This document shows positions 1 to 64,000 of a stretch of DNA of 64,000 nt, in pieces. The notes under the pieces were generated by a model. The model saw nothing but the letters and a program-made list of their open reading frames with translations. It ran no database searches and was not told where the DNA came from. The translations under genes were made by a program, and so were the position numbers. Every line of letters starts with the position of its first letter. Position 1 is the stretch's first letter. This DNA comes from Novosphingobium pentaromativorans US6-1 (lineage in GTDB: Bacteria > Pseudomonadota > Alphaproteobacteria > Sphingomonadales > Sphingomonadaceae), in contig NZ_CP009291.1 of NCBI RefSeq assembly GCF_000767465.1, positions 2,584,501-2,648,500 on the forward strand. Reading direction: 5' to 3'.

Positions 1-202
1 GATCGTCGAGCTTCTGCAGGCTTGCCAGTTCCTCGCGCATCGAGACGACTTCGGCGGAGACGCGCGCTACCGGTTCGAGTTCGGCGTAGTCGCGGCTGGC
101 GGCCACGAAGGCCTCCCCCTCCAGCGTGCCGGAAGCCAGCCGGGCTTCGAGCTCGGCGAAACGGTGCGCGATCTGGGCGAGGCGCTCGTCAGAGACGGAC
201 AT
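1..202 (-). CDS. prfA: Peptide chain release factor 1, N-terminal part (cut by window edge)
   Basis: The first 67 residues of class I release factor RF1, which ends translation at UAA/UAG codons in the ribosomal A site. The start MSVSDERLAQIAHRF and the stretch ASRDYAELEPVAR are typical of the alphaproteobacterial RF1 N-terminal helical domain. The catalytic GGQ loop and the PxT codon-recognition motif lie outside the window. The ATG follows a good Shine-Dalgarno (SD) sequence, GGGAGGT, 8 nt upstream. It lies 45 bp downstream of hisS on the same strand, an arrangement common in this class. The identification rests on a short stretch but the match is distinctive. Confidence 0.85.
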   Translation of the reverse strand, partial: MSVSDERLAQIAHRFAELEARLASGTLEGEAFVAASRDYAELEPVARVSAEVVSMREELASLQKLDD

Positions 203-247
203 CGTGCCGTACCTCCCATGCCGCGCGCCGGTCGGTCATCCCCCTGC

Positions 248-1504
248 TCACGGCCGGATCGACTGGATGACCTGCTCGACCGCGAGGTATTCCGCCGTCG
301 GATCGGCCGCGCGCAAGTTGGCGACGGGCACGCCGTCACGCATCACGAACGAGACGAGGACTTTCGCGCCGAGCTTGACCGCCTTGTCGAAGCGCTTGCG
401 GGGCGATCCGGTGGCGATCATCTCGGCGTCGATGCCCTGGTGGCGCAGCGCGGTGATGGCCTTCTGGGCATAGGGCAGGGCGGTATCGTCCTCGACCGCG
501 AGGATCACCGTAAGGGGGGATTCCCCAAGCGCGCCGGCATCGGCGACCAGCATCGAGAGGCGCTCGATGCCCGCTGCCCAGCCGACTGCCGGGGTCGCCG
601 GTCCGCCCAGCGCCTCGAGCAGGCCGTCGTAGCGACCGCCGCCGAGCACGGTGCCCTGGGCGCCGAGCCGGTCTGTCACAAATTCGAACGCAGTGTGGCG
701 ATAGTAGTCGAGACCGCGCACAAGGGCCGGCGCGCGCACATAGTCCACCGAGGCCGCGTCGAGCCCTTGTGTCACCTGCCCGAAAAAGTCCTGCGCCTCG
801 GTCGAGAGGAAATCGTCGATCTTCGGTGCATCGGCGGTGAAGGGCTTGTCGCGCGGATCCTTGGAATCGAGGATGCGCAGCGGGTTGCGTTCAAGACGGT
901 CCTGCGAATCCTCGCTGAGCGAGTCCTTGTGGTCGCGGAAGTACTCGATCAGCGCGGCGCGCCAGGCTTCGCGGCTGGCGGCATCGCCCAGGGTGTTGAG
1001 CTGAAGCGTCACGCCTTCGGCAATGCCCAGTTCCTTGAGCAACTGGTCGGCCATCACGAGAAGCTCGACATCGACCATCGGCTCGGCTGCGCCGATCACT
1101 TCGGCGTCGATCTGGTGGAACTGGCGGTAGCGGCCCTTCTGCGGGCGCTCGTAGCGGAACAGCGGGCCGTGGGTCGCGACCTTGAGCGGGGCGAACTGCT
1201 TCCAGCCGTTGGTGAGGTAGGCGCGGGCGATCCCTGCGGTGAATTCGGGGCGCAGGGTCAGCGATTCGCCGCCGCGATCCTCGAAGGAGTACATTTCCTT
1301 GGAAACGACGTCGGTCGTCTCGCCCAGCGAACGCGAGAAAACGGCGGTCTTCTCGAAGACCGGCATTTCGACGCGGCGGAAGCGGTAGAGCTTGCGTACG
1401 CGTTCGAAGGTTTCGACGACATGCGCGAAAGCCTCGGCGTCGCTGCCGAAAATGTCCTGGGTTCCCCTGATCGCTTTGGGAATGGCCTGTGGTGTGCTGC
1501 TCAT
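248..1504 (-). CDS. hisS: Histidyl-tRNA synthetase
   Basis: Class II aminoacyl-tRNA synthetase charging tRNA-His in the cytosol; 418 residues, the usual bacterial length. Class II motif 2 is seen around residues 115-137 ([18 protein letters not shown]), the histidine-specific loop as [15 protein letters not shown], and motif 3 as [12 protein letters not shown], followed by the C-terminal anticodon-binding domain. I chose the ATG giving [20 protein letters not shown], because AIRGTQDIF is the conserved N-terminus; an upstream in-frame extension of 56 residues is arginine-rich and unlike the family. prfA follows on the same strand. The gene is divergent from the M61 peptidase. Confidence 0.97.
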
Positions 1505-1683
1505 GACGCGCGCGCTTAGCGGGAATGGCGCTGCGGGGGAAGACCGCTGCTGGACGCGATGGCGCCGGGATGACACCGATTGGCCCCGTCGTGGTAACCG
1601 ATCCGGTCCAAATCGGGAAGGTTGCAGGGTCCATGCACGCTTGCGGTTGCGCTCGCGCGGCCGGGTTGCCAATACCCGGGCCC

Positions 1684-3618
1684 ATGAAAAATATTCCTGC
1701 GGTTGCGACGCTTCTCTCCGCCCTTTGCCTTTCCACCTCGGTCCCGGCCATCAGCGCCGAGCCGCCGCGTATCGAGATGGCCAGCCCTACGGTGCCCGAT
1801 GCGGTCGACAGTCCCTGGCCGGGCGGAACGATCCAGCTCGACATCGATGCGAGCGACGTGACTCGCGCGACCTACAAGGTGACCGAAACGATTCCGGTTG
1901 CGCCCGGGACCGAGCGGCTGACGCTGCTCTTTCCGCAGTGGCTGCCCGGCAACCACGGGCCGCGCGGGCCGCTGGCGGAACTGGTCGACTTGCGCTTCAC
2001 CGTCGACGGCAAGCCGGTGAAATGGGAGCGTGACCCGATCGAGGTCTATGCTTTCCACGTCGAGCTGCCCGCGAATGCGCGCAAGGTCGTGGCCCGCTTC
2101 ATCCATACCTCGCCGCTGCAGCCCTCCGAGGGCCGCGTGACGGTGACGCCCGACATGCTCAACCTGCAATGGGAGAAGATGAGCCTCTATCCGGCCGGGC
2201 ACTACGTCAGCCGGATCAAGGTTCGCCCCAGCGTGACCTTCCCCAAGGGCTGGACCCCGGCAACCGCGCTCGACGGCGAGACTTACGCCGGCGATCGCTA
2301 CGCCTGGGCCGAGACCAATTACGAGGAACTCGTCGATTCCCCGATCTTTGCCGGCGCCAATTATCGCCGCTTCGATCTGGGCAACAATGTCTCGCTCGAT
2401 GCCGTGGCGGATTCGCCCGAACTGCTGGAACTCGCCCCGGAGAACCTCGCCAAGCTGCGCGCGCTTTCCGATCAGGCGCTCTACCTGTTCGGCAAGCCGG
2501 CCTTCGATCACTACGAATTCCTTGTCGCGCTTTCCGGCAAGATCGGCGGGATCGGCCTTGAGCACCTGCGCTCGAGCGAGAACCAGCTCGAGCCGCGTGC
2601 CTTCATCGACTGGAAAGGCATGGACTGGGACCGCAATGTCCTGCCGCACGAGTTCACGCACAGCTGGAACGGCAAGTATCGCCGCCCCGCCAAGCTGTGG
2701 ACGCCGGACTACCGCACGCCGATGCAGGACAACCTGCTCTGGGTCTACGAAGGCCAGACCCAGTTCTGGGGCCAGGTGCTTGCCGTGCGTTCGGGTGTGC
2801 AGGAAAAGGACACCGTGCTGGGTGCGATCGCGCGCGCTGCTGCTGCGCTTGCCGCCAATCCCGGGCGCGGCTGGCGTTCGGTGGAAGATACCACTTTCGA
2901 TCCGGTCTTCGCCGCCCGCAAGCCCAAGCCCTATGCCTCGATGGCCCGCACCGAGGATTACTACTGGGAAGGCGCGATGGTCTGGCTTGAGGCCGACCAG
3001 GTGATTCGCGAGGGCACCAACGGGCGCAAGGGCCTGGACGACTTCGCCAAGGCGTTCTTCTCCTACCGCGATGGCACGGCCCCGACGCTGCGCTACAGCT
3101 TCGACGACGTGGTGGCGACGCTCAACGAGATCTATCCGTACGACTGGGCGCGCTTCCTCAAGGACCGCATCTACCAGCCGGGCCGCGGCGCACCTTACGC
3201 GGGGATCGAGAAAGCGGGCTACCAGATCGTCTTCAAGGACGAGCCCAACCCCTACGACAAGGCGCTCGTCGACAAGTACGGCAGCCTCTACCTTTCGCAC
3301 TCGCTGGGCATGACGGTCGACAAGGACGGCGACGTCAGCGGCGTTGTCTGGGACAGTCCGGCCTTCAACGCAGGGATCGTGTCCGGCGCGAAGATCATCG
3401 CGGTCGACGGCACGGTCTATTCCGCCGATGCGATGACCAAGGCAATCACCGCGGCCAAGTCGCGCAAGGAGCCCTTGCAGATCGTTGTGCGGCGCGGCGA
3501 CAAGGTCATGACCGTTCCCGTCGATTATCATGACGGCATGCGCTGGCCATGGCTGGTATCGACGATACCCGGCAGGGAAAACGGCCTGGACCGCCTTCTT
3601 GCGGCCCGTCGCAACTAA
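1684..3618 (+). CDS. Secreted M61-family metallopeptidase with C-terminal PDZ domain
   Basis: Zinc aminopeptidase of the M61 (glycyl aminopeptidase) family, 644 residues. A signal peptide covers about residues 1-25 (hydrophobic core [11 protein letters not shown], then AISA), so it acts in the periplasm or outside the cell. The zinc site is HEFTH at residues 322-326 with the third ligand Glu356 in [10 protein letters not shown]. The N-terminal part is the beta-rich M61 domain, and residues about 540-630 form a PDZ-like domain ([18 protein letters not shown]). The ATG was chosen because it starts the signal peptide; open sequence upstream of it is not protein-like. It stands alone between hisS and ppa. 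The physiological substrate is unknown. Confidence 0.92.
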
Positions 3619-3727
3619 ATCAGTCTACGACCATTAGCCTGTTGCGACGCAGCAGGGGCGAGGCTAAGCCGCGCACCGCAATAGTACCGCGGTCAGCGGA
3701 CTCACGTCTGCACAAGTAAGGAATAGT

Positions 3728-4264
3728 ATGCGCATCGACATGATTCCCGTCGGCGACAATCCGCCGGAAAGCCTCAACGTCATCATCGAAGTTCCGACTG
3801 GCGGCGAACCCGTCAAGTACGAATTCGACAAGGCCTCCGGCGCCCTGTTCGTCGATCGCATTCTGCATACGCCGATGCGTTACCCGGCCAACTACGGTTT
3901 CGTGCCGCACACCCTGTCGCCCGATGGCGACCCGCTCGATGCGCTGGTCGTCGCGCGCTCGCCCTTCATTCCGGGCTGCGTCGTGCGCGCCCGTCCGATC
4001 GCCGTGCTCAATCTCGAGGACGAACATGGCGGCGACGAGAAGCTGGTCTGCGTGCCGGTGGACTCGACTTTCCCGTACTACTCGGACGTGAAGGAAAAGA
4101 CCGACCTTCCCGAGATCGTGTTCAGCCAGATTGAGCACTTCTTTACCCACTACAAGGACCTCGAGAAGGAAAAGTGGGTACGCGTCGGGACCTGGGGCGA
4201 TGCCAACGAAGCGCGGAAAATCGTCGTTGAGGCGATTGAGCGCTATAAGGAATCCACGCGCTAA
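3728..4264 (+). CDS. ppa: Inorganic pyrophosphatase (family I)
   Basis: Soluble cytosolic pyrophosphatase that hydrolyses pyrophosphate to two phosphates and so pulls biosynthetic reactions forward. At 178 residues it has the standard bacterial length. The family signature DGDPLDAL spans residues 66-73, with metal-binding Asp66, Asp68 and Asp71. The active-site stretch YPANYGFVPHT precedes it, and KEKWVRVGTW is the conserved C-terminal element. The ATG follows AAGGA 6 nt upstream. A rho-independent terminator follows the gene, so it appears to be transcribed alone. Confidence 0.98.
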   Translation: MRIDMIPVGDNPPESLNVIIEVPTGGEPVKYEFDKASGALFVDRILHTPMRYPANYGFVPHTLSPDGDPLDALVVARSPFIPGCVVRARPIAVLNLEDEHGGDEKLVCVPVDSTFPYYSDVKEKTDLPEIVFSQIEHFFTHYKDLEKEKWVRVGTWGDANEARKIVVEAIERYKESTR

Positions 4265-4319
4265 GCGGCTCTTCTGAGTCGCGCGGACAGCACGAGTTCC
4301 ACTCCCCCATGTGGAACGG

Positions 4320-4350
4320 GGGCCGACGGTGCAAATCGTCGGCCCTTTGT
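4320..4350 (+). terminator. Rho-independent terminator of ppa
   Basis: Perfect 9-bp stem GGGCCGACG / CGTCGGCCC with an 8-nt loop, followed by TTTGT. It lies 56 bp after the ppa stop codon. Confidence 0.8.
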
Positions 4351-4673
4351 CATTCTGGAATCGTGGTTTTTTGCTTTTGAGCTGCCGCGGTAGCTTCCCG
4401 GCGTGGCCTTTCCGCCCCCGTTCAGGCGGGCGGGCGCAGGCCAGAAATCGTCCCAAATGCCGATGGCCGAGTCGCAGCAGGATGCCGGGCTCGCGGGCCG
4501 GGCGATGGCGATTGCGCCCCGAATTTTCATGAAAATGCCGGCCTCGGGGCGGGTTCTGTCGGATTACCTCGGTCGGGACTGCAAATAGCGTCCGAAGCGG
4601 GGCAAATCGTGCTAGAAGAGGTTTCCCAAGCGCGCCGATCAGCGCGTCTGCATTGCTTACGGGAGATGAAGCA
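4351..4673. other. Intergenic region upstream of the DUF1326 gene
   Basis: No convincing gene here. Several short open frames are arginine- and proline-rich and match nothing I recognise. The only clear element is the SD sequence GGGAG at 4661-4665 for the DUF1326 gene. The promoter of that operon should lie here, but I cannot point to convincing -35/-10 boxes. Confidence 0.5.
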
Positions 4674-5306
4674 ATGGCATACTGGAAACTCAAGGGACGC
4701 GAACTCGCCAACTGCAATTGCGAGTATGGCTGCAACTGCCAGTTCGGCGGCCTGCCGGACAAGGGCAACTGCCAGGCCGTCTTCGCCATGGCGATAGATC
4801 AGGGCATCCACGGCGACACCGACCTTTCCGGGCTCAACATCGCGGCGGTCTTCTCCTGGCCCGGCCCCATCCACGAAGGCCACGGCGAATGCGCTGCCTT
4901 CGTCGACGAACGGGCCACAGATGCGCAGCGCAATGCCCTCCTGACGATCATGACCGGGGGCGACACCGATCCCTTCGCTACCGTCTTCGCCGTCTTTGCC
5001 TCGACGATCGAGACGATGCACCCGCCGGGATTCGTGCCGATCGAGTTCGATGTCGACGTCGACGGGCGCACGGGGCGGCTGCGCATCGAAGGGCATGTCG
5101 AAATGGACGGCGAGCCGATCCGCAGTCCGGTCAACGGCGCCGAAGTGCGCGCCCGCATCAATCTGCCAGATGGCTTCGAATATGAGATCGCCGAAATCGG
5201 CTCGGGTTCCAGCAGGTCCTTTGCCCCGATGAAGCTGGAGCATTCGCACAGCTACGGCCAGTTCGCGAACCTGCATCTCGATAGCCACGGGGTCGTGCGC
5301 GCCTGA
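4674..5306 (+). CDS. DUF1326 family protein
   Basis: A 210-residue protein of the DUF1326 family, whose function is not established. The hallmark is a cysteine cluster near the N-terminus, CNCEYGCNCQFGG (Cys14, 16, 20 and 22, with Cys33 soon after), which could bind a metal. There is no signal peptide or membrane segment. Start at MAYWKLKGRE, preceded by GGGAG with 8-nt spacing; an ATG-lacking 7-codon extension upstream is possible but less likely. The stop codon overlaps the start of the DUF2182 gene by one base (TGATG), implying translational coupling and a shared role. A metal-linked function is inferred from the cysteines and partner only. Confidence 0.85.
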   Translation: MAYWKLKGRELANCNCEYGCNCQFGGLPDKGNCQAVFAMAIDQGIHGDTDLSGLNIAAVFSWPGPIHEGHGECAAFVDERATDAQRNALLTIMTGGDTDPFATVFAVFASTIETMHPPGFVPIEFDVDVDGRTGRLRIEGHVEMDGEPIRSPVNGAEVRARINLPDGFEYEIAEIGSGSSRSFAPMKLEHSHSYGQFANLHLDSHGVVRA

Positions 5307-6172
5307 TGGCGACCGCCCTTGAGGCCATGCTGGCACGGCATCGCGCCGTCACCGTCGCCATGCTTTTCCTTCTGACGGTCCTTGCGTGGATATGGCTGGC
5401 GACCGGGGCGGGTTCGGGCATGGTCCCGGGCCTGTCGTTCCCTGCGATGATGCCGGCCAGCAGCCCGTCGCCGGAGATGATGCGGGGCATCGACAATGCC
5501 ATGGGCGACCGCACGGGCGCATCGATGGGGGCGATGCCGGGGATGGCCGCAGCCGCTGCGCCCTGGGCCCTGCCGCGCTTCCTGCTCACCTTTGCGATGT
5601 GGTGGGTGATGATGGTGGCCATGATGCTGCCGTCCGCGGCCCCCACCATCCTGCTCCATGCCCGCGCCGGAAACGCCTCGGCAACCGGTTCGCCGCCAGC
5701 GACCGGCACCTTTCTCGCCGGCTACCTGCTTGTCTGGGGTCTGTTCTCGCTCGCCGCAACGGTCCTGCAGATGGCGCTTGAACGGGCCGGGATCATGGCC
5801 GGGATGGACATGGTCTCGGTCAGCCGACCGTTTTCGGCCGCCGTGCTCGTCCTTGCCGGGCTCTACCAGCTATCGCCGTTGAAGGAGGCATGCCTGCGCC
5901 ATTGCCGCAATCCCGCCCGGTTCCTGGCCCGGCACTATCGCCCCGGGCAGACGGGCGCATTGCGCATGGGGCTGCTGCACGGGGCCTGGTGCGCCGGATG
6001 CTGCTGGCTGCTGATGGCGCTGCTGTTCGTCGGCGGGGTTATGAACCTCGTCTGGATCGCGTTCCTGACGCTTGTCGTGGCTGCCGAAAAGCTGCTCCCC
6101 GGCGGCCGCGGAATCGCGATCGCCGGAGGGCTGGCCTGCATCGCCTGGGGCGCGTGGATCGTCCTCGCGTGA
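5306..6172 (+). CDS. DUF2182 integral membrane protein (putative metal-binding)
   Basis: A 288-residue inner-membrane protein of the DUF2182 family. Hydrophobic segments lie at about 14-34, 91-109, 137-157, 177-190, 229-244, 247-262 and 270-287. Family motifs are visible: methionine-rich MWWVMMVAMMLPSAAP (98-113), LYQLSPLKEACLRHCR (186-201) and HGAWCAGCCW (225-234). The Met, Cys and His richness is why the family is described as a predicted metal-binding membrane protein; no reaction is proven. A Met- and Gly-rich loop (about 36-85) follows the first helix. It is translationally coupled to the preceding DUF1326 gene, so the two probably work as one module. Confidence 0.87.
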   Translation: MATALEAMLARHRAVTVAMLFLLTVLAWIWLATGAGSGMVPGLSFPAMMPASSPSPEMMRGIDNAMGDRTGASMGAMPGMAAAAAPWALPRFLLTFAMWWVMMVAMMLPSAAPTILLHARAGNASATGSPPATGTFLAGYLLVWGLFSLAATVLQMALERAGIMAGMDMVSVSRPFSAAVLVLAGLYQLSPLKEACLRHCRNPARFLARHYRPGQTGALRMGLLHGAWCAGCCWLLMALLFVGGVMNLVWIAFLTLVVAAEKLLPGGRGIAIAGGLACIAWGAWIVLA

Positions 6173-6197
6173 CCTGAGGCGTAATCTCGACCTTGGG

Positions 6198-7652
6198 TCA
6201 GGCGCTGGGCTGGATGCCCATGCACAGGTACTTCACTTCCATGAAGTCATCGAGGCCGTAGTGCGAACCCTCGCGGCCCAGTCCCGATTGCTTGACCCCT
6301 CCGAAGGGGGCGACTTCAGTGGAGATCAGGCCGGTGTTGATCCCGACCATGCCCGCCTCCAGCGCTTCGGCGACGCGCCACACGCGGCTGAGGTCGCGTG
6401 CATAGAAATAGCTGGCGAGGCCGAATTCGGTGTCGTTGGCCATGGCGATGGCGTCCGCCTCGTCCTTGAAGCGGATGACGCCTGCGAGCGGGCCGAAAGT
6501 CTCTTCGCGCGCGATCTTCATGTCGGGCTTCACGCCTGCGACCACGGTCGGGTTGAAGAAGCTGCCGCCCAGCGCATTGCGCTGTCCGCCCGCGAGAACG
6601 GTAGCGCCGCCGGCCTTGGCATCCTCGAGATGCTCCTCGACCTTCTCGACCGCCTTCTCGTCGATCAGCGGGCCGATTTCCGTGCCGGAGTCCATGCCGT
6701 AGCCGACCTTCATCGCCGAAACCCGCTTGGCCAGCTTGTCGACGAACTCGTCATAGACGCCGTCCTGCACGTAGAAGCGGTTGGTGCACACGCAGGTCTG
6801 GCCGCCGTTGCGGAACTTGGAAATCATCGCGCCGTCGATCGCGGCATCGACATCGGCATCGTCGAAGACCAGGAACGGCGCATTGCCGCCCAGTTCCATC
6901 GAGCACTTCTTGATCGTCTCGGCGCTCTCGCGCAGCAGGTCGCGGCCGATCTCGGTCGATCCGGTGAAGGTGATCTTGGCGACCTTGGGATTGCCGGTCA
7001 GTTCCGAACCGATCTGGCCCGCGCTGCCGGTGACGACGTTGACGACGCCCGCCGGAATGCCCGCCATCTCGCACAGCGCGGCAATGGCAAGCGCCGAGTA
7101 GGGCGTGGCCGACGCCGGCTTGATGACGATGGTGCAGCCCGCCGCCAGCGCCGGGCCGAGCTTGCGGGTGATCATCGCATTGGGAAAGTTCCAGGGCGTG
7201 ATCGCGCCCACGACGCCGACGCCCTGCTTAATCACGACGATGCGGCGATCCGCGGCATGGCTGGGGATGACGTCGCCATAGGCACGCTTGCCCTCTTCGC
7301 CGAACCATTCGATGAAGCTGGCGCCATAGGCGATTTCGCCCTTGCCTTCGGCGAAGGGCTTGCCCTGTTCGCGGCTGAGCAGTTCACCCAGGTCGTCCTG
7401 ATGCTCCATCATCAGTTCGTAGAGCTTGCGCATGAGCTTGGCGCGCTCACCGGCGGTCTTGGCGCGCCAACCGGGCAGGGCGGCTTCCGCGGCATCGATG
7501 GCGCGCGCGGTCTCGTCCTTGCCCATCTTCGGCACGGTGCCCAGCACTTTGCCACTGCCGGGATCGGTCACTTCGAAGGTGGCCCCTGAATCTGCGTCGC
7601 ACCACTTGCCGTCGATGTAGCACTGCTGCTTGAGGAAGTCGGTGTAGGCCAT
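6198..7652 (-). CDS. gabD: NAD(P)+-dependent succinate-semialdehyde dehydrogenase
   Basis: Aldehyde dehydrogenase oxidising succinate semialdehyde to succinate (GABA shunt and related routes); 484 residues, matching GabD (about 482). The catalytic thiol is Cys287 in GGQTCVCTNRFYVQ; the two-Cys CVC arrangement is typical of GabD. The general base is Glu253 in MELGGNAPF. The Rossmann and oxyanion region ITPWNFPNAM (151-160) is intact. The start MAYTDFLKQQCYIDGKW aligns with family N-termini; the open frame continues upstream for about 79 codons without similarity. It is divergent from the carboxylase operon. Related semialdehydes are possible substrates. Confidence 0.9.
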   Translation of the reverse strand: MAYTDFLKQQCYIDGKWCDADSGATFEVTDPGSGKVLGTVPKMGKDETARAIDAAEAALPGWRAKTAGERAKLMRKLYELMMEHQDDLGELLSREQGKPFAEGKGEIAYGASFIEWFGEEGKRAYGDVIPSHAADRRIVVIKQGVGVVGAITPWNFPNAMITRKLGPALAAGCTIVIKPASATPYSALAIAALCEMAGIPAGVVNVVTGSAGQIGSELTGNPKVAKITFTGSTEIGRDLLRESAETIKKCSMELGGNAPFLVFDDADVDAAIDGAMISKFRNGGQTCVCTNRFYVQDGVYDEFVDKLAKRVSAMKVGYGMDSGTEIGPLIDEKAVEKVEEHLEDAKAGGATVLAGGQRNALGGSFFNPTVVAGVKPDMKIAREETFGPLAGVIRFKDEADAIAMANDTEFGLASYFYARDLSRVWRVAEALEAGMVGINTGLISTEVAPFGGVKQSGLGREGSHYGLDDFMEVKYLCMGIQPSA

Positions 7653-8013
7653 GATTTCAGGTTCCCTGTTTTCCGCCGGCCCCGACAGGCGGGGGCGCTT
7701 CTTTTCACGATCGATAGGGTGGCGCTTACCTCGTTGCAACCGCTCACTGCTGCCGGGTGGCGGTGCCCGCCGCGGCAACCTGTCTCTCACGCTCCGCGCG
7801 CGGCGTTCCGACCACGCGTGATCGCCGCAAAGGCGAGGGTCAAAGTATTGTCGAGCGTTTTGCGCAGAGCGCTTGATTATAGACTGCATCTATAAAGTAC
7901 CCCGGAAACTTTCAATTTCCCCACCGGTTTCGCCCTTGGTACATAGATGCCGCAAATCAGAACGAACCGGTGAAGAGGGTTATGCTCCCAGCAGCGACAA
8001 GGACGATCCGGGC
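7653..8013. other. Divergent promoter region between gabD and the carboxylase operon
   Basis: No gene seen in these 361 bp. It must hold the promoters for both directions. It contains the inverted repeat listed separately and a relatively AT-rich stretch around 7870-7920. I found no confident -35/-10 pair. Confidence 0.5.
7877..7895. promoter_or_regulatory. Inverted repeat TTATAGA-N5-TCTATAA, candidate operator
   Basis: Perfect 7-bp arms with a 5-bp spacer (CTGCA), sitting in the AT-rich part of the divergent region 119 bp upstream of the carboxyltransferase start codon. Size and symmetry fit a dimeric repressor site. No regulator gene is adjacent, so its partner is unknown. Confidence 0.4.
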
Positions 8014-9615
8014 ATGAGTGCGCCTGTCCTCCAGACCAGCATCAATCTCGAAAGCCCTGAGGCCCGGGCCCGCGCCGTGCACAACCGCGTCTTGGCCGCC
8101 GAACTGCGTGAGAAGGTCGCCCAGGCGGCGCTTGGCGGCAGCGAGAAATCGCGCCAGCGTCACGTCAGCCGCGGCAAGCTGCTCCCGCGCGAGCGGGTGG
8201 AGCGCCTGCTCGATCCGGGTTCGCCGCTGCTTGAACTCGGGCAGCTCGCGGCCAACGGCCTGTATGGAGAGGACATCCCGGGCGCGGGCCTCATCACCGC
8301 GATCGGCCGGGTTTCAGGCCGCCAGTGCCTGATCGTGTGCAACGATGCGACCGTCAAAGGCGGGACCTACTACCCGATGACGGTCAAGAAGCACCTGCGG
8401 GCGCAGGAGATCGCGCTCGAGAACAACCTGCCGTGCATCTATCTCGTCGATTCCGGCGGCGCCAACCTGCCGCACCAGGCCGAGGTCTTTCCGGACAGGG
8501 ACCACTTCGGCCGGATTTTCTTCAACCAGGCCAACATGAGCGCCAGGCGCATTGCCCAGATCGCCTGCGTCATGGGATCATGCACCGCAGGCGGCGCCTA
8601 CGTCCCGGCGATGTCTGACGAGACGGTGATCGTGAAGGAACAGGGCACCATCTTCCTGGCCGGCCCGCCGCTGGTGAAGGCGGCGACGGGTGAAGTCATC
8701 TCCGCCGAGGACCTGGGCGGCGGCGATCTCCATTCGCGCAAGTCGGGCGTGACCGACCATCTGGCCGACAACGACGAACATGCGCTGACGATCGTGCGCG
8801 ACATCGTCAGCCATCTCGGGCCTGAGCACCTTCACGATCTGCGCCTGCAGGAGCCGCGCCCGCCCAGGTACGATCCGGAAGAACTCTACGGGGTGATCCC
8901 CGAGGACGTGCGCGCGCCCTATGACGTGCACGAGGTGATTGCCCGCGTCGTCGACGGCAGCGAGTTTCACGAGTTCAAGGCGCTCTACGGCAGCACGCTG
9001 GTCTGCGGCTTCGCGCATATCCACGGGATGCCGGTGGCGATCCTTGCCAACAACGGCGTGCTGTTCTCCGAAAGCGCGCAGAAGGGCGCGCACTTCATAG
9101 AGCTGGCCTGCCAGCGCAAGATCCCGCTGCTGTTCCTCCAGAACATCTCGGGCTTCATGGTCGGCGGCAAGTACGAGGCAGAGGGCATCGCCAAGCACGG
9201 CGCCAAGCTGGTGACGGCAGTGGCAACCGCCAGCGTGCCCAAGATCACTGTGCTTATCGGCGGGTCCTTCGGCGCGGGGAACTACGGAATGTGCGGCAGG
9301 GCCTATGCTCCGCGCTTCCTGTTCACTTGGCCCAATGCGCGCATCTCGGTGATGGGCGGAGAGCAGGCGGCAAGCGTGCTCGCGACCGTCCACCGCGATG
9401 CCGACCAGTGGGACGAACGCGAGGCCGAGGCCTTCAAGGCGCCGATCCGCCAGAAGTACGAGGACGAGGGCAATCCCTACTACGCCACCGCGCGGCTGTG
9501 GGACGACGGCGTGATAGACCCGGCGCAGACCCGTGACGTGCTGGGCCTTGCCCTGGCCGCGGCGCTCGAGGCGCCAATGCCCGAAGCTCCGCAATTCGGC
9601 GTGTTCAGGATGTAA
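8014..9615 (+). CDS. mccB: Methylcrotonyl-CoA carboxylase, carboxyltransferase (beta) subunit
   Basis: Carboxyltransferase subunit that moves CO2 from carboxybiotin to an acyl-CoA, most likely 3-methylcrotonyl-CoA in leucine breakdown. At 533 residues it matches MCC beta (about 535). The stretches [52 protein letters not shown] and [16 protein letters not shown] are diagnostic of MCC beta rather than propionyl-CoA carboxylase beta. The start [14 protein letters not shown] fits family N-termini. It overlaps the biotin-carboxylase gene by one base (TAATG). Geranyl-CoA carboxylase (AtuC) is a close relative and the main alternative; no atu-type genes are adjacent. Confidence 0.9.
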
Positions 9616-11474
9616 TGGCCATGATCCAGTCGCTCCTTATCGCCAATCGTGGCGAAATCGCCTGCCGCGTCATCCGCACCGCGCGGGCGCTCGGCATCCG
9701 TACGGTGGCGGTCTACTCCGACGCCGATGCCGACGCACTGCACGTTCGCGAGGCGGACGAAGCGGTCCACATCGGTCCGGCGCCGACGCGCGAATCCTAT
9801 CTTGTGGGCGAGAAGATCATCGCAGCTGCCCGGCAGACCGGGGCAGAGGCGATCCATCCCGGCTACGGCTTCCTGTCCGAAAACGCGGCCTTCGCGCAGG
9901 CGGTGATCGATGCCGGGCTCGTCTGGGTCGGGCCCAAGCCCTCCTCGATCACGGCGATGGGCCTCAAGGACGCCGCGAAGAAGCTGATGGCCGAGGCCGG
10001 GGTGCCGGTGACGCCGGGCTACATGGGCGAGGACCAGTCCACTTCCTTCCTCGCCGAGGAGGCCGCCAAGGTCGGCTATCCGGTGCTCATCAAGGCCGTC
10101 GCAGGCGGCGGCGGCAAGGGCATGCGGCTGGTCGAGAGCGAGGAGGACTTCGCCGACGCGCTGGTTTCCTGCAAGCGCGAAGCGGCGGCGAGCTTCGGCA
10201 ACGACCACGTCCTGATCGAGAAGTACATCGCCAGCCCGCGCCATATCGAAGTGCAGGTCTTCGGCGACAGCCACGGCAACGTCGTCCACCTGTTCGAGCG
10301 CGACTGCTCCCTGCAGCGCCGTCACCAGAAAGTGATCGAGGAAGCGCCCGCGCCGGGCATGGATGCTGCGACCCGCGAGGCGCTTTGTGCTGCAGCGGTG
10401 CGTGCAGCAAAAGCCGTCGACTATGTCGGTGCTGGAACCATCGAATTCATCGCCGACGGATCGGGCAAGCTCTCCGCGGACCGGATCTGGTTCATGGAAA
10501 TGAACACCCGCCTGCAGGTCGAACATCCGGTGACCGAGGCGATTACCGGCGTCGATCTGGTCGAGTGGCAGCTGCGCGTGGCCAGCGGCGAGCCGATACC
10601 GATGCGTCAGGAAGACCTCACCATAGACGGGTGGGCGATGGAAGCGCGCCTCTATGCGGAAGATCCCGCGCGCGGCTTCCTGCCGAGCATCGGCACGCTC
10701 GAATTGCTGCAGTTCGGCGAGGCGGAAGGCGCCGAGGGCTGGGGCCGCATCGATACCGGCGTCTATGAGGGCGCGGAAGTGTCGCCGCATTACGATCCGA
10801 TGATCGCCAAGGTCATCGCCTGGGGCGAGGATCGCGACGAGGCGCGCGAGCGGCTGGGCGAAATGCTAGCCGATACTGCGGTCTGGCCGGTCAGGACCAA
10901 TGCCTCTTTCCTGGTCCGCGCGCTGCAGCATCCGCAGTTCGTGTCCGGCGATGTCGATACCGGGCTGATCGGGCGCGACGGCGAGTCCATGGCGCAGCCC
11001 CCGGTGCCTTCGGACGAAGTGCTGCAGGCGGCGGCCAATGCCATGCTGCCGGTCACCGAGATGGCCGGCTTCCGGCTCAATGCTGCACCCGCGCGTGCAG
11101 CATGGTTCCTGCTCGACGGCGAGAAGATCGAGATCGCGCTGACCGGAGAAGGCAGCGATGAGCCGGTGCCCAGCGTACTGGTGACGGAGCAGGGCCAGGC
11201 CTGGTTGCTTTCTCCCTGGCGGCGCGATGCTGCACATGGCGGGGCCGACGGTTCAGGCGCGATTCACGCGCCGATGCCGGGCAAGGTGATCGCGGTCGAC
11301 GTTGCGCAGGGCGACGTCGTTACGCGGGGGCAGAAGCTGCTGACGCTCGAGGCAATGAAGATGGAGCACGCCTTGACCGCGCCCTTCGACGGGGTTGTCG
11401 CGAAGATCGACGTAGAGGAAGGTGCGCTGGTGCAGGTCGATGCCCTGCTGGTGCAGATCGAGGAGACTGAGTAA
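9615..11474 (+). CDS. mccA: Methylcrotonyl-CoA carboxylase, biotin carboxylase/biotin carrier (alpha) subunit
   Basis: ATP-dependent biotin carboxylase fused to a biotin carrier domain, 619 residues. The N-terminal domain starts IQSLLIANRGEIACRVIRTA. The ATP-grasp core contains the glycine-rich loop KAVAGGGGKGMRLV, and EMNTRLQVEHPVTE is the catalytic and metal site. The C-terminal carrier has LEAMKMEH with Lys582 as the biotinylation site, preceded by the hinge-like APMPGKV. It is coupled on both sides by one-base stop/start overlaps (TAATG), so the three-gene operon is made as a unit. Together with the beta subunit it should form the MCC holoenzyme. Confidence 0.92.
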   Translation: MAMIQSLLIANRGEIACRVIRTARALGIRTVAVYSDADADALHVREADEAVHIGPAPTRESYLVGEKIIAAARQTGAEAIHPGYGFLSENAAFAQAVIDAGLVWVGPKPSSITAMGLKDAAKKLMAEAGVPVTPGYMGEDQSTSFLAEEAAKVGYPVLIKAVAGGGGKGMRLVESEEDFADALVSCKREAAASFGNDHVLIEKYIASPRHIEVQVFGDSHGNVVHLFERDCSLQRRHQKVIEEAPAPGMDAATREALCAAAVRAAKAVDYVGAGTIEFIADGSGKLSADRIWFMEMNTRLQVEHPVTEAITGVDLVEWQLRVASGEPIPMRQEDLTIDGWAMEARLYAEDPARGFLPSIGTLELLQFGEAEGAEGWGRIDTGVYEGAEVSPHYDPMIAKVIAWGEDRDEARERLGEMLADTAVWPVRTNASFLVRALQHPQFVSGDVDTGLIGRDGESMAQPPVPSDEVLQAAANAMLPVTEMAGFRLNAAPARAAWFLLDGEKIEIALTGEGSDEPVPSVLVTEQGQAWLLSPWRRDAAHGGADGSGAIHAPMPGKVIAVDVAQGDVVTRGQKLLTLEAMKMEHALTAPFDGVVAKIDVEEGALVQVDALLVQIEETE

Positions 11475-11926
11475 TGCCGGGCCGCTATTTCGACGAATGG
11501 CACGTCGGTGACAAGCTGACCCACCAGCCGAGCCGCACCGTTACCGAGACCGACAACCTGATGTTCTCGGCCATGACCCATAACATGCAGCCGCTGCACC
11601 TCGATGCGGAACTGGCGAGGAAGAGCGAATTCGGCCGCATCCTCGTCAATTCGACTTTCACCTTCAGCCTCGCCATCGGCCTGTCGGTCGCGGATACGAC
11701 GGTGGGTACGCTCGTCGCCAACCTCGGCTTCGACAAGGTGGTGACGCCCAAGCCGACATTCATCGGCGACACGCTCACCTGCACCAGCGAAGTGACCGAG
11801 ATGCGCGAAAGCAAGTCGCGGCCCGGGCAGGGCATCGTGGTCTTCCGCCATGAACTGACCAACCAGAACGGGGAAGTCGTTCTTTCCTGCCTGCGCAGCG
11901 TGCTGCTTAGCGGCAAGCCGCAGTAA
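11474..11926 (+). CDS. MaoC-family hydratase, candidate methylglutaconyl-CoA hydratase
   Basis: A 150-residue single hot-dog MaoC domain. The hydratase-2 motif is present in altered form: NMQPLHLD at residues 37-44, keeping the active-site His42 but with Asn37 where hydratases have Asp. Translationally coupled to mccA. In mycobacteria the MCC genes accD1-accA1 are followed by a MaoC gene in a leucine operon, so a role in hydrating 3-methylglutaconyl-CoA, the MCC product, is a reasonable inference. No enoyl-CoA hydratase (crotonase type) or HMG-CoA lyase gene is visible nearby. Confidence 0.8.
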   Translation: MPGRYFDEWHVGDKLTHQPSRTVTETDNLMFSAMTHNMQPLHLDAELARKSEFGRILVNSTFTFSLAIGLSVADTTVGTLVANLGFDKVVTPKPTFIGDTLTCTSEVTEMRESKSRPGQGIVVFRHELTNQNGEVVLSCLRSVLLSGKPQ

Positions 11927-11987
11927 GTCCTGTACGCCGCATGTCTGGAACTGCCGGGGAAGGTCTTGGCCCTGACCGCTGAAGGCA

Positions 11988-12023
11988 CCTGCCGCGTACC
12001 GTCAAAGGAAGGTACGCGGCAGG
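11988..12023. terminator. Bidirectional hairpin between maoC and the cupin gene
   Basis: Perfect 13-bp stem (CCTGCCGCGTACC / GGTACGCGGCAGG) with a 10-nt loop, between two convergent genes. There is no clear T-tract on either strand, so termination is inferred from stem strength and position. Confidence 0.65.
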
Positions 12024-12031
12024 CTCCGGTC

Positions 12032-12523
12032 TCAGCCGGTTTCGCCTGAATAGAGCTTGCGCTGATCCTCGATCCAATCGGGCAGGTCGAGTGGCGGGTT
12101 GGGCAACTTGGCTATACCCCGCTCCTGCAGCAGTCGGTCGTAGCCTTCCGGATCGGCGTGCCACGGCGTGGGATCGCCGACCATCACTTCGTATAGCGTG
12201 ACGCCTTCCGGTCCAGCCGTAAGCGGTCCATAGGGCACGCCGATGTCGAGCGTGATGTGCGTGCCGGCGGGGCATTCGCGATCGCCTACCGTCATCGAGC
12301 CGCTCAGCACGAAGATGGTATTGGTCGCGTAATGACCGTGCAGGGACACGGTCATTCCCGGATCCCATTCGGCCAGAAAGGCCATGCAGCGCGGGGTCAG
12401 TTCCAGCCACTTTTCACGCACGCTGACGCGCCGGCCGGCATGGTCCTGCGCAAGCACTTCGCGCCACTCGACATCGTCGGCGTGCACGAAGCGCGGCGCT
12501 GCGCCTTTCCTGCCGAACCCCAT
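12032..12523 (-). CDS. Cupin-domain protein
   Basis: A 163-residue single-domain cupin. The central barrel is visible as MTVSLHGHYATNTIFVLSG (metal-binding His-x-His in HGH) and a second strand pair PAGTHITLDIGVPYGPL. A tryptophan-rich C-terminus (TPWHADPEGYD, LPDWIEDQRKLY) follows. No specific reaction can be assigned; small cupins in catabolic operons may be isomerases, dioxygenases or binding proteins. It is the last gene of a five-gene minus-strand operon, and its start overlaps the SDR stop by one base, so it is likely produced with that SDR. Confidence 0.8.
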   Translation of the reverse strand: MGFGRKGAAPRFVHADDVEWREVLAQDHAGRRVSVREKWLELTPRCMAFLAEWDPGMTVSLHGHYATNTIFVLSGSMTVGDRECPAGTHITLDIGVPYGPLTAGPEGVTLYEVMVGDPTPWHADPEGYDRLLQERGIAKLPNPPLDLPDWIEDQRKLYSGETG

Positions 12524-13317
12524 CAGCCGCCCATCTTGACCCCGGCCGCGAGGCCGCCGTCGACAGGCAGGTTCACGCCGGTGACGTTCGCGGCCATGTC
12601 GGAGGCCAGGAACAGTGCGGCATTGGCGCAGTCATCCGCTTCGATCAACTTGCCGAGCGGATGGAGCTTTGCGGCGAATTCCCGAGCCTTGTCGGACCAT
12701 GCATCGGCACCAACGCCGAAATTGGTTGGCATGGCCGCGGGACACACGGCGTTGACGCGAATGCCTTCTCCGGCGACCTGCATCGCCAGGCTGCGGGTGA
12801 GGATCGAAACCGCCCCCTTGGTCGCACCGTAATCCGGTCCGCCGAAAGCGGTGATCCCGGCCAGCGATGACGTGTTGACGATCACCCCGCCACCGCCTTG
12901 CTTGCGGAACTGTGCGATGGCCGCCCTGCAGCCGTTCGCAACCCCGCCCGCGTTGATGGCCATGATTCGCATCAGTTCGTCGAAGGAGCCATCCATGAAC
13001 GAACTGGCCTGGCCGTCTGCATTGGCCTTCGTGGCAACGCCGGCGTTGTTGTACATCACATCCAGCCGACCGAATTCGCTCACCGCCAGGGCGATCGCCG
13101 CTTCCACATCTTCATGCTTGGTGACGTCGCAGGCGATCGCGACTGCCTCGATGCCCTTGTCCTTTGCCATCGCGACGGTGTCTTCGGCACCCTTGACGTC
13201 GATATCGGCCACCACGATCCGCGCCCCTTCGGCACCGAACAGCATGGTTGCGGCACGCCCAACGCCCGCGCCCGCTCCGGTGATGACCACGCATTTGTCT
13301 TTCAGAAGGTCTTGCAT
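12523..13317 (-). CDS. Short-chain dehydrogenase/reductase (SDR)
   Basis: Classical SDR, 264 residues, NAD(P)-dependent alcohol/ketone oxidoreductase. The cofactor motif TGAGAGVG spans residues 13-20, acidic ADID after beta-2 (about 37-40) suggests NAD+, NNAG is at 90-93, and the catalytic Ser150/151-Tyr163-Lys167 set is intact (DYGATKGA). The start MQDLLKDKCVVITG is preceded by AGAGG with about 7-nt spacing; an in-frame start 7 codons upstream has no SD. It sits between the IclR gene and the cupin in one operon. The substrate is unknown. Confidence 0.9.
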   Translation of the reverse strand: MQDLLKDKCVVITGAGAGVGRAATMLFGAEGARIVVADIDVKGAEDTVAMAKDKGIEAVAIACDVTKHEDVEAAIALAVSEFGRLDVMYNNAGVATKANADGQASSFMDGSFDELMRIMAINAGGVANGCRAAIAQFRKQGGGGVIVNTSSLAGITAFGGPDYGATKGAVSILTRSLAMQVAGEGIRVNAVCPAAMPTNFGVGADAWSDKAREFAAKLHPLGKLIEADDCANAALFLASDMAANVTGVNLPVDGGLAAGVKMGG

Positions 13318-13348
13318 CGAAATCCTCTCTAGCTTCAATCGTGTCGTG

Positions 13349-14239
13349 TCACGGCGTCACCGGCTGGCCGCCGGATGCCTTGGTAACCTGGTCGCATGCA
13401 CGCCGGAGCTGGTCGCCGATTTCCAGGATCTGCGCTCCCGTGAGCCGCTTGGTGAAGCCCATCACTGCCAGCGCAAAGGCGACCTGGCCCGTTTCGTCGA
13501 AGATCGGAGCCGATGCGAAAGCCAGATCGTAGGTCTTCGCCTCGTCGAGTTCGGTCACGAGGTAATCGGTCTTGTCCGCGCGATAGGTAAGCGATTGGGC
13601 GTGCGCCTGGTCCTTCAGGCGCTCGGTCCGCAGGCCGGTGGCAAAGCCGACCTTACGCGCGAAAGCCAGGCTGGCGTGAATGCGTTCGGGATCGATGGCT
13701 TCCCGCCGGTCGGCGGTTGAGGCCAGCCAGCGCTCGATCTCGCGCGGTGTGTTCCACGCAAAGAAGACGGTGCCGAAAGGCGGGGAGAGCGGAAAGCGTT
13801 TGCCCAGTTGTGCCGCCCAGCCCAGGTGCGATAGCGAGGATGCGCGTTCGCGCACCACCGCTTCGCCTGCTTCGGGAAAGATCGCCGAACAGATCACGTC
13901 GTAGCGGTCAGCCAGTTCGCGCATGACCGACTTGGCCAGCTGCAAGGGGCCGCCGCGCTGTGCGGCCGCGTCGGCCAGCCTCCCCAGCGCCGGACCCAGC
14001 GCATAGCGCTTGCTGCTGTCGCGCGACAGGTAATTGGCGGAAACCAGCGTGGACAGGAAATTGAGGCAGGTCGCCGTGCTGATCCGCAGGGCGCGGGCCA
14101 CTTCGGTCAGGGTGAAGCTTTCTCGGGGATGATCGGCAAAGAAATCGAGGATCGCCACGGTCCGCTGCGCGGCGGGTGAACCGCGCAGCGGAGTGTCTCC
14201 ATCGTTATTGTCCGCAAGCTTTAGAAAGCTGTCGACCAT
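13349..14239 (-). CDS. IclR-family transcriptional regulator
   Basis: A 296-residue IclR-type regulator. The N-terminal winged helix-turn-helix is at about residues 25-75 (ILDFFADHPRESFTLTEVAR, then RISTATCLNFLSTL), and the C-terminal effector domain follows (VREARASSLSHLG-like region, then FPLSPPFGTVFFAW and a C-terminal GAQILEIGDQLR). It is coupled to the upstream phosphotransferase gene by TGATG, so the regulator is made together with its operon, suggesting autoregulation. The inverted repeat at 16644-16677 in the operon promoter is a candidate binding site. The effector is unknown. Confidence 0.88.
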   Translation of the reverse strand: MVDSFLKLADNNDGDTPLRGSPAAQRTVAILDFFADHPRESFTLTEVARALRISTATCLNFLSTLVSANYLSRDSSKRYALGPALGRLADAAAQRGGPLQLAKSVMRELADRYDVICSAIFPEAGEAVVRERASSLSHLGWAAQLGKRFPLSPPFGTVFFAWNTPREIERWLASTADRREAIDPERIHASLAFARKVGFATGLRTERLKDQAHAQSLTYRADKTDYLVTELDEAKTYDLAFASAPIFDETGQVAFALAVMGFTKRLTGAQILEIGDQLRRACDQVTKASGGQPVTP

Positions 14240-15378
14240 CAGACTTCAAGCGGAACCAGGATGTCCTGGGGCGTGCCGAGGCCGCGGATCGTCGCATTCT
14301 GCTGCGTGGCGATGTTGTTGTTGCCGTTGTTGCCGGGGGCATTGTTGCCTTCCAGCGCGGCCTTGCGCGCGGTGATCAATGCGACCTTGTAACCGGCGAA
14401 AAGCTCGTACCATTCGATGTCGGAGACTTCGATACCGGTGATCGCGCTCCACCGATCGAGCGTTTCGGCGCGATCGCCCAGTCCTTCAAGACGGGTGAAG
14501 CCGAGCGTGTCCGAATGGAAACGGTCGAACCAGAGCCACCAGCCCATGTCGACCAGCGCGCCGCCGAGGCTCATCTGTTCCCAATCCATCACGCCGGTGC
14601 AGGTGAAGTCGTCGCCGAACATCATGTTGCCGATGCGCGCATCGCCCCATGACAGGCCCGCCGGGGGATTTGCCGGACGGTTGGCATCGAGCCATTCGCG
14701 CAAGTCGGCAATGGCCGGAAGGTGATCGACCTTGGCCCAGCGGCCCATGCGGTGCCACCACTCGATGTGCTCTTCGAAGCTGCCATCCCCGTCGGTTTCG
14801 GCCAGGAAGGCGACCTTGTCGAGCGGCGTGAGCGCGACCTGTGCCAGCTGGTCAACGGCCGTTTCCCATGCCCGGCGACGCTCGGCGACGGTGGCGTCGA
14901 ACAGCATTCCGGCCGAGTTGTAGGGCGGAAAGCTGACCGGTACGCGCCCGTGCAGCTTTTCCATGATCATGTAGGGTTGGCCGAACGGCTTGCCGCTGTC
15001 GTCATACACGAAGGGCTCGGCCACCTTGACGCGGCCATGCGCGTGCAGGGCCTTGAGCAGCCGGTACTGGTCATGCATCCGCGGATCCATGAACAGCTGG
15101 AAATCGGCCGGACCGATGCGGAGCACCAGACCGCGACCGACATCGCTGCCATCGGCCTGCCACCGCGCGTCGAACAGGATCGTCTCGTTGGAGGATCCTG
15201 CACCGACGGGCAGCTTCAGGTTTTCGATGGTGACGGGCTGACCGCCCGCCAACTGCCCGGAGACGATCGCCTCCAGCTGACGGGCGACGGTTTCCATGTC
15301 GCGACCGACGCGCGCTGCTACGTCGGTCTTGCGGAAGGCTGGGTTACGGAGTTCGTAGTCCGCCTGGTTGTCTGTCAT
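14239..15378 (-). CDS. APH-family phosphotransferase, candidate hydroxyacyl-CoA kinase
   Basis: A 379-residue aminoglycoside phosphotransferase (APH)-fold kinase. The N-lobe contains GLVLRIGP. The catalytic loop is WGDARIGN at 244-251 (Trp replaces the usual His; catalytic Asp246 is kept). The metal-binding DWE is at 265-267. In a catabolic setting such kinases, like LvaA and the kinase domains of ACAD10/11, phosphorylate hydroxyacyl-CoAs; that role is inferred here. A Gln/Asn-rich low-complexity segment lies at about 346-366 near the C-terminus, which is unusual. It is in an operon with the amidohydrolase (21 bp gap) and IclR (overlap). SD GAGG precedes the ATG. Confidence 0.85.
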   Translation of the reverse strand: MTDNQADYELRNPAFRKTDVAARVGRDMETVARQLEAIVSGQLAGGQPVTIENLKLPVGAGSSNETILFDARWQADGSDVGRGLVLRIGPADFQLFMDPRMHDQYRLLKALHAHGRVKVAEPFVYDDSGKPFGQPYMIMEKLHGRVPVSFPPYNSAGMLFDATVAERRRAWETAVDQLAQVALTPLDKVAFLAETDGDGSFEEHIEWWHRMGRWAKVDHLPAIADLREWLDANRPANPPAGLSWGDARIGNMMFGDDFTCTGVMDWEQMSLGGALVDMGWWLWFDRFHSDTLGFTRLEGLGDRAETLDRWSAITGIEVSDIEWYELFAGYKVALITARKAALEGNNAPGNNGNNNIATQQNATIRGLGTPQDILVPLEV

Positions 15379-15399
15379 CTGAACCTCGCGTGCGAGCGG

Positions 15400-16629
15400 T
15401 TAAGCGCCGATCTTGAACAGTGCCTTGGCGCGGTCGCAGATGATCATCTTCTTGTCTTCTTCAGGCACGCCCACGAAATCCCGGGCGATGACGTCTGCGG
15501 AATGCGGGAAGGTGGTTTCCGAGTGCGGATAGTCGGAAGACCACATGATGTTCTTCGCGCCCGGCAGGTCGCGCATCAGGATGCCTGCACGGTCGTTGAT
15601 GAACGATCCGTAGATGTTCTGGTCCATGTAGAAGCTCGGCCTTTCCTTCAGCGGGCTGCCGATCCAGCCTTTCTGCTTTTCCCAGGTGCGATCCATGTAT
15701 TCGGCGGCGTGCGCGAACCAGCCCACGCCCGATTCGACCGTGGTGTAGCGCAGCTTCGGGAAGCGGTCGAAGACGCCGCCGTAGATCATGACTGCGATGG
15801 GTTCCGCCATTGAGTACTTGGTCATGAGCAGGTCTGGCAGGAAGTGCTTCTTGTCACCGAAGCGGGCGATGCGCGCGCCCAGGTGAATGGTCAGCGTCAT
15901 GTCCAGGTCCACGGCAGCGGCCCAGAAATCGTCGAATTCCGGGTCGGCCAGTCCGCGATCGCCGAACGGGTCGCCGGTCAGCGCGGCAGCCTGCGCGCCC
16001 ATCGCCGCGATTGCGCCGGTATCGCCGCTCGTCTTGTTGGCGGCCTTGGCTTGCGGGAAGGCGGGGATGTTGACCGCATTGAAGCCCAGTGCCTTGGCCT
16101 CGGTCATCATGCGGATCGATTCCTGCGTATCGCGCAGGGGAATATAACCAACGCCAATCAGGCGGCGCGGATCGGTCTTGCAGAAGTCCGAGAGCCAGCG
16201 GTTATAGGCGCCGAAGCTTTCGATATAGAGGTCGACATCCGACGAACCGAGCGGTCCGCCGCCGAACAGGACCGCGGCGTCGATGCCGTCGGAATCCATA
16301 TCCTCAAGCCGGGTGTGGGGCATCCAGCCGCCGGCAAGCATGTCGGCTCGGCGGCCTTCGGCCTTGAAGTCCTTGTTGCCCGCAGCGCCGCCGCCGCCGA
16401 GCAGGTTCAGCTTCTTGCGCCGCCCTTCGAACACGATGTAGTCGGCGTCTTCGCCATGCTCGATCTTCGGGAGCTTGTCGGCCCATTTCTTGTCCATGTA
16501 GTGCTCCCAGAAATCGTGGGGCGGATTCACATGGCTGTCGGCGCAGATGACCTTGTAGTCGATGGGCTGCGAAATGTCGGGGCCGCCAGCGGCCTGGGAT
16601 TCGCGCTTCAGATCTGAAACTTCGTTCAC
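15400..16629 (-). CDS. Amidohydrolase (TIM-barrel, amidohydrolase-2 family)
   Basis: Metal-dependent hydrolase or decarboxylase of the ACMSD/amidohydrolase-2 group, 409 residues. Visible metal-site elements are ADSHVNPP (residues 30-37; His33, with Asn35 where many relatives have a second His), LTIHLGARI mid-protein, and SSDYPHSETTFP near the C-terminus, whose Asp is the usual metal ligand. Start: GTG preceded by GGAGAG with 6-nt spacing gives MNEVSDLKRESQ; a TTG four codons upstream would overlap the SD. It is the first gene of the minus-strand operon. Relatives occur in aromatic and steroid catabolic clusters, but the substrate cannot be read from sequence. Confidence 0.85.
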   Translation of the reverse strand: MNEVSDLKRESQAAGGPDISQPIDYKVICADSHVNPPHDFWEHYMDKKWADKLPKIEHGEDADYIVFEGRRKKLNLLGGGGAAGNKDFKAEGRRADMLAGGWMPHTRLEDMDSDGIDAAVLFGGGPLGSSDVDLYIESFGAYNRWLSDFCKTDPRRLIGVGYIPLRDTQESIRMMTEAKALGFNAVNIPAFPQAKAANKTSGDTGAIAAMGAQAAALTGDPFGDRGLADPEFDDFWAAAVDLDMTLTIHLGARIARFGDKKHFLPDLLMTKYSMAEPIAVMIYGGVFDRFPKLRYTTVESGVGWFAHAAEYMDRTWEKQKGWIGSPLKERPSFYMDQNIYGSFINDRAGILMRDLPGAKNIMWSSDYPHSETTFPHSADVIARDFVGVPEEDKKMIICDRAKALFKIGA

Positions 16630-16643
16630 GGCACTCTCCAAAA

Positions 16644-16677
16644 TTCACAATATTGAATTCTTGTGTAGGATTGTGAA
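16644..16677. promoter_or_regulatory. Inverted repeat TTCACAAT-N18-ATTGTGAA, candidate operator
   Basis: Perfect 8-bp arms separated by 18 bp between the divergent amidohydrolase and phosphotransferase genes, only 15 bp from the amidohydrolase start codon. The adjacent IclR regulator (13349-14239) is the obvious candidate to bind it. A -35-like TTGTGT (16661-16666) and TATCTC (16683-16688), 16 bp apart, could form the rightward promoter. Confidence 0.5.
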
Positions 16678-16743
16678 AGATGTATCTCAATGAGTCAAGT
16701 GTCGGCGCGTCCGCTCGGCAGCAAAACCTACGGGAGATTACCC

Positions 16744-17796
16744 TTGTCCTTTTCACCTGCTCCGCTCGATGCAGATAAATGCACCTCTTTGGAGTGGCTT
16801 TCCGTGGCCTTGAGCCAGGGGCTCGGCCGCCCGGTCAGGCTGACCGGCCGCGAAATCCTCGAATCCAAGGGCCCCTCGGCGCTCAAGATCCGTATGCGCG
16901 TGGAGACCGAGGGAGATCGCGGCGATCTTCCAGAGCAGGTGTGCCTGAAGGGCGTGTTCGACCCCGAACTCTCGACCTGGCTCAAGTCCGGAGCGCAGCA
17001 GGCGGAAGCCTTTTTCTATCGCGATATCGCCAGCCGGCTATCGGTTCGCGTACCGCGCTGCTTCTATGCCGGCTATGACGGGAAGACCGGGGCCGGGCAT
17101 ATCATCATGGAGGATCTGGTGCCGCAAGGTGTCACCTTCCTCTCCGCGATCTCGCCCTATTCGGTTGAGCAGATGCGCGGCAGCCTCGACCAGCTGGCCC
17201 GGCTTCACGGCGGCACATGGAACGCCGATCCTGCAGCGCAGCCGTGGGTGCGCTCCAAGCTCGCCCAGTTTGCCGACGGATCGATCATGCCTCCTGAAGC
17301 CCTTGGCGCGCTGATGGCGGACGGTCGCGCGGAAGGCCTGCCCGACCGGCTGCGTGACGGGACGGCGATCTTCGACGCCCTGCGCGCCCTGTCCGACCGC
17401 GAGGCAGATCTGCCTCTGGGCTTCATCCACGGCGATTGTCATGCAGGCAATGTCTTCGAAGGCCCGGAAGGCATTGGCCTGATCGACTGGCAGGTGCTGC
17501 AGCGCGGGCACTGGTCGCTCGATGTGGCCTACCACATCGCCGCGGCATTGGAGATCGCCGACCGACGCGAGCATGAGCGCGACCTGCTGCGCCACTACTG
17601 CGACCGGCTGGCGCAGCACGGCGGCGAGCCGCTGGACTTCGAGGCTGCCTTCGCGGCCTATCGCGCCGCTTTCCCCTACGGCTTGCTGCTATGGGGAATC
17701 ACGCGCCGTGTGGAACCGGCCATCGTGCACCGCTTCGTCCAGAGGCTGGGAACCGCGGCGGCCGACCACGATAGCCTGGGCTTGCTGGGTGTCTGA
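16744..17796 (+). CDS. APH-family phosphotransferase, second copy
   Basis: APH-fold kinase of 350 residues. The catalytic loop HGDCHAGN is at 229-236 (His229, Asp231, Asn236 intact), then the metal site as GLIDWQ. The start is a choice: TTG preceded by GGGAG with 7-nt spacing (used here), giving MSFSPAPLDADKCTSLEWL; an in-frame ATG 18 codons upstream (16690) has no SD and lies inside the promoter-proximal TATCTC element. It is divergent from an operon containing another APH kinase, so the cluster has two. The role is probably phosphorylation of a hydroxylated catabolic intermediate, by analogy with LvaA/ACAD11; unproven. Confidence 0.85.
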   Translation: MSFSPAPLDADKCTSLEWLSVALSQGLGRPVRLTGREILESKGPSALKIRMRVETEGDRGDLPEQVCLKGVFDPELSTWLKSGAQQAEAFFYRDIASRLSVRVPRCFYAGYDGKTGAGHIIMEDLVPQGVTFLSAISPYSVEQMRGSLDQLARLHGGTWNADPAAQPWVRSKLAQFADGSIMPPEALGALMADGRAEGLPDRLRDGTAIFDALRALSDREADLPLGFIHGDCHAGNVFEGPEGIGLIDWQVLQRGHWSLDVAYHIAAALEIADRREHERDLLRHYCDRLAQHGGEPLDFEAAFAAYRAAFPYGLLLWGITRRVEPAIVHRFVQRLGTAAADHDSLGLLGV

Positions 17797-17869
17797 GCCC
17801 GGGGGCCGGGGGCGGACCTTGACCCTGACCCCTACGCTGACCCTGACCCTGAAACCTGCCTTGGCGACA

Positions 17870-18451
17870 TCACTCCCCGAGAGGGGCGTTGTCGTCCGGC
17901 AGGCGGGACAGTCCGTCGATAATCAGCTCGATCAGCCGCCTCGCGCGGGCTTCACCCTCCTTGGTGCGGATCTGCCAGATGAAGCTGAGCAGCAATTGCA
18001 TATCGCCTGAATCGTAGTCGCGGCGGAAAGCGTCCTGTCGGGCTCCGGCGTCGAGAAGGTGCTCGATTGCCTCGCGCACCGGGCGATAGGCTTCTTCCTG
18101 CTCCGCCAATGAAAGAGCGGCCCTGAGCGTCTCTGCAAAGCCGCGCTGGCCCACCACATAATCGATCAGGCGCGTGCACCACTGGCGGAACGCCTCGGTA
18201 GCCGGATGGGCGAGGCTGAGTTCGTGGGCGAGATCGATCAGCTTGTTCACTTCCGCCTGATTCACCGCGACGACCAGCGCCTCGCGCGTCGGGAAGTGGC
18301 GGTAGAGCGTGCCCGCGCCGACCTGCGCGGCTTTGGCGATGGAATTGAGCGATGCATCGGGGTTTGCGGTCAGGGCGCGCCGGGCAACATCGAGGATGCG
18401 CTGACGATTGGCTTGTGCGTCGGATCGCAGCGGGGAAGGCGTGGAACTCAT
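17870..18451 (-). CDS. TetR-family transcriptional regulator
   Basis: A 193-residue TetR-type repressor. The N-terminal helix-turn-helix is at about residues 15-60, with the characteristic IAKAAQVGAGTLYRHFPTRE; the remainder is the helical ligand-binding domain. It is divergent from the D-aminoacylase-type amidohydrolase and Coq4-like gene, so local control of that operon is likely. The gapped palindrome CGGAG-N4-CTCCG (18471-18484), 20 bp upstream of its start, is a candidate operator. The short region after the gene carries CCCTGA-type direct repeats of no evident function (17819-17853). Confidence 0.9.
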   Translation of the reverse strand: MSSTPSPLRSDAQANRQRILDVARRALTANPDASLNSIAKAAQVGAGTLYRHFPTREALVVAVNQAEVNKLIDLAHELSLAHPATEAFRQWCTRLIDYVVGQRGFAETLRAALSLAEQEEAYRPVREAIEHLLDAGARQDAFRRDYDSGDMQLLLSFIWQIRTKEGEARARRLIELIIDGLSRLPDDNAPLGE

Positions 18452-18470
18452 ATATCTCTATTGACCTAAG

Positions 18471-18605
18471 CGGAGACCTCTCCGATAATGTGGGGCGTTG
18501 AAAGCGAACGCGTTGGCAAGCCCTCTCAGCCGATAGGCGGTGCCGACTTGCGCTTTCGCGAAATTCGAGCAGGACGCTAGCTCCTGCCTCTAATCGGAGA
18601 GGTCT
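18471..18605 (+). promoter_or_regulatory. Paired 13-bp inverted repeats flanking the 5' leader; the right arm contains the SD
   Basis: AGACCTCTCCGAT (18474-18486) and its exact reverse complement ATCGGAGAGGTCT (18593-18605) lie 106 bp apart in the divergent region. The right arm contains GGAGAGG, the SD of the amidohydrolase at 18609. In an mRNA starting upstream of 18474 (for example from a TATATC at 18451-18456) the two arms could pair and hide the SD. The left arm is also part of the palindrome CGGAG-ACCT-CTCCG, so operator function for TetR is the alternative. Confidence 0.5.
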
Positions 18606-18608
18606 GCC

Positions 18609-20357
18609 ATGTACAACATTCTTATCAAGAACGGCACCGTGGTCGATGGCGCGAACAATCCCCCGCGCAAGGCCGACGTGCGCATTGCCAACGGCAAGAT
18701 CGTCGGGATCGGCGACTCCCTCGAACGGCAAGGCGCCGAGCGGGTGGTCGATGCCGAAGGATGCTACGTAACCCCCGGCTTCATCGAGACGCACAACCAT
18801 TACGACGCGCCGATGTGGTGGATGCCCAACATGTTTCCGCTTCCCGGTTACGGCATCACGACCACGATAAACGGCAACTGCGGATTTGCGGCAGCGCCTG
18901 TGCCGCGTTCGGAAGATGCGAAGAACGCGATGATCAAGATCTTCTCCTTCTTCGAGGACATCCCGCTCAGCCCGTTTCATTCCGAACTGCCATGGGACTG
19001 GCAGACCTGGGGGGAATATCGCGAATCCATGCAGCGCCATCTGAAGGTGCCGGTGAACTTCGAATTCTTCTGCGGGCACCAGTCGCTGCGCCTCGCTGCA
19101 ATGGGAATGGACGGGGCGAAGCGCGCCGCCACCGACGAGGAGATCGCCACGATGCAGGACATGCTGCGCGAGGCCCTGTCCGCTGGAACGATCGGCTTTT
19201 CCAGCAATCTTCTCGATTATGACGACGAGGGCAATCCGGTGCCCTCGCTGTTGGCGCAGGACAAGGAATTCGAAGCGCTGTTCGACGTGCTGGAGGAATT
19301 TCCCGGCAAGACCTTCCAGTTCATCATCGGCGTATTCCAGCGCTTCACCGGCGTGCAGGACATGGAGCGCATGGTCCCGTTGCTGAAGGATCGCAAGTTC
19401 AAGAGCCAGTGGGGCGGGGTGCCCACCCTGTCATACCAGATGGCGCGCGTCGGCGAACTGGTTGAACGACACGAGGAGTACAAGGCAAAAGGCTATCCGC
19501 TCTATACCGGCTGGACGCACGTGCCCCCGGCCACGCAGATCAACTTCAACAGTTCGCTTACCTTCGCGCAGAGCAACATCCTCGTCTGGGCGGAATTCGC
19601 TTCGGAAATGAACCAGAACCGCAAGCTGGCCATGCTGCAGGACGAGACCTGGCGCGAGAAGGCCCGGGCGAGCTGGGACCAGGCATACGAGCAGGCGATG
19701 TTCCGCCGTCCCGAAGTCGTCATCATGCGCGACAGCCAATTCAAGGTCGGTCCTTACGGCTCGGACGTCACCTTCCGGGACGTGATCGACGCCGCACCCG
19801 CCGGCAAGCACCCCTCGGACATCCTGGCGGACTGGATCCTCGACAACGGCCTTGGCTCCACCCTGGGCTACGACATGATAAAGGCGTCGGAAGATCAGAT
19901 GGTGGGTCTGTTCCATGATCCCAACGCGGTTGGCAATCTGTCCGATTCAGGAGCCCACGCACAGATGCTGTGCGGCATTGGCGATCATATCGACATGATC
20001 AAGAAATATGTCGTGCGCGAAAAGAAGATCCCGATCGAGCTGGCGATCCACAACATCACCGGCAAGCTGGCCGCCTTCTTCGGCCTCGACGATCGCGGCG
20101 TGATCGAGGAAGGGCGCAATGCCGACATCGCGATCTGGCACATCGACGAGGTCGAGCGCCGCCCGATGATCAAGGAATTCGACGTACCCGACGGATCGGG
20201 GGGCAGGGGTTATCGCTATACGCGCGAACCCGCGCCCATGCGCATGACCATCGCCAACGGCGAACCGATCTTCGACGGCGGGTTCTTCACTGGCGCCTAT
20301 CCGGGCCGCATCGCCGGATACCAGACCAACGAGGCTTTCGCCGAAGCGGCCGAATAA
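18609..20357 (+). CDS. N-acyl-D-amino-acid deacylase-type amidohydrolase
   Basis: Metal-dependent amidohydrolase of the D-aminoacylase/dihydroorotase-like group, 582 residues. The N-terminal beta-sandwich starts NILIKNGTVVDG and ends at GCYVTPGFIETHNHYD, which holds the metal-binding His62-x-His64 and Asp66. Later elements include TINGNCGFAAAP, SDSGAHAQMLCG (conserved Asp ligand) and the closing GVIEEGRNADIAIWH. Annotations in this family often say D-aminoacylase, but catabolic-cluster members may act on other amides or lactones. The SD lies inside a 13-bp inverted-repeat arm. The Coq4-family gene follows 33 bp downstream. Confidence 0.88.
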   Translation: MYNILIKNGTVVDGANNPPRKADVRIANGKIVGIGDSLERQGAERVVDAEGCYVTPGFIETHNHYDAPMWWMPNMFPLPGYGITTTINGNCGFAAAPVPRSEDAKNAMIKIFSFFEDIPLSPFHSELPWDWQTWGEYRESMQRHLKVPVNFEFFCGHQSLRLAAMGMDGAKRAATDEEIATMQDMLREALSAGTIGFSSNLLDYDDEGNPVPSLLAQDKEFEALFDVLEEFPGKTFQFIIGVFQRFTGVQDMERMVPLLKDRKFKSQWGGVPTLSYQMARVGELVERHEEYKAKGYPLYTGWTHVPPATQINFNSSLTFAQSNILVWAEFASEMNQNRKLAMLQDETWREKARASWDQAYEQAMFRRPEVVIMRDSQFKVGPYGSDVTFRDVIDAAPAGKHPSDILADWILDNGLGSTLGYDMIKASEDQMVGLFHDPNAVGNLSDSGAHAQMLCGIGDHIDMIKKYVVREKKIPIELAIHNITGKLAAFFGLDDRGVIEEGRNADIAIWHIDEVERRPMIKEFDVPDGSGGRGYRYTREPAPMRMTIANGEPIFDGGFFTGAYPGRIAGYQTNEAFAEAAE

Positions 20358-20390
20358 GGGCCGCAACAAAGGCGATCGAGGAGAGAAACG

Positions 20391-21287
20391 ATGGCGACAA
20401 AGGCACAGGACAAATCCCTGCCGCAGGACAAGGCGGGAGCGAACGAAACGCGAATGCAGCAAAAGATGGGGATGACTGCGGAAGAAACCGCCTACATGCG
20501 CGGCGACAAGCATCCGGTGGCGGGATCCATCCCGATGAGCACCTCGCCCTATCTCAACAGTCCGCTTTTCGTGCATGCCTTCACGCGCATGGCGCTGCGC
20601 CGGCACGGGGACGACGTGGCCGTGACTTATGACATTCCCGACATGTCGCGCGGTCTGGCGGACGTTGCCGATTACCGTACGGCGATGGAAGGTCTCGAGA
20701 TCGAGAAGGCATCGAATCCGGCGCTGGCGGACTTTCTGGAGCGGCGCCCTCGGCATGAATACCGGGCGGACGATCTGCAGGACTACGGCGCGGGAACGCT
20801 GGGCGCGGCGATCCGCGCCTTCATCGACAGGACGGGGTATGACCTTGCCTTCGTGAACAAGGGCGCCGATGACCAGAACGACCTGCAATACCTGATCAAG
20901 CGCTTCGGCGATTGCCACGATGTGCAGCATATCGCCACCGGGTTCCATCCGAACCTCGCGGGTGAGCTGGCGCTATCGATCATGAATGTCACCTGCAACG
21001 CCAAGCACTTCAATCCGAAGCTGGCCCATTTCCTGTCGCAACCCAACATTTTCGTTTCCAGCGCCAGCTATGCCCGTACGGCCTTCAACTATCCGGAAGG
21101 CACCGATGTCACTCTGGAAGCGATGGAACGCGGAATTGCGGCGGGGCGGGCGATCAACAAGCCGCTGATCCTGGTCGAATGGGAGAACTACCTCGATTGG
21201 CAGCTCGAGGACATTGCCCGGGATCTGGGCTTCGTCATGGGGCCGGGGCACGGCTGGGATTTTTCGAACGAGTGCTGCCGCGGCTAG
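20391..21287 (+). CDS. Coq4-family protein
   Basis: A 298-residue protein carrying the Coq4 zinc motif HDxxHx11E: HDVQH at residues 176-180, then Glu192. In eukaryotes COQ4 works in ubiquinone biosynthesis, where it has been linked to oxidative decarboxylation of the ring precursor. Here the gene is in a catabolic operon behind an amidohydrolase, far from any quinone gene, so a role in a degradation pathway or in handling a hydrophobic intermediate is more likely (inference). The first 45 residues are polar and less conserved. SD GAGAG precedes the ATG. Transcription probably starts at the amidohydrolase promoter. Confidence 0.85.
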   Translation: MATKAQDKSLPQDKAGANETRMQQKMGMTAEETAYMRGDKHPVAGSIPMSTSPYLNSPLFVHAFTRMALRRHGDDVAVTYDIPDMSRGLADVADYRTAMEGLEIEKASNPALADFLERRPRHEYRADDLQDYGAGTLGAAIRAFIDRTGYDLAFVNKGADDQNDLQYLIKRFGDCHDVQHIATGFHPNLAGELALSIMNVTCNAKHFNPKLAHFLSQPNIFVSSASYARTAFNYPEGTDVTLEAMERGIAAGRAINKPLILVEWENYLDWQLEDIARDLGFVMGPGHGWDFSNECCRG

Positions 21288-21378
21288 CGGGCGGCCAGCG
21301 CATAGCGAATACGCAAGTCAGGGAGAGGAAGGCGCGGCGACTTCGGTGGCCGCGCCTTTATTGCCGAGAAGTCGTCCG

Positions 21379-22032
21379 TCAGGGCAATGCGTAACTTGCG
21401 ATGGTGCTGCCGGGCGCTTCGCTGGCGCTGTGGCACAAGTCGGGATGGACGATGCGGCAGGGCATTTCCGCATCGAACCAACGGTCGACATGGCCCCAGT
21501 GATAAGGGTGGCGCATATAGGCGCTGTTCAGGTGGTCGAGGCAGGCAAAGTCCTGCTCCCATATATGCGTCCAGCGGCGACGCCCCATGGACCAAGCAGC
21601 CGTGCCCGTGGCCGCATTGCGGATTTCCACGATATAGTCCGGCATGGCGCGCAGTTCGGAGAGGAATTGCTGCTCCGTTAGCGGCGGCGTGCCGTCGTCC
21701 ACGCTTACCAGCAAGGTGCGGTGAATGCCGTTCGCCAGAGCGGGATCGCGCAGGCATACCAGTTCGGGCTGGTACGCGATGGCGTCGATGTTCGCGACGC
21801 TCGATTCCCGAGCAAGTTCCTGCGTCAGGCGCTCAGAGCCGCTTGCAGCCCAACTGTCCCTGTCCGGGTAATCCAGGTGCCATGCGAAATGCCCTGCATT
21901 GGCGCCATGCACCACCGCGCGGACGGCATGGCGCATCGCGCCCGTGCGCAGGGACAGCTCTTCCAGAACCCGCCGTCCGGTTTGCGCAACGCTCGAAGCG
22001 TCGAACGTGACGAGTGCGAGCTGCTTAAACAT
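21379..22032 (-). CDS. Dimeric alpha/beta-barrel (Dabb/EthD-like) protein
   Basis: A 217-residue protein with two ferredoxin-like halves. The C-terminal half, with WTHIWEQDFACLDHLNSAYM and HPYHWGHVDRWFD, is typical of the stress-responsive A/B barrel (Dabb) family; the N-terminal half (MRHAVRAVVHGANAGHFAWH) is a more diverged repeat. Such proteins act as small enzymes or as ligand-binding proteins; no reaction can be named. It is the last gene of a three-gene minus-strand operon, and its start overlaps the preceding small gene by 8 bp. A co-transcribed SDR suggests a shared substrate. Confidence 0.75.
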   Translation of the reverse strand: MFKQLALVTFDASSVAQTGRRVLEELSLRTGAMRHAVRAVVHGANAGHFAWHLDYPDRDSWAASGSERLTQELARESSVANIDAIAYQPELVCLRDPALANGIHRTLLVSVDDGTPPLTEQQFLSELRAMPDYIVEIRNAATGTAAWSMGRRRWTHIWEQDFACLDHLNSAYMRHPYHWGHVDRWFDAEMPCRIVHPDLCHSASEAPGSTIASYALP

Positions 22033-22366
22033 TGCCTTGCTGCCCGCCTTCGAAAGGAACGCGCAAGGTGCGGCTGCGATCGACGATCAGCGGGGCGATC
22101 CCGGACCAGAATTGCGTCACGCGCTCGTCGCCAGCCCCGCCAAGGCGCATTCGCCACCAACCGGCAAGGTCCGGCACGCTCCATTCGAAAATCAGCGCAT
22201 TGGTTCCCTTGTCGAGCAGTACCGGAGGACAAAGGGTGGTGCTCTCCAGCGTCATGCCGCGCGCCTGCGCGGTCGGCGCATAGTCATCAAGATAACGGTC
22301 CCGAACTTCCTCGGCGCGGGCACCCTCGACACACAGCGTATCGGTGATGAAAATCGGGCCATCCAT
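22025..22366 (-). CDS. Small protein, probably dimeric alpha/beta-barrel type
   Basis: A 113-residue protein that I do not recognise with certainty. The pattern MDGPIFITDTLCVEGARAEE, then LIFEWSVPDLAGWWRMR and FWSGIAPLIVDRSRTL resembles the small alpha/beta-barrel proteins found elsewhere in this region. No signal peptide or membrane segment. It is tightly packed between the SDR (3 bp gap) and the Dabb gene (8 bp overlap), so it is real and co-translated with them. Function unknown. Confidence 0.75.
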   Translation of the reverse strand: MDGPIFITDTLCVEGARAEEVRDRYLDDYAPTAQARGMTLESTTLCPPVLLDKGTNALIFEWSVPDLAGWWRMRLGGAGDERVTQFWSGIAPLIVDRSRTLRVPFEGGQQGNV

Positions 22367-22369
22367 ACT

Positions 22370-23212
22370 TCAGGCCCGCGCCACGATGATCTCTCGCCCG
22401 TCTAGCGAGCGCGTGTCGCGACCGATCTCGTCGAGCCATTTGTACGACCAGGCGAGCTTGCCGGTGCATTCCCGCGGGGGGCGCTCCACCAGAGAAAGGG
22501 CGGCTTCGGCGATGTGCTCCACCTTTTCCAGGTACTTTGCCACTTGCGGGGTGAGGATGCCCTGCGCCCTCACGCCGGGCGTGTCGATCACGGCCACCGG
22601 CGCCGCGACGTTGACGGCGATATTGTCGGCTGCGAGGCCGATGGCGAGACCTTGCGACAGGCGATGGACCGCGGCCTTCACCGCCCCGTAGAAAGGCAGG
22701 GTCGCTCCCGCCCCGCTTTCCAGCGCCTGCGCCACGTCAACGGGGACCGCACTGGACGATCCGATATTGACGATCCAGCCTTCGCCTTGCGCTCGCATCA
22801 CGTCGGCTGCCCGCAGGGAAAGGTCGAGCGGCCCGAAAAGGTATTGTTCCGCCTGCGACCGGCAGGTCTCCATTTCCATGTCCTGCACGGTTTGCAGGAC
22901 GGAAGTGCCGGCATTGTTGACCAGGATGTCCAGCCGCCCACATCGGGCCTTGACCCGCTCGATCAGTTCGGCCCGGCTTGCGGCATCCTCGACGTCGCAG
23001 GGGAGGGCGATTGCCCTGCCGCCGGCGCATTCGATCGCGGCGACGGTCTCGTTCACGCAGCCTTGCATTCCCGGAGCGCCGCGGACGGTTCGCGCCGCGC
23101 AGACCACGGTCGCGCCGGCCGCAGCGAGCCGTTGCGCTATGGCGGCGCCGATCCCGCGGCTGGCGCCGGTTACCAGTGCCACGCGCCTTTCGAGTGCTGT
23201 AGCGTCGTCCAT
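22370..23212 (-). CDS. Short-chain dehydrogenase/reductase (SDR)
   Basis: Classical SDR of 280 residues with TGASRGIG near the N-terminus, NNAG mid-protein, and the catalytic Tyr-x3-Lys in FYGAVKAAV with the preceding Ser in GSSSAVPVD. The C-terminus is extended (KWLDEIGRDTRSLDGREII) compared with minimal SDRs, a feature of some steroid and hydroxyacyl-CoA dehydrogenases. The ATG of MDDATALERRVALVTG is chosen because the Rossmann fold begins 12 residues later; the open frame runs much further upstream without similarity. It is first in an operon with two small barrel proteins. Substrate unknown. Confidence 0.87.
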   Translation of the reverse strand: MDDATALERRVALVTGASRGIGAAIAQRLAAAGATVVCAARTVRGAPGMQGCVNETVAAIECAGGRAIALPCDVEDAASRAELIERVKARCGRLDILVNNAGTSVLQTVQDMEMETCRSQAEQYLFGPLDLSLRAADVMRAQGEGWIVNIGSSSAVPVDVAQALESGAGATLPFYGAVKAAVHRLSQGLAIGLAADNIAVNVAAPVAVIDTPGVRAQGILTPQVAKYLEKVEHIAEAALSLVERPPRECTGKLAWSYKWLDEIGRDTRSLDGREIIVARA

Positions 23213-23282
23213 GACCTCTCCCGCTGGACTAATTAAGGTATCTGTTTCACATGTCGTGGACGAGAAGGCAAGGAGCGGATGG

Positions 23283-24038
23283 ATGAAACGACTGGCGGGC
23301 AAGGCGATTGCGATTATCGGGGCTGGCGGCATCGGCGATGCCCTGGCGCAACGCTTCGTGTCGGAAGGTGCCGATGTCCTGCTGGGCGATCGCGACAGCG
23401 CCGCTGCGCGTGCTGGGGCGCAACGGGCCGGGTCGAATTGTTCTGCGATGTCGGTCAATGCAGCCGATGAAGATTCGGTCGCCGCGTTCTTTGGCTGGGC
23501 AAGGGAGATGTGGGGCGGGCTCGACGGGGCACACCTGAACTTCGCGGATTTCAGCGCGGCGCATCCGGACCAGGACTTGCTGACCCTTTCCGTCGATGCA
23601 TTCGACCGGCAAGGCGATACGAATATCCGCGGTACTTTTCTGTGTGCGCGTGCCGCCGTGCCGCTTCTGCTCGATCGGGGTGGCGGCACGATGCTGATCA
23701 CCGGGTCGGGCGCGGCGGCGAAACCGGACAAGAGCGGGTTCGGCTATGGCATGAGCAAGGCGGCGGGCAATGTCTTGATGCGCCACATTGCCTATCGCTA
23801 CGGCGCGCAAGGGGTGCGGGCCAATGTCATCCAGTGCGGCATGGTGCTGCATGAAAGGCTGCTGGCCAATGCGCGGCCGGATTTTGCCGAACGCGCACTG
23901 GCCGGACAGGTGTGCAAGACGCGCGTGACGCGGCCCGAAGATGTCGCCGCGATGTCGGCCATGCTGATGAGCGACGAGGGAGCCACCATCAGCGGGCAGG
24001 TTATCGCCATCGATGGCGGATCGACCATGCGGCTCTAG
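23283..24038 (+). CDS. Short-chain dehydrogenase/reductase (SDR), atypical cofactor loop
   Basis: A 251-residue SDR. The cofactor loop reads IIGAGGIGDALAQ (G-x3-G-x-G spacing kept, but no leading Thr), the usual NNAG is replaced by NFADF, and the catalytic Tyr-Lys pair is YGMSK. The closing motif is SGQVIAIDGGSTM. Start ATG preceded by AGGAG with 7-nt spacing; an ATG 4 nt earlier is out of frame. It shares a 70-bp divergent promoter with the SDR on the other strand, which contains a TTAAGGTATCTGTT element. The altered NAG motif may change activity or subunit contacts. Confidence 0.85.
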   Translation: MKRLAGKAIAIIGAGGIGDALAQRFVSEGADVLLGDRDSAAARAGAQRAGSNCSAMSVNAADEDSVAAFFGWAREMWGGLDGAHLNFADFSAAHPDQDLLTLSVDAFDRQGDTNIRGTFLCARAAVPLLLDRGGGTMLITGSGAAAKPDKSGFGYGMSKAAGNVLMRHIAYRYGAQGVRANVIQCGMVLHERLLANARPDFAERALAGQVCKTRVTRPEDVAAMSAMLMSDEGATISGQVIAIDGGSTMRL

Positions 24039-24063
24039 GCCGGAACCGGCATTCAGGCCTCTT

Positions 24064-24801
24064 TCAGCGGAAGTGCCCGCCGCTCACCGAAAGGGTCGCT
24101 CCGCTGACGAAACCCGAAGCCGGGGTGCTGAGATAGAGGCACGCTTGTGCGACGTCTTCCGGCGTTCCCAGGCGGCGAACGGCGATCGTGCTGGCGGCCC
24201 TTTGCTCTGCCGCCTCGTCTGTGAACATGAAATCGGTCATCGGTGTGCGGATGACGCCGGGACAGATTGCATTGGCGCGAACATTCGCGGGCAATTCGCC
24301 CGACAAGGCTTCGGTGAAGGCAACCAGCCCAGCCTTCGTTGCCGTATAGACCGCCATGCCCGGTTGCGACTTGATGCCGGACAGCGAGGAAACATTGACG
24401 ATGGTCGCTTCCTGCGCCTGTTCGAGATGGGGCAGCGCATGGCGGCAGGTCAGGAAGGGGCCGCCGAGGTTCACGCCCACGAGTCTGGAGAAATCCGCGA
24501 AGTCGGTCTGGCGCACGGGCTTGGGCACGAGGACGCCGGCCACGTTGACGAGGCCGTCCAGGCCGCCCAGCTCCTCGGCTCCACTGTCGATCGCGCGGCG
24601 AACCTGATCGTCGTTCGATACATCGCACACGCGATGAACCTGGCCGGTGCGTTCGGCCACGCCCTCCAATGCATCTTCAGCGATGTCGAGCAGCAGCAGG
24701 CGCGCGCCTTCCTGCGCGAAAAGTTCGGCTACGCCTGCGCCCATTCCCGATGATGCGCCGGTCACCACGATGCGGCGGCCTGCCAGTGTATTCCGACTCA
24801 T
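24064..24801 (-). CDS. Short-chain dehydrogenase/reductase (SDR)
   Basis: A 245-residue classical SDR with TGASSGMG, acidic LLDIAED after beta-2 (suggesting NAD+), NVAG in place of NNAG, Ser in NVSSLSGIK, and catalytic Tyr-Lys as YTATK. It is the last gene of a minus-strand group starting with the VanA-like Rieske oxygenase (27103), flavin reductase and a small barrel protein. In that setting it may oxidise the hydroxylated oxygenase product (inference). It ends 25 bp from the convergent SDR gene. Confidence 0.88.
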   Translation of the reverse strand: MSRNTLAGRRIVVTGASSGMGAGVAELFAQEGARLLLLDIAEDALEGVAERTGQVHRVCDVSNDDQVRRAIDSGAEELGGLDGLVNVAGVLVPKPVRQTDFADFSRLVGVNLGGPFLTCRHALPHLEQAQEATIVNVSSLSGIKSQPGMAVYTATKAGLVAFTEALSGELPANVRANAICPGVIRTPMTDFMFTDEAAEQRAASTIAVRRLGTPEDVAQACLYLSTPASGFVSGATLSVSGGHFR

Positions 24802-24921
24802 TGTGTTCCCCTGACGTGTTTGAATCGATGTCGTGTTTGGATTGAAGTGAGCTGTGCGGGTGCCGATAACGGCGCAGCGGAAGGTTTCTAGCAGCCCCGA
24901 TGACGAAGCGCGCCATCATGC

Positions 24922-25227
24922 TCAGTCTTTGAGTTTCCTGGCGAGGATGAACGCCGATTTCGAACGGTCGAACGTCGGGCTGAAGGGCCGGGGCTTGTCG
25001 GTCATGTCCTGGAGCAGGGTGTCGATGTCGTCGGTTTCAATCGTGTAGGCGGCGACATAGGGCCATTGCGTGTTGCTCATCACCACCTCGAAGCGCTCCG
25101 CCGTCTCGATCCCGTCAAGTGCGAGAAGGTCCGGCAGGTGCGTCGTGCGGTACCATTCGTTGTAGGTTTCCTCGTCGCCCTCGCCAGATGTCGGGCCGTT
25201 GAGGGCAAGCAGCAGGTAACGCGCCAT
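24922..25227 (-). CDS. Small dimeric alpha/beta-barrel protein (MARY-type, copy 1)
   Basis: A 101-residue protein with start MARYLLLALNGPTSGE and core YNEWYRTTHLPDLLALDGIE, a ferredoxin-like fold pattern of the EthD/Dabb superfamily. A clear paralogue lies at 32544-32852 with the same MARY-x4-ALNGPT opening and THLPxL core. EthD-like proteins accompany oxygenases in some degradation clusters with unclear roles. Here it is between the flavin reductase and an SDR, downstream of a Rieske oxygenase. Its role as an accessory to that oxygenase or a small isomerase/cyclase is inferred only. Confidence 0.8.
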   Translation of the reverse strand: MARYLLLALNGPTSGEGDEETYNEWYRTTHLPDLLALDGIETAERFEVVMSNTQWPYVAAYTIETDDIDTLLQDMTDKPRPFSPTFDRSKSAFILARKLKD

Positions 25228-25354
25228 GTTCAGTCTCCCACTATTCGAGTTATTGCCATAGGCCTCATTGCCCCTCCGCAATCGCAGCAGCCCCTTGCGG
25301 GGTCACGCGGCCGGGGCGCTCCCTCGGGGCCGTGCCGACAAGGGAGGCACGCGA

Positions 25355-25906
25355 TCAGGCCAGCCTGCCGAGGCGGGCGAAATCACCTTCGATCCAGCCG
25401 AGCGGCTCGCCCTGGCCGGTATCGGCGCCGGTCACTTCCTCGACTTCGCCGACGAAGAGTTCATGCGTGCCGAAGGCGAGCTTCTCGCTGACCCTGCAGA
25501 AGATGTTCGAACAGGCACCCTTCAGGAAAGGCACACCCTCGGCATAGCCCCATTGTTCGCCCTCGAACCGGCGGTCGCGCATGGTGTGGTTTGCGAAGAG
25601 CCCGACGAAATTCGTCTGCTCGGTTCCCAGCAGGTTGATGCAGAAGCGTTGCGAGCGCGAAACGACGCCATGCGTTGCGGTGGACTGATTGATTGCCACC
25701 AGCATGGATGGCGGTTCCATGCTGACCGGGATGACCGCCGAGGCGACCATGCCCGCGGGCTCTCCACCGCCCGGTTCGCACGTGGTGATGAGCGACACGG
25801 GACCGGGAAGCCTCCTCATCGCGAGCTTGAGCTTTGCCGCGATGGCCGCTTGCCGATCCAGGTCGGTGTCCCTCGTGCCCTCGTCACTCATATCCCCGTC
25901 ACTCAT
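25355..25906 (-). CDS. Flavin reductase-like domain protein
   Basis: A 183-residue flavin reductase (HpaC/flavin-reductase-like domain). Visible elements: LPGPVSLITTCEPGGG, then GMVASAVIPVSMEPPSMLVAINQ (FMN-binding split barrel), SQRFCINLLG, and TGADTGQGEPLGWIEGDF at the C-terminus. It supplies reduced flavin to a partner monooxygenase, or reduces flavin for electron transfer. It sits 138 bp downstream of a Rieske oxygenase gene on the same strand, and no two-component flavin monooxygenase is visible in the window, so its partner is uncertain. Confidence 0.87.
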   Translation of the reverse strand: MSDGDMSDEGTRDTDLDRQAAIAAKLKLAMRRLPGPVSLITTCEPGGGEPAGMVASAVIPVSMEPPSMLVAINQSTATHGVVSRSQRFCINLLGTEQTNFVGLFANHTMRDRRFEGEQWGYAEGVPFLKGACSNIFCRVSEKLAFGTHELFVGEVEEVTGADTGQGEPLGWIEGDFARLGRLA

Positions 25907-26044
25907 TTCCTCGTTACTTCAGGTGCATTCGACATGGTTGGCCTTGTGGGCCACGCAGGAAACGAGTCGGGCGCACCGATCATGTCGGTGTCGATCTCTG
26001 CAATCGAGGGACAGCCAGGCTGCGCCCGGGACGGCGCCTCGCTC

Positions 26045-27103
26045 TTACTCTACAACTTCCTGAACCGCGGTGCTGCCCTCTGTTTCCTGCTCATCGCGAA
26101 TCAGCTTCCGCAAAATGCGGCGTGCGCGAATGCCGGCTGCATCGGCCTTGAGTATCAGGGGCTTGTGAGCCAGGAAATCGGTGCTGTTGCCCATCGCTTC
26201 CTGCTCTGCCTCGACCATCGGTCCGTCCTGCGTTTCGAAGACCTCGCCCACGCCCTTTTCCATCATGGCGGAAACCTTTTCGTCGTCCTTCGCCATGTTG
26301 CGTCCGGTAACCCAGAAATAATGGGTAGACGTTGCGGTTTCCGGCGTCAGGAAGTGGGCCGAAGGCGTGTGGAAACCGCTCGTCTCGATGTCGGCGCCCA
26401 CTTCGGTGATTGCGGTATTGGCATAGAGCACGCTGGGCGCGTCCCAGCGCACGTCGCCGCGACCGTCGCCGCGTTCGCTGTCCGATCCCCAGAGCATCTT
26501 CTGAAAGGCACCGGGCTTCTGGTTGGGGCGTGAAAGGCGCGACCAGACGGTGTTGCCGTCAACTTCGACCCGGTTGTCCCATTCGCTCCAGTGACTGCCG
26601 CCCGAGATTTGCGGATGCAGGTAGTTCACGTGGCTGAGGTCGAGCAGGTTGTCGGTGATCAGCTCGTGATGGCCCTGCACCTTCAGGTAGCCGGCTTCGC
26701 ACTTGAATTCGCCGCTGGTGATGAAGCTGAAATCGGGGATCATCGCAGGCTTGGCATTCTCCGCCTCTCCCATCCATATCCACGCGTAGCCATAGCGTTC
26801 CTCGACCGCAAAATGCTGCGTGCAGATCTTGGCAGGATTCTCCTGATCGCCGGCAGGCTTGTCGTCGCACACGCCGTCGGGCCCGAAGCGCAGGCCGTGA
26901 TAGCCGCAGCGCAGCGAATCGTCTTCCCGCTGCCCCATCGACAAGGGGACGAAGCGGTGCGGGCAGCGATCGTGCAGTGCCGCGATAGAGCCGTCCGACT
27001 TGCGATAGAAAGCCACCGGCCTGTCGCAGATTCGCCTGCTGACAACGTCCTCTCCGAAATCGGACGAAGGACCGGCAACATACCAGACGTTTTTCAGGAA
27101 CAT
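26045..27103 (-). CDS. Rieske non-heme iron oxygenase, vanillate O-demethylase (VanA)-like
   Basis: Oxygenase component of 352 residues. The Rieske cluster ligands are C47-P-H49 and C66-G-Y-H69. The mononuclear iron site is in DNLLDLSHVNYLHP (two His, with the bridging Asp upstream). Architecture and length match VanA-type ring-hydroxylating or O-demethylating oxygenases. Start ATG giving MFLKNVWYVAGP with AGAGG about 10 nt upstream; a TTG three codons earlier abuts the SD. It heads a minus-strand group with flavin reductase, barrel protein and SDR. No VanB-type reductase or ferredoxin gene is seen here. The substrate is unknown; demethylation or hydroxylation are both possible. Confidence 0.9.
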   Translation of the reverse strand: MFLKNVWYVAGPSSDFGEDVVSRRICDRPVAFYRKSDGSIAALHDRCPHRFVPLSMGQREDDSLRCGYHGLRFGPDGVCDDKPAGDQENPAKICTQHFAVEERYGYAWIWMGEAENAKPAMIPDFSFITSGEFKCEAGYLKVQGHHELITDNLLDLSHVNYLHPQISGGSHWSEWDNRVEVDGNTVWSRLSRPNQKPGAFQKMLWGSDSERGDGRGDVRWDAPSVLYANTAITEVGADIETSGFHTPSAHFLTPETATSTHYFWVTGRNMAKDDEKVSAMMEKGVGEVFETQDGPMVEAEQEAMGNSTDFLAHKPLILKADAAGIRARRILRKLIRDEQETEGSTAVQEVVE

Positions 27104-27338
27104 GCGGGACAAACCTCTCTCGAAACGTGGATTATCTAAAATCGTATACCTTTATACCCGAACGCGGCGAGCCGGGCAATAATCTCCAGGGCACGTGCTT
27201 GCCACTCGAACTGGCATCTGAAGGCCAGTTTGCAGCGGTAAAGGCTCAGCAAGTGCACTCAGGACGAATCCTTCGCTACAATATATATAAAGATACCTCT
27301 ATTGCCAAGGCTTCTGTGATGGGGCAAGTCTGCTTGCG
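27104..27338. other. Divergent promoter region, Rieske oxygenase / SDR
   Basis: No gene in these 235 bp. An AT-rich stretch ATATATATAAAGATACCTCT ends about 38 bp before the SDR start and includes one of the recurrent promoter-proximal elements (27288-27301). A looser copy (ATCGTATACCTTTA, 27141-27154) lies near the Rieske start. Confidence 0.55.
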
Positions 27339-28115
27339 ATGACAGTGATCGGAGATCTTTCGGGGCGCGCTTTTCTCGTCACCGGCGGTGCGGGCGGATT
27401 CGGCAAGGCCAGTGCGCACCTGCTGGTGCGCGATGGCGCGGCCGTTGTGCTGATGGGGCGCACGCACGAAAAGCTGCAACTGGCGCGCAACTCGCTGCGG
27501 GCTGCCTGTCCCGGGGCAGCGGTGGTCTGTCATGTCGGCGATGCCAGCCGAAAGGACGACGTGGCGGCAGCCTACCGAACCGTGGCGGAGCTGGGCTCGG
27601 TCGGCGGCGCCGTGCTGGTAGTGGGCGGCGCATCGGGTTTCGGGCCGGTCGGCGCGATCGATGCCGATGCTTTCGTGAACGATTACCGGCTCAACGTGGG
27701 GTCTGCCCTTGTGGGTGTCCAGGAAGGGCTGGTGCACATGGGGAACGGAGGCTCGATCGTGTGCATTTCTTCCACGGCTGCGAAGCTGACCTTTCCTAAC
27801 CTGGCATCCTACTGCGCCGCGAAGGCGGGTCTGGAGCAGTTCGTGCGCGCTGCGGCGGACGAACTGGGGCCGCGCGGGGTCCGGGTCAATTGCGTGAGGC
27901 CCGGGCTTACCCGTACCGACGGCCTTGAGGCCGCGTTCGCGCGCCCGGGCTATGTCGAGGGGTTCCTTCCTCAAATCCCGCTCGGACGGACCGGCATCCC
28001 TGACGAAGTGGCGCAGGCCGTGCGCTATCTTGCCGGGCCTGAATCGCAGTGGGTCACCGGGCAGAGCTTCGCCGTGGACGGCGGCAACGAACTGCGCATG
28101 GCGCCCCGCGGCTAG
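27339..28115 (+). CDS. Short-chain dehydrogenase/reductase (SDR)
   Basis: A 258-residue SDR: TGGAGGFG near the N-terminus, catalytic Ser in CISSTAAKL and Tyr-Lys in YCAAK, closing WVTGQSFAVDGG. The NNAG motif is replaced by VVGGASG, an uncommon change in the stabilising beta-4 turn. It is the first gene of a rightward run with another SDR (40 bp downstream), an aldehyde dehydrogenase and a thiolase-like/DUF35 pair. Likely an alcohol or hydroxyacyl-CoA dehydrogenase; substrate unknown. Confidence 0.87.
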   Translation: MTVIGDLSGRAFLVTGGAGGFGKASAHLLVRDGAAVVLMGRTHEKLQLARNSLRAACPGAAVVCHVGDASRKDDVAAAYRTVAELGSVGGAVLVVGGASGFGPVGAIDADAFVNDYRLNVGSALVGVQEGLVHMGNGGSIVCISSTAAKLTFPNLASYCAAKAGLEQFVRAAADELGPRGVRVNCVRPGLTRTDGLEAAFARPGYVEGFLPQIPLGRTGIPDEVAQAVRYLAGPESQWVTGQSFAVDGGNELRMAPRG

Positions 28116-28155
28116 CCGCGCGCAGAAAGAAGAAAAGATCGGAAGAGGAAGTCAT

Positions 28156-28995
28156 ATGCATATAACGATGGAAGGCGATGTCGCGCTGGTCACAGGTGGC
28201 GGCGCGGGGATCGGGCGCGGGATAGTCACCGCTTTCGTCGAACTGGGCGCCCATGTGATCGTCGCCGAAATCAATGCGGACCATTGCACCGACCTTGAAC
28301 GCGAATTCGGCAGTGCCGTGTCGGTAGTGGAATGCGACGTCCGCAGGACCGGGGATATGGTGAAGCTGCAGTCTGCGGTGGACGCCTCGGGCGGTCGTCT
28401 CGACGTGCTGGTCAACAACGTGGGGCATCATCTGCGCATGTCCGCGCCGTTTGAAGATACCGCGGAAGAAGACTGGGACCGGCTCTACGACATCAATCTG
28501 CGTCACATGTTCGTGGTGACGCGGGCGATGATACCGGGTCTTCGCAAGTCGCGGCGCGTGGCTTCGATCATCAACGTCTCTTCGATCGAGGGTTTCCGCT
28601 CCTTCCCGGGCAATGTGCCCTACACGGCCTTCAAGCACGCCGTGACCGGCTTCACCCGCGCGCTGGCATTGCAGCTGGCGCCGGACGGGATCCGGGTGAA
28701 CACGCTTGCGCCCGAGACGACCGATACCGAGCAGGTGCCTCTGGACAAGGTGCTGGACCCCGCATTGCGCCATGAAGCGGATCGAACGATCCCGATGGGC
28801 CGCTTCGGCGTGCCGCGCGATCACGCGGGTGTCGCGGTGTTCCTCGCGACCGAGCTTTCGTCGTGGGTGACGGGATCGTCGGTCGTGGTTGACGGTGGCG
28901 GTCTGGTCGGTGGACCGTTCCGCCTTTCGCCCGACGACAAGTGGACGAACATGGGCGTCGTTACCGACGTCGCGACCGTCAAGCCGCGCCCGTAG
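28156..28995 (+). CDS. Short-chain dehydrogenase/reductase (SDR)
   Basis: A 279-residue SDR with TGGGAGIG, NNVG, Ser in NVSSIEGFR, Tyr-Lys in YTAFK, and SVVVDGG, followed by a C-terminal tail (PFRLSPDDKWTNMGVV) longer than in minimal SDRs. The ATG giving MHITMEGDVALVTG is preceded by GGAAGAGG. It is co-oriented with the preceding SDR and probably co-transcribed. The tail may cap the substrate pocket. Substrate unknown. Confidence 0.87.
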   Translation: MHITMEGDVALVTGGGAGIGRGIVTAFVELGAHVIVAEINADHCTDLEREFGSAVSVVECDVRRTGDMVKLQSAVDASGGRLDVLVNNVGHHLRMSAPFEDTAEEDWDRLYDINLRHMFVVTRAMIPGLRKSRRVASIINVSSIEGFRSFPGNVPYTAFKHAVTGFTRALALQLAPDGIRVNTLAPETTDTEQVPLDKVLDPALRHEADRTIPMGRFGVPRDHAGVAVFLATELSSWVTGSSVVVDGGGLVGGPFRLSPDDKWTNMGVVTDVATVKPRP

Positions 28996-29182
28996 TTCGC
29001 GGAAGCCGACAATGCAGCGAGCGGGCTGAAGGATTGATGCCGGCTCCGTGCGCCGTGGGCTGCGCCGCCTTCGGGGGCGACGCGAAAAATCGCAGCGCGT
29101 CGGCGCCAACGCGCTTGATTTTGCATCGGCAATTCATGTATCTCAATTAAGAACATGCGATTTGCGAGAGGAACTTTCCAAG

Positions 29183-30691
29183 ATGGCCGCAACACAATCC
29201 CATAAGCCCCTTATCGAACTGGCAGGTGGGACATCGCAGTTCATTGACGGCAAGCTCGTTCGCGGGGAAGGGGAAGCCTTCACCGTGGAAAATCCCTCGG
29301 ACGGCAGCGTGGTGGAGAGCATCGCGGCGGCGTCGATCGACCAGGTCCGCGAAATGATCGCAGCGGCCGGTCGCGCGCAAGTAGAATGGGCCGCGCTGTC
29401 GCGAGACGAGCGCATTGCCGCGCTGCGGCCTTTCGTGGCAGCGCTGCGTGCACGCATGCCGGACATGCGCGAGACCCTGATCGCAGAGGCGGGCTGTCCG
29501 GGCGGATCCGCACCTTCGGCAGCGGGCATCATGTATTTCCAGACCCATGTCGGCGTGAAGCAGGCCGACGACACGCTCGATCTCTATCGCTCCATGCCCG
29601 AATGGGAAGATAACCCGGTTCCGCTCGAGGAACGCACGACTGCGCTGGGTCAGCTGGCACAGAGCGTCATGCACTATTCGCCGGTCGGCGTGGTGGCGGC
29701 GATCGCGGCCTATAACTACCCCTTCTATACCGCAATCTGGAAAGTCATTCCCGCTCTGGCAACCGGCAACGCCGTCATCCTGCGGCCAAGCCCGTTGACG
29801 CCGATCTCCAGCCTTGTCTTCGCGCAGGCGGCGATCGAGGCGGGCCTTCCCGCCGGCGTTCTCAACGTGATGATCGAGAGCGGGATCGAAGGTGCGCAAT
29901 TGCTGACCACCGACCCGGGTGTCGACATGGTGGCCTTCACCGGTTCTACGGCTGTGGGTGTACAGGTCGCCAAGCAAGGGGCCGACACGATGAAGCGCCT
30001 CCAGCTCGAGCTTGGCGGAAAGTCGGCGCAGATCTTCATGGAAGATGCGCTGGACAAGGTGATTCCAGCTGCGGCGGGCGTCTGTCTTTCGCACGCTGGC
30101 CAGGGTTGCGTGCTGGGCACGCGCATCTTCGTGCCGGAGGAAAGAAAGGCCGAGGTGATGCAGGGCATGAAAGCGCTGTTCGAATCGGTCAAGATCGGTC
30201 CCGCCTCTGCTGACGATACGGTGCTCGGCCCCCTCATCAGCAGGGCCCAGGTCGAGCGCTGCGAGCGATTTGTCGAGCTGGCGACGCAGGCCGGGGCCAA
30301 GGTGGTTTGCGGCGGCAAGCGGCCGGAAGGGCTGGACGGCTACTTCTACGAGGCGACTGTCCTCGATACTCCCGATAACGCCAATCCTGCGGCGCAGGAG
30401 GAAATCTTCGGTCCGGTCATCTGCGTGATTGGTTACACCGACATCGATCATGCGATTGCCATGGCGAACGACACGCCCTTCGGTCTGTCTGGCTATGTAT
30501 TCGGCGCCGACAAGAAAGCCGCTCTGGCGGTGGCGAAGCGGCTCAAGACCGGGACGGTCAACGTCAATGGGGGTCTCAATTCGGCCTATGCTTCCTCGGG
30601 CGGTCACCGCATGAGCGGTGTTGGTCGCGAGCGCGGGCCGGACGGACTGCGACTTTACCAGAACGCGACCAACCTCACGATGGCAGCGTGA
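29183..30691 (+). CDS. Aldehyde dehydrogenase (NAD(P)+-dependent)
   Basis: A 502-residue ALDH superfamily enzyme. Active-site Cys is in SHAGQGCVLGTRIFV and the general base Glu in LQLELGGKSAQ; the cofactor-binding AAYNYPFYTAIWKVIPAL and FTGSTAVGVQ are intact. It oxidises an aldehyde intermediate to the acid, probably generated by one of the neighbouring alcohol dehydrogenases. Start MAATQSHKPL was chosen after GAGAGG; the recurrent element TTCATGTATCTCAA (29133-29146) and a TTGATT 18 bp before its TATCTC lie just upstream, so it may have its own promoter. Substrate unknown. Confidence 0.9.
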   Translation: MAATQSHKPLIELAGGTSQFIDGKLVRGEGEAFTVENPSDGSVVESIAAASIDQVREMIAAAGRAQVEWAALSRDERIAALRPFVAALRARMPDMRETLIAEAGCPGGSAPSAAGIMYFQTHVGVKQADDTLDLYRSMPEWEDNPVPLEERTTALGQLAQSVMHYSPVGVVAAIAAYNYPFYTAIWKVIPALATGNAVILRPSPLTPISSLVFAQAAIEAGLPAGVLNVMIESGIEGAQLLTTDPGVDMVAFTGSTAVGVQVAKQGADTMKRLQLELGGKSAQIFMEDALDKVIPAAAGVCLSHAGQGCVLGTRIFVPEERKAEVMQGMKALFESVKIGPASADDTVLGPLISRAQVERCERFVELATQAGAKVVCGGKRPEGLDGYFYEATVLDTPDNANPAAQEEIFGPVICVIGYTDIDHAIAMANDTPFGLSGYVFGADKKAALAVAKRLKTGTVNVNGGLNSAYASSGGHRMSGVGRERGPDGLRLYQNATNLTMAA

Positions 30692-30920
30692 CGATTGCGG
30701 GAGCCGGGAGCGGCGCTTCATCCAAAAGGCATGCAGCAGGCGGGGCTCCCGTACGTTTCCCCGAGGCGATGATTGCGGGCAATTGCAAGACATCGCCGAC
30801 ATGCGCAGACAAGACACAGGACGATTGCCGGATGCCTTTTACGTTTATCCATCCTGCACATGATTGGCAGGGTTATCGCGATGACTTCGGACACCCGCAG
30901 GCCATGACGGATAGCTCTTT
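30692..30920. other. Intergenic region between the aldehyde dehydrogenase and thiolase-like genes
   Basis: 229 bp without a convincing gene; a short open frame here has no recognisable features. No strong hairpin was seen, so read-through from the aldehyde dehydrogenase into the thiolase-like gene is possible. Confidence 0.4.
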
Positions 30921-32075
30921 ATGACCGGGCAACGGGGACGCTACGCGATCGCCGGACTTGGCCTGACCGAACAGGGCCGGGGTCTGGGCAGGACATCGCG
31001 CGAATTGAGGGCGCAGGCGCTGGCCCTGGCGCTTGACGATGCCGGGTTGGAGCGCAGCGCGGTCGACGGTTACATCCATTGCTGGGTGGAACGCGAGGAC
31101 CTGCGTTTTCTTGGTCTGGCGCCCAATTTTTCGCTGCAGCTGCAAAGCGGCGGAGCCACGCCGGGCATAGCCATCATGACGGCGATGGGCATGATCGAGG
31201 CGGGACAGGCGGAATGCGTCGCCATCAATTACGGCTTCGCGCCAAGCGAAGGCTATCTGCGCGGGCAGCCCTTCGGCGATATCGGTTCGCTGGGTTACGG
31301 CTATCCGTCGCTCTACGGCCTGATCGGAGCGGCTGCCGCGCACGCCTTGCATGCCCGACGTCATTTCGACCTTTACGGAACGACGTCGGAGCACCTGGGC
31401 GCGGTTGCGGTGCAGCAGCGCGCCTATGCAGTGAACCGGCCCGGTACGCTGGGATACGGCAAGCCGTTGACGCTGGACGACCATCAGGCCTCGCCGCTGG
31501 TCGCCGATCCGCTGCGCCGCTACGACTGCACCCGTGACACCGACGGCGGCGCTTGCTTGCTGGTGATGTCGGCCGAGCGGGCGAAACAATGCCGATCGCG
31601 CCCGGTCTATGTCCTGGGGGCGGGAACCGGGCACAATATCGCGCGGTGGTTCGACAAGACGATCTATGCCCATCACGACAATATAGGCCCGGCCAAGGCG
31701 CGCGCCTTCGAGATGGCCCGGGTCGGGCTGGACGACATCGATTGCGCACAGTTCTACGATGCCTTCACCATCGGCACGCTGATGCAGCTGGAACATTACG
31801 GTTTCTGCAAGGACGGGCAGGGCGGCCCGTTCGTGGCAGAGGGCGGAATGGGTCCCGATGGCGCGATCCCCACCAATACCGGCGGGGGGCAATTGTCAGC
31901 CTATTACACCGCGGGCTTCACCCCGATCGTGGAGGCCATGCTGCAATTGCGCGGCGAGGCGGGGGCCGGACAGCTCGACGGCATGAATATCGCCCTGGTC
32001 AGCGGTCATGGCCTGAACGGCGGCGTCCAGAACACCTGGGCGCACGCAACCCTGATCCTGGGGAATGCAGCATGA
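30921..32075 (+). CDS. Thiolase-fold protein of the Ltp2 type, predicted retro-aldolase
   Basis: A 384-residue thiolase-fold (SCP-x/lipid-transfer type) protein. It lacks both thiolase cysteines: the nucleophile region reads LQLQSGGATPG and the C-terminal region VSGHGLNGGVQ. The two oxyanion-hole histidines are replaced by Tyr279 (FYDAF, where thiolases have HDCF/NEAF) and Tyr329 (LSAYYTAG, where thiolases have GHPxG). This matches the published steroid side-chain aldolase Ltp2. Like Ltp2 it is followed by a DUF35 gene, overlapping it by 4 bp (ATGA). I therefore predict CoA-dependent retro-aldol cleavage of a side chain, not thiolysis. Confidence 0.85.
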   Translation: MTGQRGRYAIAGLGLTEQGRGLGRTSRELRAQALALALDDAGLERSAVDGYIHCWVEREDLRFLGLAPNFSLQLQSGGATPGIAIMTAMGMIEAGQAECVAINYGFAPSEGYLRGQPFGDIGSLGYGYPSLYGLIGAAAAHALHARRHFDLYGTTSEHLGAVAVQQRAYAVNRPGTLGYGKPLTLDDHQASPLVADPLRRYDCTRDTDGGACLLVMSAERAKQCRSRPVYVLGAGTGHNIARWFDKTIYAHHDNIGPAKARAFEMARVGLDDIDCAQFYDAFTIGTLMQLEHYGFCKDGQGGPFVAEGGMGPDGAIPTNTGGGQLSAYYTAGFTPIVEAMLQLRGEAGAGQLDGMNIALVSGHGLNGGVQNTWAHATLILGNAA

Positions 32076-32497
32076 TCGATCCGAAGAAACTGCAAGACAT
32101 AGTCTATTCGCTGGACGGCGACGTCCTCGACCTGCCCTTCTGGGAAGGGTGCGAGCGGGGTGAGTTCCTGCTGCATCGTTGCGGCAAGTGCGGACGGTCC
32201 TATTGGCCTGCTGCCTGCTGCACCGAGCACGGCGCTGACGCAATGGAATGGGTGGCTGCGAGCGGACGGGGTACGGTGCACGTGCATACCGTGATGCGGC
32301 GCGGACGCTGTGCCGCGACCGGTGAGAACGCGCCTTATGCGGTTGCCGTCGTCGAACTGGAGGAAGGCCCCTTCTTCCATTCAAACATCGCGGGAGTCCC
32401 TTTTGACGAGGTGCGATCAGGCCTTGAGGTCGAGGCGGAATTCGTAACTCATGCCAATGGCATGAAAGTGCCCATCTTCCGCCCGGTCAGGTCATGA
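32072..32497 (+). CDS. DUF35 OB-fold/zinc-ribbon partner of the thiolase-like protein
   Basis: A 141-residue DUF35 protein: an N-terminal helix and rubredoxin-like zinc ribbon (Cys37-x2-Cys40, then Cys49, Cys50 and His53; the second half is irregular compared with C-x2-C) followed by an OB-fold domain (RGTVHVHTVMRR, then YAVAVVELEEGP). DUF35 proteins form stable complexes with Ltp2-type aldolases and other thiolase-fold enzymes, and can bind acyl-CoA. The ATGA overlap with the aldolase gene supports an obligate complex. A hairpin terminator follows immediately. Confidence 0.88.
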   Translation: MIDPKKLQDIVYSLDGDVLDLPFWEGCERGEFLLHRCGKCGRSYWPAACCTEHGADAMEWVAASGRGTVHVHTVMRRGRCAATGENAPYAVAVVELEEGPFFHSNIAGVPFDEVRSGLEVEAEFVTHANGMKVPIFRPVRS

Positions 32498-32504
32498 GGA
32501 AATT

Positions 32505-32536
32505 GCCGGTACGCCGCGTCATCGCAACGTACCGGC
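32505..32536. terminator. Hairpin between convergent genes
   Basis: 9-bp perfect arms GCCGGTACG / CGTACCGGC with a 14-nt loop between the DUF35 gene and the convergent small barrel gene. No T-tract; function inferred from position. Confidence 0.55.
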
Positions 32537-32543
32537 GACGCCC

Positions 32544-32852
32544 TCAGTCCGGGGTGATTTCCATGGCCACGATGTTGCCGGAATTCGCCTTGTCGAATTC
32601 CGGTGGGAACGGGCCCATCGAAGTCATCATGGTTTTCATGAACGCGTCCAGATCGTCCGTCTCGACTTCGTAGGCGGCGAAATAAGGATAAGGCGTGTTG
32701 CCGTGCAGGGTGCGGAACCTGCGTGCCGAGACGATCCCTTCAACTGCGCGCAGTTCGGGCAGGTGTGTCTCGTCGTACCAGCGATTGAACGCAGCCTCTG
32801 CCGCATCGCCCTGGGTTGGGCCGTTGAGGGCCAGGATCATGTAACGTGCCAT
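32544..32852 (-). CDS. Small dimeric alpha/beta-barrel protein (MARY-type, copy 2)
   Basis: A 102-residue paralogue of the protein at 24922-25227: start MARYMILALNGPTQGD, core FNRWYDETHLPELRAVEGIV, and a middle segment PYFAAYEVETDDLDAFM that parallels the first copy. Same EthD/Dabb-type ferredoxin fold expected; function unknown. It stands alone on the minus strand, with the promoter-proximal element TTGAGATACCTCAT 32 bp upstream of its ATG. Two copies of this small protein in separate operons suggest two related steps or two related substrates. Confidence 0.8.
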   Translation of the reverse strand: MARYMILALNGPTQGDAAEAAFNRWYDETHLPELRAVEGIVSARRFRTLHGNTPYPYFAAYEVETDDLDAFMKTMMTSMGPFPPEFDKANSGNIVAMEITPD

Positions 32853-33211
32853 CGGAAGGTTCCTCTCTGTCGCGTCGCCATGATTGAGATACCTCATGGC
32901 GAGAAATTATCGGACGTATCAGTCGCATGTCGACCATCATATAGTCATTGAGGATAGTCAATTGGTTTGCTACCTCCATGGTCCAGGATGGGAGAAGGCA
33001 GAATGAACAGGCATTGCAGGCAGCGCCATCAAGCATTCTGGAGCTGCACGTCAGAGTTCTGGCCGCGGTTCGCGTTGCCCATCGGAAATGGGCAGCGCCG
33101 TTCTGCATGCCGTCCGGGTCGGCCGTTCGCGCTGATGTCGAGGCTTGTTCCCGCACCCGTGCGAGAGAATGCTGTCCGGGACCGTCGCGGATTGCTGCAA
33201 GGCATTGCGAC
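32853..33211. other. Divergent region between the small barrel gene and the epimerase gene
   Basis: 359 bp with no convincing gene. It carries the TTGAGATACCTCAT element (32884-32897) facing the minus-strand gene. The element lies inside a larger CCATGA/TCATGG inverted repeat (32881-32900 region). Nothing else identified. Confidence 0.5.
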
Positions 33212-34117
33212 ATGAAGATTCTCGTCATCGGCGGGAACGGCATGGTCGGCGGTCATGCGGCTTTGCGCCTGGCCGCGGCTGGCCACGACGTGACCCTGGC
33301 CTCGCGCACGCGCCCTGATAGCGGTCCTTTGGCGCAGCTTGCCTGGAAGGCTGTCGATTACCTTGCGCCCGATGCTCAGGCGGTGCTGCGGGGATTCGAT
33401 GCGGCGGTCTTCGCAGCAGGACAGGATCCGCGGCACGTTCCCAAGGGGGCAGATGCTGCAAGCCATTACGCGCAGGCGAATGGAGAGGGCGTGCCGCGCT
33501 TTTTCGCCGCGGCCAAGGCGGCAGGCGTCGGCAGGGCGGTCCTGATCGGCAGTTTCTATCCGCAGGCGGCACCTGAACTGGTCGAAACCGATCCCTACGT
33601 CGCCAGTCGCCTGGCCGCAGATGAAGGGGCTCGCAAGCTGGCCGACGACAACTTCCATGTCGCAGTGCTCAACGCGCCTTTCATCATCGGCGAGGTTCCG
33701 GGCCTGATCGTGCCTTCGGCGGATGCCATGGCCCGCTGGGCGCTGGGCGCGCTGGACCTTCCCCGTGTTGCGCCGCCCGGCGGCGTCAATGTGATCACCT
33801 GCAATACACTGTCCGATGCGATCGAGGGCGCGCTGGTTCGCGGAGAGAACGGGAAGGCCTGGCTGATCGGCGACGCCAACCTGAGCTATGCGCGCTATCT
33901 GGGTATGTTCTTCGAGGCTGCCGGAGATCGGGCGGCGCTTGAACTGAGGGACGAACCCCATCCGCTGATTCCCGATTCCGCCATGCTGCGGGGGCGCGGA
34001 AAGACGATCTACTATGACGTAGCCCCCGCCGAACGCGCGACGCTTGGCTATCGGCAGGACGATGTGTGGCCGACGATCCGGCTCATCGTCGAAAATGCCG
34101 CAAGGCGCCTGGCATGA
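33212..34117 (+). CDS. NAD-dependent epimerase/dehydratase-like (extended SDR) protein
   Basis: A 301-residue extended Rossmann-fold protein. The cofactor loop IGGNGMVGGHAA (residues about 6-17) has the G-x2-G-x2-G pattern of atypical/extended SDRs. The catalytic Tyr-x3-Lys is not evident: the region reads LIGSFYPQAAPELVETDPYV. It could be a reductase, epimerase or 3-beta-hydroxysteroid-dehydrogenase-like protein, or a non-catalytic binder. Its stop overlaps the SnoaL-like gene (ATGA), so the two are coupled. The long frame upstream of the chosen ATG is not protein-like. Confidence 0.8.
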   Translation: MKILVIGGNGMVGGHAALRLAAAGHDVTLASRTRPDSGPLAQLAWKAVDYLAPDAQAVLRGFDAAVFAAGQDPRHVPKGADAASHYAQANGEGVPRFFAAAKAAGVGRAVLIGSFYPQAAPELVETDPYVASRLAADEGARKLADDNFHVAVLNAPFIIGEVPGLIVPSADAMARWALGALDLPRVAPPGGVNVITCNTLSDAIEGALVRGENGKAWLIGDANLSYARYLGMFFEAAGDRAALELRDEPHPLIPDSAMLRGRGKTIYYDVAPAERATLGYRQDDVWPTIRLIVENAARRLA

Positions 34118-34545
34118 ACGAGGGGGAACGCGCACTGGCCATCGCCGAAATACGCTCGCTGAAGGCGCGGTACTGGCACTGCGTCGATCTGCGCGATGCC
34201 GAAGGGTTGCGGGCCTGCTTCGCCGACGATGCCGTCATTCCGGCCCATGGCGACATCCGCGAAACCCGCGATGCAGATGGCTTCGTCGCCAATCTCGTCG
34301 CGTCGCTCAGGGTTACGCGCTCGCTTCACCTGGGTGGCCCGGGCGATATCGCACTGGAGAGTGCGGATAGGGCACGCGGCGTCTGGGCCGTCGAGGACCG
34401 GATCTGGGCACTGGACGGTGTCACGAATACCCCATTTCGAACATTGCACGGTTGGGGCCATTACCATGACGAATACGTGCGGACGGCCAAGGGTTGGCGC
34501 ATCCAGTCCTTCCGGCTGGACCGGGTCCGCGTCGACATCACCTGA
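34114..34545 (+). CDS. SnoaL-like/nuclear transport factor 2-fold protein
   Basis: A 143-residue NTF2-fold (SnoaL-like) protein, with IRSLKARYWHCVDLRDAEGL as helix 1 and FADDAVIPAHGDI, then TLHGWGHYHDEYVRTAKGWR, as the cone-shaped sheet. The conserved Tyr/His/Asp set (RYWHCVD, HYHDEY) recalls steroid isomerase- and dehydratase-like members of this superfamily. In this cluster a ketosteroid-isomerase-like or dehydratase role is possible but unproven. It is coupled to the epimerase-like gene by a 4-bp overlap and followed 21 bp later by an MDR reductase. Confidence 0.82.
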   Translation: MNEGERALAIAEIRSLKARYWHCVDLRDAEGLRACFADDAVIPAHGDIRETRDADGFVANLVASLRVTRSLHLGGPGDIALESADRARGVWAVEDRIWALDGVTNTPFRTLHGWGHYHDEYVRTAKGWRIQSFRLDRVRVDIT

Positions 34546-34566
34546 ATTGAACCGAGGAAGAAACTC

Positions 34567-35577
34567 ATGCGCAAGGTAGTTCTGGCGAAGCGTCCGAATA
34601 TCGATCCCCGGCCCGACGATTTCGAGATCGTCGATGCCGGGATGCCCGAGCCGAAGGATGGCCAGCTGCTGGTCAAGGTGCTGTGGCAGTCGATCGATCC
34701 CTACGTCCGCCTGACATTCGACGATCCGACCATTGCCGGAGCGCCCGGAATGGCCCTGGGCGAGATGCCGCTCGGCCGCGCCGTATCGCAGGTGGTGACA
34801 TCGCGGCATCCCGATTTTGCCGCCGGCGACATTATCGAAGGGCGCACCCACTGGGGTGAATACGCGGTGGTGGATCCCGCAGTGCGGCCGACCAAGCTGG
34901 ACTTCGGCGAAATTCCGCTGTCCTACGCGGTCGGTGCGCTGGGGATGCCGGGCCAGACCGCCTATGCCGGCGTCGACAAGGTTCTGAACGTGCAGGCGGG
35001 GCAGACGATGCTCGTGTCCGCCGCGGCAGGGGCTGTCGGAACTCTGGCCGGCCAGATCGCCAAGCACCGCGGCGCGCGGGTCGTGGGCATTGCGGGTGGT
35101 CCCGACAAGTGCGCCGAGGTCGAGAAGCTGGGCTTCGATGCCTGCGTGGACTACAAGGCCGCCGATTTCTCCGATCGACTGGCTGCTGCCCTCCCCGGAG
35201 GGTTCAACGCCTACTTCGAGAACGTTGGCGGCGACATGAGCCGGATCGCGTTCCAGAATGCCAGCTACGGCGCGAAAGTGGCTCTGTGCGGTGTGCTGTC
35301 GGTCTATGCCGTGGGGAACGAGACCGGCCCCGATCGCTTGCCCGAGGTCATGCGCCTGCTGTTCACTAAGGGGCTGACGATCCAGTCCTTCTTTGGCGAA
35401 TTACTGGGCGGGGCCGATGCCACGGTTGCCATGCGCAAGCTGATCGAAGCGGGCGCCATTACCCCGCGCGAGTCCATCATTGAAGGCATCGAAAACCTGC
35501 CGGCAGCGTTCAGCGGCATTTTCCGGGGCAACGATCATGTCGGTAAGGTGGTGTTGCATATCGCCGATCCGGACTGA
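34567..35577 (+). CDS. NADPH-dependent medium-chain reductase (MDR; PTGR/CurA-like)
   Basis: A 336-residue zinc-free medium-chain reductase of the leukotriene B4 dehydrogenase/CurA group, which reduces activated C=C bonds using NADPH. Seen: N-terminal catalytic domain with LWQSIDPYVRLTF, then the Rossmann domain with VSAAAGAVGTLAGQIAK and GIAGGPDKC, and YFENVGGDMSR, a family hallmark. Probably reduces an enone or enoyl-CoA intermediate. Third gene of a coupled rightward operon. A paralogue is at 42261-43271. Followed by a strong hairpin. Confidence 0.9.
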   Translation: MRKVVLAKRPNIDPRPDDFEIVDAGMPEPKDGQLLVKVLWQSIDPYVRLTFDDPTIAGAPGMALGEMPLGRAVSQVVTSRHPDFAAGDIIEGRTHWGEYAVVDPAVRPTKLDFGEIPLSYAVGALGMPGQTAYAGVDKVLNVQAGQTMLVSAAAGAVGTLAGQIAKHRGARVVGIAGGPDKCAEVEKLGFDACVDYKAADFSDRLAAALPGGFNAYFENVGGDMSRIAFQNASYGAKVALCGVLSVYAVGNETGPDRLPEVMRLLFTKGLTIQSFFGELLGGADATVAMRKLIEAGAITPRESIIEGIENLPAAFSGIFRGNDHVGKVVLHIADPD

Positions 35578-35606
35578 CATTCTTTCGCCGGAATAACGGG
35601 AAATGG

Positions 35607-35652
35607 GAAGGGTTCGCGTCCCCGGCCGATGCCGGAGAAGGGCGAACCCTTC
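35607..35652 (+). terminator. Branched hairpin after the MDR gene
   Basis: 11-bp arms GAAGGGTTCGC / GCGAACCCTTC enclosing a small inner stem (CCGGC/GCCGG). Lies 30 bp after the MDR stop codon; a likely terminator, though without a T-run. Confidence 0.6.
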
Positions 35653-35742
35653 AACACTTGAGATACTGCCTTGGCCGGCATGTCGCGAACCGACTGCCTA
35701 GTTCCAGGAGTAGTAAGTCGCACAGGCCATGCTTGCGCGAAG

Positions 35743-35770
35743 GCACCCGCGCCGAGAGCGGCGCGGGTGC
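35743..35770 (-). terminator. Hairpin after the acyl-CoA synthetase gene
   Basis: Perfect 12-bp stem GCACCCGCGCCG / CGGCGCGGGTGC with an AGAG loop, 3 bp beyond the stop codon of the minus-strand synthetase gene. No T-run; likely terminator. Confidence 0.6.
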
Positions 35771-35773
35771 AGT

Positions 35774-37396
35774 TCAGTTTCGCGAGAGCGCGAAGGCGGC
35801 TTTCTTGCGATCCCAGGTGTTCTGCGTCACGCCGCGCTCGCGCAGTTTGAACTTCTGCACCTTGTTGGTTGGTGTGCGCGGGAAGTCCGCGACGATTTCG
35901 ATGTAGCGCGGCACGAAGAAATACGGCGCGTTCTCATTGATGTACCGGGCTATGTCCTCCGGCGTCACATCGGCCCCGGCGTCGGGAATGATATGCGCTG
36001 CCAGTTCGCTTTCGCTTTCCAGTTCGTCGGAGGGGATGCCGAAGACGGCCACATCGGTCACGCCAGGATGGCGGCGGATGACGCTTTCGACTTCCATGGT
36101 CGATATGTTCCGCCCGGCAAGCCTGACCGCGTCCTTCTTGCGATCGACGAAGAAGTAGTTCCCATCCTCGTCCTGGCGGCCAAGATCGCCCATTCGATAC
36201 CATCCATCTTCGGTGAAGGCGGCCTTAGTTGCTTCGGGATTGGCGAAATAGCCCTCGAACATCATATGCTCGGCCTTGGGCCTGATGGCGAACTCGCCGG
36301 TCTGGCCGGTTGCAACATCCTGTCCGGAATCGTCTATCAGGCGCAGGTCGAGATCGGGATTGGGACGGCCCAGTGCGCCCGGCGGCATGGTGACCGCCAG
36401 CTCGTGCGGCAGCGACAGCACTGCCGAAGCCTCGCTTTGCCCGAAACCCTGGCCCACGCGTTCCAGCCCGAAGCGTTCGCAGAACGGAAGCAGCAGGTCC
36501 TTGGGCATCGGGGTCATGGCGGCGTCGCGCGCAGGATTGTCCGCATCGTCGGCCCGGCGTTCGGCCTTCCACAGGTACATGTGCATCGCGCCGAGCGTGA
36601 AGATATGGGTAGCACCGTAGAACCGGACGCGATCCCAGAACGACGTGACGGAAAAGCTGGGGTCGGTGGCGCACGCGATGCCTTCCACCAGGCAACGGAA
36701 GAACGCGGTGGTCCAGGCCGCCGTATTGTACAGCGGCAGGACATTGTAGTGAACGTCTCCCGGCCGCGTGCGATAGCTGGAGCGACCGCCGAGCTCGGCG
36801 CTGCGGATCCAGATATTGTGGCTCTGCATCACGCCCTTGGACTTGCCCGTCGTGCCTGATGTCCACAGCACGGCGTTCACGTCGCCGTAGTGGATCGCGC
36901 CGTGATCGAAGGCATCGGCCTTTGCCTGCTTCAATTCGTCGAATGGCCGCGCCCAGGCCGGCCAGGCGCCGGAATCATCGCCCATCACGTAGATCGTGCG
37001 GCATGCCACCCGATCCTTGATCTCGGCGAGGCGGGCGATCAGCTTGCCGTCCGTGACAATGACTTTCGGATCGCTGTCCGCCAGCGTCTGGGCCAGCCAG
37101 TCGCCCTTGTATTCGCCGTTGACCGGGATCCATACGGCCCCGAGCCGGTTCACCGCCAGGGTAAGATAGACGACCTCGATGTCGGAGGCGACAAAGAACG
37201 CCACCCGATCCCCCCGCGCAACGCCTTGGCTTGCAAGCCCGTTGGCGATGCGGTTCACCATCTCGTCGGCCTGCGCGAAGGACACGCGTCGGTCCTCCTG
37301 CGCCAGGTAGATGCCATCGCCATTGGTTTCCGCCTGCAGCTGCAGGATGCGCGGAAGGTTGCGATCCGCCGGATCGCTCAGGTCGAGCCTGTTCAT
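35774..37396 (-). CDS. AMP-forming acyl-CoA synthetase/ligase
   Basis: A 540-residue ANL-superfamily enzyme that activates a carboxylic acid with ATP and CoA. The P-loop WTSGTTGKSKG starts near residue 178; the A8 region is WYRMGDLGRQDEDGNYFFVD followed by RKKDAVRLAGRNIS, and the C-terminal catalytic Lys is expected in the TPTNKVQKFKLR stretch. Start MNRLDLSDPADRNLP follows the Rieske gene by 13 bp on the same strand, so they form an operon: oxygenase then CoA ligase. The acid substrate is unknown; an aromatic or alicyclic side-chain acid is plausible. Confidence 0.92.
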   Translation of the reverse strand: MNRLDLSDPADRNLPRILQLQAETNGDGIYLAQEDRRVSFAQADEMVNRIANGLASQGVARGDRVAFFVASDIEVVYLTLAVNRLGAVWIPVNGEYKGDWLAQTLADSDPKVIVTDGKLIARLAEIKDRVACRTIYVMGDDSGAWPAWARPFDELKQAKADAFDHGAIHYGDVNAVLWTSGTTGKSKGVMQSHNIWIRSAELGGRSSYRTRPGDVHYNVLPLYNTAAWTTAFFRCLVEGIACATDPSFSVTSFWDRVRFYGATHIFTLGAMHMYLWKAERRADDADNPARDAAMTPMPKDLLLPFCERFGLERVGQGFGQSEASAVLSLPHELAVTMPPGALGRPNPDLDLRLIDDSGQDVATGQTGEFAIRPKAEHMMFEGYFANPEATKAAFTEDGWYRMGDLGRQDEDGNYFFVDRKKDAVRLAGRNISTMEVESVIRRHPGVTDVAVFGIPSDELESESELAAHIIPDAGADVTPEDIARYINENAPYFFVPRYIEIVADFPRTPTNKVQKFKLRERGVTQNTWDRKKAAFALSRN

Positions 37397-37409
37397 AGCC
37401 TGTCTCCGC

Positions 37410-38546
37410 TCAGCCGGTGACGGACGCGAACTGCGCGACGTCGGGGGTCGCCGACATGTCCGGCGCCTTGCCGCTTGACGCATAGAACTGCGAAAACCAA
37501 TCCGAATTGCGCGCGAACGGGCCGTCGCCCTGGCAGACCAGCGGAGGATCGAAGCGGTGGTGGCGGTCGAAGATGACCTTGTCCTGATCGAACTGCCGCG
37601 CAACCTCCTTTATCAGGGCGCGCGCCAGCCCGGCGCGAGGGCCGTCGATCTCCGTCTTGGGCTGAGTGAAGGCGAAGCGAGAATGCATCAGGTCGCGTTC
37701 GATCGGCGCGCTGCCGGTTACCATCAGCGTGTCGGATATGCCCGAATAGCGCACCCAGCCCTGGCCCGGCCCATACGTGATCGATTCGATCTGGCCCTTC
37801 AATTCGCCCTTCGATGTCTGCACCTGGATCTGGGCGGTTATGCGACGCATGATGCCGTCGAACTCGAATTCGTAATCGGGCACGTTCAGGGTGCCGTGAA
37901 CATACTTGAAGTGGCTGACGTCGACCGCGTTGTCGCTCATGTTTTCCATCGAGTTGGCCGTCTTCCATTCGAAGGTCTGCAGGTCGGTCCAGTCCTCATG
38001 CCCGATCTGCGTGAAGCTGGCCGGCTCCCACAGGGGGGCGATGCGGTCGGGGTGGTGCCAAACCATCACGAAGCCGTTGACTTCCCGCGTCGACCAGGCA
38101 GGCACGCAGTCGGCGCGCTTCGCCTTGGGCGGAATGACGCGCGAATAGGGGATATCCTTGCAGGCCCCGGTTTCGTCCCATCGCCAGGCGTGGAAAGGGC
38201 ACTCCAGCAGATTTCCGTGTACCTTGCCGCCAACGGCCATGTTCGCGCCGTAGTGCGCGCAATAGGCGTCGATCACGCGGGCCGTGCCGTCCTCGCCGCG
38301 CCAGACCGCCAGGTCGGTACCGAAATAGCGGACCGGCTTCACTTCGCCGATCGCCAGTTCGCTGCTGTAGCAGACCGTGAACCAGCCCATCGGGAACTGC
38401 TTCTGCAGGTTCCGTTCGTCCGCGGAAGGATTGTCTGTTGGCACTATCAGGCGCCATGCCTCGATGTCCTCGACATTCAGCTTATTGAGTGCCTGACGTG
38501 TCGCTGTCTTTTCGGTCGGCTTCTCGGCGATCTCGGTGTTGCTCAT
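37410..38546 (-). CDS. Rieske non-heme iron oxygenase, KshA/DAF-36-like
   Basis: Oxygenase component of 378 residues. Rieske ligands C96-A-H98 and C116-P-F-H119. The mononuclear iron site lies in NMSDNAVDVSHFKYVHG, with His-x4-His and an upstream Asp. The combination GWFTVCYSSELAIGEVKPV and the domain layout resemble 3-ketosteroid 9-alpha-hydroxylase oxygenase (KshA) and the cholesterol 7-desaturase group, so a polycyclic or sterol-like substrate is plausible (inference from family only). No reductase (KshB type) gene is in the window. It is first of a two-gene operon with the acyl-CoA synthetase. Confidence 0.88.
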   Translation of the reverse strand: MSNTEIAEKPTEKTATRQALNKLNVEDIEAWRLIVPTDNPSADERNLQKQFPMGWFTVCYSSELAIGEVKPVRYFGTDLAVWRGEDGTARVIDAYCAHYGANMAVGGKVHGNLLECPFHAWRWDETGACKDIPYSRVIPPKAKRADCVPAWSTREVNGFVMVWHHPDRIAPLWEPASFTQIGHEDWTDLQTFEWKTANSMENMSDNAVDVSHFKYVHGTLNVPDYEFEFDGIMRRITAQIQVQTSKGELKGQIESITYGPGQGWVRYSGISDTLMVTGSAPIERDLMHSRFAFTQPKTEIDGPRAGLARALIKEVARQFDQDKVIFDRHHRFDPPLVCQGDGPFARNSDWFSQFYASSGKAPDMSATPDVAQFASVTG

Positions 38547-39360
38547 ATTTCGGCCTCCGTCCCAAATCTGGATGATAGAGTTATATCAATTGCTGCATTA
38601 CACGGACAAAGGCGATGCGCCAAGACCGTAAGCGGCCCAGCGGGTGTTCGGGGCGCCGCAGCTTCTGGATGAACGCACCCCCAGACAGGGCAAATCGTCG
38701 CACTATCTATCGACAATCTATCCGATAAAATGGCTGATTATCAGTAATTTATATAGCGTTCCCTGGACGGCGCCCGTCGGCGCAGGGCGTGCCGGGGCGA
38801 TGCCGCGGACAGGCCGGAAGAAGGCTGAGCGGTCAGGCGCAAATCATCTTCCAGCCCTTCGGCTGCGCGTCGCAAGGGGCCCTTTGACGGGTTGTGCCGT
38901 CGACTCGAGTCGCGCTGCCGCCGGCACCGGCCACCGAGTCGTTCATCCCGGTGCCGGTGCTTCGCGCATGGCGGGCTCTTCCAGCTGTCGCGGACAATCG
39001 GATCGAGCGGAAGAATCCGGCATGGAACGGGGCTTTTCCGGTTCGAACATGGTACGGAAGGTCCGCCGCGGACCATTCGCGCGGCCGGTGTTGAAGCGGC
39101 TCCGTTTGTATGTCGAATTCCGGTGCGGGCAGGGGCAGTGCGGGTCGACTGCAGGCGGCGTTCTTCCCGGAATCCGGAGGGAAAGTGGCCATACGATCAG
39201 GCAGGTATGGCCATTATGTCACGCTTTCGAGATAAAACAGGTATATCAATTGACGGCAGCGAAACATCGAGGTAACAATCCATTCATTGCAACGTGAATG
39301 TCCGCCGCAAAGGCGTTCAATCGAAAGTCGCCGCAAAGGCGTACTCTTGGGAGGGAATCG
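38547..39360. other. Long non-coding region upstream of the TonB-dependent receptor
   Basis: 814 bp with no convincing gene on either strand. It holds two copies of the promoter-proximal element (TAGAGTTATATCAA at 38576-38589 for the Rieske gene; AACAGGTATATCAA at 39236-39249 for the receptor), a short palindrome CTGATTATCAG (38734-38744), an AT-rich patch about 38690-38755, and a repeated hairpin in the receptor leader (listed separately). The SD for the receptor is GGGAGGG just before its ATG. Confidence 0.55.
39303..39342 (+). repeat. 14-bp direct repeat in the receptor 5' leader
   Basis: CGCCGCAAAGGCGT occurs at 39303-39316 and again at 39329-39342, a 26-bp period. Each copy can form a small hairpin (CGCC-GCAAA-GGCG). 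It lies 19-58 bp before the TonB-dependent receptor start codon, so it should be in the mRNA leader. Confidence 0.7.
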
Positions 39361-41796
39361 ATGAGATTGAAGGCTATTCTTTGTACTACTGCCATGGCAA
39401 CTTGCCTGTTTCATGCGCCAGCCATGGCGCAGGACAGCGCTTCCGCTGCCGACGATCAGTCAGCGCAAGCCTCGCACGGCGGTATCGAGGAAATCGTCGT
39501 TACCGCACAGCGCCGCGAGCAGAACCTGCAGGATGTGCCGGTAGCCGTGACCGCGGTGACGGCCTCGACGATCGAAGGCAATCGCATTCAGAACGTCAAC
39601 GATCTGAGTTCTATTGCTCCCAACCTCTCCGTTCGCGAGGGTGCCGGTGGCTCCAAGCTGCCGCAATACTCGCTGCGCGGCATTTACACTTATGGTTCGG
39701 CGATCGGCGCCGACAAGGGTGTCTCGCTTTATATCGACGGCGTCTATATTCAGTCTGTTGTCGGCTCGATCCTAGACTTCGCCGATATTGAGCGCATCGA
39801 AGTGCTGCGCGGTCCGCAAGGTACGCTGTTCGGTCGCAATGCGACCGGCGGCGCCATCAGCGTCACCACCCGCAAGCCGACCGGCGTGCTGGGCTTCCGC
39901 CAGGATGCCACCATTGGCAATTTCAACCAGTTGCGCACGAAGACCCGGGTCGATCTGCCGCGCATCGGGCCGTTCGCTATCACGGCCTCGTACATGCATT
40001 CCGAACGCGACGGCGATACGCGCAATCTGGGCGCGGGTACGCAGGTCGACTTCGGTCCTGCTACCAACGGCGCGAAGGGTGTCTACACGGCTCCGCGTCG
40101 CCTCGGTGACGAAAACAACGAAGGTGTCTTCGTGGCCGTCGATGCCGACTTCGATCCGGATCTCAAGGTTTCGTACAAGTTCGACTACGCCCAGAGCGAT
40201 TACACGGCGGGCGCCACGGGCCTGAGTTATCTGGCCGGTCCTTCGGCGTTGCAATACGGCGGGACACCGCCTTCGCTGGCCGGCTATTCCTTCTACAACG
40301 CCAGCCCCAACCCGATGACCCCGATCAGCCTGACCAGGCCGGATGCGGTGAACAACGCCTACAGTCTGGGCGGCATGACCAAGTCGCAGGGGCATAACCT
40401 GACCTTGGAGTGGTCCGCGACCGACAACCTGACGCTCAAGAACATCGCGGCCTATCGTACCAGCGAGACGACCAATACCTTGACCCAGCTTGACGGGTTG
40501 GGCGGCTTGCAGTTGCCCGCGACTTCCGGCGGGTTCCCGTTCGTATTCGTCCTCAACAATTCCAGCAACGACGACAGAACCTTCACTAACGAGTTCCAGC
40601 TGAACTACAGCACCGATCGGGTGAACGTCACGGCGGGCCTGCTGTACTTCGATTATCACCAGGTAGCGGGCGGCGCTCCCAACCTCTACAACGTTCTGTC
40701 AGGCTCTCCGGTGATCGGCCAGAACACGAGTTCTTTCCCGACTCCCTTCGTTCTGCCCAGGAACACCGGATACGTTCCGTCCGAGGTCGACGTCACTTCA
40801 AAGGCAGCCTACGCTCAGGGCGAATTCCACCTGACGGACGCGCTGAGCGTCGTAGGCGGCATCCGCTTCACGCAGGACAAGAAGTCCGGTCGGGAAACGG
40901 TGCCGGGCTCGGTTGCAATGCCGTCCAATGGCGCAAGCGTGCCCATTCGGTACAAGGACGATCGGGTCACCTATCTGATTGGCGTGAATTACAAGCCGAC
41001 GGACGATATTCTTGCCTATGCCAAGTATTCGACCGGCTATATTTCCGGCGGTCAGCTGGCGACGATCACGTTCGAACCTGAAACAGCATCGTCATTGGAG
41101 GCCGGTGTCAAGGCTGACCTCTTCGATCGCATGCTGCGCACCAACGTGGCCTTGTTCCACGTTGACTACAAGAACATCCAGGTGGCGACGCTGGGTTCGC
41201 TTACCGGCATTCCTTCGGCAGCCAACTTCGGACAGGCCATCATTCCGTTTGCGGACTCGCGGGCCTACGGCTTCGAATTCGAAAGCACCCTGGTTCCGAT
41301 GGACGGACTCACCCTGACGGCCAACGTCGGCTATACCGACTTCGACTGGAAGAAAGATACGATCTTCGCTGGCCTGTTGAACGGGGCAGGTGCTCCCGGA
41401 GTGAAGGAGTTCTTCCGTCCGAAGTGGACCGGAAGCACGTCTGCGCAATATAAGTTCTACGACGTAGTCGGCGGCGGCGATCTCGTGTTCCGCGCCGATC
41501 TCAACTACAAGAGCAAGACGCGTCTCTCCAACGACATTACCCCGGGTTCCGGCCCGACGGCACAGGCCGATCCGGCCTATGTCAAGGGCGTTACGGGACA
41601 GGAGCAGTTCATCCTGAACGGGCGCATTGCACTCACCCAGGTGCCGATCGGTCCCTTGAAGGGCGAAGTGGCCGTCTGGGGCAGGAATCTTCTGGACGAT
41701 GACAGCATCGTTCAGGCGACGGGTCTCGGCTTCGCGGTTGCCGTCATTTACGAACGGCAGCGGACTTACGGCCTGGATTTCTCGATCCAGTTCTGA
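39361..41796 (+). CDS. TonB-dependent outer-membrane receptor
   Basis: An 811-residue outer-membrane transporter. Signal peptide about residues 1-24 (LKAILCTTAMATCLFHAPAM, then AQ). The TonB box is EEIVVTAQRREQNLQ at about 44-58, then the plug domain (VAVTAVTASTIEGNRIQN; RGIYTYGSAIGADKGVSLYI; VLRGPQGTLFGRNATGGAIS) and a beta-barrel ending in the aromatic TYGLDFSIQF typical of C-terminal strands. Sphingomonad receptors of this type import hydrophobic substrates as well as siderophores; in this catabolic region the former is likely. It stands alone with its own leader and terminator. Confidence 0.95.
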   Translation: MRLKAILCTTAMATCLFHAPAMAQDSASAADDQSAQASHGGIEEIVVTAQRREQNLQDVPVAVTAVTASTIEGNRIQNVNDLSSIAPNLSVREGAGGSKLPQYSLRGIYTYGSAIGADKGVSLYIDGVYIQSVVGSILDFADIERIEVLRGPQGTLFGRNATGGAISVTTRKPTGVLGFRQDATIGNFNQLRTKTRVDLPRIGPFAITASYMHSERDGDTRNLGAGTQVDFGPATNGAKGVYTAPRRLGDENNEGVFVAVDADFDPDLKVSYKFDYAQSDYTAGATGLSYLAGPSALQYGGTPPSLAGYSFYNASPNPMTPISLTRPDAVNNAYSLGGMTKSQGHNLTLEWSATDNLTLKNIAAYRTSETTNTLTQLDGLGGLQLPATSGGFPFVFVLNNSSNDDRTFTNEFQLNYSTDRVNVTAGLLYFDYHQVAGGAPNLYNVLSGSPVIGQNTSSFPTPFVLPRNTGYVPSEVDVTSKAAYAQGEFHLTDALSVVGGIRFTQDKKSGRETVPGSVAMPSNGASVPIRYKDDRVTYLIGVNYKPTDDILAYAKYSTGYISGGQLATITFEPETASSLEAGVKADLFDRMLRTNVALFHVDYKNIQVATLGSLTGIPSAANFGQAIIPFADSRAYGFEFESTLVPMDGLTLTANVGYTDFDWKKDTIFAGLLNGAGAPGVKEFFRPKWTGSTSAQYKFYDVVGGGDLVFRADLNYKSKTRLSNDITPGSGPTAQADPAYVKGVTGQEQFILNGRIALTQVPIGPLKGEVAVWGRNLLDDDSIVQATGLGFAVAVIYERQRTYGLDFSIQF

Positions 41797-41824
41797 TCGC
41801 CAGCGAATAGCGATCGCATAAAGC

Positions 41825-41860
41825 AAAAGGGGCGCTCGTCAGAGCGTCCCTTTTTCGTTT
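41825..41860 (+). terminator. Rho-independent terminator of the TonB-dependent receptor
   Basis: GGGGCGCTC-GTCA-GAGCGTCCC stem-loop followed by TTTTT, 29 bp after the stop codon. The stem has a single G-T pair. Confidence 0.88.
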
Positions 41861-41902
41861 GCTTGTGGCATGCGCCTGGCCCGCGGCCTGATTCCGGCAT
41901 TG

Positions 41903-41956
41903 CCAGAACATGGGGCCAGAACATGGGGCTGGCACATGAGGCCGGCACATGGGGAC
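41903..41956. repeat. Imperfect 13-14 bp tandem repeat (four copies)
   Basis: Four degenerate units of the type AGAACATGGGGCC / AGAACATGGGGCTGG / CACATGAGGCCGG / CACATGGGGACG in the non-coding region after the TonB-dependent receptor gene. No known function. Confidence 0.55.
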
Positions 41957-42260
41957 GCTCCACGGGCCTTGAAGCCAGCGGCGCGCCACGCACACGCTCC
42001 CGGAAAGCCGGGACAGGTTAGCGATAATTCAAGAAGGGGACACGCCCGGAGCCGGGCGGCAGCGTCGATGCGGCGCTCTGCGGCCCTTGCGTGTCGGTCG
42101 ATTGGCTGCAGCTACAGGGCCGTCCCCGGCGGCCCCAGGGGCTCTGACAGCCTGCTTCGGCAAGTCGTGTCAGGGTTTCCGGAACGGCCTGTCGGAGAGG
42201 AGGAGAGCGACCCATCCGGCTGCATTCTCCGGACGGGTCGCTGATGGGAATGGGCGAGAA

Positions 42261-43271
42261 CTAGACGCGCAGCAGTTGCTTGCCGATGTTCAGGCCCTTG
42301 AAGATGCGCTGGAAGGTTGCGGGAATGTTTTCGAACCCGGTCTGGATGTCCTGCCGGTGGCTCAGGCGGCCTTCGCTGACCCAGCGTTCCAGACGGGCAT
42401 CGGCAACCTTGTTGTAGTCGCTGAAATAATGGACGAGGTAGCCCTTCATCGTCGCGTTCTGGATGGTCAGGCGAAGATAGTTCTTCGGTCCGCCCGGAAG
42501 GTCCTCGGGCTTCGACATGTCCCGCTCGTAATTGCTGATGCCGCCGCAGATGACGACGCGTGCGCCATAGGAAATGCGCGCCAGGGCAAGGTCGAGGATC
42601 GCGCCGCCGACATTGTCGAAGAAGATGTCGATGCCGTCCGGGCAGAGCGCATCCAGCTGGGCGGCAACATCGTCGGTCCGGTAATTGATCGCTCCGTCGA
42701 AGCCCAGTTCGTTGACGATCCAGTCGCATTTCTCCTGCGTACCGGCGATGCCGATAACGCGGCACCCGGCAATCTTGCCGAGTTGTCCGACGATCGATCC
42801 GATCGCGCCTGCCGCGCCGCTGACCAGCAGCACATCGCCGGGCCGGGGCATGCCGACGTGGACCAGCCCGAAATAGGCGGTCCTGCCCGAGGAGCCCAGG
42901 ATGCTCAGTGCGTTTTCGTCGTTCACGCCCGGAGAGATCTTCTCAAGCTGAGCGGCGCGCACGACCGGATGCATCTGCCAGCCGAGATGGCCGCGCACGC
43001 GGTCGCCGGGGGCGAAGGCAGGATCGCGCGACTCGACCACTTCGGCAATGGCGCGTCCGGGCATAATGTCGCCGATCTGGGTCGGGGCGGCATAGCCGGC
43101 CATGTTCGACATCCAGCTCTTCTGCGTCGGGTCGAAACCGAACATGCGAGCCTTGAGCAGGATGTCACCGTCTTCCAGGTCGCGCACGGCCCGCTCTTCA
43201 AGCGCGAAATCGCTTTCCCGCACTTCGCGCCCGATAGGTCGTTCCTGGATGGTCCAGCAAGTGTTCTTCAC
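42261..43271 (-). CDS. NADPH-dependent medium-chain reductase (MDR; CurA/PTGR-like), copy 2
   Basis: A 336-residue MDR reductase: MFGFDPTQKSWMS in the catalytic domain, VSGAAGAIGSIVGQLGK and GIAGTQEKC in the Rossmann domain, and FFDNVGGAILD as the family hallmark. Start: GTG giving MKNTCWTIQERP after GGGAG; a TTG three codons upstream overlaps the SD. Related to the MDR at 34567-35577, about half the motifs being shared, so the two probably reduce different intermediates. It is downstream of an SDR on the same strand and may be in the regulon of the IclR operator near 44146. Confidence 0.88.
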   Translation of the reverse strand: MKNTCWTIQERPIGREVRESDFALEERAVRDLEDGDILLKARMFGFDPTQKSWMSNMAGYAAPTQIGDIMPGRAIAEVVESRDPAFAPGDRVRGHLGWQMHPVVRAAQLEKISPGVNDENALSILGSSGRTAYFGLVHVGMPRPGDVLLVSGAAGAIGSIVGQLGKIAGCRVIGIAGTQEKCDWIVNELGFDGAINYRTDDVAAQLDALCPDGIDIFFDNVGGAILDLALARISYGARVVICGGISNYERDMSKPEDLPGGPKNYLRLTIQNATMKGYLVHYFSDYNKVADARLERWVSEGRLSHRQDIQTGFENIPATFQRIFKGLNIGKQLLRV

Positions 43272-43316
43272 GATCGTCAACTCCCAGTCTGCCGGAATGC
43301 CTTGCCGGCCAGTGAA

Positions 43317-44132
43317 TCAAAGCTGCCGGCGGATACCGCCGTCATGGACAAACGCCTGGCCGGTCACGAAGCGGGCCTCGTCCGATGCAAGATATACGAA
43401 GGCATGGGCAAGGTCTTCCGGGTCACTGACGATGCCCAGCGGGCTATGCTGTCCAAGCCCGCGCTCGGCATCGGCCTCGTCCTTGTAGCGGCCGGCCTTG
43501 ACCATCGACTGCATGCCGCGCTCGATCATCGGCGTCTTGGTAACGCCGGGGTGCACCGAGTTCACCCGAATACCCTGGGGGCCGAACTCATCGGCCGCGC
43601 ACAAGGTCAGCATGCGTGCCGCAGCCTTGGATGCGGAATAGGCGAAGCTCATCGTATTGGGCATGTAGGCGCCGACGGAAAGCGTATTGATGATCGAGCC
43701 GCCGCCGCGGTGCCGTTCACGGCTCTGTCCCAGAGCAGGCACGCAAGCCTTCATGCCAAGGACGATCGCACCGAAATTGACTTCCATCACCCGGTCGAGG
43801 TCCTCCTTCGGCAGGTCCATGATGGAGCCGTGGAGCGAAATGCCCGCATTGTTCACCAGGACGTCCAATCCGCCGAATTCGTCGATGGTGGCCTGGCATA
43901 CGCGCGCCCAGTCGTCAGCCTTGGCGACATTGTGCTGCAGGAAGAGGAAGCGGCCGGCGCCGTGCGACTGTGCCATCTGATCCGAGATTTCCTCTGCATG
44001 ATCTGCAGAAAGGTCGGTGGCAACCACTCCTGCGGCTCCTTCGCGCAGGAAGGCATCGCAGATGGCGAATCCAATGTTTCCGGCGGCTCCTGCCCCCGTA
44101 ACAATCGCGACTTTGCCGGTTAGACGACCCAT
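43317..44132 (-). CDS. Short-chain dehydrogenase/reductase (SDR)
   Basis: A 271-residue SDR whose cofactor loop TGAGAAGNIG has an insertion relative to the classical TGxxxGxG, NNAG mid-protein, Tyr-Lys in FAYSASKAAAR, and closing VTGQAFVHDGG. Likely an NAD-dependent alcohol or hydroxyacyl-CoA dehydrogenase. It is divergent from the MaoC-like gene, and the palindrome ACTTCA-N5-TGAAGT lies 14 bp upstream of its ATG, so it is probably regulated by the IclR protein encoded near 50.9 kb. Followed on the same strand by the second MDR reductase. Confidence 0.88.
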   Translation of the reverse strand: MGRLTGKVAIVTGAGAAGNIGFAICDAFLREGAAGVVATDLSADHAEEISDQMAQSHGAGRFLFLQHNVAKADDWARVCQATIDEFGGLDVLVNNAGISLHGSIMDLPKEDLDRVMEVNFGAIVLGMKACVPALGQSRERHRGGGSIINTLSVGAYMPNTMSFAYSASKAAARMLTLCAADEFGPQGIRVNSVHPGVTKTPMIERGMQSMVKAGRYKDEADAERGLGQHSPLGIVSDPEDLAHAFVYLASDEARFVTGQAFVHDGGIRRQL

Positions 44133-44145
44133 TATTCCTCCATGT

Positions 44146-44162
44146 ACTTCATCAGGTGAAGT
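44146..44162. promoter_or_regulatory. Candidate IclR operator, two half-sites
   Basis: ACTTCA-TCAGG-TGAAGT, perfect 6-bp arms with a 5-bp spacer, 14 bp upstream of the SDR start codon. Same half-sites and spacing as the three-part sites at 44243, 50138 and 51136. Confidence 0.7.
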
Positions 44163-44242
44163 TTGAGTCCGTTCAATAAGGGCAGCGGACCGCGCGTGTC
44201 AATTGGCCTCGCGGCCGCGGCATCGGTCGTGATCCAATTATA

Positions 44243-44267
44243 TGAAGTATTGCTTCAACAGGCGAAC
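44243..44267. promoter_or_regulatory. Candidate IclR operator, three half-sites
   Basis: TGAAG-TATTG-CTTCA-ACAGG-CGAAC: half-sites spaced 10 bp start to start, the third degenerate. Lies 54 bp upstream of the MaoC-like start codon. Confidence 0.7.
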
Positions 44268-44321
44268 CAAACTAAGCCTGTTGCCGTTTCAAGAGTTGGA
44301 CCGCCAATACGGAGTTTGGTC

Positions 44322-44789
44322 ATGAACGCATCCCGATGTCCCGAACAGCTTGGCCAGGGCCATTTCTGGCAGGACCTTTCGGTCGGGCAGCGTTTCCGGA
44401 CTCTCAACCGGACCGTTACCGAAGCCGATCTGGTCAACTTCATCGGTGCGACCGGGATGCTGGAAGCCATTTTCATCGACGCCACCTTTGACGGCGCAAT
44501 GGAAGGCCGTGCCGTGCCCGGTGCCCTGACCTGCGGCCTCATCGAGGGATTGCAGTTCCAGACGTTGCTGCAGGCCACCGGGCTTGCCATGCTGGAAATG
44601 ACGATCAAGGCCGTGAAGCCGGTGTTCGTCGGCGATACCATACACGCGATAGTGACGATCGAAGCCGTTCGGCAGACCTCCAGGGGAGGACGCGGCCTCG
44701 TCGAATCCTCGGTCGATATCCGCAACCAGCGCGGCGAGACCGTGATGACCTATACCGCCAAGCGACTGATCGCCGGTCGTCCGGACTGA
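44322..44789 (+). CDS. MaoC-like hot-dog protein lacking the hydratase catalytic pair
   Basis: A 155-residue single hot-dog domain related to MaoC hydratases (FWQDLSVGQRFRTLNRTVTE, then AVKPVFVGDTIHAIVTIEAV). The hydratase-2 motif G-D-x-N-P-[IL]-H-x-D aligns with TGMLEAIFID, so the catalytic Asp and His are both missing. It may be a non-catalytic partner, a thioesterase-like enzyme or a repurposed fold. ATG with GGAG 7 nt upstream. First gene of the operon MaoC-like, CoA transferase, acyl-CoA dehydrogenase, with a three-part IclR operator in front. Confidence 0.82.
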   Translation: MNASRCPEQLGQGHFWQDLSVGQRFRTLNRTVTEADLVNFIGATGMLEAIFIDATFDGAMEGRAVPGALTCGLIEGLQFQTLLQATGLAMLEMTIKAVKPVFVGDTIHAIVTIEAVRQTSRGGRGLVESSVDIRNQRGETVMTYTAKRLIAGRPD

Positions 44790-44797
44790 TTGAACTT

Positions 44798-46048
44798 ATG
44801 ACAATGAGCAGGCCCACCATGCAGGACACTCCGCCGAACGCAGCGCCTTCGGGTGACGGCGTGGAACTTCGATCGCCGCCGCTTGCCGGTGTGCGCGTGC
44901 TCGATCTCTCGCGCGTGCTGGCCGGTCCCTGGTGCACGCAATGCCTGGCCGATCTGGGGGCTGAGGTCCTGAAGGTGGAAAGCCCGGGCGACGGGGACGA
45001 AACGCGGACCTGGGCGCCGCCCTACGCGGGGGACATGTCTGCCTACTTCACTTGCGCCAACAGATCCAAGAGCAGCCTCGTGGTCGATCTGAAGACGCAG
45101 GAAGGCAAGGATACCATCCTGGCACTCGCGGCTCAGGCGGATGTCGTGATCGAGAACTTCAAGACCGGCTCGCTGGAACGCATGGGGCTCGGCCGGGAAG
45201 ATCTGCGACGCATCAATCCGCGTCTCATCCATTGCTCGATATCCGGTTACGGCCGTTCCGGCCCACAGCCCGATCGCGCCGGCTACGACTTCGTGATTCA
45301 GGCGGAATCGGGCCTGATGTCGATTACCGGTGAGGCTGACGGGCCGCCTGTCAAAGTGGGCGTGGCGGTATCCGACATCATCACCGGCCTCTACGCCTCG
45401 CAGGCAATCCTCGCTGCACTGGTCGAGCAGCGAAAGACCGGGCAGGGCCGTTTCCTCGATGTCGCCCTGTTCGACTGTCAACTGGCGGCACTTGCCAATA
45501 TCCAGGCGAGCGTGCTGGCGACCGGTCAAACGCCGCGTCGTTTCGGCAACGCCCACGCGACGGTCGGTCCGTACCAGGTGGTGGATGCCGCTGATGGTCC
45601 CTTCGTCATCGCCCTTGGCAACAGCCGCCAGTTCGATGTCTTCTGCCGGCAATTGCTGGATCGGCCCGACATTGCCGAGGATGATCGTTTCAGGACCAAC
45701 GGCGACCGGTTGACCAACCGGGAGGCGCTGAACGCGCTGATTGCGCCTGAACTGCTCAAGCGGTCGAGTCAGGAATGGCTTGAGCTGTTTCACAGGCACG
45801 GGCTTCCCGGCGGCCTTGTCCAGACCGTCGATCAGGCACTGGCTTCCGAGCAGGTTTCTGGGCGGGGCCTCGTTCACCGCTTCAACGAGGAAATTGCCGT
45901 GGTGCGTTATCCCGTGCAGGTCGAGGGAGGCCTGCCCGATCCCTCTCCACCGCCGCACCCCGGCGAGGGCGGGGAAGCGCTGGCGCAAGAATGGCTGTCG
46001 GGCGTCAACGGCATATCCGCATCGGTTCAAGAGATGGAAAAAGGCTGA
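44798..46048 (+). CDS. CaiB/BaiF-type (class III) CoA transferase
   Basis: A 416-residue family III CoA transferase, which moves CoA from a donor acyl-CoA to an acid. Typical stretches: LAGVRVLDLSRVLAGPWCTQ, LGAEVLKVESPGDGDETR, HCSISGYGRSGPQPDRAGYD, and VGVAVSDIITGLYASQ, which should hold the catalytic Asp. It gives the pathway an ATP-independent way to activate an acid, next to the separate acyl-CoA synthetase. It lies 8 bp after the MaoC-like gene and 6 bp before the acyl-CoA dehydrogenase, clearly co-transcribed. Substrate unknown. Confidence 0.93.
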   Translation: MTMSRPTMQDTPPNAAPSGDGVELRSPPLAGVRVLDLSRVLAGPWCTQCLADLGAEVLKVESPGDGDETRTWAPPYAGDMSAYFTCANRSKSSLVVDLKTQEGKDTILALAAQADVVIENFKTGSLERMGLGREDLRRINPRLIHCSISGYGRSGPQPDRAGYDFVIQAESGLMSITGEADGPPVKVGVAVSDIITGLYASQAILAALVEQRKTGQGRFLDVALFDCQLAALANIQASVLATGQTPRRFGNAHATVGPYQVVDAADGPFVIALGNSRQFDVFCRQLLDRPDIAEDDRFRTNGDRLTNREALNALIAPELLKRSSQEWLELFHRHGLPGGLVQTVDQALASEQVSGRGLVHRFNEEIAVVRYPVQVEGGLPDPSPPPHPGEGGEALAQEWLSGVNGISASVQEMEKG

Positions 46049-46054
46049 CCGGTC

Positions 46055-47212
46055 ATGAACTTCGAGTTGAACGAAGATTTTTCGATGCTGCGCGATCTGG
46101 TGGCGCGCTTCGTGAAGGAAGAAATGCTGCCGCTCGAACCCGCCGTGCTCGAGCGCGAGGCGATGACGGGCAACGCGGCTCTCACGACCGAGGAAGAAGA
46201 GCGCTTGCGCTCGGTTTCAAAGGACATGGGCCTTTGGAGCCTCGATGCTCCTGAAGATGTCGGCGGCATGGCGCTGCCGCATGTCGCGATGGTGGGCGTC
46301 AACGAGGAACTGGGCAAGTCGGCGGTTGCCTTCCACCTGCCCCCCGACAGTCCCAACCTGCAGATGTTGATGGCGACGGTCAACGATGCGCAGCGCCAGA
46401 CCTACCTCGCGCCTTACGCGCAGGGCGATACCGTCTCTGCCATCGGCATTTCGGAGCCCGGTGCCGGTTCCGACCCCAAGGCCATGAAGGCGCGTGCGGT
46501 CAAGGATGGCGACGACTGGATCATCAACGGGCGCAAGATCTGGATTACCCGTGCCGACGAGGCCGATTTCACGATCCTGATGGCCAATGCGGAAGTCGAC
46601 GGGGAAAAGCGGGGCATCTCGGCGTTCCTGGTGGACGCGGACCTGCCCGGGTTCGAGGTCGTCCGCCCGATTCCCATGATCGGCGGAGAAATGACCTACG
46701 AAGTCCTGCTCGAAGACTGCCGCGTGCCCGGCGACAGGTTGCTGGGCGAACTGGGCAAGGGTTTCGCGCCGATGCAGGTGCGGTTGGGGACACGCCGTCT
46801 GCAGATCGCCTGCTGGTCGATCGGCATGGCGCAGCGCGCGCTCGATATGGTGTGCGAATACGCGCCCCAACGGCAGACCTTCGGTATGCCGCTGTCCAAG
46901 CGCGGCGGTGTGCAGGACTGGGTCGGCCAGGCCGCGACCCGGATCCACGCGGCACGCCTGATGACTTACGATTGCGCCTGGAAGCTGGACGAAGGCCGCG
47001 ACACCCGGCGCGAGATCTCGATGATCAAGGCCTTCTCCACCGAGATGGCATGGGACATCGTCGATCATGCGATGCAGTTGTTCGGCGCCATGGGCATGAC
47101 CCGCGAGATGCCGTTGCACCTGATGGCTTCGCGTATTCGCACGATGCGGATCTACGATGGCCCGACCGAGATCCACAACTGGGTTATCGGCCGGGACGTA
47201 TTGGCGGGCTGA
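46055..47212 (+). CDS. Acyl-CoA dehydrogenase, ACAD10/11-like
   Basis: A 385-residue FAD-dependent acyl-CoA dehydrogenase. Seen: helical N-domain (FSMLRDLVARFVKEEMLPLE), flavin strands (AIGISEPGAGSDPKAMK; WIINGRKIWITRADEA), arginine QRQTFGMPLSKRGGVQD, and C-terminal RIYDGPTEIHNWVIGRD. The C-terminal motif with DGPTEIH is that of the ACAD10/ACAD11 branch, whose members act with APH-type kinases on hydroxyacyl-CoAs. Two such kinases are encoded at 14.2-17.8 kb. It ends the operon with the CoA transferase; a short hairpin follows. Confidence 0.9.
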   Translation: MNFELNEDFSMLRDLVARFVKEEMLPLEPAVLEREAMTGNAALTTEEEERLRSVSKDMGLWSLDAPEDVGGMALPHVAMVGVNEELGKSAVAFHLPPDSPNLQMLMATVNDAQRQTYLAPYAQGDTVSAIGISEPGAGSDPKAMKARAVKDGDDWIINGRKIWITRADEADFTILMANAEVDGEKRGISAFLVDADLPGFEVVRPIPMIGGEMTYEVLLEDCRVPGDRLLGELGKGFAPMQVRLGTRRLQIACWSIGMAQRALDMVCEYAPQRQTFGMPLSKRGGVQDWVGQAATRIHAARLMTYDCAWKLDEGRDTRREISMIKAFSTEMAWDIVDHAMQLFGAMGMTREMPLHLMASRIRTMRIYDGPTEIHNWVIGRDVLAG

Positions 47213-47227
47213 GGGGCTATCCGCCCC
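47213..47227. terminator. Short hairpin between convergent genes
   Basis: GGGGC-TATCC-GCCCC stem-loop directly after the acyl-CoA dehydrogenase stop codon and 24 bp from the end of the convergent SDR gene. Weak; no T-run. Confidence 0.4.
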
Positions 47228-47251
47228 CCACCCACGCCCTGTTGAGGAAGA

Positions 47252-48103
47252 TCAGTCGAGCGCGGCCTGCGCCATGCGCTCGTTGAGCTGCGGATCCTTG
47301 AGGCCCTGAAGAAAGGATCCGCGGGCCGCGGCAGCGCCCGCCATCATTTCGGGGTGCGGCGAAACCCAGAAGTCGCCAGCCGCGATGCCGGCAAGGATCC
47401 GCTCCCCGGCCTGCTGGGCGGGAAGGCCATGATCGCGGATCATCGCCTTCATTTCCTCGTGGTGGGCCTTGATCAGCTTGTGTTCGCCAGCCGCCGCGGA
47501 ATCGGCGAAGATGCGGCTTTCGACCGGGCCCGGCAGGACGGCCGACACGTGGATCGGCGCCTTCAGTATCCGCAATTCCAGCGCCAGGCACTCCGTCAAC
47601 GACAGGACGGCATGCTTGCTGACCAGATAGGCGGCCTGCAATGGCGCCTGGCTGACGCCTCCGACCGATGACAGGTTGGCGATGGCAGCGGGCTTGCCGG
47701 CTTCGAGCATGCGCGGCACGAAAGCCCGCAGGCCGTTGACCACGCCCAGGACATTGATGTCCATGATCCGCCGCCATTGCTCGGGTGGCAGTTCCCAGAT
47801 CAGGCCGATCAGTTCAATGCCGGCATTGTTGATCAGCATGTCGACCTGGCCGTATTGCGCATAGGCCTGCGAAGCCAGTTCCTCGACCTGGGCCGGATCG
47901 GTAACGTCGGTATGGAACGCCGTGGCATCCGCGCCCGCTTCGCGCAGCGAAGCTGCCACTGCATCGACGCGCTCCGCCGCCTTGTCGGCCAGAACGAGCT
48001 TCATGCCAGAAGCTGCCGCGGCGCGGGCTATTCCCTCGCCGATTCCAGCACCGGCGCCAGTGATAACGATCACCTGGCCCTGTAGATTACCAAGATCCGT
48101 CAT
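47252..48103 (-). CDS. Short-chain dehydrogenase/reductase (SDR)
   Basis: A 283-residue SDR with TGAGAGIG, NNAG, Ser in NLSSVGGVS, Tyr-Lys in YLVSKHAV, and a long C-terminal part (SPHPEMMAGAAAARGSFLQG) without the usual closing D-G-G. That tail and the YLVSK context are shared with the SDR at 49170-50021 (YGATKHAV), so the two belong to one subgroup. Start MTDLGNLQGQ after GGGAGAGAA; an ATG four codons earlier overlaps the SD. It is downstream of the alpha/beta hydrolase on the same strand. Confidence 0.88.
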   Translation of the reverse strand: MTDLGNLQGQVIVITGAGAGIGEGIARAAAASGMKLVLADKAAERVDAVAASLREAGADATAFHTDVTDPAQVEELASQAYAQYGQVDMLINNAGIELIGLIWELPPEQWRRIMDINVLGVVNGLRAFVPRMLEAGKPAAIANLSSVGGVSQAPLQAAYLVSKHAVLSLTECLALELRILKAPIHVSAVLPGPVESRIFADSAAAGEHKLIKAHHEEMKAMIRDHGLPAQQAGERILAGIAAGDFWVSPHPEMMAGAAAARGSFLQGLKDPQLNERMAQAALD

Positions 48104-48156
48104 TTTCTCTCCCATACGAGGCTGGCCCGAGGTTGGTCGGGCCGGGTGAAAGGCTG

Positions 48157-49107
48157 TCAGTCGCCCATTGCGCGCAGGCGCTGGGCGAACCGCTCCGAAA
48201 GCCATGCGCACGTCTCGTCCATCGCCTTGCGCACGGCGGGTGAATAGGCAACGAAGGCAAGGAAACCATGCGGCATCCCGTCATAGCGGCGTGCATCTAC
48301 CGGGGTTCCTGCGAGGCGCAGTCTCTCGGCGTAACGCTCACCCAGATCGCGCGACGGATCGCATTCGCCGCTCACCACAAGGGCAGGGGCAAGTCCGTCA
48401 TGCCGCGCCGCATTGGCGGGTGTGGCGCGCGGGTCGTGCCGGTCCTGCGGGTCTGCCAGATAGCAATCCCAGTAGAAGCGGCTATCGGCGGCGCGCAGCA
48501 TCGGCCCATCGGCGTATTCCTTTGCGGACGGCGCCTCGGGATCCGGGAAGTCGGGGCTCGCATAAAGCAGGACCTGCGCCGCCAGTGGCAAGTCGTTGTC
48601 GCGCGCCTCGATGGCGAGGCTGGCGGAAAAGTTTCCTCCCGCACTGTCGCCGCCCACCGCGATCACACCCGGTATGGCATTGAGTTCACCGGGATGTTCG
48701 AAAGCCCAGCGCAGGCTGGAGGATGCATCCTCGACACCTGCCGGGAAGGGGTATTCTGGCGCCAGCCGGTAGTCGACCGACATGACTACGCAGCCGGCGC
48801 CTGACGCCAGCGCGCGGCAGATCGGATCGGCAATGTCCAGATTGCCCAGCACATACCCGCCGCCGTGGTAATAGACGAGCAGGGGGAAGGGGCCTTCTCC
48901 GTTCGGCGTATAGACCCGCACGGCAATGTCTCCGGCAGGGCCCGGGATCGTGCGATCGGCGACTGACGAAAGCGGCACGTCGAGCTTCGGCGCGCGCGCC
49001 GATCCGGCGTCGACCCGTGCCCGCAAGGTTTCGATGCTGATGCTGTCCAGCGGCGGCATCGGCGGAATGGCATTGATGATCGGGGCAAGTTCAGGGTGCA
49101 GCGCCAT
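48157..49107 (-). CDS. Alpha/beta hydrolase (hormone-sensitive-lipase family esterase/lactonase)
   Basis: A 316-residue HSL-type serine esterase. The oxyanion motif HGGGYVLG, nucleophile elbow GDSAGGN, an acid in ECDPSRDLGERYAERL, and catalytic His in DGMPHGFL are all present. No signal peptide. In a cluster with two Baeyer-Villiger monooxygenases it is a good candidate to open the ester or lactone they form (inference). It lies 53 bp before the SDR gene and 62 bp after another SDR on the same strand, forming a likely operon downstream of the operator at 50138. Confidence 0.9.
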   Translation of the reverse strand: MALHPELAPIINAIPPMPPLDSISIETLRARVDAGSARAPKLDVPLSSVADRTIPGPAGDIAVRVYTPNGEGPFPLLVYYHGGGYVLGNLDIADPICRALASGAGCVVMSVDYRLAPEYPFPAGVEDASSSLRWAFEHPGELNAIPGVIAVGGDSAGGNFSASLAIEARDNDLPLAAQVLLYASPDFPDPEAPSAKEYADGPMLRAADSRFYWDCYLADPQDRHDPRATPANAARHDGLAPALVVSGECDPSRDLGERYAERLRLAGTPVDARRYDGMPHGFLAFVAYSPAVRKAMDETCAWLSERFAQRLRAMGD

Positions 49108-49169
49108 GACAGTTCCTTTGGCGAATAGGGTGTTCGAAGGCGAAGGGCAGGGCGAGAGGAGCGGGAGGA

Positions 49170-50021
49170 CTACGCCTCTTCGCGCCCGCCGCCCCGCAAT
49201 TGCGCCGCGGATGCTTCGGCCCGGTCAAATGCGGCTTCGATCCTTGCGAAGCGGGCGCTGACGTGGGGGCGCAGTTCGGGGGCGGTGATGATGTAGAATG
49301 CGCCCTCCTTGATCGACCGAACCACATGCAGTCCGACGTGGTAGGGATCGAGGCCGTCGGGATTGGCCGAGCCGCTCTTGTATTCATCGGGCGGCGTGTC
49401 GACATCTTCCAGCCCCTGCGCCGCGCGCGAGCTGCGCCACAGCGCCGTGCGGACGGAGCCGGGAAGCAGGACGCTGACGCCGATATTGTTTTCGGCCAGT
49501 TCGGCGAGGAGCACTTCGGACAGTGCGACCACGGCATGCTTCGTGGCCCCGTACATGCTCCTCCCTGGCGTTCCGGGAAGAATGCCGGCCATCGAGGCGG
49601 TGTTGACGATGTGGCCCCCGCCAGCCTCCGTCATTTGCGGAAGGAATGCGTGCGTCCCGTAGAACACCCCGTTCAGGTTGATGTTGACGAACCGGTTCCA
49701 GACCGAGACGTCGAGCGTGCTCACCGGCATATTGGCGGCGCCGACGCCGGCGTTGTTGCACAGGACCTGCACCGGTCCGAGAGTGTCGCGCACCTTTTGT
49801 GCCAGTTCGACCCAACCGGATTGATCGCTGACATCGTGCACGAAGGGGCTGACGACAAGGCCGCGCTCCGTAAGGTTCATGGCCGCCTTCGCCAGCGCCT
49901 CGGCATCGTAGTCGACCATTGCGACAGTCATGCCTTCCTCGCCCAGCGCTTGCGCAAGGCCCAGCCCGATGCCGCTGGCCGCGCCCGTGACAAGGGCGGT
50001 CTTGCCGGCGAAATGGTCCAT
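49170..50021 (-). CDS. Short-chain dehydrogenase/reductase (SDR)
   Basis: A 283-residue SDR: TGAASGIG, NNAG, Ser in NTASMAGIL, Tyr-Lys in YGATKHAV, and a C-terminal tail (PELRPHVSARFARIEAAFD) with no D-G-G, like the SDR at 47252-48103. It heads a minus-strand operon of SDR, alpha/beta hydrolase and SDR. The three-part operator 117 bp upstream (50138-50162) suggests control by the IclR gene just upstream on the same strand. Substrate unknown; probably a secondary alcohol to ketone step before Baeyer-Villiger oxygenation. Confidence 0.9.
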   Translation of the reverse strand: MDHFAGKTALVTGAASGIGLGLAQALGEEGMTVAMVDYDAEALAKAAMNLTERGLVVSPFVHDVSDQSGWVELAQKVRDTLGPVQVLCNNAGVGAANMPVSTLDVSVWNRFVNINLNGVFYGTHAFLPQMTEAGGGHIVNTASMAGILPGTPGRSMYGATKHAVVALSEVLLAELAENNIGVSVLLPGSVRTALWRSSRAAQGLEDVDTPPDEYKSGSANPDGLDPYHVGLHVVRSIKEGAFYIITAPELRPHVSARFARIEAAFDRAEASAAQLRGGGREEA

Positions 50022-50137
50022 TTTTCGACTCCCGAATCGCCGTGCCTGAATGCCTTCCGACTGTCAGGTCGGACGAATCCTTGCGCCAGTGGCGTTTCGG
50101 CACTTCCTATCGCCCCGCGGAGTGTCCCGCAAGGGTT

Positions 50138-50162
50138 TGAAGCCTGACTTCATTGTGCGAAG
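50138..50162. promoter_or_regulatory. Candidate IclR operator, three half-sites
   Basis: TGAAG-CCTGA-CTTCA-TTGTG-CGAAG between the end of the IclR gene and the SDR start. Half-sites are 10 bp apart, as in the sites at 44243 and 51136. Confidence 0.7.
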
Positions 50163-50175
50163 CGAAAGTCGCTGG

Positions 50176-50949
50176 TCAGATCGTAGAGCCGGCCGCGATG
50201 GAATCGGCGGCTTCACGCAGTCGGGGAACGAGCTTGCGCTTCGCCTTTTCGTCCACGATATCGGTGAGGAACATGACGTTGAGGGCTGCGATCGCATAGC
50301 CGTCCACACAGACCGGTACGCCGATCGCGGAAACCTTCGAATCGTAATTGTGGGCACTGTAAACGGGATGCATCGTGGCGAAGCCAGCTTCCCGAACGCG
50401 TGCCAGCTGTTCATGCACGGCAGCGGCATCGTCTGCCAGCACTGCCTGCAGCCGCTCGTCGTGAGCCATCATTGCCACGATTTCCTGCACGACGTTTTCC
50501 GGCTGATAGGCCAGATAGGCCATTCCCAGAGACGTGCCCAGAATCGGTGCGCGATAACCGGCCTGGCGATTGAAGAAGAGGTGCCCCTGCGCGCGGCTCG
50601 TCTGCACCAGCACCATCATGTCGCGATCGCGCACCGCGAGATCGGACGGCCAGCTGATCCGGTCCTGCAGTTCGGCAAGAATGGGCTTCGACACCACGCT
50701 GAGCTGCTGTGCGGAGCTGTAGCCGGCGCTTAGCGACAAGGTCCGGCTGGTCGGTACATAGCATCCCGTCGTGCTGTCTTTCAGCACCAGTCCCGCCGCT
50801 TCCAGCGTCTCGAGTATCCGGACCACCGTGGACGAACTCAGCTGGGTCTCCTGGTGGATCCGGGCGAAGGAAGCCTGCGGCAACTGGTTGACAATGGCCA
50901 GTACGTCGAATGCCCGCAAAGCGGCCGTGACTGGCTTGTATGAAGGCAT
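50176..50949 (-). CDS. IclR-family transcriptional regulator (PcaU/PobR-like operator type)
   Basis: A 257-residue IclR regulator. The winged helix-turn-helix is at about residues 8-65 (VTAALRAFDVLAIVNQLPQA, ETQLSSSTVVRILETLEAAG), with the C-terminal effector domain (RAPILGTSLGMAYLAY; AIGVPVCVDGYAIAALNVMF). ATG of MPSYKPVTAALRAF is used; an ATG six codons upstream has no SD. It is divergent from the large Baeyer-Villiger monooxygenase gene, with a three-part operator in between. The same operator pattern at three other promoters makes it the likely regulator of the 42-53 kb genes. Confidence 0.9.
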   Translation of the reverse strand: MPSYKPVTAALRAFDVLAIVNQLPQASFARIHQETQLSSSTVVRILETLEAAGLVLKDSTTGCYVPTSRTLSLSAGYSSAQQLSVVSKPILAELQDRISWPSDLAVRDRDMMVLVQTSRAQGHLFFNRQAGYRAPILGTSLGMAYLAYQPENVVQEIVAMMAHDERLQAVLADDAAAVHEQLARVREAGFATMHPVYSAHNYDSKVSAIGVPVCVDGYAIAALNVMFLTDIVDEKAKRKLVPRLREAADSIAAGSTI

Positions 50950-51135
50950 GTACTTGACTTTCCCCATCCGAACGAACGCGCAGCTTCATTGCATGATTGC
51001 GCGAAAATGCAAACGCGGCGGGCTGAAAAGAGCGCGTTCCGGTTTCAGGGTGCCGAAATTTCCCCCGGGCAGAGGTGCATTGCGCTGATTCCGTGAATCG
51101 GATTGACAGCCAAATTCCGAATGCGTAAAAAATTT

Positions 51136-51160
51136 TGAAGCGAGACTTCATCTATTGAAG
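51136..51160. promoter_or_regulatory. Candidate IclR operator, three half-sites (best copy)
   Basis: TGAAG-CGAGA-CTTCA-TCTAT-TGAAG, all three half-sites perfect and spaced 10 bp. It lies 66 bp upstream of the Baeyer-Villiger monooxygenase start and in the shared promoter of the IclR gene. Confidence 0.75.
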
Positions 51161-51226
51161 TTAACTCGATCTAAGCAGCATAAGCCGGGACAGTCCCGCG
51201 GCAATGAGCGATGTGGAGTGGAATCG

Positions 51227-53164
51227 ATGCACGATGGCGTTCACTTGAAGAAGTACAGCATTGACGATGAGCGGCTGCAGTCCGCTGTCGCGGCACTCGA
51301 TCCTGCGATCGCTTTGCTTGCCTTGGTTCATCTGACCGGCGATCGGACATTGCTGCGCACTCTGGGGGCGGCTTTCGACGGCGTGCCGCGTGCGGCCCAG
51401 TCGTCCTTCAGTCCGCGCGATCTTGGCCCTCCCAAGGAAGTGGACGCGGCCGTCGTGAAGCAGATCCGCGAAATGCTGATCGCGCAGATGGCGAAGGATC
51501 CGCATCCCCTCATCACTTTCCCCGACCGCGCCCTGTTCCAGCAGATGGCAGAGTTCTGCATAGGTATCCCGCTTGGCGAGCAGGCAGTCGCGATGGGCCG
51601 CGAGCAGGCCGGTTTCTCGAAGGACGAAGGCGCGGCCGAGGCTTCGCGCGTGCCGGGGCCGGACTTCAACGTACTGATCCTGGGCGGCGGCATGGTTGGC
51701 CTGATCGCCGCCATCAAGCTGAAGGCGGCCGGTTTCGATTATCGCATCGTCGAGCGGAACAAGTCCGTCGGGGGGACATGGTACCTCAACACCTATCCCA
51801 ACGTCGCGGTCGATACGCCGAGTGTGCAATACTCGCTGTCGTTCGAGCAGAACGCCTCCTGGAGCAAGTACTATCCGCGCGGCGCCGAATATCTCGCCTA
51901 CCTGCAGATGGTTGCCGACAAGTACCAGGTTACGGACAACATCGACTTCAATACCGAGGTTCAATCGTGCGTCTGGGACGAAGACCGAAAGCTGTGGACC
52001 GTCACCTGCGTCTGCGACGGTGAGACCAAGACTTATGAAGCGCGCGCGGTCATCAGCGCCTTCGGCTTCCTGACCAAGCCTTCCATGCCCAAGGTGGACG
52101 ACCTCGACACGTTCGAAGGCCCGCTGGTCCATTCCGGGTACTGGGATGACAGCATCGAAGTCGAAGGCAAGAAAGTCGTCATCGTCGGAACCGGAGCGAC
52201 TTCGGCGCAGCTGGCGACCAACCTTTCGGGCCGGGCCAGTCACGTCACCGTCGTGCAGCGCCAGCCCAACTACATGATGCCGGATGAGAAGACACTCAAG
52301 GACGTCGATGCGAACGAACGCTGGGCATTGGAGCACATCCCCTTCGTTACCCAGTGGAGCCGCTTCCAGAGCCTGGTGAGCATGCTGACGCTGCCGGTCT
52401 CACCGGGTGTGATCGACAAGGACTATCGCGAGCGTACCGGCGGTGTCTCGGCTCTCAACGAAGGCGCACGGCAAGTGAGCCTGAACTACATCGAATCGAA
52501 GTTCGCAGACTATCCCGAGCTCAAGCGCAAGGTGACGCCCGACTTCCCCTTCTTCGCCAAGCGCCCGATTCTCGATTGCGGCTATTACGATACGCTCAAG
52601 CGGCCCAATGTCGATCTGGTGGAGGGCAGTCTGGCTCGCTGCGAAAAGGACGCGGTCGTGCTGGCGGACGGCACCCGGATAGAGGCCGACGTCGTTGCCC
52701 TTGCGACCGGCTACTCGCTGGCCTTCCTGTCCAACATCGACATCACCGGACGAGACGGACGATCGCTGGAGGACGTGTGGAATCCCTATCCCTTTGCCTA
52801 CAAGGGTCTGGAAGTTCCCGGGTTTCCCAACTTCTTCATCACCAGCGGACCCAATTCGGGCCTGACTGCGTCTCACACGACCCTGGGGGAGCAGCAAGTC
52901 CACTATGTCGTCGAATGCCTCAAGGCGATGGTCGAGCGGGACCTCGTTGCGCTCGACGTTTCAGAGAAGGCCTGCACCGAATATTGCCAGGCGATCGAGC
53001 AGCGCCTTGAGGATACGGTGTGGGTGCAAAAGGGCACTGCGCACGGTTATTACCGGCACGAATCGGGCAAGGTCGTCCTGGCTTATCCGGGAACCAATCT
53101 CGAATACTGGAGCGCCCTGAGGCGTCCCGATCTGGGCGACTACGATACGATCGCGCGCCAGTAG
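51227..53164 (+). CDS. Type I Baeyer-Villiger monooxygenase with N-terminal extension (CPDMO-like)
   Basis: FAD/NADPH-dependent monooxygenase inserting oxygen next to a ketone, 645 residues. An N-terminal extension of about 145 residues precedes the first Rossmann motif (ILGGGMVGLIAA, about 151-162), as in cyclopentadecanone-type and steroid monooxygenases. The BVMO fingerprint is intact: F296-E-G-P-L-V-H302-S-G-Y-W306-D. The second Rossmann motif reads VVIVGTGATSAQLA. The start follows GGAG with about 9-nt spacing. Long BVMOs of this layout accept large cyclic or steroidal ketones, so a bulky substrate is inferred. Controlled by the divergent IclR operator. Confidence 0.92.
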   Translation: MHDGVHLKKYSIDDERLQSAVAALDPAIALLALVHLTGDRTLLRTLGAAFDGVPRAAQSSFSPRDLGPPKEVDAAVVKQIREMLIAQMAKDPHPLITFPDRALFQQMAEFCIGIPLGEQAVAMGREQAGFSKDEGAAEASRVPGPDFNVLILGGGMVGLIAAIKLKAAGFDYRIVERNKSVGGTWYLNTYPNVAVDTPSVQYSLSFEQNASWSKYYPRGAEYLAYLQMVADKYQVTDNIDFNTEVQSCVWDEDRKLWTVTCVCDGETKTYEARAVISAFGFLTKPSMPKVDDLDTFEGPLVHSGYWDDSIEVEGKKVVIVGTGATSAQLATNLSGRASHVTVVQRQPNYMMPDEKTLKDVDANERWALEHIPFVTQWSRFQSLVSMLTLPVSPGVIDKDYRERTGGVSALNEGARQVSLNYIESKFADYPELKRKVTPDFPFFAKRPILDCGYYDTLKRPNVDLVEGSLARCEKDAVVLADGTRIEADVVALATGYSLAFLSNIDITGRDGRSLEDVWNPYPFAYKGLEVPGFPNFFITSGPNSGLTASHTTLGEQQVHYVVECLKAMVERDLVALDVSEKACTEYCQAIEQRLEDTVWVQKGTAHGYYRHESGKVVLAYPGTNLEYWSALRRPDLGDYDTIARQ

Positions 53165-53310
53165 CGTCGGGACCGAGGCGTGCCGGCCCGCCTTCACCCG
53201 TCGCGACTGGATCAAGGCCATGACGCCGGAGTGCAAACATTTCCTGCAATAGAGGTATATGTTTTGGCTCCGGCATGGCATACTCCAACCCTGTCATCAG
53301 GGAGAGAACA

Positions 53311-54399
53311 ATGGCCATCAGGGTGATTCACTGGGGGACCGGGGCAACGGGCCGCCTGGCGCTGGGCGCCATTCTGGAACGCCCCGGACTCGAACTGGTG
53401 GGCCAGTACGTCTGGAACGCGGAAAAAGCGGGTCGCGATGCCGGGGAACTGATCGGTCGGCCCGCAGTCGGCGTCATCGCGACGCAGGACATCGACGCGC
53501 TGATCGCCCTGCGACCCGACGTGTTGACATATTTCGGCAATGGCGTGCGCGACCGGCAGCAAACGGCACGGGACATTGCGCGCTTCCTGCAAAGCGGCAT
53601 CAATGTCGTGACCAGTTCGCTCCCTCAGCTGATCCACCCCGACTGCGGTGAGCCTGACTTGCGCGAGATCGTCGAGGCGGCTTGCGAGGAGGGCGGGGCA
53701 ACCCTGTTCGCAAGCGGGATCGACCCCGGCTTCGCCACCAGCCATCTCGCTGTCACGGCCTATTGCGTGGCGCACCGGGTGGATCGTGTCCGACTGCAGG
53801 AATTTGCCGATTACGGCGTCTATCCGGATGAGCAGACCGGGCGGTATCTCTGGGGATTCGGACTGCCGCTGGATGCCGAAACCGTGGTATCCTCCGGTGC
53901 CTTTCTGAAGTCGGCCTGGACGGGAACTCTCGAAGCCAATGCCCGGGCGCTGGGCTGGACCATCGAGTCCTATCGCACGACATGCGTGACCGCTCCTGCC
54001 CGCAAAGACCATGAAACCGCGATTGGATCGATCGAGAAGGGGACTACGTCTGCCGTCTGGTTCCAGTTGATCGCAACCGTCGACGGGGCGGAAAAGCTGA
54101 TCCTGGAGCACGTGAACTGGATCGATGTCGACGACGTTCCCGCCGACTGGCCGGTGCCGCCGACATTCAGGGGAGAGCCTTCGGGCGTCTCTTACAGGCA
54201 AGTCATCGAGGGCGAGCCGTCCTACGATCTGGAGCTCCAGATGAAGGATTCCGACAACGGCCTGCTGATGACGGCGATGCATCCGGTGAATGCCATTCCC
54301 CTGACGATCGCCGCGAAGCCCGGTGTCATCGACCAGACCGGCCTGGCACCCTTCGGGCCGGGCGACGCAACATCACGGCTCGGCGCAGTTTTTAATTGA
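53311..54399 (+). CDS. DapB-like NAD(P)-dependent dehydrogenase, copy 1
   Basis: A 362-residue protein with a dihydrodipicolinate-reductase-like Rossmann N-terminus (IRVIHWGTGATGRLALGAIL, cofactor loop GTGATG). It is longer than DapB (about 270) and lacks the DapB catalytic HH-x-K motif; it resembles the group containing 2,4-diaminopentanoate dehydrogenase and uncharacterised catabolic relatives. A paralogue is at 62849-63889. Start MAIRVIHWG follows GGAGAG; a 12-codon upstream extension is less likely. It follows the BVMO by 146 bp and carries the weak element TAGAGGTATATGTT (53250-53263) in front. Substrate unknown. Confidence 0.8.
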   Translation: MAIRVIHWGTGATGRLALGAILERPGLELVGQYVWNAEKAGRDAGELIGRPAVGVIATQDIDALIALRPDVLTYFGNGVRDRQQTARDIARFLQSGINVVTSSLPQLIHPDCGEPDLREIVEAACEEGGATLFASGIDPGFATSHLAVTAYCVAHRVDRVRLQEFADYGVYPDEQTGRYLWGFGLPLDAETVVSSGAFLKSAWTGTLEANARALGWTIESYRTTCVTAPARKDHETAIGSIEKGTTSAVWFQLIATVDGAEKLILEHVNWIDVDDVPADWPVPPTFRGEPSGVSYRQVIEGEPSYDLELQMKDSDNGLLMTAMHPVNAIPLTIAAKPGVIDQTGLAPFGPGDATSRLGAVFN

Positions 54400-54476
54400 G
54401 TTACCTTTAGTCCTATGTTTGTATCGTCGCGAACGACGAGGGCCGGACTTGATGGCCGGTTTGAGAGGGCAGGAAT

Positions 54477-55682
54477 TTGGCGAGAGAGATAACCCCTGGT
54501 CCGGCCACGCTGGAAGACATTCGCGGCCGCGTCGCCATCGTCGGCGTCGGAGAGTCGCGCATGAGCGGGCCTTCGGGGCGCAGTTCGCTCGACATGGCGT
54601 TCGACGCGATCGATGCAAGCCTGGCCGATGCCGGACTGCAGCCCTCGCAGATCGACGGGATCATGTTTGCCGAAGGCCTCGCCGGGCAGGTCGATGCCGA
54701 TGCGTTTCGTGAACATTACGGCGTGCACCAGGATATCTGGATGTCGGGGGACGGCGGGGCCTTCGCGCAGATCGCCACGGCGCCCCATGCTGCCTGGCAG
54801 GCGATGCAGGCGGGGCTGGCTACCACCATCATCAGCGTTCTGGGAATCAACTGGGCCAGCCAGGCCAAGGCCGGGACCGGCGGCCCTGCGCAATATCACC
54901 GCGAGCACGCGATCAAGGCCAATGCAGAAGCTGTTTTCGGCTTCCTGCCGCAGCCCGTCTATTATGCCCACATTGCGCGGCGGCATATGATCGACTTCGG
55001 CACGACCGCCGAACAGCTGGGTGCGATCGCCGTGGCCTGTCGTCGCCACGCCAACGGCCACCCCGGCGCGGTCATGCGCGACAAGCCCCTGTCCCTTCGG
55101 GACTATCTGGCTTCCACCCCGTTCATCGACCCTGTGCGCAAGGAGGACTGCTGCCTGATCTCCGATGGCGCGGCGGCCTTCATCATGGTCGCGAGCGAGA
55201 AGGCGGGAGATTTCCCGCAACCGCCGGTGACGGTCGAGGGCGTCGGATATGGCGGGGCGCAGGAACGCACCTTCTTTGCGCAGGAGCCGCAATTCACGGC
55301 GACGCCGCAAGGCTATGCCGCGCCTGGCGCCTTCGCGATGGCAGGGATCAAGCCCGCCGACGTCGATGTGCTGACACTCTACGATCCGTTCACCATCACC
55401 GCGTTGATGCAGATCGAGGACATGGGCTTTTGCGCCAAGGGCGAGGGCGGCGCCTTCGTCGAAGGCCGGGCGCTGCATTTCGACGGCGGCGGCCTTCCCT
55501 TCAATACGCATGGCGGGATGTTGAGCCATTCCTACACGCTCGGCGCTTCGCACGTGGTCGAACTGGTGCGCCAGTTGCGCGGCGAAGCGGCCAATCAGGT
55601 GCCCGAGGCGCGGATCGGCGTGCACGGCGGATATTCCGGAAGCGATGCAGGCTGCATGGTCCTGCGCGGAGGGTTGAATTGA
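54477..55682 (+). CDS. Thiolase-fold protein of the Ltp2 type, predicted retro-aldolase, copy 2
   Basis: A 401-residue thiolase-fold protein with the same active-site changes as the one at 30921. The nucleophilic Cys is missing (MSGDGGAFAQIA), the second Cys is missing (VHGGYSGSDAG), and the oxyanion histidines are replaced by Tyr302 (LYDPF) and Tyr353 (LSHSYTLGAS, against LAHGHPLGAS in thiolases). This is the Ltp2 aldolase pattern. The start is TTG with AGGA close upstream; no better start exists nearby. The downstream DUF35 gene overlaps by one base (TGATG), so a complex is expected. Predicted retro-aldol side-chain cleavage. Confidence 0.85.
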   Translation: MAREITPGPATLEDIRGRVAIVGVGESRMSGPSGRSSLDMAFDAIDASLADAGLQPSQIDGIMFAEGLAGQVDADAFREHYGVHQDIWMSGDGGAFAQIATAPHAAWQAMQAGLATTIISVLGINWASQAKAGTGGPAQYHREHAIKANAEAVFGFLPQPVYYAHIARRHMIDFGTTAEQLGAIAVACRRHANGHPGAVMRDKPLSLRDYLASTPFIDPVRKEDCCLISDGAAAFIMVASEKAGDFPQPPVTVEGVGYGGAQERTFFAQEPQFTATPQGYAAPGAFAMAGIKPADVDVLTLYDPFTITALMQIEDMGFCAKGEGGAFVEGRALHFDGGGLPFNTHGGMLSHSYTLGASHVVELVRQLRGEAANQVPEARIGVHGGYSGSDAGCMVLRGGLN

Positions 55683-56116
55683 TGGATTTCCCTCTTCCGG
55701 ACCTTGCAGGCGGGCAACTGGCGCCGTTCTGGCAAGCCGCTCAAAGCGGGCAATTGTCGCTGCCCCGTTGCAACGATTGCGGGCGCTTGGACTGGTATCC
55801 CAAGGGCGAATGTCGCCGCTGTGGGGGCGCACGGATTGCCTGGACTGCGCTGAGCGGCAAGGCGACCCTGTTCTCATGGGCCCTTGTACGCAGGGCTCTC
55901 GATCCCCGGCTCGCTGCGATTGCGCCTTATATTTCCGCGATCGTGACGCTGGAGGAGGATGCAGACAGCCGCTTCGTCACACGCCTCGTCGATTGCTCCG
56001 AAGCGCTGTTGCGGCCCGGCCTGCCGGTTGCCGTCCGCTTCCTGGATCTCGGTTATCCTTCCTTGCAGACCGGTGTGACCGCTCCCTTGTTCAGCCCCGC
56101 GGAGCCGGGGCGATGA
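55682..56116 (+). CDS. DUF35 OB-fold/zinc-ribbon partner protein, copy 2
   Basis: A 144-residue DUF35 protein with a complete zinc ribbon (Cys30-x2-Cys33 and Cys44-x2-Cys47, in RCNDCGRLDWYPKGECRRCG) and an OB-fold (GKATLFSWALVRRAL; AIVTLEEDADSRFVTRLV). It overlaps the aldolase-like gene by one base. By analogy with ChsH2-DUF35/Ltp2 it should be a structural partner of that protein. Its zinc ribbon is more regular than in the first copy. Confidence 0.88.
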   Translation: MDFPLPDLAGGQLAPFWQAAQSGQLSLPRCNDCGRLDWYPKGECRRCGGARIAWTALSGKATLFSWALVRRALDPRLAAIAPYISAIVTLEEDADSRFVTRLVDCSEALLRPGLPVAVRFLDLGYPSLQTGVTAPLFSPAEPGR

Positions 56117-56236
56117 GCTGGAGCCTGCGTTCTCGACCCGCTTGCCGGTCGCGCTCATGCCAATCGCAACGGCTTGTTTGCCGCAAAGTCGTCAAGGCGA
56201 TCAGGAACAGGTCGAACATGACAAAGGGGAATCGCC

Positions 56237-57178
56237 ATGCCGATGGATGAAGACGCGCGGGCCATGATGGAAATGCTAGAAAAGATGGTGCCGCTGCCCA
56301 CAAGCGGAACCGACGCCGGCGCATACCGTGCAGAGCGCATCGCCGAATTGAACGCGCGGGAGATCGAGCTCATCGAAGTCGATCGCGTCGAGACGTTCTC
56401 GATCCCGCGCGGCGACGGCGACGTGACGGTTCGGCTCTATCGCCATGGCCCCGGCGATGCGGTTCGGCCCACGATCCTCTACATGCACGGGGGCGGCTTC
56501 GTGACCTGCAGCATCGAAACGCACGATCCCTACTGCCGGACGCTCGCGCGCGAGACCGGACTGAGCATTCTCTCGATCGATTATCGGCTCGCCCCCGAGG
56601 ATCGTCACCCCGCGGCTTTCGAGGACTGCCGTGCCGTCCTTGAATGGGCGGCGGGGCCATCTGCCGCGGAACGCGGTATCGATGCCGACCGGCTGATCGT
56701 GGCGGGCGACAGCGCCGGCGGTGCCCTGGCCGCCGCCCTGTGCCTTTGGGCACGCGACAATGCTGGGCCGGCCATCGTCCACCAGTTGCTGATCTACCCG
56801 GTGACGAACAACGACTTCACCACTGCGTCCTATCGCGACAACGCCACGGGCAATTATCTGACGACCGAGTCGATGCGCTGGTTCTGGGAGCAGTACCTTG
56901 GCGATGCCGACGCCGAGGCCGATCAATTCGCGGCCCCCGGCAAGGCGGCCGACTTTTCCGGTCTGCCGTCGGCGACTGTCATCACCGCCGGCTACGACCC
57001 GCTGCGCGACGATGGCGGCAATTATGCCCGTGAGCTGGAGAAAGCCGGGGTGCCTGTCGAATATCGCGACTTTTCAGGAACTTTCCACGGCTTTGCCGGC
57101 ATGTTCATGCTGCAGAGCGCCCGCGATGCACTCACTTTCATCAAGCAGCGACTGGGCGATGTTGCCGGGCCGCGCTGA
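56237..57178 (+). CDS. Alpha/beta hydrolase (hormone-sensitive-lipase family), copy 2
   Basis: A 313-residue HSL-type esterase with HGGGFVTC, nucleophile elbow GDSAGGA, the acid in TAGYDPLRDDGGNYARELEK, and catalytic His in FSGTFHGF. Cytosolic; no signal peptide. It sits between the thiolase-like/DUF35 pair and the second Baeyer-Villiger monooxygenase, so it is the natural candidate to hydrolyse that enzyme's ester or lactone product (inference). It shares only family motifs with the hydrolase at 48157. Confidence 0.9.
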   Translation: MPMDEDARAMMEMLEKMVPLPTSGTDAGAYRAERIAELNAREIELIEVDRVETFSIPRGDGDVTVRLYRHGPGDAVRPTILYMHGGGFVTCSIETHDPYCRTLARETGLSILSIDYRLAPEDRHPAAFEDCRAVLEWAAGPSAAERGIDADRLIVAGDSAGGALAAALCLWARDNAGPAIVHQLLIYPVTNNDFTTASYRDNATGNYLTTESMRWFWEQYLGDADAEADQFAAPGKAADFSGLPSATVITAGYDPLRDDGGNYARELEKAGVPVEYRDFSGTFHGFAGMFMLQSARDALTFIKQRLGDVAGPR

Positions 57179-57372
57179 AGATGATCGGCCCGGCATGAAG
57201 GGCACGGGCCGAGTTGCCGCGCCATGTGTGCGTGCAGGCCGGTTGCGCTCAGGGCGCAAGCATGACCGGGACTTGAGAAGTGGCCGGATTGCCGTGTGTG
57301 GAACAGCGGCAAGGTCTGGCAAGACTGACCTGAAAGAGGTATTTCTAATGTCCATACCGAAGGGACGAGGAC

Positions 57373-58998
57373 ATGCATGAACGATTTGATGTCGTAGTAA
57401 TCGGTGCCGGTTTCGGTGGCCTTCACATGCTCTGGAAGCTGCGCCAGATGGGGCGCACTGCCGTTGCTTTGGAAAAGGCCGACGACGTCGGTGGGACCTG
57501 GTACTGGAATCGCTATCCCGGCGCGCGCTGCGACGTGCCCAGTTTCGAATACTCGGTGCCCTGGGACCCCGAACTGGAGCAGGAATGGAACTGGTCCGAG
57601 AAGTATTCGGCCCAGCCTGAGATCCTCGCCTATGTCGAAGAGGTCGCCAAGCGGCATGACCTCAAGCGCGACATCCGGTTCGAAACCACGGTCACTGCAA
57701 TGACGCGCGATGAAACGCGCGGCTTGTGGATCGTCGAAACCGACACCGGCGTCACGTTCGAGGCGCCCGTGGTGGTGAGCGCGGCCGGCTGCTTGTCCGC
57801 CCCGAACCTGCCGGACATTCCCGGAATCGAGGATTTTTCGCGTCCGCTGCACCATACCGGCCGCTGGCCGCACGATCCGGTGGATTTCTCCGGCAAGAGC
57901 GTGGGCGTGATCGGCACCGGGTCCACCGGCGTGCAGGCCTCCACTGCCATCGCCGCTGAGGCGGGGCACCTCTATGTGTTCCAGCGGACCGCGCAATACA
58001 GCCTCCCCGCCCTTAACCGCGACATCTCGGCGGAGGAACTGGCGGAGCAGAAGCGGGCATATGCCGAACTGCGCCAGCTTCAGCGCAGCAGTTTCGGCGC
58101 CGCCGTCATCGATCCGCCCAAGGGCATGAAGGCGTTCGAGGATCCGCAAGAGGAACGCCTGGCCGAATATGAACGGCGCTGGAACATCGGCCGACAGGAT
58201 CTGCTGGCCGCTTATGGCGATATCTCGACCGACCCGGAAGTGAATGCCGAAGTGTCCGAGTTCGTGCGCGGCAAGATCCGTGCGATCGTCAAGGATCCCG
58301 AAATTGCCGAGAAGCTGTGCCCGAAGGTCAATCCTCTGGGAACGCGCCGGATCATCATGGACACCGGCTACTTCGAGATCTTCAACCAGGACAACGTAAG
58401 CCTGGTCGACATTCGTGAGGATCCGATCGAGCGGATTACCGAAACCGGGGTGAAGCTGCGGAGCGGTCAGTTCATCGAACTGGACATGCTGGTGATCGCC
58501 ACCGGCTACGACGCGGTCACCGGGCCTCTGATCGACATGAACATAACCGGCCGGGGCGGGCGAACGCTGGCGGATAAATGGGAGCATGGGCCCGAGACGT
58601 ACCTGGGTCTGATGATGCACGGCTTCCCCAACCTGTTCACGATCACCGGCCCGCAAAGTCCGACCGTGCACGCCAATGTGATCATGGCGATCGAGCAGCA
58701 CGTCGAATGGATCGCCAAGTGCCTCGCATTCATGGAGCGTGAGCAGGTTGCCGAAATCGAGCCTGCCCGCCAATCGGAAGAGGAATGGAAGAAGCAGGTC
58801 GACGCCGTTGGCAGTGTCGGTCTGCGCGCAAAGGATACTAACAACTGGTACACCGGCGGCAATATTCCGGGCAAACCGCGCTCCTTCCTGACCTGGCAGG
58901 GCGGCTTCGTCCGCTATGGCGAAATCTGCGACACGATCGCGAACGAAGGATATCGCGGCTTCGAACTCAACCGTGAACCGACCAAGGCCAGCGCATGA
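57373..58998 (+). CDS. Type I Baeyer-Villiger monooxygenase (cyclohexanone monooxygenase-like), altered fingerprint
   Basis: A 541-residue flavoprotein of the cyclohexanone monooxygenase group: first Rossmann motif GAGFGG (11-16), VGGTWYWNRYPGARCDVPS, second Rossmann motif VIGTGSTGVQ, and ATGYDAVTGPLIDMN. The BVMO fingerprint F-x-G-x3-H-x3-W-P reads F155-S-R157-P-L-H-H161-T-G-R-W165-P: the Gly is replaced by Arg while His and Trp are kept. Oxygenates a ketone to an ester or lactone, if active. A possible operator/promoter element AAGAGGTATTTCTA is 25 bp upstream. The alpha/beta hydrolase upstream fits the same step. Confidence 0.9.
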   Translation: MHERFDVVVIGAGFGGLHMLWKLRQMGRTAVALEKADDVGGTWYWNRYPGARCDVPSFEYSVPWDPELEQEWNWSEKYSAQPEILAYVEEVAKRHDLKRDIRFETTVTAMTRDETRGLWIVETDTGVTFEAPVVVSAAGCLSAPNLPDIPGIEDFSRPLHHTGRWPHDPVDFSGKSVGVIGTGSTGVQASTAIAAEAGHLYVFQRTAQYSLPALNRDISAEELAEQKRAYAELRQLQRSSFGAAVIDPPKGMKAFEDPQEERLAEYERRWNIGRQDLLAAYGDISTDPEVNAEVSEFVRGKIRAIVKDPEIAEKLCPKVNPLGTRRIIMDTGYFEIFNQDNVSLVDIREDPIERITETGVKLRSGQFIELDMLVIATGYDAVTGPLIDMNITGRGGRTLADKWEHGPETYLGLMMHGFPNLFTITGPQSPTVHANVIMAIEQHVEWIAKCLAFMEREQVAEIEPARQSEEEWKKQVDAVGSVGLRAKDTNNWYTGGNIPGKPRSFLTWQGGFVRYGEICDTIANEGYRGFELNREPTKASA

Positions 58999-59070
58999 CG
59001 AGGTGCGTTGCGGGATGACACTGCAACGCGCCTGATACCACCGACGTATTTCGGCATTTCCCGGCTTGCT

Positions 59071-59115
59071 CGCCTGTGCTTGCCCCGCCTGTGCTTGCCC
59101 CGCCTGTGCTTGAGC
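59071..59115. repeat. 15-bp tandem repeat, three copies
   Basis: CGCCTGTGCTTGCCC at 59071-59085 and 59086-59100, and CGCCTGTGCTTGAGC at 59101-59115. It is non-coding, directly after the BVMO gene; function unknown. Confidence 0.85.
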
Positions 59116-59303
59116 GCGGAGCAGGCCGGGAAACGTCAATATCTGCCGATACCGGCCCCAAAGCATCATCCCCACCCCGAAGGCTGTGAAGTCACTGCCG
59201 TTTCGTCAGGCGGTCCCGGCAAACTTGCCGAGCCGGCCGGGGCGAAACTGCGCCTCCCGCTGCCCGCCAGAGGCAACATGCAGGTTGCGGCAATTTTCCT
59301 TGT

Positions 59304-59317
59304 TTGAGGTACCTCAA
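59304..59317. promoter_or_regulatory. Perfect 14-bp palindrome TTGAGGTACCTCAA
   Basis: Strongest copy of the recurrent promoter-proximal element in the window. Size and symmetry fit an operator for a dimeric regulator; related sites occur at 16677, 29133 and 32884. Confidence 0.6.
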
Positions 59318-59708
59318 TCGCGCTACAGTCCCTGAGAGCGAAGCAAGCATAACAGTCGCTCGGCAGGGAATCGCCGGATTCCCGTGCGCAAAGGGAGAGT
59401 TTCCTTGGGACAAGCCCGATTCTCATGGCACTGGCATTCCTCGTGGCGTTGATGCGTGCTCCGATGCAGGAGCCGAAGCGCCTGTGCTGTGCGGCTCTTG
59501 CAAGGGGGCGGCGGCGTTCGGCTGACCGGACCTGGCCGGTGCCGCAAGCATTTGCCAGCTCCCTTGCTGGGATCGCCCGCGTCGGTACGGCAGTCCTGCT
59601 TGAGCGCCGCGACCCTTTATCCGGCGCCGCCCTGACATCACCGCTGAAGCCGGGTGGCCTTTCCGGCTGCCCGGCTTCGCACGCGTCAAGCAGAGAATAG
59701 GAAAGTCG

Positions 59709-61352
59709 ATGCAGCAATTCGAAGCAGACTATGTCGTCGTCGGAGCAGGCAGCGCCGGCTGCGTCATGGCCAACCGTCTCAGCGAGAACGGGCGCCACAC
59801 GGTCCTGCTGCTCGAAGCCGGGGGCGATGACCGGCCCTGGCGCAACTGGCGCCATTTCTCCTCCGCCGCGATGATCCAGATACCCGCCGGTTTTGCCAAG
59901 ACGATGAAGAACCCCGCGACCGCCTGGAACTACGAGACCGAACCCGACAAGGAGACCGGCGGGCGCCGCCACTCGATGCCGCGCGGTCGGATCCTGGGCG
60001 GATCTTCCGCCATCAACGGTATGCTCTATGTCCGCGGGCAGCCGCAGGACTATGACCATTGGAGGCAACTGGGGTGCACGGGCTGGGGCTGGGAGGATGT
60101 CCTGCCTTTCTTCCGCAAGGCGCAGGATCAGGAACGCGGGGAGAGCGAACTGCATGGTGTGGGCGGTCCGCTGGCAGTGACCGATCCCGGCGACAGGATG
60201 CCGGTGTGCGAGAAAGTGATGGATGCGGCGGAAGCGATCGGCATTCCCCGCAATGCGGATATCAACGGGCCTGAACAGGAAGGGGTAACCTGGTCGCAGG
60301 TGACGATGCGGCGCGGCGTGAGGCACTCGACGGCGGCGGCCTATCTTAGACCGGCGGAGCGGCGGGCCAACCTGCGGATCCTGACCGGTGCGTTTGCGGA
60401 ACGGATCCTGTTCGACGGCACCCGCGCCAGCGGCGTTCGCTTCGCCCTGAACGGACAGCCCGCGCAAGCCAGTGCGCGGGCCGAAGTCGTCCTTTGCGGG
60501 GGTTCTTTCAATTCGCCGCAACTTCTTGAGATTTCGGGAGTCGGCGATCCTGAACGCCTCCGTGAAATGGGTATCGAGCCGGTGGCGGCGAACCGCAACG
60601 TGGGCGAGAATCTGCAGGATCATTTCATGCATGCCCTCAGCTACCGTATGGTGCCGGGAACGAAATCGATCAATCAGCAGGCCCACGGAGCGCCGCTTGC
60701 GTGGCAGGCGCTGCGGTGGCTGTTCACCCGGCGCGGCCTGCTGGCGCAAAGTTCGTCGCAAATGATGTTGTTCACCAGGTCCCGGCCCGAACTGGCTTCG
60801 CCCGATATCCAGATGCATATCACGCCGGCATCCACAAAGCCTCAGCTCATGGGCATGAAGCCGATGCAGCCCGACGAACATCCGGGGCTGACTTTCGCAC
60901 CTTGCCACCTGCGCCCGGAGTCGGTGGGGCACGTTCACGCCCGCTCCGGCGATCCGCGCGAATTTCCCGCGATCGTTCCCAATTTTATCAGTACGGAGGC
61001 GGATCGCGCAGCCCAGGTCGCGGCCTTCAAGCTGGTGCGCCGCCTGGTCGAGCAGCCAGCCCTTGCGTCGTTGGTCAGCCTGGAGAGGTTGCCGGGAGAG
61101 CGGGTCAAATCCGACGACGAGATCCTTTCCTACATTCGCGCCGCCGGGACATCGGTGCATCACCCTGTGGGCACCTGCCGCATGGGCAGCGATGCGGATT
61201 CGGTGCTGGATACAGACTTGCGGGTGCGCGGCGTGCAGGGGCTGCGCGTCGTCGATGCTTCGGTCATGCCCAGGCTCGTATCCGGCAACACCAATGCACC
61301 AGTCATCATGATCGCGGAAAAGGCCGCGGACATGATCTGCGCACGCAACTGA
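59709..61352 (+). CDS. GMC-family FAD-dependent oxidoreductase (choline dehydrogenase-like)
   Basis: A 547-residue GMC oxidoreductase oxidising an alcohol to aldehyde or ketone with FAD. Seen: ADP-binding VVGAGSAGCVMANRLSE, second GMC signature PRGRILGGSSAINGMLY, GGSFNSPQLLEISGVG, and the catalytic-His region VHHPVGTCRMG near residue 480; closing NTNAPVIMIAEKAADMI. No secretion signal. It is followed by an aldehyde dehydrogenase 73 bp downstream, so together they could turn a primary alcohol into an acid. Substrate unknown; polyethylene glycol and terpenoid alcohol dehydrogenases are in this family. Confidence 0.92.
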   Translation: MQQFEADYVVVGAGSAGCVMANRLSENGRHTVLLLEAGGDDRPWRNWRHFSSAAMIQIPAGFAKTMKNPATAWNYETEPDKETGGRRHSMPRGRILGGSSAINGMLYVRGQPQDYDHWRQLGCTGWGWEDVLPFFRKAQDQERGESELHGVGGPLAVTDPGDRMPVCEKVMDAAEAIGIPRNADINGPEQEGVTWSQVTMRRGVRHSTAAAYLRPAERRANLRILTGAFAERILFDGTRASGVRFALNGQPAQASARAEVVLCGGSFNSPQLLEISGVGDPERLREMGIEPVAANRNVGENLQDHFMHALSYRMVPGTKSINQQAHGAPLAWQALRWLFTRRGLLAQSSSQMMLFTRSRPELASPDIQMHITPASTKPQLMGMKPMQPDEHPGLTFAPCHLRPESVGHVHARSGDPREFPAIVPNFISTEADRAAQVAAFKLVRRLVEQPALASLVSLERLPGERVKSDDEILSYIRAAGTSVHHPVGTCRMGSDADSVLDTDLRVRGVQGLRVVDASVMPRLVSGNTNAPVIMIAEKAADMICARN

Positions 61353-61425
61353 AGCGGCGGCAGGGCCCTTGCCCTTGCCCGCCAATCGTAATCACGGGTT
61401 TCCCGGCAGACAGGACGTGAAGACT

Positions 61426-62829
61426 ATGAACACGAAAATGTTGATCGACGGCAAGCTGGTGAAAGGCGCAGGCACGCTGGACATCGTGAACCCCGCAAGC
61501 GGACGGCCCTTCATCCAGGCGGAACGCGCGGACGAAGCGCAGTTGCAGCAGGCCGTTGCTGCCGCGAAGGCCGCTTTTCCCCATTGGTCGGGGCTGAGCT
61601 TCGAAGAGCGCGGCGAATATCTGTTGCGCCTGGCCGATGGCCTGCAGGAGATGCAGGACGAACTTGCCCGCATCGTGACCCGCGAACAGGGCAAGCCGCT
61701 GCAACAGGCCTATGCCGAAGTCATGGGCGGCATCTACCAATTGCGCCACTACGCCGCGCAGCGGATCGAGCCGACCGTCATTCGTGAAAACGAGGGCAGC
61801 CGTATCATCGAGCATCGCACGGCGCTGGGCGTGGTGGCGGCGGTAACGCCCTGGAACTTTCCGTTCCTGCTGGTCACCCAGAAGATCGGTCCTGCCCTCA
61901 TTGCCGGCAATACCGTGGTCGCCAAACCGGCGCCCACGACCCCGCTGTCCGCGCTTGCCATTGCAGGGGTTGCCGCCGATGTCTTTCCGGCGGGCGTCCT
62001 CAACGTGATCGTCGACGAAAACGATCTGGGATCTGCGCTGACCGGCCATGCCGACGTGGCGAAGGTCAGCTTCACCGGGTCGACCGGAACCGGCCGCAAG
62101 GTTAGCGCGGCGGGCGCCAGCACGCTGAAGCGCCTGACGCTTGAACTGGGCGGCAACGACGCCGCGATCGTTCTGGACGACGTGTCGCCCGCGGAGATCG
62201 CCCCCCGCCTGTTCGGTGGTGCGATGGTCAATGCCGGGCAGGTGTGCCTGGCCATCAAGCGAGTTTATGCGCCGAGCGCGATCTACGACGAACTGTGCGA
62301 TGAGCTGGCCAAGCTGGCGCGGGAAGCCGTGGTCGACGACGGCGACAAGCAGGGCACGCAGATCGGCCCGCTTCAGAACCGGATGCAGTTCGACAAGGTG
62401 CTTGGCTACCTCGAGGATGCGCGGGCCAATGGCTCGGTCATCGCCGGTGGCGAGGCGCTGGACCGCGACGGGTATTTCATCGCTCCCACCATCGTGCGCG
62501 ACATCGCCGACGACGCGGCCCTGGTGCGCGAGGAACAGTTCGGTCCCATCCTGCCGGTTCTGAAATACGATGATATCGACGATGCCATCGCCCGTGCCAA
62601 TGACAGCGACTTCGGCCTGGGAGGCACGGTCTGGGGCAAGGACATAGACCGTGCGGCCAAGGTTGCGATGAAAGTCGATTCGGGAACGGTCTGGGTCAAC
62701 AAGCACCTGGATATCTCCTTCGACATCCCGTTCGGCGGTGCCAAGCAATCCGGTATCGGACGGGAAGGCGGGGAGGAAGGACTTCACGCCTTCACCCAGG
62801 CCCACATCGTCAACATCGCGCTGACTTGA
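61426..62829 (+). CDS. Aldehyde dehydrogenase (NAD(P)+-dependent), copy 3
   Basis: A 467-residue ALDH: TPWNFPFLLVTQKIGPALIA, FTGSTGTGRKV, base Glu in LTLELGGNDAAI, and the catalytic Cys in VNAGQVCLAIKRVY. Motifs including FGGAKQSGIGREGG close the protein. Start MNTKMLIDGKLVKG aligns with family N-termini; the preceding codons are not protein-like. It follows the GMC oxidoreductase and precedes the second DapB-like gene by 19 bp, so the three form an operon converting alcohol to acid. Confidence 0.9.
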   Translation: MNTKMLIDGKLVKGAGTLDIVNPASGRPFIQAERADEAQLQQAVAAAKAAFPHWSGLSFEERGEYLLRLADGLQEMQDELARIVTREQGKPLQQAYAEVMGGIYQLRHYAAQRIEPTVIRENEGSRIIEHRTALGVVAAVTPWNFPFLLVTQKIGPALIAGNTVVAKPAPTTPLSALAIAGVAADVFPAGVLNVIVDENDLGSALTGHADVAKVSFTGSTGTGRKVSAAGASTLKRLTLELGGNDAAIVLDDVSPAEIAPRLFGGAMVNAGQVCLAIKRVYAPSAIYDELCDELAKLAREAVVDDGDKQGTQIGPLQNRMQFDKVLGYLEDARANGSVIAGGEALDRDGYFIAPTIVRDIADDAALVREEQFGPILPVLKYDDIDDAIARANDSDFGLGGTVWGKDIDRAAKVAMKVDSGTVWVNKHLDISFDIPFGGAKQSGIGREGGEEGLHAFTQAHIVNIALT

Positions 62830-62848
62830 GCGCGCGGGGGACAGAGGC

Positions 62849-63889
62849 ATGGCATATCGCGTCATCCAGTGGACCACCGGCAATGTCGGCCGACAGACCC
62901 TAAAGGCGTTGATCGCCAAGCCGGGGTTCGAGCTTGTCGGCGTTTTCGCCCATGGCAGGGACAAGGTCGGGCGGGATGCCGCCGAGCTGTGCGGATTGGA
63001 CACGCCGACCGGGATCTGCGCCACCGACGATGTGGAGGCCTTGCTGCGAAGCGGGGCGGACGCATGCGTCTTTTCGGGGCGGTGGTTCGACGTCGACCTC
63101 GTCTGCCGTCTGCTGGAGGCGGGGATCAACGTCGTGACCCATGCCGCTTTCATCAACGGGCGCTGGCTGGGCGAGGATGCGCGGCACAGGCTTCAGGAAG
63201 CATGCATCAAGGGCGCAGCCTCGCTTTACGGATCGGGCATCAATCCCGGCTTTGCGAACATTATCGCCGTCGTCTCCACCCAGCTTTGCGCGCGGGTTGA
63301 CCAGATCCGGGTCACTGAAGCGGTGGACTCCACATACTACGATTCGTGGGAGACCGAGGTGAAGGTCGGCTTCGGCCAAAAGCCCGACGCGCCCGGACTG
63401 GTCGAGAATGCACGCGAGGCGACCGAAGTTTTCGGCGATGCGGTCGAAATGATGGCCGATGCGCTGGGCGTCGTCCTCGACGAAATCGTCTTCGATATGG
63501 ATACAGCGCTTGCAACCGCCCGAAACGAATTGGGTTACGCCACTATCGAGGAGGGCACCGTCAGTGCAGTGGACGGGCGCTGGCGCGGGCGGATCGGCGG
63601 CCGTGACTTCATCGTCCTGCGCTTTCGCTGGAAAAAGGGAACGCATGTCGAGCCCTTCGAGATCGACGGCGGATACCGGATCGAAGTGGATGGGAATCCC
63701 AGCGTCCTGGCCACGGCGCATCTGCAACGTCCCGTGCCGCAAACGGATGGCGATGCAATGGCGGTAGGCATGATCGCCACGGGCCTGCCCGCGCTCAACG
63801 CTATCCCGTCGGCCGTTGCCGCGCAGCCCGGCATCGTCGCGATGCATCAGATGAATGCGTTCGGCGCATGCGACGTCTTCTCGTTCTGA
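62849..63889 (+). CDS. DapB-like NAD(P)-dependent dehydrogenase, copy 2
   Basis: A 346-residue paralogue of the protein at 53311-54399: YRVIQWTTGNVGRQTLKALI and FELVGVFAHGRDKVGRDAAEL, with similar segments throughout (SGINPGFANIIAVVST against SGIDPGFATSHLAVTA). Rossmann N-domain, no DapB catalytic HH-x-K motif. Likely an NAD(P)-linked oxidoreductase of unknown substrate. Last visible complete gene of the rightward operon after GMC oxidoreductase and ALDH. Confidence 0.8.
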   Translation: MAYRVIQWTTGNVGRQTLKALIAKPGFELVGVFAHGRDKVGRDAAELCGLDTPTGICATDDVEALLRSGADACVFSGRWFDVDLVCRLLEAGINVVTHAAFINGRWLGEDARHRLQEACIKGAASLYGSGINPGFANIIAVVSTQLCARVDQIRVTEAVDSTYYDSWETEVKVGFGQKPDAPGLVENAREATEVFGDAVEMMADALGVVLDEIVFDMDTALATARNELGYATIEEGTVSAVDGRWRGRIGGRDFIVLRFRWKKGTHVEPFEIDGGYRIEVDGNPSVLATAHLQRPVPQTDGDAMAVGMIATGLPALNAIPSAVAAQPGIVAMHQMNAFGACDVFSF

Positions 63890-63959
63890 TGCGACCGCCG
63901 CGAAGCCCGGGCGGGACCGGCTGCCCCCTAGCCGATAACTCCGGAAAAGCCTTGCCAGG

Positions 63960-64000
63960 ATGAATGCCCCGATGAAACTCGATACCGCTCCGGCGAAAGC
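63960..64000 (+). CDS. Possible start of a further gene, cut by window edge
   Basis: An ATG gives MNAPMKLDTAPAK in the same direction as the preceding operon, 70 bp after its last stop. Only 13 complete codons are visible and the SD (CAGG) is weak, so neither product nor the gene itself is certain. Confidence 0.35.
   Translation, partial: MNAPMKLDTAPAK

Follow-up and report, generated by a model that had tools for sequence, protein, structure and literature searches.

Introduction

Three-box binding sites are known for the IclR-family regulators PcaU, PobR and HmgR, with 32 predicted orthologous groups (Suvorova and Gelfand 2021, PMC8222616). In these sites alternating boxes form a group 2 pair (TGRAA...TTYCA) and a group 1 pair (TTYC...GRAA) that have box 2 in common; the systems usually comprise one or two adjacent operons, and alternative dimerisation on the three boxes has been raised as an open question (PMC8222616). 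For PcaU the third box is reported as needed for binding. PheR from Sphingobium sp. SHPJ-2, an IclR repressor, acts on a degradation operon and binds more weakly in the presence of the substrate (PMC13273656).

Here we analyze a stretch of 64,000 nucleotides from Novosphingobium pentaromativorans US6-1, referred to as the window, in which monooxygenase and acyl-CoA genes lie clustered and can now be described as a putative regulon, with its regulator named and its candidate operators located exactly. From the sequence, we consider it likely that the IclR protein encoded at 50176-50949 binds the three-box and two-box sites listed in Table 1 and controls the four surrounding operons, which resemble a degradation module.

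Candidate operators between the genes

The initial annotation had reported three TGAAG-N5-CTTCA-N5-YGAA sites and one two-box site, and direct reading confirmed all four at exactly the positions given there. The third box reads YGAA at each three-box site, as claimed, with the one at 44243-44267 ending in C. The sites do lie between gene starts, but the placing of two of them needed correction. The operator at 50138-50162 begins 13 bp past the iclR stop, and its distance to the start of SDR 49170-50021 is 117-141 bp. For the operator at 51136-51160 the distance to the ATG of the BVMO gene (51227) is 67-91 bp, but that to the start of iclR (50949) is 187-211 bp; by its geometry it is placed at the BVMO promoter, and the control of iclR by its own product, proposed in the initial annotation, is only a possibility.

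Table 1. Genes, candidate operators and promoter-like elements of the locus.
Feature	Position	Strand	Basis or remark
Zinc-type reductase (42261-43280) and SDR (43317-44132), gap 36 bp	42261-44132	-	
Two-box everted operator ACTTCA-N5-TGAAGT	44146-44162	-	Direct reading; leader of SDR 43317-44132, 14-30 bp before ATG
Perfect TATAAT -10-like element, toward SDR 43317	44237-44242	-	Consensus match only; abuts operator 44243-44267
Three-box operator TGAAG TATTG CTTCA ACAGG CGAAC	44243-44267	+	Direct reading and pattern search; between SDR 43317 and MaoC 44322
MaoC-like (44322-44789), CoA-transferase III (44798-46048), acyl-CoA dehydrogenase (46055-47212); gaps 8 and 6 bp	44322-47212	+	
SDR (49170-50021), alpha/beta hydrolase (48157-49107), SDR within 47252-48211	47252-50021	-	
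Three-box operator TGAAG CCTGA CTTCA TTGTG CGAAG	50138-50162	+	Direct reading and pattern search; between iclR stop and SDR 49170-50021 start
IclR-family regulator, 257 aa	50176-50949	-	PF09339 and PF01614; alignment
Sigma-70-like promoter TTGACA-N17-TAAAAA, BVMO operon	51103-51131	+	Sigma-70-like match; similar geometry in 40/51 relatives
Three-box operator TGAAG CGAGA CTTCA TCTAT TGAAG	51136-51160	+	Direct reading and pattern search; iclR/BVMO divergent region
Baeyer-Villiger-type monooxygenase (BVMO), ~140-residue N-terminal extension	51227-53164	+	FMO-like/Pyr_redox
DapB-like dehydrogenase	53275-54399	+	Downstream of BVMO
Thiolase	54477-55682	+	Downstream of BVMO
ChsH2-type OB-fold protein	from 55682	+	Downstream of BVMO
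Hydrolase	56237-57178	+	Downstream of BVMO
Second BVMO-like gene	57373-58998	+	Downstream of BVMO

All three sites have the alternating boxes of the PcaU, PobR and HmgR sites, with a group 1 and a group 2 pair sharing a box. They differ in that the box is TGAAG and not of the GTTCG type of PcaU (PMC8222616), and in that four operons would be involved. Boxes 1 and 2 resemble 15-bp arrangements such as TGGAAATNATTTCCA among the A/T-rich palindromes of KdgR and IclR (PMC8222616), to which the window operator adds a third box. The MhpR motif, GGTGCACCTGGTGCACA, is unlike TGAAG (PMC8222616). PheR is similar as an IclR repressor of a degradation operon, repression being a prediction in our case, but it has the core GCAACG, and the part of its description available to us mentions no three-box site (PMC13273656). 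Since three-box IclR sites are already known (PMC8222616), what is new here is a further case whose box has shifted (TGAAG instead of TGAAA). Among the papers listed by literature searches, none was recognised as dealing with this motif or with an IclR protein that regulates a BVMO cluster.

The IclR protein and its relatives

The start of iclR follows that of its homologues, the majority of them beginning at an aligned MPSYKPVTA or MASFKPVTA. The protein belongs to the IclR family (PF09339, 38.5 bits with a cut-off of 22; PF01614, 59.4 bits with a cut-off of 24). It scores 105.5 bits against the PcaR/PcaU/PobR subfamily TIGR02431, which has a cut-off of 284.75, and its best curated sequence match, to the PRK09834 equivalogs, which we take to be the MhpR group, reaches 149.8 bits, below the cut-off of 269. 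Because the protein is so far below both sets of cut-offs, the proposed likeness to PcaU holds for the architecture of the operator, three alternating boxes 10 bp apart, and not for membership in the PcaU/PobR family. Several relatives of the protein bear the name MhpR-like.

The operator accompanies this IclR subfamily. Among the loci of the best 80 of 143 relatives, whose IclR proteins are 37-49% identical, 74 contain a three-box YGAAR site with 10-bp spacing and at least 14 of 15 matching positions when the whole locus is counted; ten other spacings at the same loci reach at most 27, and six loci are without a site at 14/15. A site of at least 14/15 with spacing 10/10 occurs within 320 bp before iclR in 49 of the 79 loci that have enough upstream DNA, while the best of 80 other spacings gives 10. 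By these spacing controls the 10-bp distance between boxes is fixed across the relative loci. The sites near iclR fall into three narrow zones. Relatives, too, have sites shortly 3' of the gene, as with 50138-50162 (23 strand matches, +800 to +999 from the start of the iclR match). The loci are mostly from alphaproteobacteria, with some from Pseudomonas and other gammaproteobacteria. Beside more distant IclR proteins the operator is nearly absent (sites at 14/15 in 1 of 14 loci), and two more distant relatives from an order-level search, 34-37% identical, both lack it. A single-protein scan of the genome contigs found no relative. Together with the four promoter regions at the locus, these data support the local regulon that the initial annotation had assigned to this protein.

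The sites could in principle be bound by another IclR protein of the US6-1 genome, which has six IclR_C matches; one of the other five, at C1:2597882-2598043, lies in the window at ~13.4 kb. This is very unlikely, as the motif goes with the relatives of the 50176-50949 protein and is missing beside the other five, where at most 12/15 positions match within the 3.1-3.5 kb around each. A genome search at E 1e-20 recovered the 50176-50949 protein alone.

In the phylogenetic tree, the window protein and P0002-P0006 form a clade with a support of 1.0 among the relatives; P0002 is 76% identical to it. The tree was rooted on the frame 13349-14239; it leaves four genome paralogues, which gave no match and are absent from it, without a position. 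The recognition helix of the window protein reads SSSTVVR, while relatives mostly have D/N-K-A-T-I/V-VR; the operator box is TGAAG here and mostly TGAAA in relatives. None of the relative loci examined, all of them from outside the nearest relatives, has TGAAG boxes at all positions. We read the changed box and helix as a sign that the DNA specificity of this clade has probably shifted, and the TGAAG/TGAAA pair makes a concrete prediction on specificity.

Promoter geometry and mode of control

PcaU/PobR/HmgR-type three-box operators lie upstream of the promoter, whereas the operator at the BVMO gene is at the expected start of transcription. The sigma-70-like promoter of the BVMO operon ends 4 bp before box 1 (51136), with an expected start at about 51138, inside the operator. 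With sigma-70 weights that were not fitted and a distance band chosen after inspecting the aligned promoters, 40 of 51 relatives, which are not independent of one another, also have the end of their best sigma-70-like promoter just ahead of box 1. In these the operator was masked, because promoter-like hexamers inside it confounded a first, unmasked run (19 of 51; shuffles, mean 1.4). Shuffled sequences gave a mean of 5.7 and a maximum of 10 of 51 in 60 rounds, the opposite strand gave 5 of 51, and 11 of the 51 relatives lack this geometry. Box 1 mostly starts 3-5 bp after the -10 element. A promoter that ends just before box 1 means that the bound operator would cover the transcription start, which points to repression at the BVMO promoter.

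The other promoters are less uniform. Toward SDR 43317, TTCGCC N18 TATAAT on the minus strand has its -35-like hexamer within the operator 44243-44267, and the two-box site is downstream of TTGACA (44202-44197) N18 TATTGA (44178-44173) on the same strand. Next to the sites that precede SDR 49170 and, on the plus strand, MaoC (44322), no notable sigma-70-like promoter was found; occlusion is therefore argued for two of the four promoters only. A stricter consensus scan finds none of these promoters, the BVMO promoter included.

PcaU, PobR and MhpR are activators, and the same IclR protein and sites could form an effector-dependent activator of this kind, with the operator recruiting RNA polymerase. 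The IclR family includes activators, repressors and dual regulators (PMC8222616). SDR 49170 and MaoC, which have no promoter-like match before the operator, would suit activation, and a weak downstream promoter may have gone unseen there. However, at the BVMO gene and in the 40 relatives, promoter-like elements precede the operator, which lies at or after the start point, and this makes activation unlikely in our view.

Under the favoured repression, IclR dimers would sit on boxes 1+2 in convergent and on boxes 2+3 in everted arrangement within a single 25-bp operator. At the BVMO promoter about the first 25 bases to be transcribed would lie under the bound protein, RNA polymerase would be blocked, and the pathway acid or its CoA ester might release it from the operator. 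The promoter-locked geometry makes a concrete prediction of repression. A broader view, which we put forward tentatively and hold to be doubtful as a whole, is that of a widespread IclR subfamily whose 25-bp operator of three boxes is tied in position to the -10 element, in which 1+2 versus 2+3 dimers could give repressed and released states, and in this clade of which the box (TGAAA to TGAAG) and the recognition helix (D/N-K-A-T to S-S-S-T) shifted together. If true, the co-shift would be a natural pair for asking how IclR proteins read their boxes and choose dimer modes; the 51 aligned promoters are a natural set to test alternative dimerisation on three-box IclR sites.

Predicted pathway

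The genes of the putative regulon may together serve to degrade a cyclic ketone or a compound that resembles a terpenoid or steroid. The BVMOs and hydrolases would open a ring or ester, the CoA-transferase would activate the resulting acid, and the acyl-CoA dehydrogenase, MaoC, SDRs and thiolase would degrade the activated acid. Cyclohexanone, steroid and phenylacetone monooxygenases align with the first BVMO from about residue 134-149 onward. With gaps no longer than 194 bp, the genes at 53275-58998 probably belong to the BVMO operon. No mhp-type ring-cleavage family was found among the regulon genes scanned.

The genes divergent from iclR in relatives, tallied for 30 hand-chosen frames out of 72 candidates, encode a CoA-transferase III in 14 cases and an acyl-CoA dehydrogenase in nine. 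In two further relatives the operator lies between iclR and a CoA-transferase gene; the product of one of these, from G107, is 49% identical to the window CoA-transferase. This gene content, with the CoA-transferase and acyl-CoA dehydrogenase genes beside the operator in relatives, makes a single pathway plausible.

Motif distribution in the genome and family

The exact three-box pattern has three matches in the whole genome (5,457,578 bases), all in 7 kb of this window. Allowing one mismatch adds five matches and two mismatches 50, which gives 58 in total against 42 for a reversed-pattern control; the motif therefore stands out only if exact and clustered. The exact pattern is present in 21 of 397 family genomes: 20 of the 396 others hold one copy each and none more, and only the US6-1 genome has more than one. 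The degenerate form YGAAR-N5-YTTCR-N5-YGAAR has three genome matches (control, 0). Two of them are at this locus, and a 487-aa reading frame overlaps the third, C1:871288, with its 5' end.

A chance origin of the sites, as palindromes that happen to occur between genes, is extremely improbable. With up to two mismatches allowed, one of 100 dinucleotide shuffles of the window did reach three matches, and the two-box CTTCA-N5-YGAAG is not enriched genome-wide (10+10 strand matches against 29+26 in the control), so the site at 44146-44162 rests on its place. The three matches that the window itself gives at this tolerance, however, are all exact, and they are clustered, intergenic and kept in relatives at a fixed spacing. 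No further members are claimed in the window, because at lower scores the 10/10 spacing shows no excess over other spacings, and weak sites were rejected.

The palindrome TGAAG-N5-CTTCA was rejected as a regulon marker by itself. It has 19 places in the genome against eight for the reversed control; 16 are outside the cluster, and of 12 inspected, 11 fall within a reading frame of 234 aa or more, although such frames count as weak evidence where the DNA is GC-rich. The remaining one (L006) is at the edge of a reading frame. Among the five one-mismatch three-box sites, three are covered by long frames (C1:871288 by its first codons only) and another by a weak 117-aa frame. The site at C1:1486690 lies before a gene that, judged by eye, resembles a TonB receptor, and is a candidate only.

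Operator sites in the window

The initial annotation placed three three-box sites and one two-box site here, and direct reading and a pattern search returned the same coordinates. All four sites are intergenic, between gene starts. Each three-box site reads TGAAG, N5, CTTCA, N5, YGAA; the final base is G in two and C in one, and within each site the middle box is common to two distinct palindromes (boxes 1+2 and 2+3). The iclR start at 50949 was retained because the corresponding residue is the first residue in most aligned homologues.

Genes, operator sites and predicted promoter elements (window coordinates)
Feature	Position or elements	Strand	Location or remark
SDR 43317	43317-44132	-	
MaoC	44322-44789	+	
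SDR 49170	49170-50021	-	
IclR protein	50176-50949	-	
BVMO (Baeyer-Villiger-type monooxygenase)	51227-53164	+	
Two-box site	44146-44162		divergent SDR/MaoC region
Three-box site	44243-44267		divergent SDR/MaoC region
Three-box site	50138-50162		between iclR stop and SDR start at 50021
Three-box site	51136-51160		divergent iclR/BVMO region
BVMO promoter	TTGACA 51103-51108, 17 bp, TAAAAA 51126-51131	+	predicted; box 1 at 51136
SDR 43317 region	TTGACA-N18-TATTGA ahead of 44146-44162		promoter-like, predicted
SDR 43317 region	perfect TATAAT abutting 44243-44267		-10-like, predicted

The exact three-box pattern has only three matches in the 5.46-Mb genome, and these fall within one 7-kb stretch of the window. 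With up to two mismatches there were 58 genome matches versus 42 for the reversed pattern; therefore the weight rests only on the exact, clustered matches. A degenerate three-box form matched three times, two of them in the window region (control, 0). The exact pattern is present in 21 of 397 family genomes, against 10 for the reversed control (rows counted by hand); it is single-copy in 20 of the 396 other genomes, and only the window's genome has more than one copy. The two-box pattern alone was not enriched over its control, and the two-box site is supported by its position: it adjoins a start codon, and a three-box site lies 80 bp away.

Three-box IclR sites are already known. PMC8222616 describes two IclR box arrangements and predicts three-box sites for 199 proteins belonging to 32 groups; PcaU, PobR and HmgR are cited there. 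The window protein is a member of the IclR family. The likeness to PcaU and PobR that had been proposed did not hold as family membership, since the protein falls under the PcaU/PobR cut-off and likewise under that of the MhpR type. The operator is thus of an ordinary and well-supported type whose geometry lends itself to testing, with an apparent specificity variant.

The operator in relatives of the IclR protein

A genus-wide whole-genome search with the IclR protein found only itself (1 of 195 at E 1e-35); family-wide, 16 of 298 were found at E 1e-20, itself included. In the best other family relatives, from genomes G107 (46% identity) and G071 (44%), a divergent family III CoA-transferase gene is separated from iclR by a region carrying the three-box site in a TGAAA form; the G107 CoA-transferase shares 49% identity with the one at window 44798-46048.

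Scanning named genomes with a profile yielded 143 relatives, the best 80 of which were taken as loci. Enough upstream sequence was available for 79 of them. In 49 of these, the 320 bp ahead of iclR contained a site with spacing 10/10 matching 14 or more of the 15 box letters, and in 34 a site matching all 15; the best among 80 other spacings reached 10 and 4 loci, respectively. Over whole loci (up to ~20 kb), 74 of these best 80 reached 14/15 and 52 reached 15/15, compared with at most 27 and 5 for ten other spacings. Loci with more than one operator near the regulator are not uncommon: 13 of the 80 had at least two perfect matches. Between 2 kb upstream and 2.8 kb downstream of the iclR start, the 86 strand matches (overlapping matches on opposite strands scored separately) fell into three zones, with 53 directly ahead of iclR, 23 directly behind it, where window site 50138-50162 also lies, and 10 at 1.4-1.9 kb before it. 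Outside this range there were 33 in 1.05 Mb.

At loci of more distant IclR proteins (25-33% identical), 1 of 14 had sites at 14/15, and two relatives at 34-37% identity had no site in their loci. Among 30 divergent frames, hand-picked from 72 candidates and searched against Pfam, 14 were CoA-transferase III, 9 acyl-CoA dehydrogenase and 4 TauD-type; acyl-CoA genes often adjoin iclR in this subfamily. Together, the conservation at relatives' loci and the near-absence at distant loci argue that the three-box operator belongs with the subfamily of the IclR protein, to which the initial annotation had assigned the sites.

Gene content

Pfam, NCBIfam and PDB searches identified a BVMO with an N-terminal extension, a second BVMO-like enzyme, two alpha/beta hydrolases, three SDRs, a zinc-type reductase, MaoC, a CoA-transferase III, an acyl-CoA dehydrogenase, a thiolase and a ChsH2-type OB-fold protein. 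The pathway would proceed by oxidation, opening, activation and degradation.

Promoter geometry

Sigma-70-like promoters were scored with the operator masked in 51 relatives (the 49 named loci, G107 and G071). Read from box 1 to box 3, the best promoter had its -10 start 7-13 bp before box 1 in 40 of these 51 non-independent relatives, the distance band (-15 to -6) having been chosen after the aligned promoters were viewed; shuffled flanks gave a mean of 5.7 of 51 (maximum 10 over 60 rounds) and the opposite strand 5.

In the window, the iclR/BVMO operator lies at the BVMO promoter, 187-211 bp from the iclR start, and the predicted BVMO transcription start would fall within box 1. A stricter promoter scan recovered none of the BVMO or SDR 43317 promoters, its sole match overlapping the 44146 site; for MaoC and SDR 49170 no such sigma-70-like element was visible beside the operators. 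Operators at or after the predicted start point, as at BVMO, would fit repression, with an effector releasing the IclR protein; at MaoC and SDR 49170 control may be of either sign. The dimer of the IclR protein may occupy either boxes 1+2 or boxes 2+3 of the window sites; such alternative placement on three-box sites is proposed in PMC8222616.

The TGAAG variant

Among 119 matches in relatives, selected with A or G permitted at the fifth box letter, this letter is A in 82% (box 1), 92% (box 2) and 87% (box 3); of the 11 boxes in the window, 10 have G at this letter and one has C. The window protein has the recognition helix SSSTVVR, and its closest relatives (P0002-P0006), which form one clade with it (support 1.0), have SS[SA]TVVR; the relative loci mostly have D/N-K-A-T-I/V-VR, NQPT or NRPT. 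Since box letter and helix both differ from those of relatives, we infer that DNA specificity has shifted in this clade. Six Methylobacterium loci (L092-L096, L116) with helix NRPT have TGAAC in box 1 only, and box 1 likewise deviates at L089 and L090, also NRPT; these loci are a further sign of possible joint variation of helix and box.

Other sites and genes

Elsewhere in the genome, site L006 (G000 C1:1486690-1486713, minus strand) is a three-box site with one mismatch and a perfect convergent palindrome. It lies ~130 bp before a TonB-receptor-like gene, with a tannase-like frame on the opposite side (both judged by eye), and is a candidate distant regulon member. Within the window, 13349-14239 (-) encodes a second IclR-family-like protein (IclR_C 24.5 bits, barely over cut-off). 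Adjoining the regulon, 35774-41796 encodes a KshA-like Rieske oxygenase, an AMP-dependent ligase and a TonB receptor; these genes may be under other control, because the three-box site is absent there, exact or with two mismatches. Ten frames were scanned in 6198-32075, 3 of them without a match; with two aldehyde dehydrogenases, a biotin-dependent carboxylase subunit, an APH-type protein, an SDR, a thiolase-like protein and an amidohydrolase, this remainder of the window also looks catabolic.
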